Assembly: GCA_945906105.1 (NCBI GenBank)
Contig: CAMDQO010000002.1
Location: 62,001 to 126,000 of the forward strand
Direction of reading: 5' to 3'
Length of the DNA: 64,000 bases
DNA from: Novosphingobium sp. Chol11
GTDB lineage: Bacteria > Pseudomonadota > Alphaproteobacteria > Sphingomonadales > Sphingomonadaceae
This document shows, piece after piece, positions 1 through 64,000 of the stretch (position 1 is the first letter of the stretch; every line of letters begins with the position of its first letter). A model generated the notes under the pieces. The model ran no database searches, was not told the DNA's origin, and was given only the letters and a program-made list of their open reading frames with translations. The position numbers were made by a program, and so were the translations under genes.

Positions 1-1
1 C

Positions 2-859
2 ACCCAGGAGCAGCAACAGCGCATGATCCCGCCGATCATCTCGGGCGAGAAGAGGATGTGCTTTGCCGTGACCGAGCCCAATACCGGACTCGACACCACC
101 AGCCTCAAGACCCGCGCGACCAAGGTTGATGGCGGCTATCTGCTGAATGGTGAGAAGATCTGGATCACCAACGCCCACGTCGCTGATTATATGCTGATCA
201 TCGCGCGCACTACGGCGCTGGAGGATGTGAAGAAGAAAACCGATGGCCTGACGCTCTTCTACACCAAGCTTGACCGGTCCAAGGTCGAAGCGCGGATTAT
301 CCCCAAAATGGGGCGCCATGCCGTCGGATCGAATATGTTGTTCATCACCGATCTGTTCGTTCCCGAGGAAGACCGCATCGGTGCCGAGGGGCAGGGCTTC
401 AAGATCCTGCTGCAAGGTCTCAACCCTGAGCGCGTATTGCTCGGCGCAGAGGCAATCGGGCTTGGCCGCGTCGCGATCAAGCGGGCCTCCAAATATGCAC
501 AGGAGCGGATCGTCTTTGGCCGTCCCATCGGGCAGAATCAGGGCATTCAGCATCCGCTGGCCAAAGCGTGGATGCAGGTTGAAGCCGCCAGCCTGATGGT
601 GATGAAGGCCGCGACCCTGTTCGACAAAGGACTGGATTGCGGCGTTGAGGCCAACAGTGCCAAATACCTCGCCGCCGAAGCCGGTTACGAGGCTTGCCAG
701 ACGGCAGTCATGTCGATGGGCGGCATGGGCTATGCACAGGAATATCACGTCGAGCGCTACCTGCGCGAAGTGATGATCCCGCGCATCGCCCCGGTCAGCC
801 CGCATCTGATCATGAATTTCATCGCCGAACGGGTGCTGGAGTTGCCGAAGAGCTATTGA
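2..859 (+). CDS. Acyl-CoA dehydrogenase (5' end outside window)
   Basis: FAD-dependent alpha,beta-dehydrogenation of an acyl-CoA thioester, passing electrons to ETF. The reading frame is open to the left edge of the window, so the N-terminal domain is missing. Visible are the acyl-CoA dehydrogenase middle-domain signature (CFAVTEPNTG, then ITNAHVADY) and the C-terminal helical domain with an RIVFGRPIG segment and a GGMGYAQEYHVERYLRE stretch. The usual family ending with a catalytic Glu (EGT-type motif) reads IAPVSPHLI here, so the base may lie elsewhere; this ending recurs in some dehydrogenase subfamilies. It leads a plus-strand CoA operon with a CitE-like lyase, a CoA transferase and a crotonase. 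The substrate is unknown. Confidence 0.93.
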   Translation, partial: TQEQQQRMIPPIISGEKRMCFAVTEPNTGLDTTSLKTRATKVDGGYLLNGEKIWITNAHVADYMLIIARTTALEDVKKKTDGLTLFYTKLDRSKVEARIIPKMGRHAVGSNMLFITDLFVPEEDRIGAEGQGFKILLQGLNPERVLLGAEAIGLGRVAIKRASKYAQERIVFGRPIGQNQGIQHPLAKAWMQVEAASLMVMKAATLFDKGLDCGVEANSAKYLAAEAGYEACQTAVMSMGGMGYAQEYHVERYLREVMIPRIAPVSPHLIMNFIAERVLELPKSY

Positions 860-872
860 ACAAAAGGCCCGT

Positions 873-999
873 CCTCTTCAGGGGAGGGGTTGGGGTGGGG
901 GCTATCGGCTTGGCATTGCGTCCGGCGGAGAGACCCCACCCCGCTGCGACTAAGGCCCGCTGCGCGGACCCAAGTCTCACTGCCCCTCCCCTGAAGAGG
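873..999. repeat. GC-rich inverted repeat, REP/MITE-like
   Basis: Two perfect 17-bp arms (CCTCTTCAGGGGAGGGG at 873-889 and its reverse complement at 983-999) enclose about 90 bp that holds a second nested pair (GGGGTGGGG / CCCCACCCC). It fills most of the gap between the acyl-CoA dehydrogenase and the lyase gene. Related CCTC..GGGG palindromes occur at 10231 and 49508. It may act as an mRNA hairpin that uncouples the first gene from the rest of the operon. Confidence 0.7.
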
Positions 1000-1022
1000 A
1001 GGGGGAAAGAAGGACAAGCAGA

Positions 1023-1913
1023 ATGCCGATCAAACACGCCCCGATCTCTGCCCGCTCATGGCTGTTCGCGCCAGGCGACAGCGAGAAGAAAATGAACAAG
1101 GCGATGGACGGCACGGCTGACGTGGTGCTGATCGATCTGGAAGACGCGGTCGCCCCCGAAAGCAAGGCTGCGGCGCGGCGACAAGTGCATGATTTCATCG
1201 CGGCCAACCCCGCCCAGCGCCACCGCCTGTGGGTGCGGATCAATCCGTTTGATGGCCCTTACACCCTGCTCGATCTGGCAGCGATTATGCCCGCCAATCC
1301 CGGCGGCATCATGCTGCCCAAAGTCTATGGCCGGACTGACGTGGAAAAGCTCGATCACTGCCTGTCAGCGCTCGAAGTGGCGTACGGTATCGAGGAGGGC
1401 TCGACCCCGGTGATCGTGCTGATTACCGAAACGGCAGAGGCCATGTTCCACACCGGCGATTACAAGGGCGCGCCGCGTGTCGTTGCGCTAACCTGGGGGG
1501 CGGAAGATCTGGCCGACTCTATCGGTGCCAGCTCCAACCGCAACCCCGATGGCTCTTACAGCTTCACTTACGAACTGGCCCGCAGCCTGACTGTGCTCGG
1601 TGCGGCGACTGCAGGCGTCACCGCCATCGAGACGATCTCGGCAGACTTCAAGGATCTGGAAGCCCTGCGCATACGTGCGGAAGGCGTTCGCCGCCAAGGC
1701 TTCAAGGGCATGATGGCGATCCACCCGGCGCAGGTCGATGTGATCAACCAGGCCTTCACCCCCACCGAGGCGGAGATTGCCGAAGCACAGGAAGTGGTCG
1801 ATATTTTCGCCGCCAATCCCGGCGTCGGGGCAATTGGCTGGAAGGGCGCGATGCTCGATCGGCCGTACCTGTCGCGCGCGCAACAACTGCTCAAGCTGGC
1901 GGGGCGAGCATGA
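1023..1913 (+). CDS. CitE/HpcH-HpaI family CoA-ester lyase
   Basis: A 296-residue TIM-barrel lyase of the citrate lyase beta / malyl-CoA lyase / citramalyl-CoA lyase family, expected to cleave or hydrolyse a beta-hydroxyacyl-CoA with Mg2+. Family landmarks are the N-terminal LFAPGD motif, the VVLIDLEDAVAPE segment near residue 40, the ITETAEA segment, LTWGAEDLA, and the C-terminal MMAIHPAQV. A GAAGGA ribosome site lies just upstream. The stop overlaps the next start by four bases (ATGA), so it is translationally coupled to the CoA-transferase gene. That pairing recalls the RipC (citramalyl-CoA lyase) and RipA (itaconate CoA-transferase) pair of itaconate breakdown, but malyl-, methylmalyl- or other substrates are equally possible. 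Confidence 0.88.
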   Translation: MPIKHAPISARSWLFAPGDSEKKMNKAMDGTADVVLIDLEDAVAPESKAAARRQVHDFIAANPAQRHRLWVRINPFDGPYTLLDLAAIMPANPGGIMLPKVYGRTDVEKLDHCLSALEVAYGIEEGSTPVIVLITETAEAMFHTGDYKGAPRVVALTWGAEDLADSIGASSNRNPDGSYSFTYELARSLTVLGAATAGVTAIETISADFKDLEALRIRAEGVRRQGFKGMMAIHPAQVDVINQAFTPTEAEIAEAQEVVDIFAANPGVGAIGWKGAMLDRPYLSRAQQLLKLAGRA

Positions 1914-3181
1914 CGATCAGCCTGACCGCAGAGGCTCTCGACCTGCGCCAGTTCCTCATGAACGGCGACCATGTGGTTCTGGGGCAGGCCTGCGGTGAGC
2001 CTTCAACCCTGATCGACGCACTGATCGCACAAGGATCGACCATCGGCGATCTGAACGCCTTCATCGCCACCAGCTTTTCCGGCCAGTTCACGCCCGAAAC
2101 CGCAGCCAGTTTCCGCCTGTCCAGCATGGGAGCCATCGGCGCGCTGCGCAGCATGACCAAAGCGGGCGCGCTCGATGTGATCCCGGTCCATGTCAGTCAG
2201 GTCGGTCCGCTGATAACCGCCGGGATCATTCGCTGCGATGTCGCGATGATCCAGGTCAGCCCGGCGGACGAACAGGGCAACCACTCCTGCGGCCTGATCA
2301 GCGACTATGTCCGCGCCGCCGTCGAAAAAGCGCGGCTGGTGATCGCCGAAGTCAACGAGGCGGTGCCCTTCACCTTTGGCGAGATGATCCCGGCCAGCGC
2401 CATCGATGTGGCTATCCACGTCAACCGCGCGCCGGTGGAAGTCGCGCCTGCAAAAATCGGTGAGACTGACGAGGCGATTGCCCGCCACTGCGCCAGCTAT
2501 ATTGGCGATGGCAGCGTCATCCAGACCGGCGTCGGCGCAGTGCCCGATGCCATCCTGCGCCAGTTGCATGACCGCAAGGATCTGGGCGTCCATTCAGGGA
2601 TGCTCGGCGATGGACTGGTTGATCTGGTCGAAGCAGGGGTGATCACCAATGCCCGCAAGGAAATCGACGCAGGCGTTTCGATCAACGGCGCGCTGATCGG
2701 CACCAAGCGGCTTTACGACTGGGCCCACCGCAATCCGGCGATGCGGATGACGCCGACCAGTTATACCCATGATGCGGGTGTGCTTGGCCAGCTTTCGCGG
2801 CTGGTTTCGATCAATTCGGCGCTCGAAGTTGATCTTACCGGACAGGTCAATGCGGAGCAGACCGGCGCTGCCTATATGGGCGGTACCGGCGGTCAGGTCG
2901 ATTTCGTCCGCGCGGGCGCGCGCTCACCGGGCGGGGCTTCGCTGATCGTGCTGGCGGCGAGTGCCAAGGGCGGCACACTCTCAAAGATCGTCCCCAGCCT
3001 GTCGGGGCCAGTTACCACCGCGCGCACCGAGGTTGATGTGATCGTCACCGAATTTGGCGCGGCGGAGCTCAAGGGACAGACTCTGGCTGAGCGGACTCGC
3101 CGTCTGATCGCCATTGCCCACCCGGATTTTCAGGAAGAACTGGCCCGCGCCGCTCATACCATTCAGACAAGGGGCTACTGA
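1910..3181 (+). CDS. Acetyl-CoA hydrolase/transferase family protein (Cat1/Cat2-like)
   Basis: A 423-residue two-domain class I CoA-transferase fold, of the group containing 4-hydroxybutyrate CoA-transferase, succinyl-CoA:acetate CoA-transferase and RipA. It is expected to move CoA between acids or hydrolyse the thioester. Landmarks are the DVAMIQVSPADEQGN segment (110-124), GDGSVIQTGVGAVPDAI (200-215) and a C-terminal TEFGAAELKG. The segment that usually contains the catalytic glutamate (HTEM-type) reads HSGM at 228-231, with Gly230 at that position. The start is coupled to the lyase gene by ATGA and the crotonase gene follows after two bases. The hydrolase-versus-transferase role is uncertain because of the missing Glu. 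Confidence 0.87.
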   Translation: MTISLTAEALDLRQFLMNGDHVVLGQACGEPSTLIDALIAQGSTIGDLNAFIATSFSGQFTPETAASFRLSSMGAIGALRSMTKAGALDVIPVHVSQVGPLITAGIIRCDVAMIQVSPADEQGNHSCGLISDYVRAAVEKARLVIAEVNEAVPFTFGEMIPASAIDVAIHVNRAPVEVAPAKIGETDEAIARHCASYIGDGSVIQTGVGAVPDAILRQLHDRKDLGVHSGMLGDGLVDLVEAGVITNARKEIDAGVSINGALIGTKRLYDWAHRNPAMRMTPTSYTHDAGVLGQLSRLVSINSALEVDLTGQVNAEQTGAAYMGGTGGQVDFVRAGARSPGGASLIVLAASAKGGTLSKIVPSLSGPVTTARTEVDVIVTEFGAAELKGQTLAERTRRLIAIAHPDFQEELARAAHTIQTRGY

Positions 3182-3183
3182 GA

Positions 3184-3951
3184 ATGACCGACGCCGTCCT
3201 GTTCGATGCCCGCCCCGATGGCATCGCGATCATTACCATCAACCGGCCCGAACAGCGCAACTGCCTCAGCCTTGAAGTGCGGCAAGGCCTGTTCGCGGCG
3301 TGGGAGCGCTTCGAGAGCGACCCGGCGCTGCGCATCGCAATCCTGACCGGTAGCGGCGAGAAAGCCTTCTGCGCGGGCGGTGACCTGAAAGAAATGGTCG
3401 AGCGCCAGTTGAAGGTGCCACCGCGCGATATGTTCCCGGTGCCTTACGAGAATATCACGCTGTCCAAGCCGACCATCGCAGCGGTCAACGGCGTGGCCTT
3501 CGCGGGTGGCTGGATGATCGCTCAGGCCTGCGACCTGTGCGTTGCTGCAACCAGCGCAAAGTTCGCCATCACCGAGGTCAAGGTCGGGCGCGGCAGCCCC
3601 TGGGCCGCGCCGTTGATCCACATGATCCCGCAGCGCATCTTCATGGAGATCGTCCTCACCGGCAAACCGATCACCGCCAGCCGCGCTTACGAGATTGGCC
3701 TCGTCAACCGCCTCGCCGAGCCCGAAGCGCTGATGGACGCCGCGCTGGAACTGGCGCGCGAAGTGCTCGAAGGCGCGCCGCTTTCAGTCAAGGCCGCGCG
3801 CGAAACCGTGATGCTGGCTACCGAAATGGGCCGCGCCGATGCCATCGAGGCGGGCTATGCCGCGCATGAAGTCTGCTACAATTCCACCGACGCCCAGGAA
3901 GGCCCGCGCGCCTTTTCGGAGAAGCGCAAGCCGGAGTGGAAAGGCGAGTAG
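3184..3951 (+). CDS. Enoyl-CoA hydratase/isomerase (crotonase family)
   Basis: A 255-residue crotonase-fold protein that probably hydrates an enoyl-CoA formed by the upstream dehydrogenase. The oxyanion-hole motifs are AFCAGGDL (61-68) and GVAFAGGW (103-110). Glu131 in FAITEVKVG matches the first catalytic Glu of crotonase, but the second one (E164 in the rat enzyme) is not evident because that stretch reads GRGSPWAAP. Isomerase, hydrolase or lyase chemistry is therefore possible. It is the last gene of the operon, two bases behind the CoA-transferase gene, and ends three bases before a convergent SDR gene. Confidence 0.9.
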   Translation: MTDAVLFDARPDGIAIITINRPEQRNCLSLEVRQGLFAAWERFESDPALRIAILTGSGEKAFCAGGDLKEMVERQLKVPPRDMFPVPYENITLSKPTIAAVNGVAFAGGWMIAQACDLCVAATSAKFAITEVKVGRGSPWAAPLIHMIPQRIFMEIVLTGKPITASRAYEIGLVNRLAEPEALMDAALELAREVLEGAPLSVKAARETVMLATEMGRADAIEAGYAAHEVCYNSTDAQEGPRAFSEKRKPEWKGE

Positions 3952-3953
3952 AG

Positions 3954-4859
3954 CTACTTCCCGCTCGCCATCCCAAAGCTGTAAGTCAGGTGATCGACAT
4001 GGCCGTGAAGGCCAAACACCTTGGGATCGCTCTTGTCGCGGATAGTGGCGATTGCTGTATCGACATCATCGACTGACCATTCCGGGCGGAATGCACCGCG
4101 TGTCTCGCCGATATATATTTCGGCCATGCGCCCGGCTGCGGCGGCATAGATTTCGCCGCTGACCGAGCAGTTTTCATGCGCCAGCCAGCCGACCATCGGC
4201 GCGACCAGTTCCGGGCCCATTGGTGGATACATCGAGGTATCAAGGCCATCGGCCATGCGGGTAACGGCGGCGGGGACAATGACGTTCGACTTCACATTGT
4301 GCGCCTCGCCCTCCAGCGCGATCACGTTGCTGAGCCCGATCATGCCCGACTTGGCCATGGCATAGTTGACGCAATTGCTGTTGCCATAGATCCCGCCAAT
4401 CGATGAGGTCAGCACGATCCGCCCATAACCTGCGTCGCACATATGCGGCATGGCCGCGCGCACGACATGGAACGCCCCCTTGAGGTGAACGTCGAGCACC
4501 GCGTCCAGATCGAGATCGGAAAGTTCGCGGATCGATCCGTAGCGGACATTACCGGCGTTATGGATCAGCACGTCGATCCGGCCAAAGGCATCGAGCGCCA
4601 CCTGAATGATCGCGCGGCCACCTTGGGGCGTGGCGACACTATCGGTGCAGACAATCGCCTCGCCGCCTGCCGCCTTGATCACATCAACGGCCTCCTGCGC
4701 TGGACCTGCATCAGCGCCGTCCCCCTTGATCACGCTGCCGTTGTCATTGACGACAACCTTGGCTCCCAATGACCCGAGCAGTTCGGCATAGGCCCGCCCC
4801 AGCCCGCGACCACCGCCGGTGATAACGACAACGCGGCCATCAAAACGCAGTTTGGACAT
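3954..4859 (-). CDS. Short-chain dehydrogenase/reductase (MFE2-like)
   Basis: A 301-residue NAD(P)-dependent SDR resembling the (3R)-hydroxyacyl-CoA dehydrogenase domain of peroxisomal multifunctional enzyme 2. The nucleotide motif TGGGRGLG is at 14-21, NAG at 101-103, the catalytic Ser at 152-153, and Tyr166-x3-Lys170. The insertion after VVVNDNG (36-41) is typical of the MFE2 group. I start it at the ATG at 4859, which has GGAGAG four bases upstream, rather than an upstream in-frame TTG. It lies downstream of the TetR gene on the same strand, separated by a palindrome, so the two may be co-transcribed. It could oxidise the hydroxyacyl-CoA made by the neighbouring hydratase. Confidence 0.9.
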   Translation of the reverse strand: MSKLRFDGRVVVITGGGRGLGRAYAELLGSLGAKVVVNDNGSVIKGDGADAGPAQEAVDVIKAAGGEAIVCTDSVATPQGGRAIIQVALDAFGRIDVLIHNAGNVRYGSIRELSDLDLDAVLDVHLKGAFHVVRAAMPHMCDAGYGRIVLTSSIGGIYGNSNCVNYAMAKSGMIGLSNVIALEGEAHNVKSNVIVPAAVTRMADGLDTSMYPPMGPELVAPMVGWLAHENCSVSGEIYAAAAGRMAEIYIGETRGAFRPEWSVDDVDTAIATIRDKSDPKVFGLHGHVDHLTYSFGMASGK

Positions 4860-4892
4860 TGATCTCTCCAAGGGCCAACAGCTGCACCCGTC

Positions 4893-4924
4893 TCGTCATT
4901 GCTGCGCTACGCTCGCAATGACGA
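4893..4924. repeat. Short palindrome, dispersed family copy 1
   Basis: A 32-bp palindrome with arms TCGTCATTGC (4893-4902) and GCAATGACGA (4915-4924) around a 12-base loop. It shares its arms with the longer element at 22627-22717, so it belongs to a dispersed intergenic repeat family. Here it lies between the TetR and SDR genes. Confidence 0.7.
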
Positions 4925-4957
4925 ATGGTGAAGGTGGGATTCTCCTTCCGCAACCGC

Positions 4958-5653
4958 TCAGGCGATAATCGCGCGCCGGCAGAAGTCCCAGATCTCTTCA
5001 GCCAGCCTGCCCCGGCGCGCGGGATCGGGGGCTTGGCCTTCTTCGGCCAGCAGTTCGGTGTGCACGGTGTTCGAGACGGTGTTGTAAACCAGCATGGCAA
5101 GACGTCCCGGATCGGCGCGGCGGACAAGGCCTTGCTCCATTCCTTCGGCGAGTTGCCGCGCGAACAGATCGAGCAAAGGGCTGAGCGCGGTTTGCAGATC
5201 GGCGGGGCGGCTTTCCGCCAGCCGCATATGTTCGCGTGACAAGGCCGCACCGCGCCGGTCACGTGGCGGCTCGGGACCGTCGCCCAGATAGCCACGCCCC
5301 AGCACAATCGAGGTGACAACAAAGTGCAGCCGCTCCAGCGGATCTGACAACTGCTGCGCTTCGCGCGCAAAATGGCTGGCGGCGAGTTGCAGCGTTTGTT
5401 CGAACACCGCCAGAACAAGGTCATCCTTGCCTGAAAAGCTATCGTAAAACGCCCGCCGTGCGAGGCCGGTACGCAGCAGCACCGCACGAATCGTCAGGCC
5501 ATCGAGACCCTCATCGGCGAGCAGATCATAAGCCGCCTCGATAATCAGCCTTGTCCGATCAGCCCCATCGATGCGGGGACGTGCCAGACCTTCCGGCGGA
5601 GGCACTCTCACCGGCGGAGGCACTTTTGGCGCTATGTTAGAGGTATTGCTCAT
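4958..5653 (-). CDS. TetR/AcrR family repressor of the P450 operon
   Basis: A 231-residue transcription factor. The helix-turn-helix lies at about residues 30-80 (AAYDLLADEG, LTIRAVLLRTG, RAFYDSF), followed by an all-helical ligand-binding domain. A proline-rich N-terminal extension of about 25 residues precedes the HTH. It is divergent from the ferredoxin/P450 operon. The shared 102-bp region carries two near-identical palindromes flanking a promoter, so it most likely represses both the P450 operon and itself until a pathway substrate binds. The SDR downstream may be in its transcription unit. Confidence 0.92.
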   Translation of the reverse strand: MSNTSNIAPKVPPPVRVPPPEGLARPRIDGADRTRLIIEAAYDLLADEGLDGLTIRAVLLRTGLARRAFYDSFSGKDDLVLAVFEQTLQLAASHFAREAQQLSDPLERLHFVVTSIVLGRGYLGDGPEPPRDRRGAALSREHMRLAESRPADLQTALSPLLDLFARQLAEGMEQGLVRRADPGRLAMLVYNTVSNTVHTELLAEEGQAPDPARRGRLAEEIWDFCRRAIIA

Positions 5654-5659
5654 ACCGCA

Positions 5660-5674
5660 GAGAACAACATTCTC
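5660..5674. promoter_or_regulatory. Probable TetR operator 1
   Basis: GAGAACAACATTCTC, a palindrome with GAGAA/TTCTC arms. It differs from operator 2 at two of fifteen positions and lies immediately upstream of the -35 element of the P450 operon, seven bases before the TetR start codon. That location suits both autoregulation and repression of the divergent operon. Confidence 0.72.
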
Positions 5675-5675
5675 A

Positions 5676-5705
5676 TTGACAATTCCACCCCGTTTCGCCT
5701 AACTA
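5676..5705 (+). promoter_or_regulatory. Probable promoter of ferredoxin/P450 operon
   Basis: TTGACA at 5676-5681, an 18-base spacer, then TAACTA at 5700-5705 as the -10 candidate. It is bracketed by the two operator palindromes, as expected for steric repression. The -10 match is imperfect. Confidence 0.55.
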
Positions 5706-5706
5706 A

Positions 5707-5723
5707 TGAGAACAGCGTTCTCA
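5707..5723. promoter_or_regulatory. Probable TetR operator 2
   Basis: TGAGAACAGCGTTCTCA, a perfect palindrome apart from its central base, centred 48 bp from operator 1. It lies just downstream of the -10 candidate, overlapping the expected transcription start. Confidence 0.75.
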
Positions 5724-5755
5724 ACATGCGCAAAAGTCCCGGGAGAGTCAAGACA

Positions 5756-6082
5756 ATGCCTTCAGTCACCTATGTCCAGCACGACGGCTCCAGTCAGATC
5801 ATCGACGTGCCGAATGGCGAGAATGTCATGCGCGGTGCGCTTTACAACAATGTCGATGGCATCATCGGCGAATGCGGTGGCGGCCTCTCCTGTGCCACCT
5901 GCCATTGCTATGTCGATGATAGCTGGGCAAGCAAGGTGGGTGGCCCCGCCAGCCAGGACGAGGCCGATCTGCTGGAAGGCGTTTCGAGCGAGCGCAAGGC
6001 CGCCAGCCGCCTGTCCTGTCAGATCGTCATGAGCGACGCGCTGGACGGCCTGATCGTCCATCTGCCCGAAACCCAGTATTGA
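5756..6082 (+). CDS. 2Fe-2S ferredoxin (adrenodoxin/putidaredoxin type)
   Basis: A 108-residue electron carrier expected to feed the adjacent P450. Cluster ligands are Cys40, Cys46, Cys49 (C-x5-C-x2-C) and Cys88 in RLSCQI, the vertebrate-type [2Fe-2S] arrangement. I chose the ATG at 5756 because GGGAGAG lies nine bases upstream; an in-frame ATG at 5726 would add ten residues unlike the family. It is the first gene of the TetR-controlled operon, 17 bases ahead of the P450 gene. No ferredoxin reductase gene is nearby, so a reductase must come from elsewhere in the genome. Confidence 0.95.
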   Translation: MPSVTYVQHDGSSQIIDVPNGENVMRGALYNNVDGIIGECGGGLSCATCHCYVDDSWASKVGGPASQDEADLLEGVSSERKAASRLSCQIVMSDALDGLIVHLPETQY

Positions 6083-6099
6083 GCGCAAGGGAACTTACC

Positions 6100-7347
6100 A
6101 TGCCGATTGACTCCGCCAATCCCGTTCCGCCCACCTATCCGCGCCGTATTGGCATGGATCAGGTGCCGCCGCACGTTGCGCCTGATCTGATCCGCTCTGC
6201 CGGGATCACTTACAGCCCCGAATTCCTCGCCGCGCCGCATGATTTCATGGCCAAGCTGCATCAGGACTATCCCTCGATCTGGTACGATGTTGGCGCCTAT
6301 GGCAATTCGTGGCAAGCGACCAAGCATGCCGATGCGCTGTTCATCCTGCGCCACCCGGAAATTTTCTCGAACGAAGGCGCCACCCCCTTCCCGCGCGATC
6401 CCGATGACTATTTCTACTTCATCCCGCAGGAAATCGATCCGCCCGAGCACCGCAAATATCGCAACATCGTTGATCCGGTGTTCTCACCGCAAGGCGTGCT
6501 CAAACTGGAAGCCAAGATCCGCAAGCTGGCCAACGACCTGATCGATGAATTCGCCGACGAGGGTGAGGTTGAGTTTACCGAGGCGTTCGGCCGTCCGCTG
6601 CCGGTGATGGTGTTCCTTGATATCATGGGCCTGCCGCAAGCGATGCGCGATACCTTCGTTTCCTGGGCGATGGACCTGCTCCATTCGAACAGCCGCGAAA
6701 GCATGGGCGTGGCGATGGCCAACATCACCACCTATCTCAAAGGCGCGATTGCCGAGAAGAAGGCCAATCCCGACGATGGCGTGGTCAGCCTGATCGCCCA
6801 TGCCCAGATTGACGGGCGGCCCTTGTCAGACAAGGAAGTGTTCGGCTTCGTCTGCTTCCTGTTCATCGGCGGGCTGGATACGGTGTTTGCCACGCTCAAC
6901 AATATGTGGCTGTTCCTCGCGCGTAATCCGCAGATCGTGAAGGAAATACGCGACGATCCGGACAACATCAACGCCCAGATCGAAGAACTGCTGCGGTTGT
7001 GGTCGGTGACATTTTCGGGCCGGGTGCTGATCCAGGATCACGAGCTGCGCGGTGTGCAGCTCAAAAAGGATGATCGCATCACCTGCGTGCTGCCCGCCTG
7101 CAACTTCGATCCCGAAGTCTTCCCGAACCCGCGCGAGTGCAATTTCCACCGCCCGCGCCAGACCGTGCTGGCCTTCACCGTCGGCGCGCACTCCTGCATG
7201 GGTGCGCACCTTGCCCGGCTGGAGATCAAGTGCGCGCTACAGGAATGGCTGAAGCGCATCCCCGAGTTCAGCTTGAAAGAAGGCACGGAGATAGAATACC
7301 GCCCCGGTGGCGTCGTCGGGCCAGAGGCAGTGCCACTGGTGTGGTGA
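6100..7347 (+). CDS. Cytochrome P450 (class I, bacterial soluble)
   Basis: A 415-residue heme monooxygenase, expected to hydroxylate a hydrophobic substrate with electrons from the upstream ferredoxin. The heme loop is FTVGAHSCMG (359-368, ligand Cys366). The oxygen-activating I-helix reads GGLDT (257-261), and E-L-L-R (296-299) is the ExxR motif. Length and absence of a membrane anchor fit soluble class I enzymes. The start is the ATG at 6100, with AAGGGA upstream, not the overlapping TTG at 6079. It is co-transcribed with the ferredoxin. I cannot assign the CYP family. Confidence 0.95.
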   Translation: MPIDSANPVPPTYPRRIGMDQVPPHVAPDLIRSAGITYSPEFLAAPHDFMAKLHQDYPSIWYDVGAYGNSWQATKHADALFILRHPEIFSNEGATPFPRDPDDYFYFIPQEIDPPEHRKYRNIVDPVFSPQGVLKLEAKIRKLANDLIDEFADEGEVEFTEAFGRPLPVMVFLDIMGLPQAMRDTFVSWAMDLLHSNSRESMGVAMANITTYLKGAIAEKKANPDDGVVSLIAHAQIDGRPLSDKEVFGFVCFLFIGGLDTVFATLNNMWLFLARNPQIVKEIRDDPDNINAQIEELLRLWSVTFSGRVLIQDHELRGVQLKKDDRITCVLPACNFDPEVFPNPRECNFHRPRQTVLAFTVGAHSCMGAHLARLEIKCALQEWLKRIPEFSLKEGTEIEYRPGGVVGPEAVPLVW

Positions 7348-7374
7348 GTGTGACACCACTGCGATGAATTGACC

Positions 7375-7400
7375 CCGGCGGTTGCTTCGTGCGCCGCCGG
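7375..7400 (+). other. Intra-operon hairpin
   Basis: CCGGCGG (7375-7381) and CCGCCGG (7394-7400) form a 7-bp GC stem with a 12-base loop in the 87-bp gap between the P450 and DUF1214 genes. There is no T-tract, so partial attenuation or mRNA stabilisation is more likely than full termination. Confidence 0.45.
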
Positions 7401-7434
7401 TGGCACAATCCTCTCCGCACGAGAGGATCGCCAC

Positions 7435-8613
7435 ATGAACACCCAAATCGCACCCGAAATCCTGACCTACCTTGCGCCGCTTGAAGGTGCGGTGGCGAAC
7501 CTTGCGGACACCTGGCATCCCGAAGACCCGGCATACCGCGCCGATGTCTATCGCCAGACGATGACCAGTCTCTCCTATGCCTATTTCATGTATTTCTACG
7601 CCGATGCCGAGCATCCTGACTGGGCACCGCTGTGGAACCCTGTCTATACGCTCCAGCCCAACCCGGACGACATATACATCCAGTCACCGATCCGGGGTGA
7701 TCTGATTTACCGCGTCTCGGGCAATCGGGGAACGTGCAAGATCCTGTCGTTCACCACGCAGGCAGCGCTTTCGGGAACGGTCGATGCCATGCCGGTGCCC
7801 AATGGCCACAACGAGATCGATTGCGACGATTTCGGCATCAAGCTGGGTGAGGACTTTGAAATCGTGTTCAGCGCGGTGCGGCCCGCTGGATATAAAGGCC
7901 ACTGGGCGCCGCTCCACCCCGCCGCGCGCGGGATGTATCTGCGCTACCGGATGTATGACTGGAACCACGAGACCGATCCGCAACTGGCCATCGAATGCCT
8001 CAGCCCGGTCGGCCACAAGAAGCGCTACAAACCCGAGGAAATTACCCACCGCATTGAAGAAATGGCCAAGTTCCCGGCGCGCAAGACCAAGCTTTACTAC
8101 CCGATGCAGAACGGCGTGAAGGAACGCGTCGGCTTCAATATTTTCGAGCCGGTCCGCTATCCCGGCGCGCTGGTCAAGCAGACCTATTGGCCCGCCTGTT
8201 TCCAGCTGGCAGCGGATGAGGCGCTGATCATCGAGACAGAAATTCCGAACCGCGCGCCCTACTGGAACATCCAGCTCAACGATCCCTATTTCAACGCGCT
8301 CGAATATGTCTATCGCCTCTCCAGCACCAATGGGGCGATGGCCACGCTGTCCAGTGACGGGAAATATCGCGGCGTCATCGCGCTGACCGATCCCGGCGTG
8401 CCCAACTGGCTCGATCCGGCAGGCTACATGGAGGGCGGCATCTATGGCCGCTGGTATGATTGCGATTCAGAGCCGGTGCCGACGATCAAGCGCGTCAAGC
8501 TGGCCGATCTTCGCCGGCATCTCCCCGCCGACACACCGATCATCACCGCGCCGCAACGCGCCGAGGAACTGCGCGTGCGGGTGCGCGCCTGCCAACGTCG
8601 GCGGCGGTGGTAG
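7435..8613 (+). CDS. DUF1214 domain protein
   Basis: A 392-residue protein with a C-terminal DUF1214 domain. The recognisable segments are a Trp-Asn-Ile-Gln-Leu motif, LEYVYRLSSTNG, and VPNWLDPAGY followed by YGRWYDCDSEP. No catalytic residues are established for the family as far as I know. There is no signal peptide, so it is probably cytosolic. The ATG at 7435 has GAGAGGA nine bases upstream. It follows the P450 gene on the same strand, and DUF1214 proteins recur in sphingomonad and actinobacterial catabolic clusters, so a role in the same pathway is inferred. The Arg-rich tail (RACQRRRRW) is unusual. Confidence 0.82.
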   Translation: MNTQIAPEILTYLAPLEGAVANLADTWHPEDPAYRADVYRQTMTSLSYAYFMYFYADAEHPDWAPLWNPVYTLQPNPDDIYIQSPIRGDLIYRVSGNRGTCKILSFTTQAALSGTVDAMPVPNGHNEIDCDDFGIKLGEDFEIVFSAVRPAGYKGHWAPLHPAARGMYLRYRMYDWNHETDPQLAIECLSPVGHKKRYKPEEITHRIEEMAKFPARKTKLYYPMQNGVKERVGFNIFEPVRYPGALVKQTYWPACFQLAADEALIIETEIPNRAPYWNIQLNDPYFNALEYVYRLSSTNGAMATLSSDGKYRGVIALTDPGVPNWLDPAGYMEGGIYGRWYDCDSEPVPTIKRVKLADLRRHLPADTPIITAPQRAEELRVRVRACQRRRRW

Positions 8614-8665
8614 GCGGGTTCGGAGACGGTGATTCAGATTAATCGCAAATAGCCTAACATAGCAG

Positions 8666-8679
8666 ATCGTCCAGACGAT
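8666..8679. promoter_or_regulatory. Palindrome upstream of AraC gene
   Basis: ATCGTC-CA-GACGAT, perfect 6-bp arms, in the 146-bp gap between the DUF1214 gene and the araC-type gene. It could be a regulator binding site or a small mRNA hairpin. No T-run follows. Confidence 0.35.
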
Positions 8680-8759
8680 TGGTAAATTGCTTGCCTGATA
8701 ATCACTGCGCGCCAATAGTGACAGAAACGGGAATAGCCCGAAACACAAGGCGAAAAGCC

Positions 8760-9776
8760 ATGGATGAAAATGGGGAGAACAGGGAAGGTGGCGATGCCCG
8801 CCGTGGCGGCTGGTCACTTTCCGAATTTCTCAATCTGCTCGATCTGCGCGGCCAGACTTGGTGCATCGTCGAATTGCGTGGGTCCGCCGGGTTCAACCTG
8901 CCGGGTGACGATGGCGTAACCTTTTATGGCGTCACCAAGGGCCATGTCCGCATCGCCGGCGTTTCAGGCGGCACGCTTGAACTGGGCAAAGGCCAGGTGC
9001 AGATCATCCTTTCGGGAGAGGCCCATGCCGTGCGCACCGCGCCTGACAGCCCCAGTGCCGTGCTCGATTTTCTGCGCCACGATCAGACCGTCGATACCCC
9101 GCCAACCTTCACCATCGGCAAAGGTGAACTGACCGCGCGGTTGCTCTGCGCGCGGCTTAAGGTCAATTGGCCCGGTGGTCTCAGGCGAGCAGCCATGCCA
9201 TCCGCCATGCTGATCGGCGGCGATCTGCAAGGCGGCAGCATCAATGCAGCCCGGATAGAAACCTTTCAGACCTTTTCGACCGGCCCCGGCTCCACCGCCC
9301 TGCTCACGCGCCTCGCTTCGATGCTGCTGGCGCTGGCACTGCGCAACCATCCCCATTGCCCACTGCTGTTCCGCATGTCGGCGGCCAATGATCCGATTGC
9401 CAATGCGCTGCAATTTGTCGATGCCGATCTCGCCGCCAACTGGAGCGTCGAGCGCATGGCCCGCAAGGTTGGCATGAGCCGGTCAAGCTTTGCCGCGCGG
9501 TTTACCACGGAAGCCGGGCAGACGCCGATGGAACTGCTGACCGAGCGTCGAATGCAGGCGGCGGCTAAAATGCTGCGACAGGGCAGCCTCAAGATCACTG
9601 AGATCAGCGCCCGCGTCGGCTATCAATCCGAAGCCGCTTTCAGCCGCAGGTTCACGCGCTTTTTCGGCCATTCACCCGGCCAGATGCGCGGGCGAAAAGG
9701 CGATGAGCAAAGTGCTGGCGGCTGGCAGAGCTTTCTGACCGCCGAAAATCCCGCATCACTTGCTGTAACGCATTGA
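8760..9776 (+). CDS. AraC family transcriptional regulator (cupin N-terminus)
   Basis: A 338-residue regulator with an N-terminal cupin-like sensor (about 20-200) and a C-terminal double helix-turn-helix of the HTH_18 type (about 225-325). The HTH segments are WSVERMARKVGMSRSSFAARF and the second helix pair around ITEISARVGYQSEAAFSRRF. I start it at the ATG at 8760; an upstream in-frame TTG would add 27 unlikely residues. It is followed 16 bases later by the DUF3237 gene. It may respond to a pathway intermediate and activate flanking catabolic genes. Confidence 0.92.
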   Translation: MDENGENREGGDARRGGWSLSEFLNLLDLRGQTWCIVELRGSAGFNLPGDDGVTFYGVTKGHVRIAGVSGGTLELGKGQVQIILSGEAHAVRTAPDSPSAVLDFLRHDQTVDTPPTFTIGKGELTARLLCARLKVNWPGGLRRAAMPSAMLIGGDLQGGSINAARIETFQTFSTGPGSTALLTRLASMLLALALRNHPHCPLLFRMSAANDPIANALQFVDADLAANWSVERMARKVGMSRSSFAARFTTEAGQTPMELLTERRMQAAAKMLRQGSLKITEISARVGYQSEAAFSRRFTRFFGHSPGQMRGRKGDEQSAGGWQSFLTAENPASLAVTH

Positions 9777-9792
9777 GAGGATGATTGGCCGC

Positions 9793-10230
9793 ATGAGTGG
9801 ATTGCCGCAGGCAGAACTGATGTTCGAAATCGAGGTGGAATGCTCAGCCCCCGTGGACATGGGTGTGATCGATGGCGGCAAGGCCCGGATGATCCCGATA
9901 ACCGGCGGGCGGGCTTTTGGCCCCAAGCTCAATGGCGAAGTGCTTCCCGGCGCTGACTGGTCAATCATGCGCGACACTGGCGTGGCGACAGTTGAGGCAC
10001 GCTATGCACTGAAGGCCGACGACGGCACGATCATCCAGATTTTCAACGCTGCCACCACACAAGTCGGCCGCCCGCGCGAAGACGGGGTGATGATGATCAC
10101 CACCCCGCGCTTCATCGCTCCCGATGGCCCGCACGCCTGGCTGAACCACGGGGTTTATGTCGGCACGCTGATTCCCGACATGACCGGTGGCGGCTTAGCC
10201 GTGAAGATCGGCGTGTTCCGGATGAGCTGA
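9793..10230 (+). CDS. DUF3237 family protein
   Basis: A 145-residue single-domain protein of the DUF3237 family, recognised by the order MFEIEVECS, MIPITGGRAFGPKL and GADWSIMRDTGVATVEARYAL. The family has no firmly assigned reaction that I know of, but its members often sit in aromatic or terpenoid catabolic clusters. Two starts are possible. The ATG at 9781 abuts GAGAGG with no spacer, so the ATG at 9793 is preferred. It sits 16 bases behind the AraC gene and probably shares its transcript. Confidence 0.82.
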   Translation: MSGLPQAELMFEIEVECSAPVDMGVIDGGKARMIPITGGRAFGPKLNGEVLPGADWSIMRDTGVATVEARYALKADDGTIIQIFNAATTQVGRPREDGVMMITTPRFIAPDGPHAWLNHGVYVGTLIPDMTGGGLAVKIGVFRMS

Positions 10231-10254
10231 TTCCTCTCCCCGAAGGGGGAGGAA
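10231..10254. terminator. Bidirectional terminator-like hairpin
   Basis: TTCCTC-TCCCC-GAA-GGGG-GAGGAA forms a near-perfect hairpin between two convergent genes. It begins with the first base after the DUF3237 stop and ends three bases before the amidohydrolase stop. There is no long T-tract. Its arms resemble the 873-999 repeat. Confidence 0.6.
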
Positions 10255-10257
10255 TGC

Positions 10258-11460
10258 TTAAACCGTAATTCCATACAGCTTTGCCGAATTCAGACTGAGC
10301 ACCTTGCAGCGTTCCTCATGCGTCAGTTCGCTGATCCGCGCTTCCAGATTGTCGATCGGATAGAGCGATGTCGGGTGCGGGAAATCCGTTTCGAACAGGC
10401 AGTTATCGACTCCGACGCGGCGCACCATTTCGGCCATGCTCTTGCCCTTTTCGAACCAGAAGCAGGCGTGAAAATTGCTGCGGAAATATTCCGACGGCGC
10501 CTTTTCAAAGCCCTTGGTCTCGGCAATTTCGGCGAGCTGGTAATCGAGCGCTTCCAGCAGGAACGGCACCCAGCCGATGCCGCTTTCGACCGAGACGAAT
10601 TGCAGACCCTTGAACCGGTCGAGGATGCCCGAATAGATCAGGTTCGACATCACCGCGCCGTTATTGAAAAAGATCATCGCACCCGAAATGCCCGAGCGCA
10701 GATCGCGGGTCAACGAAGGCCAGCCCTGCTTGCCCATCCAGTCAATCGCGGTTTCAGACGCGCCGATATGGAAGTTCACCGGCAGTTTCTTGTCCTCACA
10801 CACTTCCCACAGCGGGAACCAGTGCTCGGTGCCGAGATCAGGAATCTGGTTCCCGTCCTCGTCCTTGCTGGTGTGCGGATCAGAATTGATGTTGATGCCC
10901 TTGAGCCCCATGGCGATGCAGCGCTCGGTCTCCTTGACGGCTTGGCGAACGTCCCACCAGGGCAGCAGCGCCATCGGGAACAGGCGCTGGCCGCTTTCTT
11001 CCTGTAGCTCAGCCATGGCATCATTGTAGATCTGCACACAGGCGAGCCGCAGTTCGGGATCGACACGCGCCGAAGCCTGTCCGCCAAAGCCGAGGATGTT
11101 GGGATAGACGATCTGGGCATAAATCCCCGCCTCATCCATCACAGCCAGCCGGTCTTTCACATTGGACGAGCCGCTGTGGACGTCCTCGAACTGCAATTTC
11201 AGGAACTTGTCGAGATCGCGGACCTTGCCGCCCTCTTTCAGCACCGAACTGTTGGGATGGGCACCGGTGCCGATCGACTGGTTGCCGTCAATCACCCATG
11301 AGCGTGTGCCATCCAGCATCTTTACCTGCGGCACAGAATCCTTGAACTTGGCCGGCGCGCGCTTGGTCCACAGATCGTGCGGTTCGGTCAGGTGCGTGTC
11401 GGCATCAATGATCTTGATGGTTGATTTCGCGTCTGGGCGTTCGAGTGCCGCGCTGGCCAT
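10258..11460 (-). CDS. Amidohydrolase (ACMSD-like, Amidohydro_2)
   Basis: A 400-residue TIM-barrel metal hydrolase or decarboxylase related to ACMSD and gamma-resorcylate decarboxylase. The N-terminal IIDADTHLTEPHDLW (residues 18-31), the central NFHIGAS and the C-terminal FETDFPHP carry the likely metal and catalytic residues. I start it at the ATG at 11460, where GGAG lies six bases upstream; a longer in-frame reading to 11553 lacks family similarity. It is the last of the minus-strand series running from 19741. Decarboxylation or hydrolysis of a ring-derived acid is plausible but unproved. Confidence 0.9.
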   Translation of the reverse strand: MASAALERPDAKSTIKIIDADTHLTEPHDLWTKRAPAKFKDSVPQVKMLDGTRSWVIDGNQSIGTGAHPNSSVLKEGGKVRDLDKFLKLQFEDVHSGSSNVKDRLAVMDEAGIYAQIVYPNILGFGGQASARVDPELRLACVQIYNDAMAELQEESGQRLFPMALLPWWDVRQAVKETERCIAMGLKGININSDPHTSKDEDGNQIPDLGTEHWFPLWEVCEDKKLPVNFHIGASETAIDWMGKQGWPSLTRDLRSGISGAMIFFNNGAVMSNLIYSGILDRFKGLQFVSVESGIGWVPFLLEALDYQLAEIAETKGFEKAPSEYFRSNFHACFWFEKGKSMAEMVRRVGVDNCLFETDFPHPTSLYPIDNLEARISELTHEERCKVLSLNSAKLYGITV

Positions 11461-11566
11461 GTCAGTCTCCTCTATGTGCAGCCTGACTAGACCCGCCAGC
11501 CGCACAGGCCAATCGCCGCCAGCCCGCGCACCCTGCCCTATCGTCCAGCCCAAACGTCAACGGAGC

Positions 11567-12592
11567 TCAAGCTGGACAGGCGAGCGCTTCATCCAGACTT
11601 TCGAGCAGCTTTGGCACTTCGGCCAGCGCGCGCAAGGCATCGTTGAGATGGGTGCAGCCCTGCGGCCCGCGCAACTGATCCAGCACCGATTCGCGGATCT
11701 GAGGCAGTGGTGTGCCGATCAGGCGCTTGGCATTGGGGATCGCGCCGGGGCATTCGCCAAACGGCAGCACGCGCGGTTCCGGCTCAAGACTGTCAATGCA
11801 ATGCGTCACGGGATCGATGCTGGCGCGGACGATATATTCATGCAACGCCGCCCGCCCGCCTTCGCGGCGCGCTGCGCTGTCCTGAAATGAAGCTTCGATG
11901 CCGACGGAGCCATCGTGCTCACGCCAGACATCGATCCGGCGCGCACGGCGGAATGACAGGCCATCATGCTCGGGGAAGGCGTGCCAGCCGCCCGGATCGG
12001 CCGGATTGCGCAGCTCAAACCCGTCGGCCATCGGTGTATCGGTCATCTGGCTGCGATCCTGCAGCGCGCTCGATCCGGGACGGAAACCCCAGCAGACGCC
12101 TTCGCGGTCCTGAAACTTGGCCAGCTGTTCGGGCGGCATCAATTCAATCATCCGGTCCAGCCAGTCCGCCTCCCACTGCGACAAGGCCCAGCTGGAAACG
12201 AGGCTGGTGCCCGAAATGTCATCGAGCAGCAGATAGAGCGGTGAAGCCTCGGCAATCAGCTGCGGCACCGCTTCGCGCAGCACCATTCGAAGGTGCCCGC
12301 CGCCACGTTCTCCAACCAGCTTTGCCAGACCGGCAGGTGCGGGATCGGCGCTGATTGCCGTGATCGCGCGATCATTGCTGATCTGCGCAGTCATGCTCGC
12401 CTCGGCCCGGATGATGTCATCCCCGCCATCGGCGCCACGCGCGATAATATCACGGGCACGCCCTTCCATGGTGCGCGGCCCCATCGGGCCTTCCGTCCAT
12501 ATCACATCAATGCTGGTGGTGCGGCGGATCGAGGCGGGGCGGCGGACCGGTGAAGGATTGGCGCTGGAGCGCATTGGCGGCGGAATGTTCAT
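11567..12592 (-). CDS. DUF2889 family protein
   Basis: A 341-residue protein whose C-terminal two thirds match the DUF2889 pattern: a charged RARRIDVWRE segment, GIEASFQDSAAR, a HEYIV segment, then RVLPFGECPGAIPNA and GCTHLNDALRALAEVP. The conserved ECP and THLND motifs may be functional residues, but no reaction is established as far as I know. It overlaps the MFS transporter stop by four bases (ATGA) and is therefore translationally coupled to it. DUF2889 proteins recur in sphingomonad catabolic clusters with SnoaL and CoA enzymes. The first 30 residues are low-complexity (Pro/Arg/Ser) and a later start is possible. Confidence 0.82.
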   Translation of the reverse strand: MNIPPPMRSSANPSPVRRPASIRRTTSIDVIWTEGPMGPRTMEGRARDIIARGADGGDDIIRAEASMTAQISNDRAITAISADPAPAGLAKLVGERGGGHLRMVLREAVPQLIAEASPLYLLLDDISGTSLVSSWALSQWEADWLDRMIELMPPEQLAKFQDREGVCWGFRPGSSALQDRSQMTDTPMADGFELRNPADPGGWHAFPEHDGLSFRRARRIDVWREHDGSVGIEASFQDSAARREGGRAALHEYIVRASIDPVTHCIDSLEPEPRVLPFGECPGAIPNAKRLIGTPLPQIRESVLDQLRGPQGCTHLNDALRALAEVPKLLESLDEALACPA

Positions 12593-13824
12593 GCCGTGCC
12601 TCTGCCCGCTTCCGCACGATCAGGCAAACGCAGAAACAGGAAGCTGCCGAACAGCACCAGTCCCGAGGTGAGCCACAGGAACGGCGTGAAGGTGTCATAG
12701 ATGGCCAGCAGTCTGCTGTTGAGCAAGACGCCGCTGATCGATGCAATGTACAGCGCGCAATAGCACATGCCGAGCGCCGTTCCGAACACCTCGATGCGGA
12801 AAAAGCGACCGACCAGGAACGACAGCAAGTCACCCTCAGCCCCCACAGTTACGCCGACGAGGAACACTGCGGCGGCAATGACCCAGCCGCTGTCGAGAGG
12901 ACTGGCGAGCAGGGCCAGACCGAATGCCGGGAGCACCATCGACACCGTAGCGACGATCCGCGCCGGATAATGATCAAGCGCAAGTCCGCAAGTGATCCGG
13001 CCGATCAGCGTCCCCAGCGAATAGATCTGCAGCATCCGCGCCGCTGCCATCGGATCAAATCCCTGCTCCTTGATAAGCAGGACGAATTGCGAGCCGTGGA
13101 GCGGAGTGTGGATCGTCGTGAGCAAAACCCCGGCGAAGATCGTCCAGAAAACTTTGCTACCCAGAACTTCACGGAAGTGCCGCTCCTTGGGCGTGCCCAC
13201 AGAAGCCTTGGCGCGGACCGGCGCAACCCCGCATCCGGGCGGGATCAGGGCAATAGCCGCCAGGCCGCCGATGAGGACAAATATGGCCAGCGCATTGTAG
13301 CCGGCCCTCCAGCCGTGTTCCGCAATGTAATCGGTTATGAACGGCGGCGCGATGATGCCCGTCAGCGCCGGTGCGCTCATCACGATGGTCAGCGCCAGCC
13401 CCCTCGCGTTTTCAAACTTATCGACGATCAGGCGCGTGTAGGTCACCGGGCTGGTCAGGCAGCCGACCATGAGAATGCCCGCGGAACAGGCGAAATAGTA
13501 ACGGAAATCGCCCTTCAGGAATGAAAACAGATAGATCACGATCGGCAGCAGCAAGACGCCAGCCAGCGCCATCCGCTTGGCACCGAACCGGTCAGTGAGC
13601 CGGCCAGCGATCGGCATGGTTGGCAGTGTCACCAGCATGGTGAAGCCGATCAGCGCAAAGGTCGATCGCGCCCAGCCAAAATCCTTGATCAGGAACGGCG
13701 CAAAGATGCTGGTGATGTAGGAGAACATCTGCAGCCCCACCGCCATGCCCAGACTGGCCGCTGCCAGCACCCGCCAGTTACGCCGCAATTCGCCCAGATA
13801 TTCGCCTTCAACGGCCACCGGCAT
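12589..13824 (-). CDS. MFS transporter
   Basis: A 411-residue major facilitator with about 12 hydrophobic segments and the loop 2-3 signature GRLTDRFGAKR. It resembles monocarboxylate/oxalate-type MFS proteins that import organic acids with protons. I place the start at 13824 (MPVAVEGEYLG) with GGGG just upstream; the longer in-frame reading to 14043 runs into the inverted repeat of the MITE and is not credible. The gene is coupled to the DUF2889 gene. Its position suggests uptake of the cluster's substrate or export of an intermediate. Confidence 0.9.
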   Translation of the reverse strand: MPVAVEGEYLGELRRNWRVLAAASLGMAVGLQMFSYITSIFAPFLIKDFGWARSTFALIGFTMLVTLPTMPIAGRLTDRFGAKRMALAGVLLLPIVIYLFSFLKGDFRYYFACSAGILMVGCLTSPVTYTRLIVDKFENARGLALTIVMSAPALTGIIAPPFITDYIAEHGWRAGYNALAIFVLIGGLAAIALIPPGCGVAPVRAKASVGTPKERHFREVLGSKVFWTIFAGVLLTTIHTPLHGSQFVLLIKEQGFDPMAAARMLQIYSLGTLIGRITCGLALDHYPARIVATVSMVLPAFGLALLASPLDSGWVIAAAVFLVGVTVGAEGDLLSFLVGRFFRIEVFGTALGMCYCALYIASISGVLLNSRLLAIYDTFTPFLWLTSGLVLFGSFLFLRLPDRAEAGRGTA

Positions 13825-14002
13825 GTCCCCACCACATCTTGTTATTTGCGCCAAGTGTTGACGCAAAGCCGCGCTTTGTCGAGCCGCGCTGCCGCCGACA
13901 GACATGGCCGATGATCCACAATGGGCATTGAGCGTGGGGACGATGCCAGCCAGAACAAGCGGGCGTTTATCGAGTATCGAAGCCGGAGTGGCGGGAGAGT
14001 TA

Positions 14003-14290
14003 GGGTCAGGACCTATTAACCGCACCTTCGAGGTTTGAGTCAAAATGGCTCAGTGCAAGGAAGGAAGGCGCAGTAATATGCGGATATTTCAAGGCTTCCT
14101 GACGCAGCAATTTTATCCTGAGCTTCGCCGAAGGGGGGCCATTTTGGCCAAATCCCTAAGGGACGCCAGAAAGGCTTCCATCTCAGACAGAAATACCCTT
14201 GGAAAGGCAATAAGCCTTCCCGGCGGGAATTTCCGCCCGATATGTTCGCCATTCTGACGCCTCGAAGGTGCGGTTAATAGGTCCTGACCC
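14003..14290. mobile_element. MITE-like element with 31-bp perfect terminal inverted repeats
   Basis: The ends (14003-14033 and 14260-14290) are exact reverse complements, beginning GGGTCAGGACCTATTAACCG. Each is flanked by TA (14001-14002 and 14291-14292), which fits a TA target duplication as in IS630/Tc1-mariner elements. The 226-bp interior has no credible transposase, so this is non-autonomous. It lies between the PPOX gene and the MFS gene. The right TA plus the element's last base form the TAG stop of the PPOX gene; removing the element and one TA would restore TAA at the same codon. Confidence 0.75.
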
Positions 14291-14757
14291 TAAGGCCCAA
14301 CCCCGCCCAGCTTGTGGTGATCCCAGCTCACCACCTTTTCGGGATGCACGACAACGACGACGCGCTTTTCCGCCATCTTCGCCGTCTGTGCATCGAGCGC
14401 CTCTGTCGACAGATCGGGGAAATGGTGGCCTATCAGCAGCCGCATCAGATCGAACAGGCGCGGGTTTTCCGTGACGATCTCGGCCCGGCCATTGACCGAA
14501 ACACCGCGCAGCGTGCCATAGGTCGTGCCGTCCTCGGCGAGCACCGCCACGCGCGGATCGCGCTCAAGATTCACCACTTTTTGCGATTTGCCATAGGTTT
14601 CGAACATCAACATGCCCTCATGCACCGCGAACCACACGGTGGTGAGGTGCGGTTCGCCATGCTTGCCCAGCGTTGCCACTTGCAGGTTCTGGGCAGAGGC
14701 GAGGAAGGCGGAAATCTCCGCCTCGCTCATGCGAACGATGTCTCGTGCTTTGGCCAT
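14290..14757 (-). CDS. PPOX-class (pyridoxamine 5'-phosphate oxidase-like) flavoprotein
   Basis: A 155-residue split beta-barrel protein expected to bind FMN, F420 or heme. Landmarks are the N-terminal VATLGKHGEPHLTTVWFA strand, KVVNLERDPRVAVL, and the C-terminal KVVSWDHHKLGG. The family often reduces unsaturated or aromatic substrates, but the specific role here is unknown. The start has AAGAGAT about six bases upstream. The stop codon TAG is built from the boundary of the MITE. It is followed downstream by the MFS-DUF2889 pair, now separated from it by that element. Confidence 0.87.
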   Translation of the reverse strand: MAKARDIVRMSEAEISAFLASAQNLQVATLGKHGEPHLTTVWFAVHEGMLMFETYGKSQKVVNLERDPRVAVLAEDGTTYGTLRGVSVNGRAEIVTENPRLFDLMRLLIGHHFPDLSTEALDAQTAKMAEKRVVVVVHPEKVVSWDHHKLGGVGP

Positions 14758-14815
14758 GTGTTATCTCTTGTTTGTTTCAAAAAGACTGAAACAGAAGCGG
14801 CACCAGTAAAACTAC

Positions 14816-15340
14816 TCAATCCCCGTCGCGTGCGTCAATCGCATTCAGGAAAGAAAGGTGCCCAGCCTGCGCTTCTCCCTTCAGCGAATCGTAAACCGTA
14901 TCGAAGCTGACGCCGGGAATCGTCTCCTTCACCCGGTCATTGCCAATGGACCAGACTACCCGGCAGACACGCTTGCGGATATGCCAGCCGGAGTGGAGCC
15001 GCGCCCATTCATCGTCATACCAGCCAGTGCCGTCCCACAGCGGACCACCCTCTGTGCCATGACGGATCAGCCGCCATGAGCCATAGGTCAGACTGTGGGC
15101 GCGATCACCCATCACCCGGACATTGTGATTGGTCATGACATGCTGTGTGGCATCAAACGGTGCGTGGAAGGCGGCGAAATCAGCTTTGAACTGTGCAAGG
15201 TTCTTCCAGTGCGCCGATCCGCCAAAATCGGCATCGACATATTCGGTGAACACCTGATCAAACAGATCCCAGCGCTGCGAATCGACGCCAAGGCCATAAA
15301 GGTTGAGCTTGCTGATGATCGCTTCATGGTCAGTCATCAT
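14816..15340 (-). CDS. NTF2/SnoaL-like protein 1
   Basis: A 174-residue alpha+beta barrel protein of the nuclear transport factor 2 superfamily (SnoaL_4-like). The N-terminus reads EAIISKLNLYGLGVDSQRW, then DLFDQVFTEYVDADFGG. Such proteins act as small-molecule isomerases, hydratases, epoxide hydrolases or cyclases, or as subunits of ring-hydroxylating dioxygenases; the reaction here is not evident. Two adjacent ATG codons (15340, 15337) follow AAGGAAG. It lies 17 bases downstream of the MaoC-type dehydratase gene and is likely co-transcribed. It is one of four NTF2-like genes in this series. Confidence 0.85.
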   Translation of the reverse strand: MMTDHEAIISKLNLYGLGVDSQRWDLFDQVFTEYVDADFGGSAHWKNLAQFKADFAAFHAPFDATQHVMTNHNVRVMGDRAHSLTYGSWRLIRHGTEGGPLWDGTGWYDDEWARLHSGWHIRKRVCRVVWSIGNDRVKETIPGVSFDTVYDSLKGEAQAGHLSFLNAIDARDGD

Positions 15341-15357
15341 TAAGAGCTTCCTTTGCT

Positions 15358-16548
15358 TTACACGCCCAGCGAAACCTCTGCCGTGCCGGTGAGGATCACA
15401 TCACCATCCTGCGTCGTCATCACCGTCTTCACCTTCACCACCGGCACACCATGGGCCGACATATCCAGCTTCTCGGTCACTTCACCGTCGATATAGGTAA
15501 CATCGCCTTCGAAAGCCGGGCTGCGGAACTGCGTTTTTGAATGCCAGATATAGCCATCATGCCCCGCCCAATAGGCAATCGCATCCAAAGCCCAAGCATT
15601 CATCGACGAGCCATAGCCATAGGTTCCACCCATCCCGACATTCTCGGCCTTTTCGGAGTTGATGTGGCCTGAAGATGGCCCGTGATAAAGCCCGTCACCA
15701 TGACGCGGATCAATTTTGCGCATATCGTGATCATAGGTCATGTCCTTGGCGAAACCGGCGTCTTCCTTGGCCGGATCATAGGCACCCTCGGGCACATTCC
15801 AGCGCCAGGTGCCCCAGATATTCTGGCGATGGGCGCGGCATTCATTGGCGAAAGTGACCACAGAGTGCGGTCCAACCACCCGGCGCGGCAGCTTGTCACC
15901 CACCTGCACTGAGGCATAGCTTGGCGTCACGCCCTCACGATTTGACAAGATCCATTCGTGACGCAGCTTGTGTACCTCGGCCAGCTCTGCCTTATCCCAC
16001 TTCTTGGGGCTGCGCTTGTCCTTGCCATAGACGCCGCGCTTGTTGGCTTCTTCCACCAGATAGCGGATCGAAGTGGCGCGCTCCTTGGCGACCAATGCGC
16101 CGTGCTGGTTGCGGTGGACGGTATCGCCGTTGGCAAACATCGTCGGCCCGGCAAAGGCGGTTTCAGTAACTTTGTAACCAGCAAAGCGGCGATCCTGCAC
16201 CAGCTTGTCACCGGGGCGCACCGGGGTGCCATAGAACCACCACTCCTCGCCCGCGAAGATCAGATGGGTGCCGGGGATATTGCCGACACAGGAAGGATGG
16301 CAGCCGTGGCCATAGTCCATCGCAACCGTGAAACTTTGCGGCGCGATGATGCCGCCGAATTTGGATTTGCGGGCGAATTCCTCATCCCAATGTATCGGGT
16401 TGGCATAGTCGAGCGCCTGCACCCAGCGGCGGATATCGGTGGCGTTGCAGGGATCCCACATCTCGGCAAAGACGATCTGCTTGCCGATCCACTTGTCGAC
16501 ATCGCTGGTATCGAGCTGGGGTGCATTATTGTGGCCCGCTTCAGCCAT
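15358..16548 (-). CDS. FAS1-like/MaoC-type dehydratase
   Basis: A 396-residue protein with an N-terminal FAS1-like dehydratase (MaoC_dehydrat_N) hotdog domain at about 15-180 and a second hotdog-like half at about 215-395. The N-terminal half contains VQALDYANPIHWDEEFA and GGIIAPQSF. The AlDYaNPiH-type motif resembles the hydratase-2 Asp-x4-His pair. It probably hydrates or dehydrates an enoyl-CoA or an analogous thioester. GGAGAT lies seven bases before the ATG. With SnoaL 1 downstream it forms a two-gene unit. Known double-hotdog relatives act in mesaconyl-CoA, itaconyl-CoA and steroid side-chain pathways. Confidence 0.85.
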   Translation of the reverse strand: MAEAGHNNAPQLDTSDVDKWIGKQIVFAEMWDPCNATDIRRWVQALDYANPIHWDEEFARKSKFGGIIAPQSFTVAMDYGHGCHPSCVGNIPGTHLIFAGEEWWFYGTPVRPGDKLVQDRRFAGYKVTETAFAGPTMFANGDTVHRNQHGALVAKERATSIRYLVEEANKRGVYGKDKRSPKKWDKAELAEVHKLRHEWILSNREGVTPSYASVQVGDKLPRRVVGPHSVVTFANECRAHRQNIWGTWRWNVPEGAYDPAKEDAGFAKDMTYDHDMRKIDPRHGDGLYHGPSSGHINSEKAENVGMGGTYGYGSSMNAWALDAIAYWAGHDGYIWHSKTQFRSPAFEGDVTYIDGEVTEKLDMSAHGVPVVKVKTVMTTQDGDVILTGTAEVSLGV

Positions 16549-16726
16549 GATTTTATCTCCAATTTCAGCTTTGCACGCTGCCTTCCACGCGCGCGCCGGT
16601 CAATCTCGGCAATAGACGCGAGGTGATCGGCAATATCCGCAAATGCTGCCAATCGCTGCGGGAACAAAGCTGTCGCTGGCGCATTTTGTCTGGTGACAGT
16701 TCTTACCCTTGCCGGAGTGCCATCAC

Positions 16727-16873
16727 ATGTGGGCCATTGCCATCGTTCTGCTGATCCTGTGGGTGCTGGGCGTTGTCGCCTTCAAGGTGACTGCCGGGAT
16801 CATTCATGTACTGCTGATCGCGGCGCTTGTCGTTTTCGTGGTGAAGCTGGTCAAAGGCCGCGGCGCAGCCTGA
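16727..16873 (+). CDS. Small membrane protein, lmo0937/DUF5670 family
   Basis: A 48-residue protein starting MWAIAIVLLILWVLGVVAF, with two hydrophobic segments separated by a short FKVTAGI turn and a basic end VKLVKGRG. This matches the lmo0937 family of tiny inner-membrane proteins, often stress-induced and of unknown role. CGGAG lies nine bases upstream of the ATG. It is the only plus-strand gene between two minus-strand blocks and ends ten bases before the convergent NTF2-like gene. It is probably a stand-alone gene with no part in catabolism. Confidence 0.75.
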   Translation: MWAIAIVLLILWVLGVVAFKVTAGIIHVLLIAALVVFVVKLVKGRGAA

Positions 16874-16883
16874 CTGCGTAAGT

Positions 16884-17360
16884 TCAGCCGTCGGTATTTT
16901 CTATCGCCGTCTCAAACAGCCCGTCTGGCGAAACCCAGTCCTTGCGGACGCGGCGCAGCGCGATCAGCCATTCGCCGCCTACCTTGCGGAAATCATCGAT
17001 ATAGACGCCGCAATGATCAGGGCCGATGTCGGTCCAGGCCGCCCAATAGGTGCGCGCTTTTGCCGTGTCCGGTCCGGTCAGATCGATCTTGCAGGTGCCC
17101 AGATGATGCCGAACGAAGCTGGCGCGGTGGACGGTGTCCTGCCCCGGTTCGCGGCTCAGCCAGCGGTTCTGCCACGCCCGGATCGCCTCGCGGCCTTCAT
17201 AGCGAAAAATGAAGTCACCGGGTGCGCGTTCGGACTGGATGATGCCGTCCTCGGTGAAGCAGGCGGCGTAATCATCCACCTTCAGCCGATCACCGCTGAC
17301 ATTGTATTTCGCCAGGGTATCGCGAATGGCCTCGCGGGCCAGCAGCTCGTCAATCGTCAT
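16884..17360 (-). CDS. NTF2/SnoaL-like protein 2
   Basis: A 158-residue SnoaL-like protein. The N-terminal helix LLAREAIRDTLAKYNVSGDR, then YAACFTEDGI and RYEGREAIRAW, are typical of SnoaL_4 members. The reaction is unknown; relatives catalyse isomerisation, dehydration or lactone chemistry in polyketide, steroid and terpenoid metabolism. Its start overlaps the stop of the next upstream gene by four bases (ATGA), so the two NTF2-like proteins are probably made in equal amounts and could form a heteromer. Confidence 0.84.
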   Translation of the reverse strand: MTIDELLAREAIRDTLAKYNVSGDRLKVDDYAACFTEDGIIQSERAPGDFIFRYEGREAIRAWQNRWLSREPGQDTVHRASFVRHHLGTCKIDLTGPDTAKARTYWAAWTDIGPDHCGVYIDDFRKVGGEWLIALRRVRKDWVSPDGLFETAIENTDG

Positions 17361-17797
17361 GCCTGCTTTTCCCCGCGCGGCATCACATAGACGTCAAGGT
17401 GGCGAAGCCTGTTGTCCGCACCAAATTCGTAAATCGTCACGGTATTGGAAACATCGGTCACACCGCCGCGCGTGTTGCGTTCTTCCAGTTCAAGGATGAC
17501 GCGGCCCGGCATTTCGGTGACATGGCGCAGTGTGCCCTCCCAATCGGTGAAACCGCCATATTGCGTCACATAGGAACGGTAGGTCGGCCAATCGATCACT
17601 TCTGCCTGCGGTCCGGCAAAAACGCCCTCACGCACGAAGGCCGAGACATCGACGAGCTGCTCTATCTCCTCCCAGTCGGCATCGGTGAGCGTGCTGGCCT
17701 TGGCCTTGCCGACAAGGCGCGTGAACGCTTCACTGTAAGCGATGACCGCGTGGGTCAGTCCGGTGAAGTCGCTTGAGCTTGGCATTTCGTTGGCCAT
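17357..17797 (-). CDS. NTF2-like protein 3 (small, divergent)
   Basis: A 146-residue protein with an NTF2-type pattern: a helical N-terminus, FVREGVFAGPQAEVIDWPTY, VTDVSNTVTIYEFGADNRL and a final beta strand HLDVYVMP. It resembles nuclear transport factor 2-like proteins found next to SnoaL genes in catabolic clusters. GAGGAG lies about eight bases before the ATG. It is translationally coupled to SnoaL 2 downstream and follows the SDR gene by 29 bases. Function is unknown; family placement is less certain than for the other three. Confidence 0.7.
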   Translation of the reverse strand: MANEMPSSSDFTGLTHAVIAYSEAFTRLVGKAKASTLTDADWEEIEQLVDVSAFVREGVFAGPQAEVIDWPTYRSYVTQYGGFTDWEGTLRHVTEMPGRVILELEERNTRGGVTDVSNTVTIYEFGADNRLRHLDVYVMPRGEKQA

Positions 17798-17826
17798 TTA
17801 ATTCTCCTCTTCAGCTGGTATCGACG

Positions 17827-18615
17827 TCAGCTCATCACTTGCCCGCCATCGACATTGATCGATTGTCCGGTGATCGTCCGCGCCTCGTCCGAGGCGAGGA
17901 ACAGCGCCAGGTTGGCCACGTCCTCAGTCGTCGAAAAGGTCCGCAGCGCGACCGAGCCGGTCAGTCCTGCCTTGATCTCGGCGGGGCTCACGCCCTTCTC
18001 TGTGGCGACGCGGTTCATGTAATTGACCATCAATTCTGTCTCGATCGCGCCGGGGACGACGCAATTGCAACGGATGCCGAACTCGCCGACTTCCTTGGCG
18101 ATCACCTTGGTAAGCACGCGCAGCGCGCCCTTGGCAGCGGAATAGTGGCTCTTGCGGACCATCCCGTCCCAGCCTGCGCCAGAGGAGAAATTGACGATCG
18201 CACCGCTTTTGCGTTCGAGCATCGAGGCGTTGAGCACCGCCTTGCTGCACAGCATCGCGGCCATGCAATCGACCTTGTAGGTATCGAGGAAGTTGTCGAC
18301 CGTCTGCTCCCAGATGAACTTGTCGGTGCCGGGAACAGCGGCGTTGTTCATCAGCACGTCGACCTGACCCCAGCGGCTCATCGCAGCCTCGACCATGGCA
18401 TCAACATCGGCTTCATCGGTGACATCGGCCTGCACCGCGACGGCATCGGGGCCAATGATTTCGGCTTCAGCCGCGACCAGTTCGAGCCGCCGCGCAGCCA
18501 TCACAACTTTCGCGCCTTCCGCCACCAGCATCCGCGCCATGATCGGCCCGAGCCCGGTCGAAGCCCCGGTGACGATAGCGACTTTGCCCCCGAACCGACC
18601 AACAGAAAGGCTCAT
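17827..18615 (-). CDS. Short-chain dehydrogenase/reductase
   Basis: A 262-residue classical SDR expected to oxidise a secondary alcohol or reduce a ketone with NAD(P). The TGASTGLG cofactor motif is at about 16-23, NNAA at about 90-93, the catalytic Ser lies in NFSSGAG, and the Tyr-Lys pair in HYSAAKG. The C-terminal INVDGG is typical. Its ATG overlaps the stop of the SnoaL 4 gene by four bases. Tyr, Lys and Ser are all present, so it should be active. The substrate is presumably an alcohol made by the P450 or a SnoaL enzyme. Confidence 0.92.
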   Translation of the reverse strand: MSLSVGRFGGKVAIVTGASTGLGPIMARMLVAEGAKVVMAARRLELVAAEAEIIGPDAVAVQADVTDEADVDAMVEAAMSRWGQVDVLMNNAAVPGTDKFIWEQTVDNFLDTYKVDCMAAMLCSKAVLNASMLERKSGAIVNFSSGAGWDGMVRKSHYSAAKGALRVLTKVIAKEVGEFGIRCNCVVPGAIETELMVNYMNRVATEKGVSPAEIKAGLTGSVALRTFSTTEDVANLALFLASDEARTITGQSINVDGGQVMS

Positions 18616-19106
18616 ATCTCCAGCACCTTGCGCATGGTTTCATGGCTTTCTGGCGAACCATCGAGCGCGCGGTTGAAGCGTTCGGCGATGCGCCAGCCAT
18701 CGGCGGTGCGCGCCAGAGTCCAGTGGTTGACCGCCGCGCGCCACAGGAACCAGCGCTCACCCTCCTTGAGGATCACCACCGAATAGCCGACAGCCTGCGC
18801 CTCATCGCCGTTCACAGTGATCTTGGGCGTCGCGGTCATATGCGCGCAGCCGGTGTTCACCAGATCAAGGTGCCCCGGCCAGCTATACATTCCCGCGATC
18901 TCGTCAGGTGCTTCCAGCCGCTTGGTGCCGCCATCGGGGAGGGTAAAGCTATAGCCGCCGCCGGGCTCCCACAGATCGCCAGCCGGAGCCGCCGTGGCGC
19001 TATCCACCAGCGGGCCGTAGCTCATCAGCAGATTCTGGATTTCAAGCTGATCCTCGGCGCGCTGCAGGCGCCGCTCAAGCTCTAATAGCCGCGCTTCTCG
19101 ATCCAA
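18612..19106 (-). CDS. NTF2/SnoaL-like protein 4
   Basis: A 164-residue SnoaL-like protein with an N-terminal coiled helix (RLLELERRLQRAEDQLEIQ) leading into LLMSYGPLVDS, typical of SnoaL_4 proteins from sphingomonad catabolic clusters. It overlaps the carboxymuconolactone-decarboxylase-family gene by 25 bases upstream and the SDR gene by four bases downstream. Tight coupling in a three-gene unit implies consecutive steps. The reaction is unknown. Confidence 0.85.
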   Translation of the reverse strand: MDREARLLELERRLQRAEDQLEIQNLLMSYGPLVDSATAAPAGDLWEPGGGYSFTLPDGGTKRLEAPDEIAGMYSWPGHLDLVNTGCAHMTATPKITVNGDEAQAVGYSVVILKEGERWFLWRAAVNHWTLARTADGWRIAERFNRALDGSPESHETMRKVLEI

Positions 19107-19741
19107 TCGTCTTGCTCCCCTGGCCGATAGGTTACACCCGGAGCGCGTCCGGACTTGGTCTTGAGATCAAAGCCGATGGCATCGGCCCCGCCTTCGATCG
19201 GCACACCAAAGGCCGAAAGCGCCCAGCTGGTCATGACATAGTGGCCGATGAGGAAGACCAGATCCATCATCTGGTTCTGGTTCAAGGTTTTCGCCAGCGT
19301 GCTCCAGGTCTCGTCGGAAAGGTTGTTCTGGCTGATCAGTTCGCCACAAGCGGAGATGATCGCCACCTCTTCCTCGTTGAAGGAATGCTGGCAATCCGGG
19401 AAATCGCGAATTTGCGCGATCTCTTCCAGCGTGATGCCGGCATTGATCGCATAGCCGACATGGTTGTGCCATTCATAGGGCGAGTTCACCAGCACGGCGA
19501 CGCGCAGCACAACGATCTCAAGCTGCCGCGTGTTCAGCGAGTGGCCGGTCATGAAATACTTGCCCCAATGGCTGAACACCATGCCCAGTGGCGGGTGGTT
19601 CGCCATGACATTGATGATGTTGGTCTTCGAGCCTTCCTCCCATGAATTAGGCTCACCCCAGAACGATTGCACTTCACGCGTGGCGTCGGTCCATGTTTCC
19701 TTGGCGGGCCATTTGATGCGGAATTCATTGGGGACGGACAT
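19082..19741 (-). CDS. Carboxymuconolactone decarboxylase (CMD/AhpD) family protein
   Basis: A 219-residue all-helical protein of the CMD superfamily. The CMD core spans about 60-140, with LNTRQLEIVVLRVAVLVNSPYEWHNHV and AGITLEEIAQIRDFP. The AhpD redox CxxC is absent, so a peroxidase role is unlikely; a decarboxylase, lactonase or isomerase role is more likely. AGAGGAAA lies upstream of the ATG. It heads the minus-strand series (CMD, SnoaL 4, SDR, NTF2 3, SnoaL 2). CMD-family proteins classically act on ring-cleavage lactones. Confidence 0.88.
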   Translation of the reverse strand: MSVPNEFRIKWPAKETWTDATREVQSFWGEPNSWEEGSKTNIINVMANHPPLGMVFSHWGKYFMTGHSLNTRQLEIVVLRVAVLVNSPYEWHNHVGYAINAGITLEEIAQIRDFPDCQHSFNEEEVAIISACGELISQNNLSDETWSTLAKTLNQNQMMDLVFLIGHYVMTSWALSAFGVPIEGGADAIGFDLKTKSGRAPGVTYRPGEQDDWIEKRGY

Positions 19742-19844
19742 TCAGGTTTCCTCTGAGGCAAATATGTTGAACACAGGTTCAACGCTTCCACCGGTTCAGG
19801 TCAAGCACTGATCGGTGCCTATCGCCGGGGCGGATGGGTGATCT

Positions 19845-20387
19845 ATGTTTAGCGCGGCCGTTACACTGCTGATTGGTCTGACTGGGCTGCCCCAAAGCGC
19901 GGCGCAGGGCGGTCAGACTTCGCTCGAGGCAAGCTGGCGCGCCTGTGCCAGTATCGATTCGTCGATCAGCATTGCGGGTTGCACAGCAGTGATTAAGTCA
20001 CACGGGCAAAGCTCTGCACACCTCGCGGTTGCCTTGATCAATCGCGGCATCGCCTATCGCAACCAGCGCGCATTTGCCCGAGCGATCCGCGATTTCAGCC
20101 TTGCCATTCACTTGCGCCCCAACATGGCCCAGACTTATCTCGAGCGCGGTATCGCTCGCTATGCGCTGCGGCAATATGATCTGGCGATTCTGGACTATGA
20201 CGCGGCAATCCGCTTGCGGCCAGACCTTGCCGAGGGCTGGAACAATCGCAGTCTGGCCTATCTCAAGAAAGCCGATTTTGATCGCGCCACCCGCGATTTC
20301 AACCAGACTGTCCGGCTGAACAAGAATTACGGCAACGCCATGATCAATCGCAGTCTAGGGCCGTTACCGGTGCCGGAACAGCGCTGA
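19845..20387 (+). CDS. TPR-repeat protein, secreted or periplasmic
   Basis: A 180-residue protein with an N-terminal hydrophobic signal peptide (about 1-20, ending near SAA) and three tetratricopeptide repeats (about 62-165). The repeats are recognisable as NRGIAYRNQ, ERGIARYALRQYDLAILDYDAAI and NRSLAYLKKADFDRATRDF. An SSISIAGCTAVI segment at about 40-50 is typical of alphaproteobacterial TPR proteins counting Cys pairs before the repeats. It is expected to mediate protein-protein contacts in the periplasm; the partner is unknown. It stands alone between the catabolic region and the aroG block. Confidence 0.75.
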   Translation: MFSAAVTLLIGLTGLPQSAAQGGQTSLEASWRACASIDSSISIAGCTAVIKSHGQSSAHLAVALINRGIAYRNQRAFARAIRDFSLAIHLRPNMAQTYLERGIARYALRQYDLAILDYDAAIRLRPDLAEGWNNRSLAYLKKADFDRATRDFNQTVRLNKNYGNAMINRSLGPLPVPEQR

Positions 20388-20395
20388 TCAGACGA

Positions 20396-21157
20396 TCAGG
20401 TGACCGACCATCCGGCATCGACGCAGATCGTCTGGTTGGTGCAATAGCGCGCAATTGGTGCGGCGAAATATAGCACCGCTCCGGCAATGTCCGATGGTTC
20501 GCACATGCCAAGCGCAGGCATTCGCCGCGCTGGTCCCACCGCTTCCGGCCCTTTGGCATTGATCGCGCCGGGTGAGGCAACTCCGCCCGGCAACACGGTG
20601 TTGACCGTAATGCCATGTTCGGCCAGCTCCAGCGCAGAGGCCTTAGTCAGTGCCGCCAGAGCGCCTTTGGAGCCCATGTAGCTCGCCAGCCCCTTGATCG
20701 CCTGACCGCGCAGACTGCACGAGGCGACATTGATAATCCGCCCCCCATTTCCGCTGGCAATCATGCCGCGCGCGCACTCACGCGTCAGCAGGAACGGCGC
20801 GCGGGCATTGATCGCATTGTTGCGGTCCCATTCTTCCGCCGTGCCCTCAAGCAGCAGTTGCCGATCCTGCACCCCGGCGTTGTTGACCAGAATCCAGGGC
20901 GCGCCCAGCCAGCCGGTGATCGCAGCGACCATCTCGACAATCGAGGCTTCGTCGGCCAGTTCAACCGCGAAGGCGTGGGCCTGCAAACCCTCGGCGCGCA
21001 GCCCAGCCGCGACACGTTCTGCCCCGCCATAATCACGGTCCGCCACGGCAACAGTCGCACCCGCCTCGGCCAGCATCCGCACCATGCCAACGCCGATGCC
21101 ACTGGCCCCGCCGGTGACGAGCGCGACCCGGCCCGTCAGGTCAAATGGCCCGCTCAT
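20396..21157 (-). CDS. Short-chain dehydrogenase/reductase coupled to aroG
   Basis: A 253-residue classical SDR with TGGASGIG (about 15-22), NNAGVQD (about 91-97), a Ser in NVASCSLRG, and YMGSKGA as the Tyr-x3-Lys. The C-terminus CVDAGWSVT is an SDR ending. Its start overlaps the aroG stop by four bases, so it is translated behind DAHP synthase. A physiological link to aromatic amino acid synthesis is not known for this family; chance operon membership is possible. The substrate is unassigned. Confidence 0.9.
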
Positions 21158-22527
21158 GCCGCTGCCTTGGCCCGGTCCTGTGCTTCAAGATTGAGCATTT
21201 CGGCCAGCAGGAACGCCAGCTCCAGCGATTGCGCGGCATTAAGCCGGGGGTCGCAATGGGTGTGATAGCGATCGGCCAGAGCCTCGTCGGTGATGGCAAT
21301 CGCGCCGCCGGTGCATTCAGTGACATTTTGCCCGGTCATCTCGATATGCACGCCGCCGGCATGGGTGCCCTCGGCGCGGTGAACGGCGAAGAAGCCGCGC
21401 ACTTCGGCAAGAATGCGCTCGAATGGCCGGGTCTTGTAGCCGCTGGCTGCCTTGATGACGTTGCCATGCATCGGATCGCAGCTCCACACCACTTTGTGGC
21501 CCTCACGCTCAACCGCGCGCACCAGTGGTGGCAGACCGGCTTCCACCTTGTCATGGCCGAAACGGCTGATCAGCGTCATGCGCCCGGCTTCGCGCGCCGG
21601 GTTGAGCACATCGAGCATCCGCAGCAGCGCGTCCGGCTCAAGGCTGGGGCCGCATTTCATGCCAATCGGATTACCCACACCGCGCAGGAATTCGACATGC
21701 GCCGAATCATCGAAGCGCGTCCGATCCCCGATCCACAGCATGTGGGCCGAACAATCGTACCAGTCGCCGGTCAGCGAATCGCGGCGGGTCAGCGCCTGCT
21801 CATAGGGCAGCAGCAGCGCCTCATGGCTGGTGAAGAAACTGGTGCCCTGCAGTTGCGGCACGGTCATCGGATCGATGCCACAAGCCTGCATGAAATCGAG
21901 CGCCTCACCGATACGGTCGGCGGTTTCGGAGAACTTGGCGGCCCAGGGGCTGCGACCGATATGGTCGAGCGTCCACTTGTGGACCTGTCGCAGATTGGCA
22001 TAGCCGCCGGTCGAGAAGGCGCGCAGCAGATTGAGCGTCGAGGCGGACTGGCTATAGGCCTGAATCATCCGGTCAGGATTGTTACGACGGGTTTCCGGCT
22101 CAAATTCAGGGCCGTTGATGATATCACCGAAATAGCTCGGCAATTCCTGGCCATTGATAGTCTCGGTCTGCGCCGAGCGCGGCTTGGCGAATTGCCCGGC
22201 CATGCGGCCAACCTTGACCACCGGCTGCTTGCTGGCAAAGGTCAACACCACTGCCATTTGCAGCAACACGCGGAAGGTATCGCGGATATTGTCCGGGTGA
22301 AACTCGGCAAAGCTTTCAGCGCAATCGCCGCCTTGGAGCAGAAAGCCCCGTCCTTCGGCAACCTCGGCCAGATCAGCCTTCAGCGCGCGCGCTTCCCCGG
22401 CAAAAACCAGCGGCGGAAAGTTCGTCAGCGTGGCTTCGACGCGGCTCAGCGCCTCGGCGTCAGCATAGTCAGGCAGGTGCTTTGCCTGTGCGGATTTCCA
22501 GCTATCGGGATTCCAGTTGCTTGCCAC
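21154..22527 (-). CDS. aroG: Class II 3-deoxy-7-phosphoheptulonate synthase
   Basis: A 457-residue plant/Mycobacterium-type (class II) DAHP synthase, catalysing the first shikimate-pathway step from PEP and erythrose-4-phosphate. Landmarks are [14 protein letters not shown] (with the metal-ligand Cys), [13 protein letters not shown] and [10 protein letters not shown] near the C-terminus. The length is normal for class II. The start is a GTG at 22527 with AAAGGAG nine bases upstream. The gene is followed by an SDR with ATGA overlap. The segment seen in Mycobacterium for allosteric control cannot be judged here. Confidence 0.96.
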
Positions 22528-22626
22528 GGTAATCTGCTCCTTTGCGGGGAGCGCCCTTAGACCCGTGAGGGGTGGATTGCAAAGGGCGCCAAGCGGATTG
22601 ATCTACTCCAACAGTCAAACCACAGA

Positions 22627-22717
22627 CTTCGTCATTGCGAGGAGCGAAGCGACGCGGCAATCCAGAGCGTCACGCGCTAACGCCCTGGATTGCCGCGCTT
22701 CGCTCGCAATGACGAAG
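22627..22717. repeat. Palindromic intergenic repeat, dispersed family copy 2
   Basis: An imperfect palindrome. The left arm (from 22627, CTTCGTCATTGCGAG) and right arm (ending 22717) pair over about 33 bases, with small bulges and a central loop of about 23 bases. The outer arm sequence TCGTCATTGC/GCAATGACGA is shared with 4893-4924. It occupies the gap between aroG and the M16 peptidase gene and may serve as a transcript end or mRNA-protecting hairpin. Confidence 0.75.
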
Positions 22718-22731
22718 ATTTTTGGTTGGAA

Positions 22732-25716
22732 TCAGCGCCCTGTTGGCGCTCCAACTCCCGGCCCCGCCGCGACCAACGCCTGCGGCACGACAGCGAGACG
22801 CCATGAGGCATCGCGCCGCAGATATTTGGCGGCCAGCGCCTGCATCGCTGCGGGCGTGGTCACAGTCAGATCGGGCAGCAGAGTACGAATGGATCGGTAG
22901 CGGAGCGGATCAGCAGTCGCGCCTTCCAGCTGGTACATGAAATAGGCAGAGCTGGTGGAGGCGCGGCTCACCTGTTGGCGCAGCGGCTCGATCACGCGGG
23001 CAAGCTCATCATCGCTAACCGGCCGCGCAACCAGATCGGCGGCAATCTCGTCTGCCACGGCAAAGAAGGCCGATACATCCTTGGGCTGAAGTTGAGCGAG
23101 CGCCTTAAGCGAACCACCATTGGTCAGGTCCATCGGCCAATCCGCCACCACCTGCGGGGCATAGCTGGCCCCCAGTTTTTCGCGCATCCGGTCCATCAGA
23201 CGATTGCTGAACAGCTCGGTGAGGATCTGCAGTTGACGGCTTTCACGCACCCCGGCGATGCCACCTCCGGTTGGCCAGTAAACGATAGCAGCCGCCTGAT
23301 TGGCATCGCCGTGATGCGGGAGAACTACCGGCACACCGCCGCCTGCGGGCACCTTGACGCTGGCGGCACTGGTACTGTCGGCAAGCGGCGCACGCTGTTT
23401 CAGCGCACCGAAGGTCTTCTCCAGCGCCGTGACCGTCTGATCGTGATCGATATCACCAAAAACCTGCACTTCCACCGGGCCGCTCAACAAGATCGGCTCC
23501 CACAACGCGCGGAACCCTTCGGGCGTGGAGGTGTCAATTTCCGCCGGTGTGGGCGTGTGGTAACGGCCGTCGCGATCCCGTTCGAGCCACTTCATATCGC
23601 GTTGCAACACACCTTGCGGCGAAGAGGCCAGCGCCTCGTATTGCAGCTTGGCTGCAGCCTTGGCGCGCAGCAGCGGGTTCACATCCCAGCGCGGTGTGGC
23701 GAGTTTGGCGGCGAAAAGGTACAGCTGATCGGCCAGATCATCGCGGCGCGTATCGGCGGAGAAGGTGAAGTCGGCATCCTCGATCTTGAAATCGAAGCCC
23801 ATTTTTCGGCCTGTTGAAATGCGATCAAGCTCTTCCTGCCCCAGCGAACCGACGCCAGAACCAACCAGCGCCATTTCACCCAGCGTCGCATAAGCAGCGT
23901 CACTCTGGCCGATGGAACGATAGCCTGCACCAAAACGCACCTTCACGGTCACCCGGCCCGGTTCATCCGCGCTTGGCCAGAGCATGGCTTTGACACCATT
24001 GGCAAAATCGATCTGCTCAATCCCGGGCAGGCCGGTCGGCGCGGCGACAACGGCTTTGCCAGGGCTGCCGATGACCGGCAGATCGGCAAAGCTGATCGGC
24101 TTGTAGGCCAGCCGCGATCCGCCATCACCCGCCACCGGAGTGACCAAGGCTTGTCTCAGCGCCGCAGCATCCGCTTCACCCAGTTTGGGCGTCATCATGA
24201 CAATCCGCGTCACCGGCCCGGTGAACAGCGAGCGGGTGTGTTCAAACACCGCCTTGGGGGTGAAGCGCGGCACTGTCTGTTCAAAAATCTCCTTCACCGC
24301 CAGCGGCGCGGCGACTGTCTCACGAATGTCGATTGCGGTGGCGAGGTCATCGGCGACCTTCGAGCCTGCCAGCAGATCGCGCTGCTCGGCGCTGCTGGCA
24401 AAGGCCACGCGCATCTCTGCCACTTCGCGGTCAATCTCCTCCTGACTTGGCGGGATGGCCAGAGCATCGGCGATAACGGCGCGCACGTCCTTGATCGCCG
24501 CCTGCCAATCGGGGCCAAGCGGGGTGACGGCGACGAAAGTGCCATCGACCGAGCGGCTGACATCCTGCTGATTGACCTGCGCCACCAGATAGGAGCCGCC
24601 AGCGCGCGCGCGCGCCTCTAGCCGGCGGTTGATTACGGCCTGCGCCAAAGCGTCGGTCATCAGGCCTTGATTATAGACAATCGTATCGTTGACCTTGCGC
24701 CACGGACGCAGCACCGCCCATGTCACCGAACGCGGCAGATCGGGCTCAACCAGCACCTGGGATTCACCGATGGCAGTGGGCACGGGCAGCTTGATCTTTA
24801 CCGCTTTGGGCGGGGCAACCGGATCGCCAAAGCTGGGTGCTGGCACTGATGCACCGGGGGTCGGCCAATCAGCGAACCACTTTTTGACCAGTTCGGCAAA
24901 GACTTCCGGATCAGCATCACCAGCCACGATAACCACGGTGTTTTCGGGCCGGTACCAGCGCGAGTGGAAGGCGCGGACAGATGCCTGATTGGCACCAAAC
25001 AACGTGAGTGCGGTGCCAATGGGCGCGCGGGTGGCGAGCGGCTGACCGGCGTAGATCACTTTGCGCATGCCATCCTGCACCCGCTCTTCAGCGCCGCCAC
25101 GCTCGCGCTTTTCAGCAAGCACGATGGGCAGTTCGGCCTTGATATTGGCCTCGCTCAGGGTCGGCGCGATCATCATGCCCGATAGCAGCTTGAAGCTTTC
25201 ATCAAGGCCGGCAGGCGTCGCTTCGGGCAGGTCGAGCTTGTACATCGTCCCAGTTGGCGTGGTTTCAGCATTGGTGTCCGAACCAAAGCTTGCCCCCAGC
25301 CGCTGCCAGGTGGGAATCGCCTGCGCTTCGCCCAGATACTTTGACTGCCGGAACACCAGATGCTCGATGAAATGGGCAAAGCCGCGCTCATCCTCACGCT
25401 CGTTGAGCGAGCCTGCATCGATGCGCACGCGGATCGAAACCTGCCCCGGCGGAACCCCATTCTTGCGCACTGCATAGCGCAGACCATTGGGCAGTTCGCC
25501 AAACACCCAGGCCTTGTCCTGCGGCACATCACTGCCGCGATAGAGCCAGGGTGTATTATCGGGCGCAGCAGGCGCGGCGGCGGGAACAGGCGCAGTAGCC
25601 GCTGGCTTAGCAGAATTCTCCACCGGTGCCTTGGCCTCAATCGCGGCTGCAAGCAGCAGCGCGGCAAGCGGAAGACAGGCGGCGATACGCCATGCGGCGC
25701 GGGGGGAAGACTGCAT
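22732..25716 (-). CDS. M16 family zinc metallopeptidase, periplasmic
   Basis: A 994-residue pitrilysin-type protease with an N-terminal signal peptide (about 1-28) and an Ala/Pro-rich linker to residue 55. The inverted zinc motif HxxEH is at 115-119 (HFIEH), followed by the four-lobed M16 clamshell. The first M16 half (about 75-500) is catalytic; the second (about 540-970) lacks the zinc motif, as usual. The length fits fused two-chain peptidases. It probably degrades small proteins or peptides in the periplasm. The gene stands alone between repeats and a small membrane protein gene. Confidence 0.94.
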   Translation of the reverse strand: MQSSPRAAWRIAACLPLAALLLAAAIEAKAPVENSAKPAATAPVPAAAPAAPDNTPWLYRGSDVPQDKAWVFGELPNGLRYAVRKNGVPPGQVSIRVRIDAGSLNEREDERGFAHFIEHLVFRQSKYLGEAQAIPTWQRLGASFGSDTNAETTPTGTMYKLDLPEATPAGLDESFKLLSGMMIAPTLSEANIKAELPIVLAEKRERGGAEERVQDGMRKVIYAGQPLATRAPIGTALTLFGANQASVRAFHSRWYRPENTVVIVAGDADPEVFAELVKKWFADWPTPGASVPAPSFGDPVAPPKAVKIKLPVPTAIGESQVLVEPDLPRSVTWAVLRPWRKVNDTIVYNQGLMTDALAQAVINRRLEARARAGGSYLVAQVNQQDVSRSVDGTFVAVTPLGPDWQAAIKDVRAVIADALAIPPSQEEIDREVAEMRVAFASSAEQRDLLAGSKVADDLATAIDIRETVAAPLAVKEIFEQTVPRFTPKAVFEHTRSLFTGPVTRIVMMTPKLGEADAAALRQALVTPVAGDGGSRLAYKPISFADLPVIGSPGKAVVAAPTGLPGIEQIDFANGVKAMLWPSADEPGRVTVKVRFGAGYRSIGQSDAAYATLGEMALVGSGVGSLGQEELDRISTGRKMGFDFKIEDADFTFSADTRRDDLADQLYLFAAKLATPRWDVNPLLRAKAAAKLQYEALASSPQGVLQRDMKWLERDRDGRYHTPTPAEIDTSTPEGFRALWEPILLSGPVEVQVFGDIDHDQTVTALEKTFGALKQRAPLADSTSAASVKVPAGGGVPVVLPHHGDANQAAAIVYWPTGGGIAGVRESRQLQILTELFSNRLMDRMREKLGASYAPQVVADWPMDLTNGGSLKALAQLQPKDVSAFFAVADEIAADLVARPVSDDELARVIEPLRQQVSRASTSSAYFMYQLEGATADPLRYRSIRTLLPDLTVTTPAAMQALAAKYLRRDASWRLAVVPQALVAAGPGVGAPTGR

Positions 25717-25779
25717 GGCCGTTCTATAGGAAGGCCGCGCATGAAGGGCTAGTGAATAGAACTGTTACTCCTCACCAGC

Positions 25780-26121
25780 TTATCTGGAACGAAACAACTG
25801 CGGCCTCATCCGTGCTGCCAGCAACAGTAATGTGGGTAGAACCATGGTGAGCATCACGTCCTTCATCCCCTCACCATATTGCTCGGCGGGCACAGGCCAA
25901 CGCTCAACCCACAGATCGACCACTTCATTCGCCAGTTCGAGCGCAAGGACAATCAGCCATGGCAACCAGCGCGCGATAGGCCGCCGGGTGACGAGTGCCG
26001 CGATCAGCAGCAACACCATGCCGAGCATGACATGCAGCGCATCGTCACTGAAGGCGATGGAATGCTCAATGAAAGTCTTGGCCGCATACCAGTGAGCAGC
26101 GATGAATGCGGGTATGTTCAA
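25780..26121 (-). CDS. Small polytopic membrane protein
   Basis: A 113-residue protein with three or so hydrophobic segments (about 30-45, 52-67 and 88-103) and the sequence LALELANEVVDLWVERWP between the second and third. I do not recognise a named family; VanZ-like short membrane proteins have similar layouts. The start read here is a TTG at 26121 with AAGGA about eleven bases upstream, which is weak. It is divergent from the nfuA-like gene. The function is unknown. Confidence 0.6.
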   Translation of the reverse strand: MNIPAFIAAHWYAAKTFIEHSIAFSDDALHVMLGMVLLLIAALVTRRPIARWLPWLIVLALELANEVVDLWVERWPVPAEQYGEGMKDVMLTMVLPTLLLLAARMRPQLFRSR

Positions 26122-26189
26122 GCGCTATTGATCCTTTTCGCGGGTAGCCGCCCCTTGACCCTGCCCGCATCCCGCCTACATGCCAAGTC

Positions 26190-26765
26190 ATGTATATCGA
26201 GACCGAAACCACGCCGAACCCGGCAGTTCTGAAGTTCCTTCCCGGCCGTGAGGTTATGGCGGGCGGAACCCGTGACTTTGCGCAGGAGGAAGACGCTGCA
26301 GCTTCGCCGCTGGCTGAGGCGCTGTTCAGCCTTGGTGATGTTTCGGGCGTGTTTTTTGGCCGCGATTTCATTTCGGTGACGGCGGGCGAAGGCGTGTCGT
26401 GGAACGATCTCAAGCCGCAAGTCGTCGCCATGCTGCTCGATCACTTCGTTAGCGAAGCACCGTTGTTTTCTGGCCCGGATGCCAGCGGAATTGTCGTTCC
26501 GGCAGAGGATGAAGATTTCGGCGATGCTCCTGAACATGCCGATATCATCGAACAGATCAAGGAATTGATCGAAACCCGTGTGCGGCCAGCCGTCGCCAAT
26601 GATGGCGGTGACATCATCTACAAGGGGTTCCGCGAAGGTGTGGTGTACCTCACCATGCAGGGCGCCTGTGCGGGCTGCCCCAGTTCCACCGCGACACTGA
26701 AGAACGGCATCGAGAGCCTGCTCAAGCACTATGTCCCCGAAGTCACCGAAGTGCGCGCCGCCTGA
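26190..26765 (+). CDS. NfuA-like iron-sulfur cluster carrier
   Basis: A 191-residue protein with an N-terminal Nfu_N domain (about 1-90, starting YIETETTPNPAVLKFLPG) and a C-terminal NifU-like domain (about 115-190) carrying the cluster motif CAGC (Cys160, Cys163). It receives Fe-S clusters from the assembly machinery and hands them to target enzymes in the cytosol. The N-terminal domain is the eukaryote/alphaproteobacterial type rather than the E. coli A-type fusion. It is followed 29 bases later by the rutE-like gene. Confidence 0.94.
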   Translation: MYIETETTPNPAVLKFLPGREVMAGGTRDFAQEEDAAASPLAEALFSLGDVSGVFFGRDFISVTAGEGVSWNDLKPQVVAMLLDHFVSEAPLFSGPDASGIVVPAEDEDFGDAPEHADIIEQIKELIETRVRPAVANDGGDIIYKGFREGVVYLTMQGACAGCPSSTATLKNGIESLLKHYVPEVTEVRAA

Positions 26766-26794
26766 CACCTGCCTTCCTGTTTTTCGGAGTTCCC

Positions 26795-27394
26795 ATGGCC
26801 CAGCCCATCAACGAAGCCGCGCTCGACCAGCTGTTCCGCACCGCGCGTACTTTTAACGGCTATTTCGACAAGGCGGTAACACCTGAACAGATCGATGCCA
26901 TCTGGGAACTGATGAAGTTTGGCCCGACATCGGCCAATTCTCTGCCCGCGCGGCTGATTTGGTGCTCCAGCGATGCGGCCAAGGAAAAGCTGGCGGCGCT
27001 GTCCAGCGGCACCAATGCTGACAAGATCCGCGCTGCGCCGGTCACGGTGATCATCGGCATGGACGTGGATTTTCACGAGCAACTGGCCACGCTGTTGCCG
27101 CATTACCCGGCGATGCAGGACATCATCGGCAGCCTGCCTGAACCAGTGCGCGAAGTGATGGCGCTGCGTAATTCCTCGCTGCAGGGCGCTTATTTCATCA
27201 TGGCAGCGCGCGCGCTCGGCCTAGATACCGGGCCGATGTCCGGCTTTGATAACGCCGCCGTTGATGCTGCCTTCTTTGCTGATACGCCGAAAGTGAAGTC
27301 CAACTTCATCTCGACTCTGGGCTATGGTGATCCTGCGACAATCTTTGATCGCAGCCCCCGCCCCGATTTTGACCGCTTCAACGCCATCGCCTGA
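26795..27394 (+). CDS. Malonic semialdehyde reductase-like nitroreductase (RutE/HadB)
   Basis: A 199-residue FMN-dependent nitroreductase-fold protein of the RutE/HadB subgroup. Landmarks are an N-terminal ARTFNGYFDKAV segment, WELMKFGPTSANSLPARL, and GLDTGPMSGFDNAAVD. RutE reduces malonic semialdehyde to 3-hydroxypropionate in uracil breakdown, but no rut genes are nearby. A general nitroreductase or quinone reductase role is therefore equally likely. It precedes tsaB by four bases and may share its transcript. Confidence 0.9.
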   Translation: MAQPINEAALDQLFRTARTFNGYFDKAVTPEQIDAIWELMKFGPTSANSLPARLIWCSSDAAKEKLAALSSGTNADKIRAAPVTVIIGMDVDFHEQLATLLPHYPAMQDIIGSLPEPVREVMALRNSSLQGAYFIMAARALGLDTGPMSGFDNAAVDAAFFADTPKVKSNFISTLGYGDPATIFDRSPRPDFDRFNAIA

Positions 27395-27398
27395 GCTG

Positions 27399-28034
27399 AT
27401 GCGCACGCTGGTGATCGACTGCGCGACCGAGGCCTGCTCGGTTGCTCTGTTTGATGAAGGCGTGCTGTTATCGGGAGAACTCCGCTTACTCGGGCGCGGC
27501 CATGCCGAACAACTGGTGCCGATGATCGCCGCCTTGCCTGACAAAGGCCGGGCGGAGCGAATTGTCGTCTCGCTTGGCCCCGGCAGCTTTACCGGCGTGC
27601 GCGTCGGCCTTGCTGCGGCCAAGGCGCTGGCGCTGGCGTGGAAGGCAGAGCTGCTCGGCTATCCGACACTGGCGCTGATCGCAGCCCAGGCGCGGACAGA
27701 GCTGGGCGCACAAGCCGTTACTGTGGCGATGACCGGCGGGCACGGTGAATGGTTTGTGCAGGACTTTGCTGCCGATGGCATGGCGGCGAGCGCGCTGGCA
27801 TCACGCTCCCCAGAAGCTGCGGCGAATGCGGCAATATCCGCCCTGATCGCCGGAAGCCAGGCCGAAGCGCTGGTCGCGGCGCGCGGATCTGGCACAGCCC
27901 TGCCTTTGTGGCCGGATGCCCGCGCCTTTACAGCACTGCTCGCCGCCGCACTGACTTCTGAGACCTCACCCATCTATGGCCGCGCTCCTGATGCCCGCCT
28001 ACCTGTTGCCCGCCTGCCGGGGGTGGCGCAGTGA
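27399..28034 (+). CDS. tsaB: tRNA threonylcarbamoyladenosine synthase component TsaB
   Basis: A 211-residue ASKHA-fold protein, partner of TsaD in making t6A37 of ANN-decoding tRNAs. The N-terminus LVIDCATEACSVAL and the LGPGSFTGVRVGLAAAKALA segment (about 65-85) are diagnostic. It starts at the ATG at 27399, four bases after the rutE-like stop. The stop overlaps the rimI GTG start by four bases. The tsaB-rimI pairing is widely conserved. Confidence 0.95.
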   Translation: MRTLVIDCATEACSVALFDEGVLLSGELRLLGRGHAEQLVPMIAALPDKGRAERIVVSLGPGSFTGVRVGLAAAKALALAWKAELLGYPTLALIAAQARTELGAQAVTVAMTGGHGEWFVQDFAADGMAASALASRSPEAAANAAISALIAGSQAEALVAARGSGTALPLWPDARAFTALLAAALTSETSPIYGRAPDARLPVARLPGVAQ

Positions 28035-28495
28035 GCCAGAAGATCGATGATATTGACCGGATCATGGCCATCATGGCCGTGGCTTTCGATCCCGAATATG
28101 GCGAGGCATGGAACCGCCGCCAGATCGAGGACGCGCTGCTGATCGGTAATTGTCACTATCTGCTGGCTGGCGAAGCTGGCGCAGAGGCGCTGGCCGGGGA
28201 ACCGATCGCCGGTTTCTCGCTATCCCGCACCGGCTATGAGGAAGAGGAGCTGCTGCTGTTCGCGGTCGCCCCCCAGTTCCGGCGTCGCGGCGTTGGCCAG
28301 CAACTTCTGGCCCGCTTTGCTGCCGCTGCGAAAGAGCGTGGGGCGCGGCGCCTGCTACTGGAGATGCGGCGTGGCAACTCCGCCGAATCGCTCTATCGCG
28401 CCCATGGTTTCGTGCAGATTGGCGAAAGGCTGAACTATTACCGTTCCAGATCAGGACCCAGACTGGACGCGATAACCTTTGCTTGTGACTGCTGA
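28031..28495 (+). CDS. rimI: Ribosomal protein alanine N-acetyltransferase
   Basis: A 154-residue GNAT acetyltransferase that acetylates the N-terminus of ribosomal protein S18. The acetyl-CoA loop is FRRRGVGQQLL (about 89-99), followed by LLLEMRRGNSAESLYRAHGF, where the Tyr of YRAHGF is the expected catalytic residue. The GTG start overlaps the tsaB stop. The gap after it (28496-28684) is AT-rich and holds the mucR promoter. Confidence 0.92.
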   Translation: MSQKIDDIDRIMAIMAVAFDPEYGEAWNRRQIEDALLIGNCHYLLAGEAGAEALAGEPIAGFSLSRTGYEEEELLLFAVAPQFRRRGVGQQLLARFAAAAKERGARRLLLEMRRGNSAESLYRAHGFVQIGERLNYYRSRSGPRLDAITFACDC

Positions 28496-28684
28496 TTTCC
28501 TGAATTCTATCAAATACTGAGCAACTTATAAAATCATGTGAAATATCGCAGAGTATCGCAATTTTCACTCTTGTCAGTAGCCAAGAACAAGTTCAATGCG
28601 CGCTCAGCGGACGGAATTGCCGTCAGTTAATGTTTAGATAGACACGCATTCAAGCGTGCGGTCGCAACAAACAAGGAATTTTCT
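28496..28684 (+). promoter_or_regulatory. AT-rich upstream region of mucR
   Basis: This 189-bp gap is markedly AT-rich against its surroundings, with runs such as TATCAAATACTGAG and TTATAAAATCATG. Ros/MucR proteins bind AT-rich sites with T-A steps and commonly repress their own genes, so self-regulation is likely. An AAGGAA ribosome site lies seven bases before the mucR ATG. Confidence 0.5.
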
Positions 28685-29161
28685 ATGGATACCGCGCTTA
28701 GCGATACAAACGAAATGCTTATCACGCTGACTTCAGACATTGTCGCTGCTCATGTCAGCAACAACAATGTCGCGGTGGAAGATGTTTCGGCCTTGATCGG
28801 CAATGTCTTTAACGCACTGGCCGGACTTGGTCAGGTTGTTGTGGCTCCCGAAGTCGCACCTGAGCCCGCCGTTACGATCCGCGCCTCAATCAAGCCAGAC
28901 TACATCGTGTGTCTGGAAGACGGCAAGAAGCTGAAGATGCTCAAGCGGCACTTGATGACGCATTACAATCTCACTCCTGATCAGTACCGCGCCCGCTGGG
29001 GCCTGTCGGCTGACTATCCGATGGTCGCTCCCAACTATGCCGAAAAGCGCCGCGAGCTGGCCAAGAAGATCGGTCTGGGCCGCAAGCTTGGCACCAAGCT
29101 GGTCAAGAAAGCTGCTCCCGCCAAGGTGCCCGCCCGCCGCGGTCGTCCGCCCGAGGCCTAG
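28685..29161 (+). CDS. MucR/Ros family zinc-finger transcriptional regulator
   Basis: A 158-residue regulator typical of alphaproteobacteria. The prokaryotic zinc finger uses Cys76, Asp79, His89 and His93, a CDHH variant of the Ros CCHH set, within YIVCLEDGKKLKMLKRHL. The following TPDQYRARWGL and YPMVAPNYAEKR blocks are the conserved MucR core. The N-terminal half (1-60) should oligomerise; the tail (about 138-158) is Lys/Arg/Pro-rich. MucR acts as an H-NS-like silencer of envelope, motility and cell-cycle genes. A terminator follows. Confidence 0.95.
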   Translation: MDTALSDTNEMLITLTSDIVAAHVSNNNVAVEDVSALIGNVFNALAGLGQVVVAPEVAPEPAVTIRASIKPDYIVCLEDGKKLKMLKRHLMTHYNLTPDQYRARWGLSADYPMVAPNYAEKRRELAKKIGLGRKLGTKLVKKAAPAKVPARRGRPPEA

Positions 29162-29198
29162 GCCTTAGATTTAGCTACCGAACTCTAGTTGCAGAATA

Positions 29199-29230
29199 GC
29201 CCCGTCGGTCTAATATCGGCGGGGCTTTTC
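29199..29230 (+). terminator. Rho-independent terminator of mucR
   Basis: GCCCCGTCG (29199-29207) pairs with CGGCGGGGC (29217-29225) with one G-U pair and a 9-base loop, followed by TTTTC. It sits 37 bases after the mucR stop and just before the fur ribosome site. Confidence 0.8.
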
Positions 29231-29245
29231 ATTTGCAGGACCGTT

Positions 29246-29695
29246 GTGCACCAACCTATCGACATCGAAGCGCTCTGCGCAGAACGCGGCCTCAGGATCA
29301 CCGATCAGCGCCGGGTGATCGCCCGCGTCCTGTCCGAAAGCGATGACCACCCCGATGTCGACAAGCTGCACGCGCGGGCATCCGCGATCGATTCGGGGAT
29401 CTCGATCGCCACAGTCTATCGCACGGTGCGGCTGTTCGAAGAGGCGGGCATCCTTGATCGTCACGATTTTGGCGATGGCCGTGCGCGCTATGAAGCCAGC
29501 CCCGAGGCGCACCACGATCACATGATCGATGTGGAAAGCGGCAAGGTCATCGAATTCGTCGATCCCGAACTGGAGGCGCTGCAACGCCAGATTGCCGAGC
29601 GGCTGGGCTATCGTCTGGTCGATCACCGCATGGAACTGTTCGGCGTGCGGATTGATCGTGATGCCAGCCCCAAGGGAACCGGGCCGCAGGAATGA
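29246..29695 (+). CDS. fur: Fur family metal-responsive repressor
   Basis: A 149-residue Fur-superfamily protein. The winged helix is at about 10-85 (LRITDQRRVIARVL, SIATVYRTVRLFEEAGI) and the regulatory metal site contains HHDH at 89-92. It lacks C-terminal CxxC motifs, like alphaproteobacterial Fur/Mur and unlike E. coli Fur. I start it at the GTG at 29246, with AGGA five bases upstream; the longer in-frame reading would cross the mucR terminator. Its stop overlaps the plsC ATG by four bases. It could be Fur or the manganese-responsive Mur. Confidence 0.9.
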   Translation: MHQPIDIEALCAERGLRITDQRRVIARVLSESDDHPDVDKLHARASAIDSGISIATVYRTVRLFEEAGILDRHDFGDGRARYEASPEAHHDHMIDVESGKVIEFVDPELEALQRQIAERLGYRLVDHRMELFGVRIDRDASPKGTGPQE

Positions 29696-30495
29696 GCGCC
29701 GTAGTCGCCGAGGCTCACGAGCCGAGGATCGGCGCACTCGGCTGGCTACGCATCGTGGTTCGCACCGCCGCCATGCTGCTGCTGTTGCTGGCCTGCGTGG
29801 CGCTCTATTATCTCTTCCACCTGTTCCGCCGCCACAATCCCTGGCCGCGCGTGTTTCTGAGCGGCGTGGCGTGGATCGCGGGCATCGATGTGCGCGTTGT
29901 GGGCGAAAAACCGGCAGGCGGTGCCTTCATCCTCGCTAACCACGTCAGCTGGATTGATATCCCCGCGCTTGCCCATGCCTGCGGGACAGCCTTTGTCGGC
30001 CACGATGGCCTGGCGGAAACACCAGTGATTGGCTGGCTGTGCCGGATCAGCGACACGGTGTTCGTCGCCCGGCATGACCGCAAAAGCGTCGCCGCGCAGG
30101 TCGAGCAAGTCCGCATCGCCATCCGTGATACCGGCGCGCTGACCATCTTCCCCGAAGGCACAACCAGCGACGGCACCGGCCTGCTGCCGTTCAAATCATC
30201 GCTGCTATCCGCGCTGGAGCCGCTGCCCGAAGGGGTAAGCGTGGTGCCGGTGCTGCTCGATTACGGGGCCGAGGCGGCGGATGTGGCATGGGTGGGGACC
30301 GAGCATGGCGTCGATAATTTCAAGCGCATTTTGGCGCGCGGAAGGCCGGTGGTGGTGACGGTGCGGTTTTTGGCGGCACTGACGGGGGATGATGTGAAGG
30401 ATCGAAAGGCAATGGCGGCGGCGGGGCGGGCGGCGTTGCTGGGGGCGATGCCAAACACTCTCACCATTAATGGAGGGAAGCGAGGAAGCTGGTAG
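29692..30495 (+). CDS. plsC: 1-acyl-sn-glycerol-3-phosphate acyltransferase
   Basis: A 267-residue inner-membrane acyltransferase that makes phosphatidic acid from lysophosphatidate. There is an N-terminal membrane segment (about 22-42). The catalytic NHVSWID block contains the HxxxxD motif, and FPEGTTSDG is the substrate-binding motif. The start overlaps fur by four bases. The last 29 bases overlap the end of the convergent DUF3883 gene; the C-terminal LTINGGKRGSW may have been shaped by that neighbour's arrival. Confidence 0.93.
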   Translation: MSAVVAEAHEPRIGALGWLRIVVRTAAMLLLLLACVALYYLFHLFRRHNPWPRVFLSGVAWIAGIDVRVVGEKPAGGAFILANHVSWIDIPALAHACGTAFVGHDGLAETPVIGWLCRISDTVFVARHDRKSVAAQVEQVRIAIRDTGALTIFPEGTTSDGTGLLPFKSSLLSALEPLPEGVSVVPVLLDYGAEAADVAWVGTEHGVDNFKRILARGRPVVVTVRFLAALTGDDVKDRKAMAAAGRAALLGAMPNTLTINGGKRGSW

Positions 30496-31318
30496 GGGTC
30501 AACATCACATGTGCATCAAGCGGCGGGCGGATTGAAAAAGCTCGCGGCTCGCGCGCAAAGTTCCAAAGCCGGACGAGGTGCCAAGTGTCGCGGTTAGCTT
30601 CAGCGACAGCAATCTCATTTCGCGTGATATGGAATGGAGTCCTATCCCAACCATTCGTTGTCTTGACCTCGATCAGACGTTCCTGTCCATCCGGCTCGAA
30701 ACTAAAAATGTCATAGCCTGCACCGTCGCCTTCTTCGATCGCTGTCCAGCGAACTTTGTCGGCAAGATCTCCCCTACGAGCACTTTGCAGAACTGCCTTC
30801 TCGTGGAGCAGGACTCGCTGTTCGCCGGCTTTGCCGAGTGCGCGATTTCGGGCATCTCGTTGAGCTACATCGTATTTTCTCGCAACAGCTGCCGCAAACT
30901 TGGGATCGACTGGTGGCAACTCGTTGGAGAAAGTGGGAGCGGGGCCGATCCAGAGGATTGCATCCGATCCATCTTTTAGTGAGCTACCGATCCGTTCCTC
31001 AACTTCATTGTGCTTTACGACTGTCCAGTCAGGGTTCGCTTCAAGCCAGCGTATCACAGCATCGACCAACGAACCTTGATAGCTGTAAAGCGACTTGTAG
31101 CCGTTGATTTTTTGCTGGCCCAAAAAATCCATGACAGCGCTGATATTGCGATGTTTGAACTCTAAAGCCGAATTGTTGCGCTTTGGAAGAAGGTCGAGCA
31201 AATGCCTGCGATGCTCTGATTTATTGTAGTAACGACCTAAAAGTTCGTCTGTCAGCATTGCGAAATAATCGGCGACCATCAGATCGTTTTCCGTGTCGTC
31301 CCAATCTTCGTCTGACAT
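30467..31318 (-). CDS. DUF3883 domain protein, possible nuclease-like accessory gene
   Basis: A 283-residue protein. The N-terminal part (1-100) contains VADYFAMLTDELLGRYYNKSEHRR and FKHRNISAVM, a recognisable companion of DUF3883. The C-terminal DUF3883 domain (about 175-265) contains LIEVKTTNG, an E-x-K motif like restriction-endonuclease folds. The start is taken at the ATG at 31318; an upstream extension to 31438 has no clear ribosome site. Codon choice and AT content are looser than in neighbours, suggesting acquisition. DUF3883 occurs in defence and DNA-repair proteins, but the function here is unknown. Confidence 0.78.
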   Translation of the reverse strand: MSDEDWDDTENDLMVADYFAMLTDELLGRYYNKSEHRRHLLDLLPKRNNSALEFKHRNISAVMDFLGQQKINGYKSLYSYQGSLVDAVIRWLEANPDWTVVKHNEVEERIGSSLKDGSDAILWIGPAPTFSNELPPVDPKFAAAVARKYDVAQRDARNRALGKAGEQRVLLHEKAVLQSARRGDLADKVRWTAIEEGDGAGYDIFSFEPDGQERLIEVKTTNGWDRTPFHITRNEIAVAEANRDTWHLVRLWNFAREPRAFSIRPPLDAHVMLTPTSFLASLH

Positions 31319-31517
31319 AGTTAGATATTGAACCTCACAGCGCGCCGCAATCGCAGAGTTTCGAGCAACACAAGACGTTACGGGCATTACGGTGCCCATC
31401 GGCCTTTCGAATATAACTGCACCGCCGGACGAGGACACGCAATAGCATGTCCCCCGAGTGGCGTCATATAACCACCCCCTTCACTCCCCGCCGCAATTGC
31501 CCTAACGCGCCCAAACC

Positions 31518-32843
31518 ATGCGCCCAACCTCTCCCCCCAAGACCTACCGGGTCAAAAGCTTCGGCTGCCAGATGAACGTCTATGATGGCGAGCGCATGGC
31601 CGAGCTGCTTGATGCGCAGGGGATTGTTCCGGCGGCGGACGGCGACGACGCTGATCTGGTGGTGCTCAACACCTGCCACATTCGCGAGAAGGCGGTCGAC
31701 CGGGTCTATTCGGATATCGGCCGGTTGAGGCGTGACGATGGCTCATCGCCGCTGATCGCCGTTGCTGGCTGCGTCGCGCAGGCTGAGGGTGATGAGATCA
31801 TGCGGCGGGTGCCTGCTGTCTCCATGGTGGTCGGCCCGCAGGCTTATCACCGCTTGCCGGGGATGTTGGACGAGGCGGTGGCGGGGCGGCGCTCGGTCGA
31901 TACCGATATGCCGGCCGCAACCAAGTTCGATGTGCTGCCCGCGCGGCGCAAGGTGGCGGCTTCCGCCTTCCTCACCGTTCAGGAAGGTTGCGACAAGTTC
32001 TGCACTTACTGTGTGGTGCCCTATACGCGAGGGAGCGAAATCTCGCGCCCCTTTGCCGATCTGATCGCCGAGGCGGAGCGGCTGGTGGGGGCCGGGGCCA
32101 AGGAGATCACGCTGCTCGGCCAGAATGTGAATGCGTGGACGGGTGAAGATGCCAAGGGGCGCGGCGTGGGCCTCGATGGCCTGATCCGCAGCCTTGCCCA
32201 GATCGCCGATCTGCGCCGCATCCGCTATACCACCAGCCACCCCAATGACATGACCGAAGGCTTGCTGATCGCCCATGCCGAGGTCGAAAAGCTGATGCCG
32301 TTCCTCCACCTGCCGGTGCAATCGGGCAGCGACCGGGTGCTGAAGGCGATGAACCGCAGCCATTCGGTGGCAAGCTACCTCAAGGTGCTGGGCCGCGCCC
32401 GCGCGATCCGCCCCGATATCGCGCTGTCAGGCGATTTCATCGTCGGCTTCCCCGGTGAGACCGAGGCCGAATTTGCCGAGACAATCGCGCTGGTCGAACA
32501 GGTCGGCTATGCGCAATGTTTCAGCTTCAAATACAGCCCCCGCCCCGGAACTCCGGCAGCAACCATGGACAGCCAGATCGCGCTGGAGGTAATGGACGAG
32601 CGCCTGCAACGCCTGCAAGCCGCGCTGCAGAAGAGCAGTCTGGCGTTCAACCAGACCTCAGTCGGGCGGACTTGCGAAGTGCTGGTTGACCGGCTCGGGC
32701 GGCGCGAGGGGCAGTGGCTCGGTAAGTCGCCCTGGCTGCAATCGGTGCATTTTATGGGTGAGGCAGCGATTGGCGATGTGGTGAGCGTGGAGCTGACCGA
32801 GGCAGGGCCGAATTCGCTCGCCGGCCGCCTGATCGCTCGGTAA
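31518..32843 (+). CDS. miaB: tRNA-2-methylthio-N6-dimethylallyladenosine synthase
   Basis: A 441-residue radical SAM methylthiotransferase modifying A37 of tRNAs. The UPF0004 N-terminal domain holds three Cys for the auxiliary cluster (Cys17, Cys53, Cys85). The radical SAM cluster is Cys158, Cys162 and Cys165 (EGCDKFCTYCVVPYTRG). A C-terminal TRAM domain covers about 375-441. The length is normal. Genes phoH, ybeY and corC follow, the usual alphaproteobacterial order, after a repeat-filled gap. Confidence 0.97.
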   Translation: MRPTSPPKTYRVKSFGCQMNVYDGERMAELLDAQGIVPAADGDDADLVVLNTCHIREKAVDRVYSDIGRLRRDDGSSPLIAVAGCVAQAEGDEIMRRVPAVSMVVGPQAYHRLPGMLDEAVAGRRSVDTDMPAATKFDVLPARRKVAASAFLTVQEGCDKFCTYCVVPYTRGSEISRPFADLIAEAERLVGAGAKEITLLGQNVNAWTGEDAKGRGVGLDGLIRSLAQIADLRRIRYTTSHPNDMTEGLLIAHAEVEKLMPFLHLPVQSGSDRVLKAMNRSHSVASYLKVLGRARAIRPDIALSGDFIVGFPGETEAEFAETIALVEQVGYAQCFSFKYSPRPGTPAATMDSQIALEVMDERLQRLQAALQKSSLAFNQTSVGRTCEVLVDRLGRREGQWLGKSPWLQSVHFMGEAAIGDVVSVELTEAGPNSLAGRLIAR

Positions 32844-32856
32844 CATTATAATTATT

Positions 32857-33018
32857 TCACGCAAAGGCGCAAAGGCGCAAAGGCGCAAAGGCGCAAAGAG
32901 GTTGCGCCTGAGGCGGAGCCTCCTTCAAGCTCGTTCGTTCCGTTATCCGCATCGTTCATTATTTGAGAATGCCTGCGGCACAGCACAACCTCTTTGCGCC
33001 TTTGCGCCTTTGCGTGAA
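32857..33018. repeat. Octamer tandem array and unequal inverted copy
   Basis: On the left are four perfect GCAAAGGC octamers (32861-32892) plus a variant GCAAAGAG. On the right (32991-33016) is the inverted copy with only two perfect octamers and one variant. The arms would pair as a long hairpin with two unpaired units. A spacer of about 80 bases lies between. This fills the miaB-phoH gap (308 bp), where I see no gene. The unequal arm lengths point to slippage. Confidence 0.8.
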
Positions 33019-33115
33019 CCAAAAATGTTGCTCAGCGCACACGCCTGAATATATTCCACAGTCCTGTCACGCCTGACGCTTGCCTGTAACAAACACGCGC
33101 CTATCTTGGCTTCGT

Positions 33116-33135
33116 GGGCTGCGACCCCGCAGCCC
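33116..33135 (+). other. Leader hairpin before phoH
   Basis: GGGCTGCG / CGCAGCCC with a 4-base ACCC loop ends seven bases before the AAAGGAG ribosome site of phoH. It may affect translation initiation. Confidence 0.45.
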
Positions 33136-33151
33136 TGATTGAAAGGAGCGC

Positions 33152-34171
33152 ATGACCCGCAAAACCGCTCGCGTCCAGAACGTGACGCATCTCAAACCCG
33201 AACCACCCAAGCGTGCCCGGGCTGAACTTGAATTCGATGAACCCGCCGTGCTCGGCGCGTTATTCGGACAGTTTGATGCCAATCTGATCCTGCTGGAAAA
33301 CCGGCTGAGCGTCTATATCGCGGCCCGCGGCAATCGCATCCAGATCGAAGGCAGCCCTGATGCTGTCGCCCGCGCCCGCGAAGTGCTCAAAACCATGCAC
33401 CAGCGCCTGCTCCAAGGCCATGAACTCGATGTCGGCGCGGTTGAAGCGCTGATCGCCATGTCGAATGAGCCGACACTCGAAGGCATCGTCACCGGCGATC
33501 TCGGCTCGCCATCGGTGATGATCCGCACCCGCAAGAAAGTGATCCTGCCGCGCTCTGCCATGCAGATCGAATATATGAAGGCGCTGGCACGGGAAGATAT
33601 CATCTTCGCACTGGGGCCAGCAGGCACCGGCAAAACCTATGTCGCGGTGGCGCAGGCGGTCAGCCAGTTAATGAACGGCTCGGTCCAGCGGCTGATCCTG
33701 TCCCGCCCGGCGGTGGAAGCAGGCGAGCGGCTGGGCTTCCTGCCCGGCGACATGAAGGAAAAGGTCGATCCCTATCTGCGCCCGCTGTATGATGCGCTCT
33801 ATGATTGCATGCCGCCCGAACAGGTTGAGCGGCGGCTGGCTAATGGCGAGATCGAGATCGCGCCGATCGCCTTCATGCGCGGGCGGACATTGGCCGATGC
33901 CTTCGTCATCCTTGATGAAGCGCAGAACACCACACCGGCGCAGATGAAAATGTTCCTCACCCGCTTCGGCCAGAACAGCCGCATGGTGGTCTGCGGCGAT
34001 CCCAAACAGGTCGATATTCCTGGCGGGGTCGAGCATTCGGGTCTGGCCGATGCGGTCAAGCGGCTGGAAGGGGTGGATGGCATTGCGGTGACGCGGTTTA
34101 GTGTTGCCGATGTCGTGCGCCACCCGATCGTCGGGCGGATTGTCGAGGCTTATGAAGGGAAGGAGGCGTAG
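33152..34171 (+). CDS. phoH: PhoH-like ATPase
   Basis: A 339-residue cytosolic P-loop ATPase, probably an RNA helicase or ribosome-maturation partner of YbeY. Walker A is GPAGTGKT (155-162), followed by LSRPAVEAGERLGFLPGD and the Walker B-type AFVILDEAQN. The N-terminal 70 residues carry a KH-like segment. AAAGGAG lies four bases from the ATG. It is followed by ybeY after 56 bases and corC, the standard phoH-ybeY-corC operon. Confidence 0.95.
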   Translation: MTRKTARVQNVTHLKPEPPKRARAELEFDEPAVLGALFGQFDANLILLENRLSVYIAARGNRIQIEGSPDAVARAREVLKTMHQRLLQGHELDVGAVEALIAMSNEPTLEGIVTGDLGSPSVMIRTRKKVILPRSAMQIEYMKALAREDIIFALGPAGTGKTYVAVAQAVSQLMNGSVQRLILSRPAVEAGERLGFLPGDMKEKVDPYLRPLYDALYDCMPPEQVERRLANGEIEIAPIAFMRGRTLADAFVILDEAQNTTPAQMKMFLTRFGQNSRMVVCGDPKQVDIPGGVEHSGLADAVKRLEGVDGIAVTRFSVADVVRHPIVGRIVEAYEGKEA

Positions 34172-34227
34172 CCTGCGGTTTTGCAGACGGGGTTGAAGAA
34201 GCGCGCGCGCTACCCTAGCCCAAGATC

Positions 34228-34716
34228 ATGATCTCCCTCGAAATCGCCATCGAATCCCCTTGGCCTCCCGCCATCGACTGGGCGGACCTTGCTGTCGTCG
34301 CAACCGAGGCAGCCAGCACTGTCGCGCCTGAACTTGCCAATGCACGGCTTTCCGCCAGCCTGCTGTTTGCCGATGATGCCGAGGTTCACGCGCTGAACCG
34401 GCAATGGCGGGCGAAAGACAAGCCGACCAATGTGCTGTCCTTCCCGATGCTGGAGCGCGTGGAATTGCTGGCCCTCAGCCCAGATGGCCCGCCCGAACTG
34501 CTGGGTGATATTGCCATGGCGCTGGAAACCTGCACGCGAGAGGCTGAGGAAAAGGGCATCAGCCTTGAACATCATGCCACGCACCTGATTGTTCACGGCC
34601 TGCTCCACCTTGCCGGATTTGACCATGAAATATCACCGCAACACGCCGAAGCCATGGAAGCATTGGAAATAAAGGCGCTTGCCAGCATGGGGATCGCCAA
34701 CCCATATAGCGATTGA
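34228..34716 (+). CDS. ybeY: Endoribonuclease YbeY
   Basis: A 162-residue zinc-dependent endoribonuclease needed for 16S rRNA 3'-end maturation and ribosome quality control. The motif HGLLHLAGFDH at 123-133 supplies the three zinc His (123, 127, 133). NVLSFPM (68-74) is the conserved substrate-side segment. It lies between phoH and corC. Confidence 0.95.
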   Translation: MISLEIAIESPWPPAIDWADLAVVATEAASTVAPELANARLSASLLFADDAEVHALNRQWRAKDKPTNVLSFPMLERVELLALSPDGPPELLGDIAMALETCTREAEEKGISLEHHATHLIVHGLLHLAGFDHEISPQHAEAMEALEIKALASMGIANPYSD

Positions 34717-34759
34717 GACAATTGCAACTGCGCGTTGCTTAAAGGGACTGACGATTTCG

Positions 34760-35656
34760 ATGGCTGAAGGCGGAACTGGAGACTCGGATAGTAGGGCAAC
34801 GCTGTGGGGAACACTCCGCAGCCTGCTGGGCTATGGCCACGATCAGAGCCTGCGCGCACAGCTTGAAGAAGCGATTGACGAGCATGAGGAAGATTCCAGC
34901 CCCGGTCCGGTCGGCGATCTTTCCCCGCTTGAGCGTCAGATGCTGCGCAACCTGCTGCATTTCAGCGAAACCGATGTCGATGATGTTTCGATCCCGCGCC
35001 GCGAAATCATCGCCGTACCTGCCACATCAAGCTGGGACGAGGTGGTCTGCGCCTTTGCCGAACATGGTCACACCCGCATGCCGGTTTATGGTGAGAGCCT
35101 TGATGAGATCAAAGGCATGATCCACATCAAGGATGTGTTCCCGTTTCTGGCGACTGGCAAACCCCCGCCGAAGGACTGGACCGTGCTGATGCGCCAGCCG
35201 CTGTTCGTGCCGCAATCACGCTCTGCGCTTGATGTGCTCGCCGATATGCGCGCCAGCCGGATGCACCTTGCCATGGTGTTTGACGAATATTCGGGCACCG
35301 AAGGCCTCGTCACCATCGAGGATCTGGTCGAGGAAATCGTTGGCGATATCGAGGATGAGCATGACGATGCACCAGAGGAACTGCTGGTGCTGATCGAAGA
35401 CGGCATGTGGGATGCCGATGCCCGCGCCGAGCTGGAAGATGTCGGTGCCCGCATCGACCCGCGCCTTGGCCAGGTGGATGAGGATGTCGACACACTGGGC
35501 GGCCTTGCCTCGCTGCTGGCCGAACAGGTGCCGCCAGTCGGGGCCATGCTGCTGCATGACAGCGGCTGGAGACTGGAAGTCACCGCCGGCAATCAGCGCC
35601 ACGTCACCCGGCTGCGGCTGCACCCCCCGCAGCAACACGAAACTTCGGACGAGTAA
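34760..35656 (+). CDS. CorC/HlyC family CBS-domain protein
   Basis: A 298-residue hemolysin-family protein without the membrane DUF21 domain. It has a tandem CBS pair (about 80-205) followed by a CorC_HlyC (transporter-associated) domain (about 215-293). GEIKGMIHIKD-type and VFDEYSGTEGLVTIEDLVEEIVGDI segments are diagnostic. It is implicated in Mg2+/Co2+ homeostasis or membrane stress. The start is the ATG at 34760, 43 bases after ybeY. LysR follows after six bases, an unusual operon partner. Confidence 0.9.
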   Translation: MAEGGTGDSDSRATLWGTLRSLLGYGHDQSLRAQLEEAIDEHEEDSSPGPVGDLSPLERQMLRNLLHFSETDVDDVSIPRREIIAVPATSSWDEVVCAFAEHGHTRMPVYGESLDEIKGMIHIKDVFPFLATGKPPPKDWTVLMRQPLFVPQSRSALDVLADMRASRMHLAMVFDEYSGTEGLVTIEDLVEEIVGDIEDEHDDAPEELLVLIEDGMWDADARAELEDVGARIDPRLGQVDEDVDTLGGLASLLAEQVPPVGAMLLHDSGWRLEVTAGNQRHVTRLRLHPPQQHETSDE

Positions 35657-35662
35657 CCACAG

Positions 35663-36541
35663 ATGCGCCGCCTCCCACCGCTTCGCGCGCTCGAAGCCTT
35701 TGTCCGTGTCGTCCGTTCAGGTTCCGCCAAGGCCGCTGCAAGCGAACTTGGCCTGAGCCCGTCTGCCCTGTCCCGCCGCTTGCAAAGCCTTGAAGACTTC
35801 GTCGGCAAAAAGCTGTTCCTGCGCCAGCATCAATCACTGAAGCTGACCGAGGATGGTCAGGCTTTTTATGATGCGGTCAATCCCAGTCTTGAGGAACTGG
35901 CCGAGGCTGTCGAATCGCAAGTGGAGAACGGCCAGGTTCTGCGCCTGCATCTGGGTGTGCCATCGCTGTTCGGCGAGCAACGCTTGTTCCCGCACCTGCT
36001 GGCGCTGCGCAAGCTCCACCCGCGCCTGCATATCGATGTCGACACGGGTCCGCATCTCGATAATCGGCTGGGTGATACGCTCGATGCCGCCATCGTGCTG
36101 GCCCGCGCACCGGATGAGGCGCTCTATTCCTTCCAGCTTGATCACAACCGTGTCTATGCCATCACCTCCAAGGCGCTGGCTGCCGAGTTAGGTAATGAGC
36201 CAGACATCAAGAAGCTGTCAAAGCAGACTTTCCTGATTCATCACGATCTGCCTGAAAGCTTTGCCGCCTGGAAGCAAGCGATGCAGCTTGAAGCGCTGGA
36301 ACCGGCGGCAATTGACCATTTCGATTCAGGTCAGTTGATCCTTGAGGCCGCCGCCCAAGGGCTTGGCATTGCGATCATGCATGACGATCACTTCACCCGG
36401 TCCGGCGATGCCCGACTGGCGCGGCTTTATGATGTGACTGTCGAGAGCCCCTACAGCTACTGGTTCGTCTGCCGCCCGCGCGCCTTGCAGACCCGGCCGG
36501 TGCGGCTGTTTCACGATTGGCTGCTCAAGGCCGAGGTATAA
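35663..36541 (+). CDS. LysR family transcriptional regulator
   Basis: A 292-residue LTTR resembling the GcvA group. The winged helix-turn-helix is at the N-terminus (LPPLRALEAFVRVVRSGSAKAAASELGLSPSALSRRLQSLE, about 4-45), followed by a periplasmic-binding-protein-like effector domain (about 88-290). It begins six bases after corC and overlaps a convergent membrane-protein gene by 17 bases. No divergent target gene is present, so its regulon cannot be read from context. Confidence 0.92.
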   Translation: MRRLPPLRALEAFVRVVRSGSAKAAASELGLSPSALSRRLQSLEDFVGKKLFLRQHQSLKLTEDGQAFYDAVNPSLEELAEAVESQVENGQVLRLHLGVPSLFGEQRLFPHLLALRKLHPRLHIDVDTGPHLDNRLGDTLDAAIVLARAPDEALYSFQLDHNRVYAITSKALAAELGNEPDIKKLSKQTFLIHHDLPESFAAWKQAMQLEALEPAAIDHFDSGQLILEAAAQGLGIAIMHDDHFTRSGDARLARLYDVTVESPYSYWFVCRPRALQTRPVRLFHDWLLKAEV

Positions 36542-37958
36542 AGGTCACACTGGTGGCGTCCGCCTGAATCTCACGCCAGTGGCTGGTATCTGCACGCAAC
36601 GCCGCGATGAGCGCCGGGTCAGTGACGGTCGAAAGCAACCAGGCAGAGGGACGATAGCGCGTTGTGATCGCGGCAAGGTCTGCCTTGCCCGCAAGAATAT
36701 CGCGATAAAGGCTCCACTCGGCATCGCTATAACGCCAGTAACGCCCGTCAAAACCCACCTGCCAATCCGGCCAGCCAGCGTCGATCACCGGCCCGCCAAA
36801 TGCGAATCCACAAAATATGGTGCCCTTGATGCCCGCTGCCTTGAGCCGCTCGATGCCCTGCACCGGGATTCCGCTATCCATGGTGACTGGCCCGCGCAGG
36901 ATCACCAGCAGCAGCGCCAGCAAAGCTCCGGCAGGGTAAAGCAGCAGTGCGGCACGGCTGCCTGCCGCTTTCTTGCTTCCCGGTTCGCGTCCCGCAGCCA
37001 ATGGCACCAGTGCGAGTGCCCAGAACAGCATGAACCGCGCCGAAACCAGCGCCATGACCAGAAACACTACCGCGCCAGCAATGTCTGCCAAATCAAGGGA
37101 GCGGCGGTGCTGAAACACCAGCACGCCAATCACGGCATGGAGAACAGCAAACCACGGCAAAAAATCACGGCTTGCCGGATCAAGCAGTGATAGCCACTCG
37201 GTCGCACCCATGGCGACGCTCTGCTGCGCATTGGCGAGCGAAACCGCCAGCACTCCGAAGCCCGCCGGGGTGGCGAATGTGGCCAGCGCAGCGATCAGGC
37301 ACAGCGCCGTCTCGTGCCATGGTGGCGCGGCGCGGCGTTCTGGCCCAAGCCAGCCGAGCCATGCCAGCCAGCCCGGTCCGCCGCGCGCCGCAAGATAGAT
37401 CGCCGCAACGCTGACCGAGGGGTGAAGGTTTTGCCATAGCACCAGCAGCGCCGCCCCCAACCCGAGCCATGTGCCGAAACGCAGAGTCTGGTGCTGCACG
37501 AGCAACAACAGCAGACCAAAACCCAGCACGGCAAAGCTCTGCGGACGCAGGCCGGAAAACGGGAAAGCCACAGCAATACAGACCACCAGCGCCAGACCCA
37601 GTGCGAGGTTGCCGGCCCCACGCCGCCGGGCCGCCAGCCCCGCCGCGACAAAGCCGCCGCTCCAGGCCAGGGCATCGATCAGCTGCACCCCGCGCCAGCC
37701 AGCAATCCGCCGCATCAGCGCCAGCAGAAGCTGTGCCAGCACGGAAAGCTGCGGCAGTGGTTCATTCAAATGCGTGGCAGCAAACGGCTCGCGGGTGATG
37801 AGCCACCCGCTATCGAGCATCAGATCACCCAGCCGCAGCTGCCAGAATATATCAACATCATTGACCGGCCGCAGCAGCAGCAGCCAGACCAGCAGCACCG
37901 GCACCAGCAGCCAGCCGTGGCCTCGCAAGACCCCGGCTATGCTGCTGTCCGATGGCAT
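36525..37958 (-). CDS. Polytopic membrane protein, glycosyltransferase-like layout
   Basis: A 477-residue protein with about ten hydrophobic segments and a soluble C-terminus of about 100 residues. After the first segment it reads PVNDVDIFWQLRLGDLMLDSG, then ITREPFAAT. The order D-x-D-x-FWQLRLG and REPF resembles the first loop of GT-C/PMT-like membrane glycosyltransferases, where acidic residues bind the lipid-linked donor. The family is not certain. It overlaps the convergent lysR by 17 bases and lies 27 bases downstream of ppiB. Confidence 0.7.
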   Translation of the reverse strand: MPSDSSIAGVLRGHGWLLVPVLLVWLLLLRPVNDVDIFWQLRLGDLMLDSGWLITREPFAATHLNEPLPQLSVLAQLLLALMRRIAGWRGVQLIDALAWSGGFVAAGLAARRRGAGNLALGLALVVCIAVAFPFSGLRPQSFAVLGFGLLLLLVQHQTLRFGTWLGLGAALLVLWQNLHPSVSVAAIYLAARGGPGWLAWLGWLGPERRAAPPWHETALCLIAALATFATPAGFGVLAVSLANAQQSVAMGATEWLSLLDPASRDFLPWFAVLHAVIGVLVFQHRRSLDLADIAGAVVFLVMALVSARFMLFWALALVPLAAGREPGSKKAAGSRAALLLYPAGALLALLLVILRGPVTMDSGIPVQGIERLKAAGIKGTIFCGFAFGGPVIDAGWPDWQVGFDGRYWRYSDAEWSLYRDILAGKADLAAITTRYRPSAWLLSTVTDPALIAALRADTSHWREIQADATSVTFIPRP

Positions 37959-37985
37959 GGTGCCAGCTGCTCCCGGCCTGACGGA

Positions 37986-38444
37986 TCAGCCCGCGCTGAC
38001 GCTCGCCTTGACGATCTTGCCCGGCTCGCGCGGTGGCTCGCCCTTGGGCAGCGCGTCAACGTGCTCCATGCCTTCTTCAACCACGCCCCAGGCAGTGTAC
38101 TGCCTGTCGAGGAAGCGGGCATCGTCAAAGCAGATGAAGAACTGGCTGTTGGCAGAGTTCGGCGCGCTGGAGCGGGCCATCGAGCAGACGCCGCGGACAT
38201 GTGGTTCAGCGTTGAATTCGGCTTGCAGATCGGGCTTGGAAGAGCCGCCCATGCCGGTGCCATCGGGGCAGCCGCCCTGCGCCATGAAGCCGGGGATCAC
38301 GCGGTGGAACTTTACTCCGTCGTAAAAGCCCTCGCCCGCCAGCTCCTTGATCCGCGCGACATGGCCGGGGGCCAGATCGGGGCGAAGCTTGATTTTGACG
38401 TCGCCGCCAGAGCTCAGGGAAAGGTTCAGATATTCGTCAGCCAT
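37986..38444 (-). CDS. ppiB: Peptidyl-prolyl cis-trans isomerase (cyclophilin)
   Basis: A 152-residue cytosolic cyclophilin. FHRVIPGFMAQGG is the active-site signature with the catalytic Arg, and SMARSSAPNSANSQFFICF is the second conserved block. There is no signal peptide, so it resembles PpiB rather than the periplasmic PpiA. It accelerates proline isomerisation in folding proteins. Confidence 0.95.
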   Translation of the reverse strand: MADEYLNLSLSSGGDVKIKLRPDLAPGHVARIKELAGEGFYDGVKFHRVIPGFMAQGGCPDGTGMGGSSKPDLQAEFNAEPHVRGVCSMARSSAPNSANSQFFICFDDARFLDRQYTAWGVVEEGMEHVDALPKGEPPREPGKIVKASVSAG

Positions 38445-38569
38445 GGGGAATCTCCTGTTATTTTGCGCTTCCTATAAGACGGCGGCAAATAAAGTCACGC
38501 ATTGGCTTTGAGCCCCCCGTCTCTATTGGCTAGGTTGCAATTGCGAAATCCCAGCCTAGACCGGGCGCC

Positions 38570-40003
38570 ATGAACCCCGAGGATCACGATAACACGCTGC
38601 TGCATGAGGCCGCTGATGCGGTGGCCGACGCGCGCGAGTCCGAAAGCCTCGACGAGGAAAACACCCTCAAGCCCGAATTTGTGCGTCGGGTGCGCGATGC
38701 GCTCGAAGCGGGCGAGCGTGACGCGGTTTATGATCTGGTCGAACCGCTGCACCACGCCGATATCGCCGATCTGTTCGAGCTGCTGAACGCCGATGAGCGC
38801 CCGGAACTTGCCCGCGCGATCACCGACCTGATGGGGCCGGAAGTTTTTGCCGAACTGAATGACCATGTCCGCGAACTGATCGTCGAATCGCTCCCCGCCG
38901 GAACCGTTGCCGACATCGCCGAACAGCTCGATACCGATGACGCCGTCGCGATGATCGAGGATCTTGACGACGAGGATCGTGAAGCCGTCCTCGCCGAGAT
39001 GGAGCCCGAAGACCGCGCTGCCATCGAATCGGCGCTGGCCTATCCCGAAGAGAGCGCGGGCCGCCTGATGAGCCGCGATTTCATCGCGGTGCCCGAACAT
39101 ATGAGCGTCGGCAGCCTGATCGATTACCTGCGCGAAAATCCCGATCTTTCCACAGAGTTCTGGGAAATTTTTGTCGTTGACACCAGCCATCATCCCATCG
39201 GCACCTGCGCGCTCAGCTGGGTCTTGCGAACCCCGCGCGGCGTGGCGCTCGCCGATGTCATGACGCGCGATCAGACACTGATTCCGGTCGGTATGGATCA
39301 GGAAGAAGTGGCGCTGCGCTTTCAGAAATACGCGCTGATTTCCGCCGCCGTGGTTGATGAATCGGGGCGGCTGGTCGGCCAGATCACCGTCGATGACGTC
39401 GTCCACATCATTCAGGAAGAAGCCGGCGAAGACGTGCTGCTGCTCTCGGGCGCGGGCGATGGCGATATCAACGAACCGATCCGTGACAGCTATTTCAGCC
39501 GTGTGCGCTGGCTGATAGCCAACCTGATCACCGCGCTGCTTGGCGCAACGATCATCACCGCGTTTGGCGGGGCAATCGAAAAGCTAGTGGCGCTCGCCGC
39601 CTTGACCCCGATGGTCGCCTCGATCGGTGGCAATGCGGGGACGCAGACCATGGCCGTCACCGTGCGCGCGCTGGCCACCAACCAGCTGACCCGCGCCAAC
39701 ACTGCCCGCATCCTGATGCGCGAATTCCGCGTCGCCCTGCTCAACGGCAGCACCGTCGCCACGCTGATCGGTGTTGCCACCGCACTGGTCTTCCAGAACC
39801 CGCTGCTCGGCACGGTGATCGGCACGGCTGTGATGATCAACATCATCACCGCAGGACTGGCGGGCGTGCTGGTGCCGGTGGTGTTTGACCGGCTTGATCA
39901 GGACCCCGCTGTGGCCAGTTCGGTATTCGTCACCATGATCACCGATTCGATGGGCTTTTTTGCCTTTCTAGGGCTGGCGGTGTTGAGCGGGCTGGTGGGC
40001 TAA
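38570..40003 (+). CDS. mgtE: Magnesium transporter MgtE
   Basis: A 477-residue Mg2+ channel. The N-terminal MgtE_N superhelix (about 30-150) contains LEAGERDAVYDLVEPLHHADIADL-type helices, followed by a CBS pair (about 155-280) that senses Mg2+. Five transmembrane helices follow (about 305-477), with TPMVASIGGNAGTQ as the pore signature. It is followed three bases later by the DUF1489 gene. Confidence 0.96.
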   Translation: MNPEDHDNTLLHEAADAVADARESESLDEENTLKPEFVRRVRDALEAGERDAVYDLVEPLHHADIADLFELLNADERPELARAITDLMGPEVFAELNDHVRELIVESLPAGTVADIAEQLDTDDAVAMIEDLDDEDREAVLAEMEPEDRAAIESALAYPEESAGRLMSRDFIAVPEHMSVGSLIDYLRENPDLSTEFWEIFVVDTSHHPIGTCALSWVLRTPRGVALADVMTRDQTLIPVGMDQEEVALRFQKYALISAAVVDESGRLVGQITVDDVVHIIQEEAGEDVLLLSGAGDGDINEPIRDSYFSRVRWLIANLITALLGATIITAFGGAIEKLVALAALTPMVASIGGNAGTQTMAVTVRALATNQLTRANTARILMREFRVALLNGSTVATLIGVATALVFQNPLLGTVIGTAVMINIITAGLAGVLVPVVFDRLDQDPAVASSVFVTMITDSMGFFAFLGLAVLSGLVG

Positions 40004-40006
40004 ACC

Positions 40007-40420
40007 ATGCCCCTCCACCTGACAAAAGTGGCCTTCGGCGCGCAGTCGATGGAAGAGATGCACACTTGGTTCGCGGGGCGCGGTGACGAGGCGCTGCTGA
40101 CCACGCGCTATCTGCCCAAACGGCATGAGGAAATCGTACCGAGCGAGGGCAACCCGGGCGGCTCGCTGTTCTGGATCTACAAACACCAACTCGTCGCCCG
40201 CTCCCCGATCCTGCGCTTCACAGAGGCCGAGCTCGGCAAGACCCACATCGTCATTTCAACCGCACTGATCGACGTCCACCCCCGGCCCAAACGCGCGCAC
40301 CAAGGCTGGCGCTATCTCAGCGACGAGGACGCCCCGGTTGATCTGTGTGCGGGCGAGAGCGCGGGCGATGTAATGCCGGTGGGGCTGGCGGGGGAATTGG
40401 CAAGGCTGGGGCTGGTTTAG
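40007..40420 (+). CDS. DUF1489 family protein
   Basis: A 137-residue protein restricted to alphaproteobacteria, recognised by MPLHLTKVAFGAQ, TRYLPKRHEEI and SLFWIYKHQLVARSPIL, ending near HQGWRYL. The role is unknown; the family may be nucleic-acid related. It is three bases after mgtE and likely co-transcribed. The next gene (nudC) is convergent, ten bases away. Confidence 0.88.
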   Translation: MPLHLTKVAFGAQSMEEMHTWFAGRGDEALLTTRYLPKRHEEIVPSEGNPGGSLFWIYKHQLVARSPILRFTEAELGKTHIVISTALIDVHPRPKRAHQGWRYLSDEDAPVDLCAGESAGDVMPVGLAGELARLGLV

Positions 40421-40430
40421 GGAACAAAAT

Positions 40431-41303
40431 TCACCCCCGCCCCAACCACCACCGCACCAGCTGATGCGCAATTGCCGTCACCGGTGGGGCGATGAACGGC
40501 GCATCCTCATCCCCCGCCATCGCCGCTTCCACCTCAGCCCTCGTGAACCAGCGGGCGTCTTCCAGTTCGTTGCGATCAAGGGTGATTGCCGGATCGTCGG
40601 TATAGGCGTGGCAGCCGATCATCAGCGAACTAGGGAACGGCCAGGGCTGGCTGGCGACATAGGTAACATCGCGCGTGGTGATCCCGGCCTCTTCCAGCAC
40701 CTCGCGCGCCACGGCTTCCTCGATGGTTTCGCCCGGCTCGACGAACCCGGCGAGCGCGGAAAAGCGGCGTTCGGGGAAGCGGGGCTGGCGGCCCAAGAGC
40801 AGGTTGCCCTGATGCTCGACCAGCATGATCGTCACCGGATCGGTGCGCGGGAAATGTTCGGCAGGGCAAGCTGTGCAGTTGCGCTGCCAGCCGCCCTTGG
40901 TGAGCACCGTCGCCGCACCGCACTGGGCACAGAAGCGGTGACGGGCGTGCCAGCCGACCAGCGCGCGGGCTGTGCCGTAAGCGGCCAGCTCTGCGCTGCT
41001 GAGCGAGGACATCGCCTGCCACAGCCGCGGATTAGGCGGGCCGACATCGCTGCCCCCCGGCACCGGTGCAAAGTGGGCGCGGCCATCCTTCAGGCCCAGA
41101 AACACCAGCTCAGTATCTGGCGCGGCATCGGCAAGCGATCCCCAGATCAGGCCGCCATCATCGCTGATCAGCGGATCAAGCCCCTGCATCAACAGCAGCC
41201 GGGCACGGTGGTCCATCAGGCCCGCCAGCGCCGCCGCATCGCCGCGCAAGTGGTCTGCCCGGTCAATCGGGCTGCCCGAAAAGGCAATGTTCAGAGCAAT
41301 CAT
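40431..41303 (-). CDS. nudC: NAD+ diphosphatase / RNA deNADding Nudix hydrolase
   Basis: A 290-residue NudC. The zinc ribbon CAQCG...CTACP lies at about 122-143. The Nudix box GFVEPGETIEEAVAREVLEEAGI-type motif (G-x5-E-x7-R-E-x2-E-E-x-G) lies around residue 190, followed by QPWPFPSSLM, the NudC family signature. It hydrolyses NAD(H) and NAD-capped RNA. The start overlaps the stop of the serine hydrolase gene by four bases. Confidence 0.95.
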   Translation of the reverse strand: MIALNIAFSGSPIDRADHLRGDAAALAGLMDHRARLLLMQGLDPLISDDGGLIWGSLADAAPDTELVFLGLKDGRAHFAPVPGGSDVGPPNPRLWQAMSSLSSAELAAYGTARALVGWHARHRFCAQCGAATVLTKGGWQRNCTACPAEHFPRTDPVTIMLVEHQGNLLLGRQPRFPERRFSALAGFVEPGETIEEAVAREVLEEAGITTRDVTYVASQPWPFPSSLMIGCHAYTDDPAITLDRNELEDARWFTRAEVEAAMAGDEDAPFIAPPVTAIAHQLVRWWLGRG

Positions 41304-42625
41304 CGTTTCAGCCCTGCCAAAGCATCAGTCCGCGCGGCGGCCATGAATTCCTTCTGCAAAGGATAGACCTCCGTCGGCATGAACTGGGTAAATAGCGCAG
41401 CGCGCAAACCGATGCGGCGCTGGATAAAAAATATCGTTCCCGCCGCGCCAGACCAGCCGAACGAGCCTTCATCAGCCCCCAGCCCGACACGCCCACCCGC
41501 GCCATAGCCTGCGCCTTCCATGCGGGTGCCTTTGGTCACAGGGCCGGGGGGCAACAGGTTGGACATGGCCAGCCGCACCGCCGAAGCGCTGATAAGCTGC
41601 TTGCCGTCCAGCATGCCCTCACCCAGCATCAGTGCCATGAAGCGATCAAAATCACGTGGGCTCGTCACCAGCCCGGCCCCGCCGAATTCAAATGGCGGCC
41701 TATCAAGGAATACCGAACCTTTGGGCTTGTCGAGCGCAAACGGTTTTCCACGAAAGATGGCGTAATTGGTGGTGAAACGAGGAATTTCGGTCGCAGGAAG
41801 CCGGAAGTAGGTGCTGGTCATCCCGGCAGGAGCAAACAGGCGTTCCGTCAGCATTTCGCCCAGCCCGCGCCCCTGATGTCGTTCAAGCGCAAGGCCCAGA
41901 ATGTCGAAACTCATCGAATAACGCCAGGAGGTGCCGGGTTCAGCCACCAGCGGCACCTTGGCCACCTCACGCAGAAAATCGTCAGGCGCGGGGATCGGCA
42001 CCAGCGAGGTGACACCGGCAATCCTGCGCCGCGTAATCGCTCCGGGAGCCAGACCGCGCCGCAACAGCTCGGGGCTCACCTTTTCCTTGCCGACAGCGGC
42101 ATAGCCGAACCCTGCAGTGTGGGTGAGCAAGTGGCGGATGGTGATCGGCACAGTCGCGGGGCGCGATTCCAGCCCAAGTGCCGGGTCAATCGCCACCTGC
42201 ATCGCGGTAAATTCGGGACAGATATCGGCCAGCTTCGTTTCTAGCGAAAGCTTGCCCTCATCGATCAGCATGGCGGTGAGCAGGCCGGTGATCGGCTTGG
42301 TCATCGAATAGATGCGAAACAGACTGCCAGCGTCCAGCGCCTGCTTCTTGTCTAGCGCCGCGCTGCCGAGCGTCAGCACCTTGGCCGGTGCCGCGCCCCA
42401 GCCGAAAGTGCTGACAATCCCAGCCAGCATTTTGCCATCGACATAGCGGTGCATCAGCGCGGCGGTGGCGGGCCAGTCAGCCTCTGCATCAGATGCCAGC
42501 GTTGCACTCGCACCAGCCGCCCATGCCAGCGCCGGGTTGAGCGCCAGCCAGGCACCCGCTCCTGCGCCAAGCGACCCGCGCAGCAGCGCGCGCCGGGTGA
42601 ACGGCGTTTCGCCTAGTTGATTCAT
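41300..42625 (-). CDS. Beta-lactamase-related serine hydrolase (class C fold)
   Basis: A 441-residue esterase, D-aminopeptidase or class C beta-lactamase-like protein. A twin-arginine-like start (TRRALLRGSLGAGAG) suggests export. The catalytic SxxK is SMTK in YSMTKPITGLL (about residue 109). The later GYGAGGRVGLGADE region takes the place of the KTG motif. It overlaps mutY upstream and nudC downstream by four bases each. Such proteins mostly hydrolyse esters rather than antibiotics. Confidence 0.88.
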   Translation of the reverse strand: MNQLGETPFTRRALLRGSLGAGAGAWLALNPALAWAAGASATLASDAEADWPATAALMHRYVDGKMLAGIVSTFGWGAAPAKVLTLGSAALDKKQALDAGSLFRIYSMTKPITGLLTAMLIDEGKLSLETKLADICPEFTAMQVAIDPALGLESRPATVPITIRHLLTHTAGFGYAAVGKEKVSPELLRRGLAPGAITRRRIAGVTSLVPIPAPDDFLREVAKVPLVAEPGTSWRYSMSFDILGLALERHQGRGLGEMLTERLFAPAGMTSTYFRLPATEIPRFTTNYAIFRGKPFALDKPKGSVFLDRPPFEFGGAGLVTSPRDFDRFMALMLGEGMLDGKQLISASAVRLAMSNLLPPGPVTKGTRMEGAGYGAGGRVGLGADEGSFGWSGAAGTIFFIQRRIGLRAALFTQFMPTEVYPLQKEFMAAARTDALAGLKR

Positions 42626-43692
42626 AAATCTCCCCGTTCAGTCATCGCCAACCGCGCCGCCTTGGCAAACAGGCTGGGCAGCCCTGCCTCGTCAAGTCGG
42701 TCAAGCGGCCACCATTGGCCCTCATCACCGGGCAACCTATCGCAGTCCGCGCCGGAATACAGCATGAGTTGCAACTGCAGGGAAAAGTGCGTGAAAACAT
42801 GGGCAACCGAGCCAAGGCTGCGCCAGTTTTCGGCAATTGGCGGGATGCCTGTGCCATCATTGCGCGCTGACCAGCGATCATCTGGCAAGGCCAGCATGCC
42901 GCCGAGCATGCCCTTGCCCTCGCGGCGCACCAGCCAGACTGCGCCATCGCGCTCGATCCAGAAGGCAGTGCCGGTGCGCGCGGGCTTAGGCTGCCTAGCC
43001 GCCTTGGCAGGGAAGCGTTCAGGCTCCCCAGTGGTGCGTGCGGCGCATTGCTGGGTGAGTGGGCAAAGCAGGCAGCGCGGACTGCGCGTGGTGCAGATAG
43101 TGGCACCGAGGTCCATCATTGCCTGGGCAAAATCACCCGACCGCTCATCCGGTGTGATCTCATCCGCCCGTTCACGGATCATCCTTCTGGCACCCGGCAG
43201 CGGTTCGGCAATGGCGAACAGCCGAGCCACCACGCGCTCGACATTGGCATCGACCACCACCGCACGGCGGCCAAAGGCAATCGCTGCCACGGCAGCGGCA
43301 GTGTAAGCGCCTAGGCCGGGAAGGTCTCGCAAGGCCGCCTCGGTCTGCGGGAACTCTCCCCCACGTGCGGCCACTGCTCTTGCACAGGCGATCAGGTTGC
43401 GCGCGCGGGCATAGTATCCCAGCCCCGCCCATGCCGCCATCACCTCCCCCTCATCAGCGGCGGCCAATGCTTCAACACTCGGCCAGCGGGTGGTGAAGCG
43501 CGCAAAATAGGGAGCAACGGCGGCAGTGGTCGTCTGCTGGAGCATGACCTCGGAAAGCCACACACGATATGGCCAGTTCTTATCGGACTTTGGCGGCAGC
43601 GATCCCGGCGGCGCGCGCCAAGGTAAAGCCCTTGCGTTCTGGTCATACCAGCTGAGCAATCGGGTGCTCACTGTCTCGGTGCTGGCATCCAT
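42622..43692 (-). CDS. mutY: Adenine DNA glycosylase
   Basis: A 356-residue base-excision enzyme removing A opposite 8-oxoG. The helix-hairpin-helix is around LPGLGAYTAAAVAAIAFG with the catalytic Asp in VVDANVERV. The 4Fe-4S motif is C-x6-C-x2-C-x5-C (CTTRSPRCLLCPLTQQC). The C-terminal Nudix-like domain (about 235-350) reads the lesion. The start is the ATG at 43692; an extension to 43761 lacks family similarity. It is divergent from the DUF721 gene. Confidence 0.96.
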   Translation of the reverse strand: MDASTETVSTRLLSWYDQNARALPWRAPPGSLPPKSDKNWPYRVWLSEVMLQQTTTAAVAPYFARFTTRWPSVEALAAADEGEVMAAWAGLGYYARARNLIACARAVAARGGEFPQTEAALRDLPGLGAYTAAAVAAIAFGRRAVVVDANVERVVARLFAIAEPLPGARRMIRERADEITPDERSGDFAQAMMDLGATICTTRSPRCLLCPLTQQCAARTTGEPERFPAKAARQPKPARTGTAFWIERDGAVWLVRREGKGMLGGMLALPDDRWSARNDGTGIPPIAENWRSLGSVAHVFTHFSLQLQLMLYSGADCDRLPGDEGQWWPLDRLDEAGLPSLFAKAARLAMTERGDL

Positions 43693-43726
43693 CACCGTGC
43701 TATGGCATTGCCCCCCAAAGAATGAA

Positions 43727-44272
43727 ATGGGCACCGCAATGGAACGGGACACCAAAAACAAGCCGAAAGAGCCTCGCCGCTATGAGCGGTCGCGCGGCGG
43801 TCAAGCGCGCGCGATATCCGATCTCATGCCCGATGTTGGCCGCACCGCCTTCCGCCGCTTCGGCTTTGTCCAGTCAAGCGTTGTCACCCGCTGGCCAGAG
43901 ATTGTTGGTGAACGCCATGCCCGCATCTGCGCGCCCGAGGCGATCCGCTTTGCGCCGGGGGCCAAGGCCGACGGCATCCTCGATCTGGTGGTGGTACCCG
44001 CCCATGCACCGATGATCCAGCACGTGATCCCCGAGATCATCGAGCGGGTGAACCGGTTTTTCGGTTATAGCGCGGTGGCCCGAGTAAAAATCCGGCAAGG
44101 TGCGGTTAAGCCGCCTTCTGCTGAAAAGTCCGCCGCTACGCCGCCAAGCCTGCGCCCGATCCCTATCGAGCTGGGCGAAAGTCTGCGCGATATCGGCGAT
44201 GGCGAACTGCGCACCGTGCTCGAATCACTCGCCAGAAGTCTTGATGCCAATTCCAACAACGGAAAACCTTAA
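43727..44272 (+). CDS. DUF721 (DciA-like) protein
   Basis: A 181-residue protein with a DUF721 domain (about 25-120): FRRFGFVQSSVVTRWPEIVGERHARIC and the hydrophobic strand GILDLVVVPAHAPMIQHV. DUF721 includes the DciA helicase-loading proteins that replace DnaC, so a role with DnaB is plausible. The start is uncertain: ATG at 43727 or 43739, neither with a strong ribosome site. The DsbA-like gene follows directly on its stop codon. Confidence 0.85.
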   Translation: MGTAMERDTKNKPKEPRRYERSRGGQARAISDLMPDVGRTAFRRFGFVQSSVVTRWPEIVGERHARICAPEAIRFAPGAKADGILDLVVVPAHAPMIQHVIPEIIERVNRFFGYSAVARVKIRQGAVKPPSAEKSAATPPSLRPIPIELGESLRDIGDGELRTVLESLARSLDANSNNGKP

Positions 44273-44962
44273 ATGACCTCGCTTTCCCGGACCTTCACCT
44301 TGTCGGTCGCCGCGCTGCTTTCAATCGGGGCAACCAAGCCCGCTCCTCCTGCACCTAAGGCAAACTGGATGATCGCCGTGGCCGCCACCCCCACTGGCGG
44401 CCATATCATCGGCAATCCCGATGCGGGTGTGAAGTTGGTCGAATATGTCAGCTACACCTGCTCACATTGCGCGGAGTTCGAGATCGAGAGCAAGGGCGAG
44501 CTGACCCTGGGCTTTATCAAACCCGGCAAGGGCGCGATCGAATATCGTCCTTTCATGCGCAATATCATCGATGTTGCCGCCACATTGCTGGTCAATTGCG
44601 GTCCGCCCACGAAGTTTCAGGGAAATCATTCAGCTGTGTTGCGCGCGCAAACAAAATGGCTGATCGATCCCAGCGAAGCCCAGCAAAAGCGCTGGAACGT
44701 GGGTGATTTTGGCACCCGGATGCGCTTCATTGCTGGCGACATGAAGCTCTACCCACTGTTTGAAGCGCGCGGTTACCGACGCGTCGATCTGGATCGTTGT
44801 CTGGCTGACCAGCAACTTGCGCAGCAGATTGCCGATGAGAACAAGACCGCCACCGAGGTAATCGGAGTAACAGGCACTCCCAGCTTCTTGCTCAATGGCG
44901 CTCTGCTGGACGTTCATGGTTGGGCAGAACTGCGGCCTTTGCTGATGGCCCTGACAAGATAG
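44273..44962 (+). CDS. DsbA-family thioredoxin-fold protein 1 (periplasmic)
   Basis: A 229-residue periplasmic thiol protein. The signal peptide spans about 1-22 (FTLSVAALLSIGAT). The active site is CSHC in SYTCSHCAEFE (about 63-66) and the cis-Pro loop is TGTPSFLLNG. It is a DsbA/BdbD-like disulfide oxidoreductase. It starts at the base after the DUF721 stop. A second, related lipoprotein follows, the usual arrangement upstream of smc in sphingomonads. The two presumably act in the same periplasmic disulfide chemistry. Confidence 0.9.
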   Translation: MTSLSRTFTLSVAALLSIGATKPAPPAPKANWMIAVAATPTGGHIIGNPDAGVKLVEYVSYTCSHCAEFEIESKGELTLGFIKPGKGAIEYRPFMRNIIDVAATLLVNCGPPTKFQGNHSAVLRAQTKWLIDPSEAQQKRWNVGDFGTRMRFIAGDMKLYPLFEARGYRRVDLDRCLADQQLAQQIADENKTATEVIGVTGTPSFLLNGALLDVHGWAELRPLLMALTR

Positions 44963-45062
44963 CAATACTGTGGAGATGTTTGGGGGTTGGCGCGCGCTGG
45001 CCCTTCCCGCCAGCCTGCACACTCGCTAGTTTTTGACCCTTATATCCGAAAGGAGCCACCTT

Positions 45063-45827
45063 ATGGCCAAGCGATTCTCACAGCGTTTCCTTCTTGCCGC
45101 CGCCCTCGCCCCGCTGATGCTAGGCCTTGCCGCTTGTAAAAAGGAAGACGGAGAGGCTGCGCCCAGCGCTTCCTCCACCCCGCTCGCCAAAGTGGCAGCG
45201 CCAGCGGGCAAGGCTTGGATCGATGTGGTCGAAACCAATACCGAAGGCGGTTATGTCCTTGGCAATCCCAATGCACCGGTCAAGGTGCTGGAATATGGCT
45301 CGCTCTCATGTCCGGCTTGCGCGGCACTAGGCCAAGCCGGGTTCAGTACACTGATCAACAATTATGTCGCCAGTGGCCGCGTCTCGCTGGAGTTTCGCAG
45401 CTTTGCCATTCACGGCATCGATGTGCCGCTGACCATGCTGGCGCAATGCGGTGACAAGCAGAGCTTCATCCCGCTGGTTGAGCAGGTCTATGGCAACTTC
45501 GAAGCGGTGATGACCAAGGCACAAAGCCCCGAGGCCATCCAGAAATCGCAGAACGCCATGACCCTGCCCGAGAAGGAGCGTTTTGTAGTCGCTGCACGCG
45601 AACAGGGGCTGACCGAATTCTTCGCCCAGCGCGGAATTTCGGTTGATCAGGCCAATGCCTGCCTCGCCAATTTTGATAAGGCCAACGCCATCGCCAAATT
45701 CGCCGACGATTATGGCAACAAGGGCATATCCTCGACGCCGACACTGTTCATCAACGGCAGCAAACTCGAAACAACAACATGGCCTGAACTTAACGCAGCA
45801 CTGCAGCGCGCGGGCGTACGCGATTAA
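45063..45827 (+). CDS. DsbA-family thioredoxin-fold lipoprotein 2
   Basis: A 254-residue lipoprotein. The signal peptide ends in a lipobox LGLAAC with the lipidated Cys at about residue 25, followed by KKEDGEAAPSAS as a flexible tether. The active site is CPAC in GSLSCPACAALG, and STPTLFINGSKL contains the cis-Pro loop. The ATG at 45063 has AAAGGAG eight bases upstream. It is a paralog of the preceding gene. smc follows after 32 bases. Confidence 0.92.
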   Translation: MAKRFSQRFLLAAALAPLMLGLAACKKEDGEAAPSASSTPLAKVAAPAGKAWIDVVETNTEGGYVLGNPNAPVKVLEYGSLSCPACAALGQAGFSTLINNYVASGRVSLEFRSFAIHGIDVPLTMLAQCGDKQSFIPLVEQVYGNFEAVMTKAQSPEAIQKSQNAMTLPEKERFVVAAREQGLTEFFAQRGISVDQANACLANFDKANAIAKFADDYGNKGISSTPTLFINGSKLETTTWPELNAALQRAGVRD

Positions 45828-45859
45828 AGCCAACGCTAGGGAGGCACACGGACCAGTCG

Positions 45860-48800
45860 ATGCGCATCAAGCGGCTCAAGCTCACGGGATTCAAGAGTTT
45901 TGTCGAGCCTGCTGACTTGCGTATCGAAACTGGGCTGACCGGAGTTGTCGGCCCCAACGGTTGCGGCAAATCGAACCTGCTGGAAGCGATCCGCTGGGTC
46001 ATGGGTGAGAACTCGCCCAAAAGCCTGCGCAGTGGCGGCATGGACGATGTCATCTTTGCCGGCACCGTGCAGCGCCCGGCGCGCGACTTTGCCGAGGTGG
46101 TGCTTCACGCCGAAGACGGCGAGGGTGAGGAACTGGAAGTCGTCCGCCGGATTGAGCGCGGTGCGGGCAGCGCTTACCGCGTCAATGGCCGCGATGTCCG
46201 CGCCAAGGATGTCTCGCTGGTATTCGCCGATGCCGCCACCGGCGCGCACAGCCCGGCACTGGTCAGCCAGGGCAAGATCGCCGCCGTCATCGCCGCCAAG
46301 CCGGCCGAACGCAGACAAATGCTTGAAGAAGCGGCAGGCATTGCCGGGCTGCATGTGCGCCGCAAGGATGCCGAGCAAAAGCTCCGCGCAACCGAAACCA
46401 ACCTTGCGCGGTTGGAAGACATCATGGGCCAGCTCGATCAGCAGATCAGTGCGCTGCGCAGGCAGGCACGGGCTGCCGAGCGTTATATTGCGGTATCTGA
46501 CAAAATTCGTCTGGCCGAGGCGCGGCTGGTCTATGCCCGCTGGCGCGATGCCGCTGCCGCTGCCGATGCCGCAAGGGCCGAAGCGCAAGGTGCCGAAGCG
46601 CGGGTGGCCGATGCTCAAGCTGTGATGAAGGTTGCGCAGGAAGCGCATGGCACGCTGGCGCAGAAGCTGGTCGATGCGCGCGATGAACTGGCTGACCGCC
46701 GCGATGATGCCTCTGCCCATGGCCACCGTCAGGCAGCTCTTTCCAGCCAGCTTGAAGCGGCGGAAGAACGCCTGAAAGATCTCGACCGTCAGCGAACCCG
46801 ACTGGAAGAGGATCGCGGCGATGCTGACCGGCTGACCCGCGATGCCGCCGATGCGCTCGCACGCTTGGAGAAGGATCTTGCCGAAGGGCAGGCGGCGCTC
46901 GCGCGTGATGAGGCACGGCGGCCAGACATCGCTAACTTGCTCGATAATGCCGATCGCGCCGCACGTACGGCCGAGCTGGCTTTGGCACAGGCTACCGCTG
47001 CGCAGGCCGGGGTCGAGGCAGAGTGGCGTGTCGCCGAAGCCGAACTCGCTGGCACCGAACAGCGCCTTGCTCGTCTCGCGAATGAGGTGGCCAGGCAAAA
47101 CGATCAGCGTGCCGCCCTCACCCGCGAAGGGGATCCCGATCTCGCCCTGAAGCGCGCCAATGCAGCACGCAAATCGGCTGAGGCAGCGCTGAGTGACGCG
47201 CGCGTCGCACTCGAAAAGCAGCAGGCGCGCAAGGCCGAACTGCAAGTGCTGCGCGATACCGCTTCCAGCACATTGGCGACGGCGAAGGCCGAACTGGCCG
47301 GGATCGAACGCGAGCACGGCGCGCTGCTGCGTGACCGCGAGGCGCGCGCGCGGCAAGCCAAGGGTTCGCATGGCCTGCCGCAGGCGCTCGACAAATTGCG
47401 CGCTGAACCGGGCTATGAACGCGCGCTCGCCGCAGTGCTCGGCCGTGATGCCAAATCACCGCTGGGCGAAGCACCCGGCAATATGGAGGGCCGCTTCTGG
47501 TCTGGGGCCAAGGCTCCCGTGCCGGTGAAAGACAATCTCGCCGCCCATGTCCCCACCTGCCCGCCGCAGCTCGCCGCGCGGCTGGCGCTGGTCCATGTGG
47601 TCAATGCCGACGATGGCCGCGCGCTGGCTCCCGGCGAATGGCTGGTCACGCGCGCCGGGGCACTGCGCCGCTGGGACGGCTTTGTCGCGCGCGGCGAAGG
47701 GGCAGCCGAAGCGGCACGGCTGGAAGCGGAAAACCGCTTTGCCGCGCTTGAGGCGGAACTGCCGGCAAAACGCGCTACCGCCAGTGAGGCTGAAGCCGCC
47801 GCGCAGGCTGTACAGACCGAACTCAGCGCGTTGCAATTATCCGTAATCGCCGCTGAACGCAGCGTCGCCGCCGCTGCCGAAGCCGAACGCACTGCACTGC
47901 GCGCGCTCGATCAGGCTGAGGCCGCCAAGGCGCGACTGGAAGTGCGGCGCGGGGAACTGGCCGCCGCCGCGCTCGACCTTGCCGATCAGCGCCGTCAGGC
48001 CGAAACCGAGCGGGATAATGCGGTCCATCGCCGCGCCGCCCTGCCCGATCCCGAAAGCGGCCGCGCTCAGCTTACCGCCGCGCAGGCCAAGCACGATGCC
48101 GCGCGCGCCGCGCATCAATCTGCCACCGCCGGGCTTGCCGCACACGATCAGGCACTCGCCGTCTCGCGCGAACGAACCAATGCCCAGCGATCCGACATTT
48201 CCGGCTGGCAGGCGCGCGCCGGGGACGCCGCCAGCCGCCTTGCCGCAATGACCCGCCGTTTCGAAGAGATCGAGGGTGAGCGCGCCGTGGTTGCCGCCAA
48301 ACCACCCTCGCTGATCCGCGAGATCGAGGAAGGCGATGGCATCCGAGCGCGCCTCACCGCCGAACTCGCCGCCGCCGAAAGAGCCGTTACGGAAATCAGC
48401 GAAGCCGCGCGTAAGGCTGATGCCGAATTCGCCACGGCCAACGAAGTGCTGGCTTCGGCGCGCGAATCGCGTGCCGGTGCCACCGCCCGCGCCGAAAACG
48501 AAGAAGAGCGCCGCGCCGAAATGGGCCGCATCTCGGGCGAACGCTTCCAGTGTCCGCCGCCGGTATTGCCTGAGCGTTTCGCCTTCGACAGTGACTCTGT
48601 CGGGCCTAGCGCCGAAGAATCGGCCATGATGGACCGGCTGACCGCCGAGCGTGAACGGCTTGGCCCGGTCAACCTCGTCGCCGCCGAGGAACTCACCCTT
48701 GCCGAGGTAAAGCACGGCACCAGCATTGCCGAACAGGCCGAATTGGCCGAGGCGGTCAATCGCCTGCGCGGCTCTATCGGCAACCTCAACCGCGAAGGCC

Positions 48801-49285
48801 GCGAACGCCTTCGCGCCGCCTTCGAGGCGGTGGACGGCCACTTCCGCCAGCTGTTCAGCCGGTTGTTTCAGGGCGGACAGGCGCATCTGGCGCTGGTCGA
48901 TTCAGACGATCCATTGGAAGCCGGGCTTGAGATCTATGCCCAGCCTCCCGGCAAGCGGTTGCAGTCGCTGACATTGCTGTCAGGCGGCGAGCAGGCGCTG
49001 ACCGCTATTGCGCTGATCTTCGGCCTGTTTCTCACCAACCCTGCGCCAATCTGCGTGCTCGACGAAGTCGATGCGCCGCTCGATGATGCCAATATCGAGC
49101 GATTCTGCGATCTGCTCGACGCCATGGTGGCCGAAACTGACACGCGCTACCTCATCGTCACCCATAATGCCGTGACCATGAGCCGGATGCACCGCCTGTT
49201 TGGCGTGACCATGGTCGAACAAGGCGTCTCGCGGCTGGTGAGCGTCGACCTTGGCGGGGCGGAAGATCTGCTGGCGGCGCAATAA
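45860..49285 (+). CDS. smc: Chromosome segregation protein SMC
   Basis: An 1141-residue SMC ATPase. Walker A is GPNGCGKS (31-38). Long coiled coils (about 165-480 and 630-960) flank the hinge (about 490-600). The C-terminal signature LSGGEQ and Walker B CVLDEVDAPLDD lie near 1035-1080. The coiled coils are strongly Ala/Glu/Arg-rich. It acts with ScpAB to organise and separate chromosomes. It sits behind the two DsbA-family genes; the downstream sdhAF4-type gene is on the other strand. Confidence 0.97.
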   Translation: MRIKRLKLTGFKSFVEPADLRIETGLTGVVGPNGCGKSNLLEAIRWVMGENSPKSLRSGGMDDVIFAGTVQRPARDFAEVVLHAEDGEGEELEVVRRIERGAGSAYRVNGRDVRAKDVSLVFADAATGAHSPALVSQGKIAAVIAAKPAERRQMLEEAAGIAGLHVRRKDAEQKLRATETNLARLEDIMGQLDQQISALRRQARAAERYIAVSDKIRLAEARLVYARWRDAAAAADAARAEAQGAEARVADAQAVMKVAQEAHGTLAQKLVDARDELADRRDDASAHGHRQAALSSQLEAAEERLKDLDRQRTRLEEDRGDADRLTRDAADALARLEKDLAEGQAALARDEARRPDIANLLDNADRAARTAELALAQATAAQAGVEAEWRVAEAELAGTEQRLARLANEVARQNDQRAALTREGDPDLALKRANAARKSAEAALSDARVALEKQQARKAELQVLRDTASSTLATAKAELAGIEREHGALLRDREARARQAKGSHGLPQALDKLRAEPGYERALAAVLGRDAKSPLGEAPGNMEGRFWSGAKAPVPVKDNLAAHVPTCPPQLAARLALVHVVNADDGRALAPGEWLVTRAGALRRWDGFVARGEGAAEAARLEAENRFAALEAELPAKRATASEAEAAAQAVQTELSALQLSVIAAERSVAAAAEAERTALRALDQAEAAKARLEVRRGELAAAALDLADQRRQAETERDNAVHRRAALPDPESGRAQLTAAQAKHDAARAAHQSATAGLAAHDQALAVSRERTNAQRSDISGWQARAGDAASRLAAMTRRFEEIEGERAVVAAKPPSLIREIEEGDGIRARLTAELAAAERAVTEISEAARKADAEFATANEVLASARESRAGATARAENEEERRAEMGRISGERFQCPPPVLPERFAFDSDSVGPSAEESAMMDRLTAERERLGPVNLVAAEELTLAEVKHGTSIAEQAELAEAVNRLRGSIGNLNREGRERLRAAFEAVDGHFRQLFSRLFQGGQAHLALVDSDDPLEAGLEIYAQPPGKRLQSLTLLSGGEQALTAIALIFGLFLTNPAPICVLDEVDAPLDDANIERFCDLLDAMVAETDTRYLIVTHNAVTMSRMHRLFGVTMVEQGVSRLVSVDLGGAEDLLAAQ

Positions 49286-49305
49286 AACTTGCCGGTAAAA
49301 CGCGC

Positions 49306-49473
49306 TCAGAAATCCACGGCAATCCCGTCTTTCACCCAATCACCATAGCGCGTCGGGGAGAGGCCAGCCGGATCTTCCTCAGCCTTGGACGCTTGCGGTT
49401 CGGGCGCAGGATCGTTGGTCCAGTGCGCGGGCTTGGTGAAAGGCTGGGGGCGTTTGGTGGCGCGTTGGGTCAT
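49306..49473 (-). CDS. DUF1674 / SdhAF4 family protein
   Basis: A 55-residue protein with the DUF1674 ending, where LSPTRYGDWVKDGIAVDF matches the family P-x-RYGDWE-x-kGi-x-DF pattern. Eukaryotic SDHAF4 assists flavinylated succinate dehydrogenase assembly, so a similar chaperone role is likely. I start it at the ATG at 49473; a longer reading to 49647 enters AT-rich non-coding sequence. It is convergent with smc, 20 bases apart. Confidence 0.85.
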   Translation of the reverse strand: MTQRATKRPQPFTKPAHWTNDPAPEPQASKAEEDPAGLSPTRYGDWVKDGIAVDF

Positions 49474-49507
49474 GCGGCAGAGCTTAGCCCAGATTGATAG
49501 CCCGCGA

Positions 49508-49531
49508 AACTCCCCTCCTCTTCGGGGAGTT
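49508..49531. terminator. Hairpin, terminator-like
   Basis: AACTCCCC / GGGGAGTT with an 8-base loop, upstream of the sdhAF4-type gene. There is no T-run. Its core resembles the CCTC-GGGG palindromes at 873 and 10231. It may be a repeat-family member rather than a terminator. Confidence 0.4.
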
Positions 49532-49572
49532 CTGCTCACATATAGTGCTGTCCTACAGGCCCAGGAATCAGC

Positions 49573-49617
49573 ATGATCCGCAGGTTCTTTGACAAGCTGA
49601 AGATCAATTCGCAGTGA
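49573..49617 (+). CDS. Possible 14-residue peptide (MIRRFFDKLKINSQ)
   Basis: A tiny reading frame with AGGAA five bases before the ATG. The peptide is cationic and amphipathic. It could be a leader peptide for rsmB or noise; nothing in the sequence proves translation. Confidence 0.2.
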   Translation: MIRRFFDKLKINSQ

Positions 49618-49677
49618 AAATACTGCATATGTCACTTTTTTTGGCATAAATTACTGATTTCACAGAATAATCTACCC

Positions 49678-49759
49678 GGACAGGGGTGTCCGCCCTGTCC
49701 TGTTTCAAAATAGGGCGACCCGAAGCAAATTTATCGCAGACAACCGTCTGGGGGACGGT
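49678..49759 (+). ncRNA. Structured leader upstream of rsmB (candidate)
   Basis: Two hairpins: GGACAGGG / CCCTGTCC (49678-49700) and ACCGTC / GACGGT (49743-49759), within the 351-bp gap before rsmB. The 49590-49680 stretch is AT-rich and may hold the promoter. I do not recognise a known riboswitch. It could be an mRNA leader or a small RNA with the first hairpin as its end. Confidence 0.3.
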
Positions 49760-49824
49760 CGAGCTGAGATACGCCTGATGAGGAGGGGCTTACGCAGGCG
49801 GCACTTTGCCTTTAGGGGCCACCC

Positions 49825-51054
49825 ATGGATATTCCCGGCTTACCCGCCCGCCGCGCCGCGCTGCGCCTGCTTGATGCCGTATTGCACCGGGGCGAAACGC
49901 TCGATTCTGCGGCGCACAATGCCTGTCAGGGGATCGTCGGCGGGCCAGACCGGGCCTTGGCGCGGGCGCTGGCGGCGGAAGCGCTGCGCTGGATGACCGA
50001 TCTTGATGGGCTGATCGATGCCGCCATGCGGCTGCCTCTGGCAGATGATGCCAAAGTGCGCTCAGTGCTGCGGCTGATGCTGGCGGGCTGGTTGCGGCTT
50101 GATACCCCGCCGCACGCGGTGATTGCCACTGCCTTGCCGCTGCTTATCGGCGGTCCAAAGCGGCTGGCGCATGGCGTGTTCTCCACACTGGTCAAGCAGG
50201 ATGTGAAACTGCCCAAGGTGCCGACACTGCCAGCAGAGGTGGTGGCACGCTGGGGCGAAAGCGCTACCGCCATCGCCGCCGGGCTCACCGTGCCGCCGCC
50301 GCTTGACCTCAGTTTGCGCGATCCGGCGACCACTGACGAATGGGCTGAAAAGCTCGGCGGAGTTTCGCTGATTCCCGGCCATGTCCGCTTGCCACGCGGC
50401 GATGCCATCGAAAATCTTGCTGGTTTCAACGAGGGTGCCTGGTGGGTGCAAGATCTTGCAGCCAGCATTCCCGCGCATTTGCTGGGAGCAGGAGACGGGC
50501 GGACTGTGCTCGACCTCTGCGCCGCGCCGGGCGGCAAGACGCTGCAACTGGCTGCGGCTGGCTGGCAGGTGACAGGGCTCGATATGAGCGCGAAAAGGCT
50601 TGAGCGTCTGGCGGAAAACCTCGCTCGTACGCAGCTGTCAGCCACACTGGTCGAAGCGGATATGCTCGAATGGGCACCCGACGCCCCCTTCGATGCCGTG
50701 CTACTTGATGCGCCCTGCTCCGCCACCGGCACCTGCCGCCGCCACCCCGATGTGCTCCACCGCATCGGCGCGCGGCATATAACCGAGATGGCAGAACTGC
50801 AGAGCACCCTGCTGGAGCGTGCCGCCGGATGGCTGAAGCCGGGTGGGCAGCTGGTCTATGCAGTCTGCTCGCAGGAGCATGAGGAAGGCGAAGATCAGGC
50901 GCGCAAGGTGACGCTGACGCCTTACCCGATTACCGCAGATGAACTGCCAGCAGGCATTGGTCCCACGCCCGAAGGATGGCTGCGCACCGATCCCGGAATG
51001 CTGAAATGGTCAGGCGGGCTCGACGGGTTCTTTGTGGCGCGGTGGCGGGCCTAA
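49825..51054 (+). CDS. RsmB/Sun-family RNA (cytosine-5)-methyltransferase
   Basis: A 409-residue SAM-dependent m5C methyltransferase of 16S rRNA. The N-terminal NusB-like domain spans about 5-130. The SAM motif CAAPGGKTLQLA lies around 230, and DAPCSATGTCRRHPD carries one conserved Cys. The second catalytic Cys is in AVCSQE rather than the usual YxTCS. The match is to the RsmB/NOP class; the exact target C967 is presumed. It overlaps the convergent msrA by four bases. Confidence 0.9.
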   Translation: MDIPGLPARRAALRLLDAVLHRGETLDSAAHNACQGIVGGPDRALARALAAEALRWMTDLDGLIDAAMRLPLADDAKVRSVLRLMLAGWLRLDTPPHAVIATALPLLIGGPKRLAHGVFSTLVKQDVKLPKVPTLPAEVVARWGESATAIAAGLTVPPPLDLSLRDPATTDEWAEKLGGVSLIPGHVRLPRGDAIENLAGFNEGAWWVQDLAASIPAHLLGAGDGRTVLDLCAAPGGKTLQLAAAGWQVTGLDMSAKRLERLAENLARTQLSATLVEADMLEWAPDAPFDAVLLDAPCSATGTCRRHPDVLHRIGARHITEMAELQSTLLERAAGWLKPGGQLVYAVCSQEHEEGEDQARKVTLTPYPITADELPAGIGPTPEGWLRTDPGMLKWSGGLDGFFVARWRA

Positions 51055-51587
51055 CTTTTTACCCGGCTCGCAAAACTCTTACGTAATTTCTGCAGCTTGG
51101 GCGGGATTACAGCGAGGCAATAGGGGTTGCGTTGACCTTCGCCTAGCCAGTATTCCTGATGATAGTCCTCGGCTGGATACCAGATTGCTGGGCCTTCGAT
51201 AGTGGTCACAACCGGTGCATCATGCTCTGCTTGCGCGCGGACTATCGCCGCTTCAGCTTCGCCGCGCTGCGCGTCATCCAGCGGGAAAATCGCCGAGCGA
51301 TACTGGGTGCCCACATCATTGCCCTGCCGATTCAGTTGCGTTGGATCATGTGTCGCCATGAACACATCGAGCAGATCGCCCAGCGCCAGTGCATCCGGAT
51401 TGAAAGTAACCCGTATCGCCTCTGCATGGCCGGTGCTTCCCGAACAGACCGCCTTGTAAGTGGGATCGGGCACCGCACCGCCGATATAGCCGCTCTCCAC
51501 TTCACTGACGCCGACCACATCACGAAACACCGCTTCGGTACACCAGAAGCATCCTCCCGCTAATATTGCCGTTGCAGTTCCAGCCAT
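51051..51587 (-). CDS. msrA: Peptide methionine-S-sulfoxide reductase MsrA
   Basis: A 178-residue oxidative-repair enzyme. The catalytic motif GGCFWC (11-16, nucleophile Cys13) and the YHQEY segment near the C-terminus are characteristic. There is no signal peptide, so it is cytosolic. It is convergent with rsmB. Confidence 0.96.
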   Translation of the reverse strand: MAGTATAILAGGCFWCTEAVFRDVVGVSEVESGYIGGAVPDPTYKAVCSGSTGHAEAIRVTFNPDALALGDLLDVFMATHDPTQLNRQGNDVGTQYRSAIFPLDDAQRGEAEAAIVRAQAEHDAPVVTTIEGPAIWYPAEDYHQEYWLGEGQRNPYCLAVIPPKLQKLRKSFASRVKS

Positions 51588-51666
51588 TTGTCCGATACTC
51601 CTTTGGCTGATGAGATAGGAACTGGAAGAGCGCTTGTCATCGCCAACAAATGGGAGAGCCTTGAAA

Positions 51667-52509
51667 ATGCGTCATCTGATTGCACTTGCCGCTTTTTTTG
51701 CCCTGACAAATCCCGGTCCAAGTCTAGCTGAAACCGCCAGGCAGAGCGCTGCCGCCAATCCGTCACTCGCAGCGGCTATCGCTGATCCGCGCCGTGATAA
51801 TGATCGCGCGAGAGATATCCATCGCCACCCCGCTCAAACGCTGACCTTCTTTGGCGTAACTCCGGAGATGAAGGTCGGTGAATATGCTCCCGGCGGCGGC
51901 TGGTATTCGCGGTTGCTGGGGCTTTATCTTGGGCCAAAAGGCAAGTTGACCGGTCTGTTCTTTGATCCCACACACAACAACTTTTCCGACAAGGCCAAGC
52001 AAGGTATCCGTGATGGCGCAGCCAAGTTCCCGGCCGATGTCGCCGGTTGGTCAGGCCTGCCAGCGGAGCGGTTTTCCGCCTATCCACTTGGCAGCATTCC
52101 AGTTGGCGATAAGGGCACCTTCGATCGGATTCTGATCATCCGCACAATGCACAGTCTTTTGAATTGGAGCATCGCCGACAGCGAGATCAAGGCCATGCGC
52201 AGTCTGCTCAAACCCGATGGTATGATCGGCATCGTCCAGCATCGTGCCAAACGGAATGCGCCGTTCGCCTACACAGATGGCAACAAGGGCTATCTGCGCG
52301 AAGCGGACGTGATCCGATTCATGGAAGTGAACGGGTTTGAATTGGTCCGAAGGTCCGAAATTAATGCCAACCGCAAGGACAGCGCCAATTGGCCCGAGGG
52401 TGTGTGGACCCTGCCGCCCAGCTTACAACTGAAGGATCAGGACAAGGCAAAATATCTTGCCATTGGCGAGAGTGACCGGATGACGCTTCTGTTCCGCAAG
52501 CGGCCCTGA
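51667..52509 (+). CDS. COG4798-like predicted methyltransferase with signal peptide
   Basis: A 280-residue protein with a clear signal peptide (about 1-21, cut after PSLA) and a Rossmann methyltransferase fold. Motif I is degenerate: YAPGGGWYSRLLGLYLGPKGKLTG. VRTMHSLLNWSI-type and LLKPDGMIGIVQHRAK strands follow. COG4798 predicted methyltransferases usually carry such a signal, yet SAM is not known in the periplasm, so the activity is puzzling. The ATG at 51667 has GGGAGAG upstream. aguB follows after 13 bases. Confidence 0.82.
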   Translation: MRHLIALAAFFALTNPGPSLAETARQSAAANPSLAAAIADPRRDNDRARDIHRHPAQTLTFFGVTPEMKVGEYAPGGGWYSRLLGLYLGPKGKLTGLFFDPTHNNFSDKAKQGIRDGAAKFPADVAGWSGLPAERFSAYPLGSIPVGDKGTFDRILIIRTMHSLLNWSIADSEIKAMRSLLKPDGMIGIVQHRAKRNAPFAYTDGNKGYLREADVIRFMEVNGFELVRRSEINANRKDSANWPEGVWTLPPSLQLKDQDKAKYLAIGESDRMTLLFRKRP

Positions 52510-52522
52510 TAAGGGCGGCGTC

Positions 52523-53389
52523 ATGAGCACGCTACCCCAAAAGTCTCTGACCGTCGCCGCCCTGCAATTGCCGCTGGGCTTGTCCGATGAAGGTGAGAAC
52601 ATTGCCGCCGTCTCCGCGCTGGTCGAGCAGGCGGCAGGCCAAGGCGCACAAGTAATCCTCCCGCCAGAGCTTTTCTCCGGCCCCTACTTTTGCCGCACTG
52701 AGGACGAGGCGCTGTTTGCCCTTGCCCGGCCCACCACCGAGCACCCCTCCGTGATCGCCATGCAGGCGCTCGCCGCCACGCTCAAGGTCGCGATCCCGAC
52801 GAGCTTCTTTGAGCGCGACGGGCACCACTATTACAACACTGTCGCGATGATCGATGCTGGCGGCGAAATTCTCGGCACCTACCGCAAAAGTCATATTCCC
52901 GATGGACCGGGCTATGAGGAAAAATACTATTTCCGCCCTGGCAATGATGGCTTCAAAGTGTGGGATGTCGCTGGAACGCGGATCGGCGTCGGCATCTGCT
53001 GGGATCAGTGGTACCCCGAATGTGCGCGGGCCATGGCCCTGATGGGAGCGGAGGTGCTGTTCTATCCCACCGCCATCGGCAGCGAACCCTATGACGATGG
53101 TCTTGACACCAGCCGCATGTGGCAACGCGCGATGCAGGGCCATGCGGTATCGAACTGCATGCCGGTGATCGCCGCCAACCGCATCGGCAAAGAGGGCGAC
53201 CAGAGCTTCTATGGACACAGTTTCATCGCTGATGAATGGGGCGATCTGGTTTGTGCGTTTGGGGCAGAGGAAACCGGCGCGCTGACCACCACCATCAATC
53301 TCGCGGTAGCGGCAAGGCACCGCGCCGGAATGGGCTTTTTCCGAGATCGCCGTCCGCAGCTTTATTCACGCCTCTGTCAGGACATTTGA
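52523..53389 (+). CDS. aguB: N-carbamoylputrescine amidase
   Basis: A 288-residue nitrilase-superfamily enzyme hydrolysing N-carbamoylputrescine to putrescine. The Glu-Lys-Cys triad is visible as PPELFSGPYF (Glu), YRKSHIPDGPGYEEKYYF (Lys) and VGICWDQWYPE (Cys). Length and motifs fit AguB closely. No aguA is nearby. folK begins near its stop. Confidence 0.93.
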   Translation: MSTLPQKSLTVAALQLPLGLSDEGENIAAVSALVEQAAGQGAQVILPPELFSGPYFCRTEDEALFALARPTTEHPSVIAMQALAATLKVAIPTSFFERDGHHYYNTVAMIDAGGEILGTYRKSHIPDGPGYEEKYYFRPGNDGFKVWDVAGTRIGVGICWDQWYPECARAMALMGAEVLFYPTAIGSEPYDDGLDTSRMWQRAMQGHAVSNCMPVIAANRIGKEGDQSFYGHSFIADEWGDLVCAFGAEETGALTTTINLAVAARHRAGMGFFRDRRPQLYSRLCQDI

Positions 53390-53394
53390 GCCGC

Positions 53395-53898
53395 GTGAAA
53401 TACCGCTATTTAATCGCACTGGGTTCCAACCAACCGCATCACCGCTATGGCAACCCACGCCAGGTTCTGGCTGCGACCTTGCAGCAGCTTGACTGCAAGT
53501 CTGTGAAACTGCTCAGCGCCTCTTCCGTGATCGAAAGCGCTCCGCTCGGCCCCTCGAGCCGCCGCTACGCCAATGCCGCAGTGCTGGTGAAAACCAGACT
53601 TTCACCGGATGATCTGCTGAGCCAGCTTCAGCACATCGAGGACAAATTTGGCCGCAACCGGCGTGGGCAGCGCTGGGGGCCACGTGTACTGGACCTCGAC
53701 ATCGTGCTGTGGAGCGAGGGCGCTTTCGCCTCGCCAGACCTGATCATTCCGCATCCTGAATTCCGCAGACGCAGCTTCGTACTGACCCCGGCATTGGATG
53801 TTGCCCCCGCCTGGCGTGATCCCATCACAGGATTAAAGCTGCGCCAACTACATTTCCGGTTGACCCGGCGCTTGACCATCCCCCATCGCCTCCCCTAG
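53395..53898 (+). CDS. folK: HPPK (folate biosynthesis pyrophosphokinase)
   Basis: A 167-residue 6-hydroxymethyl-7,8-dihydropterin pyrophosphokinase. The IALGSNQPH start motif, the RNRRGQRWGPRVLDLDIVLW core and IIPHPEFRRRSFVL are diagnostic, with the two Asp of LDLDI binding Mg2+. The start is probably the GTG at 53395; a TTG at 53386 overlapping the aguB stop is the alternative. It ends 17 bases before tRNA-Lys. Confidence 0.93.
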   Translation: MKYRYLIALGSNQPHHRYGNPRQVLAATLQQLDCKSVKLLSASSVIESAPLGPSSRRYANAAVLVKTRLSPDDLLSQLQHIEDKFGRNRRGQRWGPRVLDLDIVLWSEGAFASPDLIIPHPEFRRRSFVLTPALDVAPAWRDPITGLKLRQLHFRLTRRLTIPHRLP

Positions 53899-53915
53899 GG
53901 CAGCCCGCGTGGTGA

Positions 53916-53991
53916 GGGCCCTTAGCTCAGTCGGTAGAGCAACTGACTTTTAATCAGTAGGTCGCTGGTTCGAACCCAGCAGGGCTCACCA
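53916..53991 (+). tRNA. tRNA-Lys(UUU)
   Basis: A 76-nt tRNA including encoded CCA. The acceptor stem GGGCCCT pairs with AGGGCTC (one G-U). The D-arm is TAGCTCAGTCGGTAGAGC, the anticodon loop CTTTTAA gives UUU, and the T-arm is GCTGGTTCGAACCCAGC. It lies 17 bases after folK. Confidence 0.97.
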
Positions 53992-54588
53992 CGTTTTCAA
54001 TAACTTATATCATTTTCTTTGCGCTTTGAGTGCGCTCTAGCAACCACCATGCAAGGGAAGTAAAGGGAAACGGCGGGAATCGCCGAAGCCCGATCCTATG
54101 GACGCGGGCGCATGTTCTCACGCTTGAAACCGGGTTCGATGTGACCTTGTGCGAGCTTGACAGTGATGGGACTGAATTTTTCAGCTCTGGCCGCAACCTC
54201 AAAATGAAGGATACCGAGATCCGCGCACCCAAACCCTCTTAGTGGGCGAGGAAGATCACGGCATTTGGCCCTTCGATGCGCGGGCAGGTGGTTCGCCCGA
54301 AGGCAGGCTTGTGGCACCAGTCGATGGCCTGCAACTGATCGCCGATGTCGAGGGGCTGCGCTTGCGCTAGGCAATTTCGGGATGACGTATCGGCAATACG
54401 CAATGCCAAGCATCGGCCACTGCCATAATTGCTGGCGCAGGTCGGCGTGGCGACGGGACTATAATGCGTGCCTCCTCACGCCTCGCTCAGGTGGATAACA
54501 CCAGCCGAATTGTTTCATCAGGCTCTAACATTGAATCCGGACATGAAACCGGGGGACCGACAGTGGCACAGCACTGAAGCATGGGCTC
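53992..54588. other. Gap between tRNA-Lys and selC, possible gene remnant
   Basis: A 597-bp stretch with no confident gene. On the plus strand, 54096-54242 (AHVLTLETGFDVTLCELDSD and onward) and, shifted by one frame, about 54206-54367 (LVGEEDHGIWPFDARAGG and onward) have codon-like composition, each closing with a stop. They could be two pieces of one broken gene. No family is recognised. Confidence 0.35.
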
Positions 54589-54682
54589 TGGCGGAAGAGG
54601 TGGGAGTCGAACCCACCGGAGACGCTTGGCGCCTCCCGCCGGGTTTGAAGTCCGGGCACCCCACCGGGAGTATTTCTCTTCC
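54589..54682 (-). tRNA. selC: tRNA-Sec(UCA)
   Basis: A 94-nt tRNA with encoded CCA. On the minus strand it begins GGAAGAG (pairing with CTCTTCC) and has anticodon loop CTTCAAA (UCA, reading UGA). It has a long variable arm (GGGAGGCGCCAAGCGTCTCC) and the T-arm GGTGGGTTCGACTCCCACC. The size and the closeness to E. coli selC are clear. The closing anticodon-stem pair is A-C. It implies selenocysteine insertion; selA, selB and selD are not in this window. Confidence 0.95.
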
Positions 54683-54969
54683 GAGGGCGCTTTGGCGTAA
54701 AGTTGTCGGGCTTGTCCAGCTTTAGAACCATCCCTGATTTTTTGGATCATAAATCACCAAGATGGAGTGGGACTCGCCGCTAAAATTAAGCGATCAAGGC
54801 TGCCCGAAATGGGCAAATGGCTTTCGGCTGGTGATTTCAGACCTAAAGCGCTAAGGGGCGCGCAGCAGACCAGCACAGGTCCGATGGTAGCGCGTCTATG
54901 GTCTATGGGCCGAAAGTTGCCATATCCAATTCTACCACTGCACCGCCAGCGGCAACCAAGTTGATTTCA

Positions 54970-57030
54970 ATGCCTTTTTCTGCACTCCCCGCCCCGCTCG
55001 CCCAGGCCATTACCGCCAAGGGTTATACCGAGCCAACCTCTGTTCAGGCAGCGGTGATCCAGCCCGAAGCGCTGAACCGCGATCTCATCGTTTCAGCGCG
55101 CACTGGCTCTGGCAAGACGATTGCCTTTGGCCTCGCCATTGGCGTCAAACTACTGTCCGAAGCCGAAGCACTGCCCGCTCCCGGTGCGCCGCTGGCGCTG
55201 GTCATCGCCCCAACGCGCGAACTGGCGCTGCAAGTCAGTCGTGAGCTTGAGTGGCTGTTCGCCCCGCTTCATGCACGCATCACAACCTGCGTTGGCGGCA
55301 TGGACCCATCGAAGGAACGCCGCGCCCTTTATCTGGGTTCGCATATCATTGTCGGCACCCCGGGCCGCCTGCGCGACCACCTTGAGCGCGGCGCGCTTGA
55401 CCTGTCGGCACTGCAATTTGCCGTGCTCGATGAGGCGGACGAAATGCTCGACATGGGCTTTCGTGACGATCTTGAGGAAATCCTCGACGCCACCCCCGCT
55501 GGGCGCCGCACCATGTTGTTTTCGGCGACCATGCCCAAGCCCATCGTCGCGCTGGCCAAGCGCTATCAACAGGATGCCTTGCGCATTTCCACGGTCGATG
55601 ATGCGCAGGGCCACATCGATATTGCCTATCAGGCAATGGCGGTTTCCCCTTCGGATATCGAACACGCGGTGATCAACCTGCTGCGCTTCCACGAAGCCGA
55701 AACCGCGATGCTGTTTTGCGCCACGCGTGACAATGTCCGCCATCTCCACGCCAGCCTTGTCGAGCGCGGCTTTGCCGCCGTGGCGCTATCGGGCGAGCAT
55801 AGCCAGAATGAGCGCAACTATGCGTTGCAAGCGCTGCGCGACAAGCGCGCGCGGGTTTGCGTGGCGACCGATGTGGCCGCACGCGGGATCGACGTCGCCT
55901 CGCTCAGCCTGGTGATCCATGTCGAGCTGCCGCGCGATGCCGAGGCGCTCCAGCACCGTTCTGGCCGTACAGGGCGCGCGGGCAAGAAGGGCACTGCCGT
56001 GCTCATCGTCCCCTATCCGCGCCGCCGCCGGGTCGAAATGATGCTGCGCGGCGCGCGTATCGATGCCGATTGGATTCCGGTGCCAACGCCCGAGGCGATC
56101 CGCGAACAGGATCAGGAACGCCTGCTCACCACGCTGATGGAGCCGATCGAGGCCAGCGAGCATGAGCAGGTGCTGGCCACCCGTCTGCTGGCGGCCAAGA
56201 GTCCCGAAGATCTCGCCATAGCACTGGTCCGTGCCCATTCGAGTCGCCTGCCCGATCCCGAAGAGCTGATCGACATGAGCGCGCGTGCCCGCGAAGTCGG
56301 CGGAGAAGACAAGCTGCATCATCGTGCCGGGTTCGATGATATCGTCTGGTTCCGCATGGATATCGGTCGCAGCCAGAACGCTGATCCGCGCTGGATCCTG
56401 CCACTGCTGTGCCGCCGCGCGCACATCACCAAGAACGAAATCGGGGCGATCCGCATTGCTGCGAACGAAACCTTCTTTCAGGTTCCCCGCGCTATCGAGG
56501 CCAAGGTGCGCGATGCTCTGGCCCGCACCGCGGTCCCCGGCGGCGAGGATGAGGCCGGCATCAATATCGAGGTTTCGCCTGAAGCCCCGCGCGATGTTGC
56601 ACGCAGCAACAGCCGTGGCGGTCCGCGTGACCGAGACGAACGCCCGCGCGGTCGGCCAGAGCGCGATCATAGTCCGCGCAGCCATGCCCCCAGAGATGAT
56701 CGCGGACCTCCCCGTAGTGGGCCACGTGATGGCCCAAGTGACCGGCCCCAAAGTGAACGCCCGGTACGCGACCACTCTGAACCCCGCCGCGATCCGGGCG
56801 AAGCCAACCGCACCGGTCAGGCTCCGTTTGTCGCCGGAAAGCGGGCAACACTGGCTCCCAAGGCAGGCGGCGATGGCTCTGCTCCATTCAAGGCCAAGCC
56901 GTTCAAGGGTAAATCAGGTTTCGGGGACAAGCCCGGCTTCAAGGGTAAACCCGGTTTCGGGAGCAAGCCCGGCTTCGGCGGCAAGCCCGGTTTCAAGGGC
57001 AAGCCCGGAGGTAAGGGCCCGCGTCCCTGA
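54970..57030 (+). CDS. DEAD-box RNA helicase with DbpA RNA-binding domain
   Basis: A 686-residue RNA helicase. Motif I is ARTGSGKT (about 44-51), DEAD is in VLDEADEMLDMGF, then SAT, and motif VI is HRSGRTGRAGKKG. A DbpA-type domain (about 475-555) follows. The disordered tail (about 560-686) is rich in Arg/Asp/Pro and then repeats of FKGKPGFG and SKPGF type. Helicases with this layout assist ribosome assembly and cold growth. I start it at the ATG at 54970. It overlaps the yaiI-like start by one base. Confidence 0.93.
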   Translation: MPFSALPAPLAQAITAKGYTEPTSVQAAVIQPEALNRDLIVSARTGSGKTIAFGLAIGVKLLSEAEALPAPGAPLALVIAPTRELALQVSRELEWLFAPLHARITTCVGGMDPSKERRALYLGSHIIVGTPGRLRDHLERGALDLSALQFAVLDEADEMLDMGFRDDLEEILDATPAGRRTMLFSATMPKPIVALAKRYQQDALRISTVDDAQGHIDIAYQAMAVSPSDIEHAVINLLRFHEAETAMLFCATRDNVRHLHASLVERGFAAVALSGEHSQNERNYALQALRDKRARVCVATDVAARGIDVASLSLVIHVELPRDAEALQHRSGRTGRAGKKGTAVLIVPYPRRRRVEMMLRGARIDADWIPVPTPEAIREQDQERLLTTLMEPIEASEHEQVLATRLLAAKSPEDLAIALVRAHSSRLPDPEELIDMSARAREVGGEDKLHHRAGFDDIVWFRMDIGRSQNADPRWILPLLCRRAHITKNEIGAIRIAANETFFQVPRAIEAKVRDALARTAVPGGEDEAGINIEVSPEAPRDVARSNSRGGPRDRDERPRGRPERDHSPRSHAPRDDRGPPRSGPRDGPSDRPQSERPVRDHSEPRRDPGEANRTGQAPFVAGKRATLAPKAGGDGSAPFKAKPFKGKSGFGDKPGFKGKPGFGSKPGFGGKPGFKGKPGGKGPRP

Positions 57031-57503
57031 TGGCTGGCGCACTTCGCATACTGATCGATGCCGATGCCTGTCCGGTGAAGGAAGAGATTTACAAGGTCGC
57101 CTTCCGCCATGCGGTTCCGGTAAAGGTGGTCAGCAACAGCCGGATGCGTCTGCCCGAGCATCCGCTGATCAGCCGCGAAATCGTCAGCGACCACTTCGAC
57201 GCCGCCGATGACTGGATTGCCGAAAATTGCGACGCGGCCAGCGTGATCATCACCGGTGACATTTTGCTGGCGGATCGCTGCCTGAAGGCAGGTGCATCGG
57301 TTCTGGGGCACAATGGCAAGCCGTTTACCCTCAGCTCCATCGGCTCGGCCATCGCCACCCGCGCAATCATGGCGGATCTGCGTTCGGGCGGTGAAGGCAT
57401 GTTGACCGGACTTGGCGGCCCAGCCCCATTCTCCAAGGCAGACCGCTCACGGTTTTTATCCGCGCTCGATGAAGTGCTGGTAAGGCTGGCGCGTCATGTC
57501 TGA
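57030..57503 (+). CDS. yaiI: YaiI/YqxD family (DUF188) protein
   Basis: A 157-residue PIN-like protein of the DUF188 family, beginning [22 protein letters not shown] and containing [30 protein letters not shown]. The acidic Asp residues fit a metal-dependent nuclease fold, but no activity is established as far as I know. The start overlaps the helicase stop by one base and the stop overlaps trhO by eight bases. Confidence 0.93.
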
Positions 57504-58446
57504 TTCGAACCAACCGATCCGCGTCGCCGCGCTTTATCACTTCACACGGTTTGAAGACCCGGCGGTGCTGCAGGATCCGCTTGCACTGCTGTGCAATTCA
57601 CTAAGTGTGAAAGGCACGCTGCTGCTGGCGCGCGAGGGGATTAACGGGACGATTGCTGGATCGGACGAAGCCATTGATACTGTGCTGGCTCACATCCGTA
57701 CGCTTCCCGGTTGCACGGCGCTGGAGGTCAAATTCGCGCGCGCGCCTGCACTGCCGTTCCACCGCATGAAAGTGCGGATCAAGCGTGAGATCGTCACCAT
57801 GGGCCAGCCCGATATAGACCCGCTGGCCAGCGTCGGATATTATGTTTCGCCGCAGGATTGGAATGCGCTGATCGCCGATCCCGGCACCATCGTTATCGAC
57901 ACGCGCAATGATTATGAGGTGGCGATTGGCACTTTCGCCGGGGCTGTCGACCCCAAGACCCAGACTTTCCGCGATTTTCCCGATTGGTTCCGAAAGGAAC
58001 GCGAACGCCTGCTTGGCACCGGCGAGACCCCGCCCAAAGTCGCCATGTTCTGCACCGGCGGTATTCGCTGCGAAAAATCGACCGCTTTTTTGAAAGCCGA
58101 GGGGGTGGACGAGGTCTATCACCTCAAGGGCGGCGTGTTGAAGTATCTGGAAGAAATTCCTGCCGAAGACAGCCTGTGGCAGGGCGAATGCTTCGTCTTC
58201 GATTCTCGCGTTTCAGTCGGGCATGGACTGGTGCCGGGAGACTTAGTCCTGTGCCACGCTTGCCGCCGCCCGGTAACTGAGGAGGACACCGCCTCGCCGC
58301 TGTGGGAAAAGGGTGTCTCGTGCCCGGCTTGTTACGATGAACGCACCGAAGATCAGCGCACAGGCTATCGCGAACGCCAGCGGCAGCAAGTGCTCGCCGC
58401 CGCGCGGGGCGGGTTGCATATCGGTGCCAGCCAGAAAATTGGCTAA
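57496..58446 (+). CDS. trhO: tRNA uridine(34) hydroxylase (rhodanese family)
   Basis: A 316-residue YceA/TrhO protein that makes 5-hydroxyuridine at wobble U34. The N-terminal domain spans about 10-105 and contains [13 protein letters not shown]. The rhodanese domain has Cys186 in [13 protein letters not shown], and a C-terminal Cys-rich segment (C-x2-C and C-x2-C) may bind zinc. The length is normal. It overlaps yaiI upstream and the GST gene downstream. Confidence 0.94.
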
Positions 58447-59083
58447 GCCGATCCTCTACTCTTTCCGCCGCTGCCCCTATGCCATGCGGGCGCGACTGGC
58501 CTTGCTGGTGAGCGGCATCACCTGCGAAATCCGCGAGGTGAAACTTTCGGCCAAACCGGCAGCCATGCTTGCCGCATCACCCAAGGGCACCGTTCCCGTG
58601 CTGGTGCTGCCGGACGGCGAAGTGATCGCCGAAAGCATCGATGTGATGCGCTGGGCGCTTGGTCAGAATGACCTCGAGCTCTGGCTAATGCGCGACGATG
58701 ACGCGCTGATCGCGGTGAATGACCGCGCGTTCAAGCACCACCTCGATCACTACAAATATCCCGAGCGCCACGGCAGCGATGCGTCAGATCATCGCGCGTC
58801 GGGGCTGGCGCTGCTGCAGGTTCTGGAGGACCGGCTAACCACGGCAACTAATCTGTGCGGGGATGAACGCGGCATCACCGACATGGCGCTACTGCCCTTC
58901 GTTCGCCAGTTCGCCGCAGTCGACCGCCTGTGGTTCGATATGCAGCCGCTGCCGCACCTGCAAAACTGGCTGGCGCGCCATCTGGCTTCGCCCTTGTTCG
59001 ATGCCGCAATGGTCCGGCTGCCGCCATGGCAACCGGACGATCCGCCGACAGTGTTTCCCGCCAGCAGTCAGGCGCTCAGCTGA
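58439..59083 (+). CDS. Glutathione S-transferase-like protein
   Basis: About 214 residues from a TTG at 58439 ([21 protein letters not shown]), or from a GTG at 58424. The N-terminal thioredoxin-like domain has CPYA at the active site, with [23 protein letters not shown] as the glutathione-binding region. The C-terminal helical domain contains [17 protein letters not shown]. It resembles the grx-like GST group (omega/YghU-like) more than classic alpha/mu. It overlaps the end of clpB by eight bases on the opposite strand. The substrate is unknown. Confidence 0.87.
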
Positions 59084-61655
59084 CGCCGATACTTAGCGCC
59101 CCATCGCCTTCGTCGATCTTCGCCGTCGAGCCATCGGGAATTTCACCGCGCAGCAGCTTTTCCGCCAGCGGATCCTGGACATAACGCTGGACTGCGCGTT
59201 TGAGCGGACGCGCACCATAGACCGGATCATAGCCGACCCGGCCCAACCAGCGCTTGGCCGCATCGCTGAGTTCAAGACCAATTTTGCGGTCCTTGAGCAG
59301 CTTGGCCACCCGCAACACCTGAATCTCGACGATCGGGGCCATGTGTTCGACACCAAGCCGATGGAACAGGATGATCTCATCCAGCCGGTTGAGGAATTCG
59401 GGGCGGAAATGGCCACGCACGACTTCCATGACCTGCGGTTCGACCACTTCAACGTCCTGCCCTTCTTCAAGGTTGGCGAGGTACTGGCTGCCAAGATTTG
59501 AGGTCAGGATGATCAGGGTATTGGTGAAATCGACGACGCGGCCCTGTCCGTCAGTCAAGCGGCCGTCGTCAAGCACTTGCAACAGCACGTTAAATACATC
59601 GCTGTGCGCCTTCTCGACCTCATCAAACAGCACGACCTGATAGGGCCGCCTGCGAACCGCTTCGGTTAGAACCCCGCCTTCATCATAACCAACATAGCCC
59701 GGAGGGGCGCCGATGAGCCGCGACACGGAGTGCTTCTCCATGAATTCCGACATATCAATCCGAACCATAGCGCTGTCATCATCGAACAGGAATCCGGCCA
59801 AGGCTTTGGTCAATTCGGTCTTGCCCACACCCGTGGGACCAAGGAACAGAAAGGAACCTAGCGGGCGGTTAGGGTCTTGCAGGCCCGCCCGAGCGCGCCT
59901 GACAGCCTTGGAAACCGCGATCACCGCGTCCTTCTGGCCGATCACCCGCTTGCCGATGATCTCTTCCATCTTGAGCAGCTTTTCGCGCTCACCTTCCAGC
60001 ATGCGGTCAACCGGCACGCCTGTCCACTTGCTGACGACGGCAGCGATGTCCTCGGCGGTAACTTCCTCGCGCAGCAGGGCGTTTTCTGCTTGGCCTACAG
60101 CTTCGTCGAGCTGTTTTTCCAACTCGGGAATCTTGCCATAGGAAAGCTCACCCGCCCGGCCGAGATCGCCCGCCCGCTGCGCCTGTTCCAGCTCGATCCG
60201 GGCAGCACCCAGCGCTTCCTTGATCTTGCCTTCCGCCGCAATCTTGTCGCGCTCGTTCTGCCAGCGCGTGGTCAGCACGGCGGACTGTTCTTCGAGCCCG
60301 GCCAGTTCTTCGCGCAGCGCCGCCAACCGGTCTTTCGAGGGCTGATCGCTCTCTTTGGCGAGTGCCATTTCCTCGATCTTGAGCTGGATGATGCGGCGAT
60401 CGAGGTTCTCAATTTCCTCGGGCTTGGACTCCACTTCCATGCGGATGCGGCTGGCGGCCTCGTCCATCAGATCAATGGCCTTGTCGGGCAGGAAGCGGTC
60501 GGCGATGTAGCGGTTGGACAGCGTCGCGGCGGCAACAATCGCGCCATCAGTGATCCGCACCCCGTGGTGCTCTTCGTAGCGATCCTTCAACCCGCGCAGG
60601 ATCGAGATGGTATCTTCCACCGTCGGTTCACCAACGAACACCGGCTGGAAACGCCGCTGCAATGCCGGGTCTTTCTCGACATATTTCTGATACTCATCGA
60701 GCGTGGTTGCACCGATGCAATGCAATTCGCCGCGCGCCAGGGCTGGCTTGAGCAGATTGCCCGCGTCCATCGAGCCTTCGGAGGCGCCTGCGCCGATCAG
60801 CGTGTGCATCTCGTCGATGAACAGGATGATGTCACCCTCCGCGCCTTTGACCTCGTCGAGCACGGCTTTGAGCCGCTCTTCGAACTCACCGCGATATTTG
60901 GCACCGGCAATGAGGCTGCCCATGTCGAGCGACATCAGGCGGCGATCCTTGAGGCTGTCAGGCACGTCGCCATTGGCGATACGCAGCGCGAGCCCCTCGG
61001 CGATGGCGGTCTTGCCGACACCGGGTTCGCCGATCAAAGCCGGGTTGTTCTTGGTCCGGCGGGCGAGAATCTGGATCGTCCGGCGGATTTCCTCATCGCG
61101 GCCGATCACCGGATCAAGCTTGCCGTCGCGCGCCGCCTGAGTCAGATCGCGGGCATATTTCTCCAGCGCCTCATAGTTCTCTTCGGCATTGGCGGAATCG
61201 GCCTTCTTGCCGCCGCGCAGATCGGTGATCGTCGCTTCCAGCGCCTGCGGGGTGACATTTGCCGCCTTCAGCGCCTGCCCCGCCGCCGTGGTGGTAGCCA
61301 AGGTCAGCGCCAGCAGGATACGCTCCACCGTAACATAGGCATCGCCCGACTTGGCGGCGAGTTGCTCTGCCTGATCAAGGATCTTGACGACATCGTTTTC
61401 CAGCCCCGGCGTCGTTTGCGCGCCGCTGCCCGATACCGCAGCAATCTTGCCCAGCGCCTTGTCGACCTCAGCCAAGGCAATCGCAGCATTGCCCCCGGCG
61501 CGCTGGATCAGGCCAGAGGCCATGCCTTCGCCATCCTCGAGCAAAGCCTTCAGCAGATGTTCAGGCGCGATGCGCTGATGGTTGATTCTGATCGCAACGG
61601 TTTGGGCGGCCTGAAGAAAGCCCTTGGCGCGGTCGGTGAATTTTTCGAGGTTCAT
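59076..61655 (-). CDS. clpB: ATP-dependent disaggregase ClpB
   Basis: An 859-residue Hsp104/ClpB chaperone that dissolves protein aggregates with DnaK. The N-domain (about 1-150) is followed by AAA1 with GEPGVGKT (about 205), the coiled-coil M-domain (about 400-525), and AAA2 with GPTGVGKT (about 605) and [16 protein letters not shown] at the C-terminal small domain. The length is typical. AGGAGG lies 12 bases upstream of the ATG. It is preceded by a probable sigma-32 promoter and convergent with the GST gene. Confidence 0.97.
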
Positions 61656-61682
61656 AAGTGTATCAGCCTCCTGTTACGCTCG

Positions 61683-61710
61683 AGATAGTGTGACATCGGT
61701 GCAACACAAG
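61683..61710 (-). promoter_or_regulatory. Probable sigma-32 (RpoH) promoter of clpB
   Basis: Read on the minus strand: CTTG (from 61710), 17 bases, then ACTATCT (to 61683). This fits the alphaproteobacterial heat-shock consensus CTTG-N17-CYTATnT except for the first base of the -10. It lies 28 bases upstream of the clpB start. Confidence 0.65.
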
Positions 61711-61805
61711 GGGTCATGGCACCCAAAATGTGGCTCTGCATTGAGGCTGGTCAATTGCCCCGCGCTACGGCATCCTCGCCGTCCGGGAATAACGAGGGGA
61801 TGGTT

Positions 61806-63308
61806 ATGCGTTTGATCAGGCTTGGACTTCTCGCTGGCCTTGCGGCTATGCCATCATCCATTTCAGCGCAGACCGCTCCCGCGACCGCGCCACGCTCCTC
61901 TCAGGGCGACGTTTCCGTCACCATCTACAACAACAACCTCGCGCTGGTGCAGGATGTGCGGCAGATGAGCTTGCCGAATGGCCGCTCGCGTCAGGAATTC
62001 CCCGATGTTTCCGCCTCCATCCGGCCCGAAACGGTAACGCTTTCGGGTGAAGGCTTCGGCATTGTCGAGCAGAACTTCGATTATGATCTGCTGTCTCCCT
62101 CGGCACTGATGCAAAAGGCGGTCGGCCAGACTGTCACCCTGCTGCGCACCAATCCAGCAACCGGCGTGGAAACCCGCGAGCGGGCGCTGGTGATGGCGGC
62201 GAATGGCGGCGTGGTGATCAAGATCGGCGAACGTATCGAAGTGCTGCGCGATGATGGCTTGCCGGTGCGGGTGATCTTCGATGGGGTGCCGCCAAATCTG
62301 CGCGCCCGCCCCACACTATCGGTCACGGTTGAGGCCAGCCGCCCCGGCCCGCGCCCGCTGACGCTAAGCTACCTGACCCCCGGCCTTGGCTGGAAGGCGG
62401 ACTATGTCACGCTGTTTGACGAGAAGGCTGGCCGGATCGATGTCCAGGGTTGGATAACGCTGACTAACCAGACCGGCACCACCTTTACCAATGCCGATAC
62501 GCTGTTGGTCGCGGGCAGTGTGGGCCAAGTGCAGCAGCAATATGGCGGTTACAACGGTGGCCGCACCGTGCCCCGCGGCAACTCTGCGGGCACTGAGAGC
62601 GGCGGCAATCAACTGGGTGATTTCCACGTTTATCCGATTTCCGGGCGCACCACGATCGCCAATTCGCAGACCAAGCAGGTGAGCTTCCTCAATGCCGAGG
62701 GGGTGCCCGCGAAGAAGGGATACGAATACCGCAACGGCTGGATGCAGAACAACAGCGAAGCGGTGAGCGCTGCCTCGATCCTCAAGTTCTCCAATGCCCG
62801 CTCGGGCGGCATTGGCGCGGCGCTGCCCGCAGGCACTGTGCGCGTCTATATGCGCGACACCAAAGGCCAGGCGCAGTTCATCGGTGAAAGCCAGATCGCG
62901 CACACACCCGGCGGCTCCAACCTCGCCATCCGCACCGGCGATGCCTTTGACGTCAAGGTGCAGTCGGTGATCGACAAGCGCGATACGATCACACTCGACG
63001 AGTGGGAAAAAGCCGCGCGCTGGAAGGTGACTTACCCTGACGGCACGGTGAAGGAGACCTTGGTCGAGGTGCCCAAGACCTATTACCGCACAAGCATGCG
63101 CTACATCGTCACCAATGCCCGCAATGTGCCAGTAACGGTCGATGTGGTGCAGGCAGGCCTTGGCCAGTGGTGGTGGTGGCGCGATTTGCGCGTTACGCAA
63201 GAGAGCATCGTCGGCGAGCAGGACAGCTTTGACACGCGCCACTGGGAAGTGCCGGTGGCGGCCAATGGCAAGACCGAACTGACGGTTACTTTCCTGACCC
63301 CGTGGTGA
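61806..63308 (+). CDS. DUF4139 domain protein 1, secreted
   Basis: A 500-residue protein with a signal peptide (about 1-21, ending SISAQ). The DUF4139 region (about 150-500) has GLGWKADYV, NQTGTTFTNADTLL and WRWRDLRV-like strands; the C-terminus reads ELTVTFLTPW. It is probably a periplasmic or outer-membrane beta-rich protein; the function is unknown. Two starts exist; the ATG at 61806 has GAGGGG six bases upstream and the ATG at 61800 is too close. The next gene is a related paralog. Confidence 0.85.
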   Translation: MRLIRLGLLAGLAAMPSSISAQTAPATAPRSSQGDVSVTIYNNNLALVQDVRQMSLPNGRSRQEFPDVSASIRPETVTLSGEGFGIVEQNFDYDLLSPSALMQKAVGQTVTLLRTNPATGVETRERALVMAANGGVVIKIGERIEVLRDDGLPVRVIFDGVPPNLRARPTLSVTVEASRPGPRPLTLSYLTPGLGWKADYVTLFDEKAGRIDVQGWITLTNQTGTTFTNADTLLVAGSVGQVQQQYGGYNGGRTVPRGNSAGTESGGNQLGDFHVYPISGRTTIANSQTKQVSFLNAEGVPAKKGYEYRNGWMQNNSEAVSAASILKFSNARSGGIGAALPAGTVRVYMRDTKGQAQFIGESQIAHTPGGSNLAIRTGDAFDVKVQSVIDKRDTITLDEWEKAARWKVTYPDGTVKETLVEVPKTYYRTSMRYIVTNARNVPVTVDVVQAGLGQWWWWRDLRVTQESIVGEQDSFDTRHWEVPVAANGKTELTVTFLTPW

Positions 63309-63318
63309 GGACAGTCTG

Positions 63319-64000
63319 ATGCGGCGACTGCTCGCCCTGATCCCGCTGCTGCTTCCCGCGCTGGTACTCGCTCAGGCTACCCCGCCGGTCATCACCTCCG
63401 CCGCGCCCGGAAAAGTCGCGGTCACACTCTACCGCGATCCTGATCGCGGCGAGGATGAGATCAACCGCGATGATCCTTCCTCCTTCGCGCTGATCGCCGA
63501 AACCCGCACGATCGATCTGCCCCCCGGGGTGGTGACAGTGCGGTTTGAAGGCGTCGCAGGCGGCATCGTGCCGCAATCGGCGATCCTGTTCGGCACCGAT
63601 CCGCGAGAGCGCAACCGCGATGCCGCGCTGCTTTCGCAAAAGGGACTGGTCGATGGTTTCACTGGCCAGTCAGTGATCCTCAAACGCACCGATCCAGCGA
63701 CGGGCAAGGTTACTGAAGAACGCGCGACAATACGCTCTGCCGCTGACCGGCTGGTGCTGACCACGGCGCGCGGGGTAGAAGCGGTCTATTGCTCCGGCCT
63801 CAAACAGACGCTGATCTATCCCGGCGCACCCGCAGGCCTATCGGCCAAGCCGGTGCTGACCATGACCACCAAGGACCAGCCGGGCGGGCGGGTAACGATC
63901 ACACTGGCCTATATCGCCACCGGCTTTGATTGGGATGCCAACTATGTCGCCACGCTGGCCGATGATGGCAAATCGATGCAGCTGCTCTCATGGCTGACCA
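63319..64000 (+). CDS. DUF4139 domain protein 2 (3' end outside window)
   Basis: The frame is open from the ATG at 63319 to the window edge (at least 227 residues). The signal peptide is MRRLLALIPLLLPALVLAQ. GKVAVTLYRDPDRGEDE and VTLTLAYIATGFDWDANYVATL follow the layout of the preceding DUF4139 protein, where GLGWKADYV corresponds to GFDWDANYV. GAGGA lies seven bases before the ATG and ten bases separate the genes. It is a tandem paralog of low identity that may work with it. Confidence 0.82.
   Translation, partial: MRRLLALIPLLLPALVLAQATPPVITSAAPGKVAVTLYRDPDRGEDEINRDDPSSFALIAETRTIDLPPGVVTVRFEGVAGGIVPQSAILFGTDPRERNRDAALLSQKGLVDGFTGQSVILKRTDPATGKVTEERATIRSAADRLVLTTARGVEAVYCSGLKQTLIYPGAPAGLSAKPVLTMTTKDQPGGRVTITLAYIATGFDWDANYVATLADDGKSMQLLSWLT

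Follow-up and report, generated by a model that had tools for sequence, protein, structure and literature searches.

The closest described systems include the bsd I cluster of Caenibius tardaugens (EGO55_16295-16335) and the side-chain genes of Sphingobium Chol11 (SclA, Scd4AB and Nov2c227/228), and the accessible passages of the source papers point to an amidohydrolase, a monooxygenase, a two-subunit acyl-CoA dehydrogenase, a CoA ligase and a MaoC-like hydratase as shared with the genes described here (PMC12882949, PMC8399759, PMC12175502). For the hydration step, the available part of a 2026 paper on C. tardaugens names only a putative Shy1 hydratase (PMC12882949). The edc estrogen cluster of C. 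tardaugens, formerly Novosphingobium tardaugens, resembles the present genome in its P450, MaoC, acyl-CoA dehydrogenases and indolepyruvate-oxidoreductase-like gene, the last located here on contig C7 (PMC7793797, in the part seen). The NTF2-like hydroxysteroid dehydratases Hsh2 and BaiE and the NTF2-like lyases LdpA and PcfL are reported to catalyse the loss of water or formaldehyde, in Clostridium scindens for BaiE and in sphingomonads for the others (PMC12175502, PMC12997858, in part), and the itaconate/methylsuccinate cluster is reported as Ict-Ich-Ccl-acyl-CoA dehydrogenase-MmgE/PrpD (PMC12290011, in part). In the open-access subset of the literature searched, no paper on a SnoaL-MaoC degradation cluster in Novosphingobium was found.

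The window, a stretch of 64,000 nucleotides from Novosphingobium sp. Chol11, contains the following features.

23..3951, plus strand: CoA operon (acyl-CoA dehydrogenase, whose 5' part precedes the window; CitE-like lyase; 4-hydroxybutyrate-CoA-transferase-like protein; enoyl-CoA hydratase)
6079..8613, plus strand: CYP101-like P450 and a 414-aa protein, both accompanying the CoA operon in G172, a genome of the same genus
10258..11553, minus strand: AH, Amidohydro_2, metal-dependent hydrolase/decarboxylase-like (PF04909, 100 bits); module I
11567..12592, minus strand: DUF2889 protein (PF11136, 91.7 bits); module I
12589..14043, minus strand: MFS carrier (PF07690, 112.4 bits), overlapping the DUF2889 gene by 4 bp; module I
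14290..14757, minus strand: PPOX-class flavin/F420 split-barrel protein (TIGR03618); module II
14816..15340, minus strand: SnA, SnoaL_4/NTF2-fold protein (PF13577, 78.5 bits); module II
15358..16548, minus strand: MaoC, FAS1_DH/MaoC hydratase of 396 aa (PF13452, 97.6 bits; PF01575, 30.4 bits); core of module II
16727..16873, plus strand: hydrophobic 48-codon ORF separating modules II and III
16884..17360, minus strand: SnB, SnoaL_4/NTF2-fold protein (PF13577, 72.1 bits); module III
17357..17797, minus strand: Unk146, predicted NTF2-fold protein without a Pfam family (AlphaFold2 and Foldseek); module III
17827..18615, minus strand: SDR1, classical short-chain dehydrogenase (PF13561, 171.7 bits); module III
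18612..19106, minus strand: SnC, SnoaL_4/NTF2-fold protein (PF13577, 75.4 bits); module III
19082..19741, minus strand: CMD-family protein (PF02627, 27.8 bits; cut-off 23); module III
20396..21157, minus strand: SDR2, adjoining DAHP synthase; positional anchor
21154..22527, minus strand: class II DAHP synthase (PF01474, 685 bits); positional anchor, probably outside the pathway

The open reading frames, families and overlaps named in an earlier, sequence-only reading were recovered, with overlaps of 4 bp at 12589, 17357 and 18612 and of 25 bp between the CMD and SnC genes at 19082. That reading had further taken 10258-19741 as one tightly coupled run and, with the P450 and the CoA operon, as one route. 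Eleven genes do lie on the same strand with several 4-bp overlaps, their order is largely kept in G172, and S. cavernae has CMD, MaoC and the CoA operon inside a span of about 60 kb. However, the run is interrupted by gaps of 246 bp (14044-14289) and 335 bp (16549-16883), the second containing the plus-strand ORF, for which the 81 loci searched (L049-L129) gave no match except in the stretch from the same genome. G172 has a colinear run from the AraC gene to DAHP synthase, yet 1.3 Mb separates it from the P450/CoA-operon module; in the L049 genome the CoA operon sits on another contig, and the window, G172 and L049 do not share the same set of genes in the run. Owing to these gaps, the opposite-strand ORF and the synteny breaks, a single operon was rejected, and one continuous pathway extending to the P450 and the CoA operon appears improbable, adjacency being insufficient to join them. 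The region looks like a patchwork of small catabolic gene groups, likely three transcription units: CMD-SnC-SDR-Unk146-SnB (III), MaoC-SnA-PPOX (II) and MFS-DUF2889-amidohydrolase (I). Simple promoter and terminator scans of the run were uninformative. The synteny check proposed in the earlier reading gave a divided answer, with the modules conserved and the whole not.

The whole CMD-SnC-SDR-Unk146-SnB block was seen in one same-genus genome only, G172, with identities of 93% for SnB, 89% for SDR1 and 91% for SnC; AH of module I is 81% identical there, and SnB is 91% identical in L049. CMD homologues of 59-61% occur in S. cavernae, LaA6.9 and Sphingobium RAC03 and V4. G172 keeps modules I and III and retains SnA, PPOX, SnB, Unk146, SDR1, SnC and CMD without this MaoC (best match 46%) or ligase (best 51%), so the MaoC route is not required for these genes to be maintained. 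L049 has MaoC in the locus and the ligase in the genome, and the locus inspected contains no SnA. Both G172 and L049 have a crotonase gene at the position of the gap at 14044-14289, where a search for a crotonase remnant gave no significant match.

The MaoC protein, probably a double hot dog, conserves D47, N50 and H53 in 98% of 64 aligned rows; we read these residues as the catalytic Asp...His hot-dog motif of the (R)-hydratase/MaoC family. Across 61 named MaoC loci, a ligase homologue (at least 45% identity, within 500 bp of or abutting MaoC) is the neighbour in 38, on the same strand in 36 of these, and SnA lies downstream on the same strand in 19; five loci have neither, and one, L056 of Sphingobium sufflavum, has MaoC-ligase-SnA in a row. 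MaoC-SnA-(PPOX) recurs in other sphingomonads; homologues of PPOX (at least 50%) occur in 9/61 loci, of SDR2 (at least 55%) in 6/61 and of DAHP synthase (at least 75%) in 4/61. At the genome level, a ligase homologue of at least 57% identity accompanies MaoC in 49 of 52 MaoC-positive genomes, a count that ignores relatedness and includes all 18 tested MaoC-SnA genomes. Among 249 family genomes, the ligase occurs at this level in three, exactly those with MaoC at 70% or above, and the same four plasmids that carry MaoC homologues (40-57%) carry the ligase (50-53%).

In the genome analysed, the corresponding ligase lies on C7 (about 80-109 kb), together with acyl-CoA dehydrogenases, a Rieske oxygenase, a KstD-like flavoprotein, an indolepyruvate:ferredoxin-oxidoreductase-like gene and class III CoA transferases. 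Gene order there nearly matches that of the S. cavernae island, but no MaoC lies beside the ligase; also absent, compared with S. cavernae, are an MDR reductase, a second Rieske gene (29% type), the alpha and beta genes of E1 and an alpha/beta hydrolase. The same separation was seen in 12 of 16 MaoC-positive genomes whose ligase loci, hand-picked and mostly from MaoC-SnA genomes, were inspected. The adjacency and co-occurrence of MaoC and ligase, combined with a C7 ligase that has no MaoC, suggest that the window MaoC most likely serves the C7 ligase pathway as its unlinked hydratase.

On balance, we consider it probable from the gene arrangement that module II supplies the hydratase/dehydratase to a CoA-thioester pathway encoded on C7. 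Module boundaries and the MaoC-ligase link are taken from sequence, and from these we infer every reaction, the substrate and a substrate shared by SnA and module III. In this scheme, a polycyclic or alicyclic carboxylic acid would be activated by the C7 CoA ligase, and the acyl-CoA desaturated by the two acyl-CoA dehydrogenase-type proteins adjoining it. The resulting double bond would be hydrated by MaoC at its Asp47/His53 hot-dog site, while the ring system may be oxidised by the Rieske oxygenase and KstD-like flavoproteins. In the same route, SnA could act through an Asp20/His67 site, where a hydroxyl or double bond would be eliminated or moved; D20, H67 and R124 are present in 19 of 19 aligned SnA rows. 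Module III would be an add-on that acts on a hydroxyl group, oxidation and dehydration being carried out by its SDR and NTF2 enzymes; the amidohydrolase-DUF2889-MFS unit may serve uptake and hydrolysis, and the CoA operon might degrade a small, branched dicarboxylyl-CoA unit. The earlier proposal of a catabolic pathway with poorly described steps thus survives as catabolic modules, with at least MaoC belonging to a larger CoA-thioester set, and not as a single route.

Given that the gene content resembles bsd I, a steroid- or bile-acid-like acid is our best guess for the substrate, with a terpenoid acid second. It is possible, by analogy, that the MaoC, ligase and C7 genes represent the bile-salt side-chain pathway (SclA, Scd4AB and the MaoC named putative Shy1) in its sphingomonad form. 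The bsd I-type function set (ligase, two acyl-CoA dehydrogenase genes, monooxygenase, amidohydrolase and MaoC) is present in this genome across C7 and the window and is matched by the L095 row, as far as the available part of PMC12882949 describes it, and a KstD-like gene lies within the same locus. Nevertheless, this likeness to SclA, Scd4AB and EGO55_16330 is one of function lists. On the L095 ligase, the CasG model (steroid-24-oyl-CoA synthetase) reached 156.8, where 750 is the cut-off, and was outranked by several models for general acyl-CoA ligases; the genome also contains paralogous MaoC/ligase sets. Unlike in bsd I, MaoC lies here apart from the ligase and adjoins an NTF2-fold gene, and a 2-oxoacid-oxidoreductase-like gene, class III CoA transferases and a Rieske ferredoxin are additional; the indolepyruvate:ferredoxin-oxidoreductase-like gene and the class III CoA transferases of C7 are unnamed in the bsd I section seen of PMC12882949. 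A homologue of the KstD-like protein from L054, 73% identical to the C7 protein, matched NF009478 with an E-value of 1.7e-143, its 478.9 bits lying below the NCBIfam equivalog cut-off of 789 for 3-ketosteroid delta-1-dehydrogenase.

The KstD-like FAD protein also matches 4-oxocyclohexanecarboxylate dehydrogenase models, and this agrees with a terpenoid or alicyclic acid as the substrate instead of a steroid, as do the nearby CYP101-like P450 and an amidohydrolase whose best PDB sequence matches are DitZ (8uyr) and PtmU3. None of the papers listed from the open-access literature subset searched dealt with DitZ. However, orthologues of the P450 (at least 45%) and AH (at least 40%) are unlinked to MaoC elsewhere, at 0/61 loci each, where weak matches reach 33% for P450 in nine loci and 27% for AH in three; we therefore regard a non-steroid substrate as somewhat doubtful. 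Similarly tentative is the idea of a distinct sphingomonad route for steroid or terpenoid acids, in which MaoC would hydrate the ligase/dehydrogenase product, SDR-coupled NTF2 proteins would replace aldolases or thiolases in eliminations, and the unlinked loci would have been shuffled during sphingomonad evolution. If the steroid reading is true, the MaoC-ligase co-occurrence provides a concrete candidate with an NTF2 partner that can be tested by knock-out, and a neighbour-only search would overlook this MaoC, the gene having moved.

Four SnoaL-fold genes had been claimed for the run, and three of them, SnA, SnB and SnC, exceed the PF13577 gathering score of 24. Unk146 matched no Pfam family at an E-value of 0.1, and its profile comparison with the other three gave no match, a weak test with shallow alignments. 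Its AlphaFold2 model (pLDDT 82.1) is predicted to be NTF2/ketosteroid-isomerase-like: Foldseek ranked epoxide-hydrolase (LEH) and ketosteroid-isomerase (KSI) NTF2 folds first (best E-value 6e-6, TM-scores about 0.5-0.6), and most of the 50 PDB matches listed are ketosteroid isomerases or resemble epoxide hydrolases, the rest including designed binders and further small proteins. Relatives of Unk146 in L080 and L086 adjoin Rieske alpha subunits. An orphan Rieske beta subunit was rejected, and Unk146 kept only as an NTF2 fold, because the profile comparison with three beta subunits of the same genome, again with shallow alignments, was empty and Foldseek placed KSI/LEH folds first.

The density of SnoaL_4 genes exceeds chance, as the earlier reading had proposed (three within 4.3 kb, P = 0.006 under uniform placement), although catabolic genes cluster anyway and 62 NTF2 homologues are reported for SYK-6 (PMC12997858, in part). 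With 19 SnoaL_4 matches in the whole genome, the four proteins could be unrelated small NTF2 proteins accumulated in a flexible region. SnB occurs in 1/61 and SnC in 0/61 MaoC loci, Unk146 has matches in 3/249 family genomes, its own included, and G172 retains SnA and module III in the absence of this MaoC. We nonetheless consider this accumulation unlikely, as SnA adjoins MaoC in 19 of 61 loci, SnB remnants adjoin CMD in two Sphingomonas genomes (S. cavernae and LaA6.9), and NTF2-SDR-NTF2 directly follows an MDR gene and a CoA ligase gene on the RAC03 plasmid. No sequence relation to Hsh2, BaiE, LdpA or PcfL was seen, the PDB searches (E-value 0.1) giving only 4gb5, 2rgq, 2chc and 2rfr, the last matching SnC at 3e-20.

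An assignment to edc was rejected for the regions covered, neither a thiolase, an HMG-CoA synthase nor an extradiol dioxygenase appearing among the 30 window genes Pfam-scanned at 23-30495; C7 was compared through chosen homologues and the dioxygenase motif. That motif, PS00082, which we take to mark extradiol dioxygenases, was not found in 15 stretches of the genome or in the window, and no ring-cleavage step was located. The CoA operon shares an acyl-CoA dehydrogenase, a CitE-like lyase and a CoA transferase with the itaconate cluster (PMC12290011, in part). That assignment was rejected too: the lyase scored 156.2 bits on NF038242 (citramalyl-CoA lyase RipC/Ccl), far below the cut-off of 375, and neither MmgE/PrpD nor a MaoC hydratase was among the ten genes Pfam-scanned at 23-10230. 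The lyase (at least 60%) is more widespread than MaoC, occurring in 50/249 family genomes, and is missing in 11 of 52 MaoC-positive genomes. The operon forms a separate locus in G172; its distance to MaoC is about 30 kb in S. cavernae and LaA6.9 and 3.5-5.7 kb in L104 and L109.

Among the remaining genes, PPOX scored 85.4 bits on TIGR03618, above the curated cut-off of 79.05. The AlphaFold2 model of the DUF2889 protein was discarded (pLDDT 44.3). A remote SCOP link has been reported for DUF2889 in a passage that leaves the superfamily unnamed (PMC4520260), and homologues occur in G172 (64%) and L049 (65%).

The sequence-only reading had joined a dense one-strand gene cluster at 10258-19741 with the adjoining P450 and CoA operon into one catabolic route. 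The ORFs, families and overlaps on which it drew are real and its observation is partly confirmed, while the one-route reading itself finds partial support, for the MaoC hydratase only. In the host genome (3.0 Mb, 59 contigs), where the window spans C2:62001-126000, the run comprises the following modules, each given in transcription order:

Module III, minus strand: CMD-family protein (CMD, 19741-19082), then SnC, SDR1, Unk146 and SnB (ending at 16884)
Module II, minus strand: FAS1_DH/MaoC hydratase of 396 aa (MaoC, 16548-15358), then SnA and PPOX (ending at 14290)
Module I, minus strand: MFS carrier (14043-12589), then DUF2889 and amidohydrolase (ending at 10258)

Modules I and II are spaced by 246 bp and modules II and III by 335 bp, the latter gap holding a 48-codon ORF on the plus strand (16727-16873), whose hydrophobic product had no match in the loci searched.

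The window MaoC co-occurs with a CoA ligase encoded on contig C7 of the same genome. One scan of genome contigs yielded 61 MaoC loci at 56-89% identity, from sphingomonads, Solimonas, Halieaceae, Zhongshania, Nocardia and others. A C7-type ligase (45% or more) was found in 38 of them, each time abutting MaoC or at most 500 bp away and in 36 cases on the same strand; at six loci the distance is negative, the two matches overlapping end to end. At the genome level, 52 MaoC-positive genomes were considered, namely those of 50 of the 61 loci together with Sphingomonas cavernae and Sphingomonas sp. LaA6.9 (L051 and L108), nine loci being left out. The ligase was present at 57% or more in 49 of the 52; the misses were G296 (52%), G297 (51%) and G298, where ligase fragments at 64% and 57% do adjoin MaoC. 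It was also present in all 18 tested genomes with a MaoC-SnA pair (L050 left out). Across 249 family genomes, the ligase reaches 57% in exactly three (the host, S. cavernae and LaA6.9), the same three that carry MaoC at 70% or more, a coincidence with a chance P of 4e-7, not corrected for relatedness. Among plasmids, MaoC homologues (40-57%, E limit 1e-30) turned up in four records, and the same four, with no others, carry the ligase (50-53%, E limit 1e-60).

The C7 ligase lies at 96623-98425 and is 66% identical to its LaA6.9 counterpart; a KstD-like flavoprotein on the same contig shares 75% identity with the S. cavernae one. The island carries the following genes, percentages being identities to the query homologues:

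C7:80-109 kb: amidohydrolase (62%), Rieske oxygenase (69%), CoA transferases, acyl-CoA dehydrogenase, SDR
C7:80-109 kb: KstD-like protein (73%), Rieske ferredoxin, two acyl-CoA dehydrogenases (62%, 38%), ligase (59%)
C7:80-109 kb: second FAD protein, crotonase, indolepyruvate-oxidoreductase-like protein (68%), regulators

This island is nearly colinear with S. cavernae contig C3, where MaoC directly precedes the ligase, whereas C7 lacks MaoC, as well as the MDR reductase, the second Rieske gene, the E1 alpha/beta genes and the alpha/beta hydrolase present in the S. cavernae island. The sole close MaoC in the host genome is that of the window, the next best (43% and 41%) lying on C15. A similar separation was seen in most of the ligase loci (9-20 kb) from 16 further MaoC-positive genomes, chosen by us and mostly carrying MaoC-SnA: MaoC lies beside the ligase in four and is absent from the fetched locus in 12, among which L198 ends at the ligase (contig end) and L197 is 9 kb long. 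L199 of S. sufflavum, from the same record as L056, has the row MaoC-ligase-SnA. In Zhongshania (L095), the row reads amidohydrolase, Rieske oxygenase, Rieske ferredoxin, two acyl-CoA dehydrogenases, MDR reductase, MaoC and CoA ligase. Each of the ligase islands L112, L113, L185, L189-L192, L194-L196, L198 and L200 contains E1 alpha/beta genes or an indolepyruvate:ferredoxin-oxidoreductase-like gene, in some cases the two together, so the encoded enzymes may be alternatives for a 2-oxoacid decarboxylation.

Neighbour counts at the 61 MaoC loci are lower bounds, with identity thresholds set gene by gene and fetched stretches unequal in length. SnA lies downstream of MaoC on the same strand at no fewer than 19 loci, L075 of Novosphingobium malaysiense among them; PPOX and MFS each occur in at least nine, MFS having the opposite orientation in L108, SDR2 in at least six, DAHPS in at least four, and CMD and SnB in at least one each. 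SnC, SDR1, the amidohydrolase and the P450 were each found in none of the 61 fetched loci at the set thresholds, with weak P450 matches (up to 33%) in nine. Ligase and SnA are both present only in L056, and five loci have neither (L049, L061, L065, L079 and L086).

The MaoC residues Asp47, Asn50 and His53 are conserved in 98% of 64 rows, and Tyr15, Asp20, His67 and Arg124 of SnA in 19 of 19. LinA, BaiE and scytalone dehydratase work with Asp/His pairs at positions of this kind. The reactions attributed to MaoC and SnA are inferences. The cholate-induced bsd I cluster of C. tardaugens comprises an amidohydrolase, a monooxygenase, Scd4AB, SclA, a MaoC termed 'putative Shy1' and a hydrolase (PMC12882949); the C7 genes with the window MaoC match it by function list and are a possible member of that type. 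PMC8399759 gives the hydratase of Chol11 as missing and its side-chain route as not yet solved. Paralogous sets of MaoC (40-46%) and ligase (about 52%) are found elsewhere in the family and in the host genome too, so any of these sets may be the bile-salt one, if one is.

Of the four genes read as SnoaL-fold, three match SnoaL_4 above the cut-off; Unk146 has no Pfam match, its fold being assigned by an AlphaFold2 model (6-row alignment, pLDDT 82.1) that aligns, with a best E of 6e-6 and at TM about 0.5-0.6, with epoxide-hydrolase-like and ketosteroid-isomerase folds. The host genome has 19 SnoaL_4 matches, and three within 4.3 kb have P = 0.006 under uniform placement. This density is notable but not extraordinary, since Sphingobium SYK-6 has 62 NTF2 homologues according to a review (PMC12997858). 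Unk146 matches occur in three of 249 family genomes, the host included. In Novosphingobium, two genomes (L080 1445-5291, L086 3214-7028) have relatives of Unk146 paired with alpha subunits of Rieske oxygenases, as if standing in for beta subunits.

Synteny argues against strict dependence of module III on this MaoC and its ligase, since the same-genus genome G172 keeps module III without either. Its order, AraC-AH-DUF2889-MFS-[crotonase]-PPOX-SnA-SnB-Unk146-SDR1-SnC-CMD-SDR2-DAHPS (AH, amidohydrolase), resembles that of the window but lacks MaoC, with a molybdopterin-domain gene between crotonase and PPOX. The sphingomonad MAG locus L049 reads DAHPS-SDR2-CMD-Unk146-SnB-MaoC-PPOX-[crotonase]-MFS-DUF2889-DUF3237, and SnA, SDR1, SnC and AH were not found in the fetched stretch. 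No match for Unk146, MaoC or DUF2889 turned up in G111 and G218, the two remaining genomes of the genus that were sampled. S. cavernae, LaA6.9 and a pair of Sphingobium plasmids encode CMD homologues at 59-61%. In S. cavernae and LaA6.9, CMD and a lipoyl-domain gene flank a shortened SnB (residues 87-156 and 111-156), which makes the pairing of CMD with SnB look old:

L169 7184-7393: SnB remnant beside CMD, Sphingomonas
L183 about 10.5 kb: SnB remnant beside CMD, Sphingomonas

A CMD-lipoyl domain-Gfo/Idh set (L169 4094-8885, L183, L131, L182) is conserved in Sphingomonas and on the Sphingobium plasmids, the two plasmids adding E1 subunits of a 2-oxoacid dehydrogenase and an FAD protein; in RAC03 it adjoins homogentisate genes. 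The RAC03 plasmid pBSY17_1 carries MDR-CoA ligase followed by NTF2-SDR-NTF2, the triplet type of module III.

G172 has the complete P450-Unk414-TetR-SDR3-CoA-operon module at C1:2538-2549 kb, separated from the run by 1.3 Mb, and TetR-SDR3-CoA operon lies on a separate contig in the L049 genome; the placement of this module next to the run in the window is thus a local feature. The link between the CoA operon and MaoC is moderate: the CitE-like lyase reaches 60% in 41 of the 52 MaoC-positive genomes (split in two in G259), compared with 50 of 249 genomes of the family at 60% or more and 19 at 70% or more (E limit 1e-90). The operon and MaoC are about 30 kb apart in S. cavernae and LaA6.9 and 3.5-5.7 kb apart in L104 and L109, and the operon is also found in genomes that lack this MaoC, G172 among them. 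By family, the lyase and CoA transferase of the operon are similar to enzymes of itaconate/methylsuccinate degradation (PMC12290011), although the lyase fails the curated cut-off of Ccl from that system. Elsewhere in the window, 54589-54682 is a tRNA-Sec gene, and a SelB gene lies on the same contig (L121 4317-6275), both of them components of a selenocysteine system in this sphingomonad.
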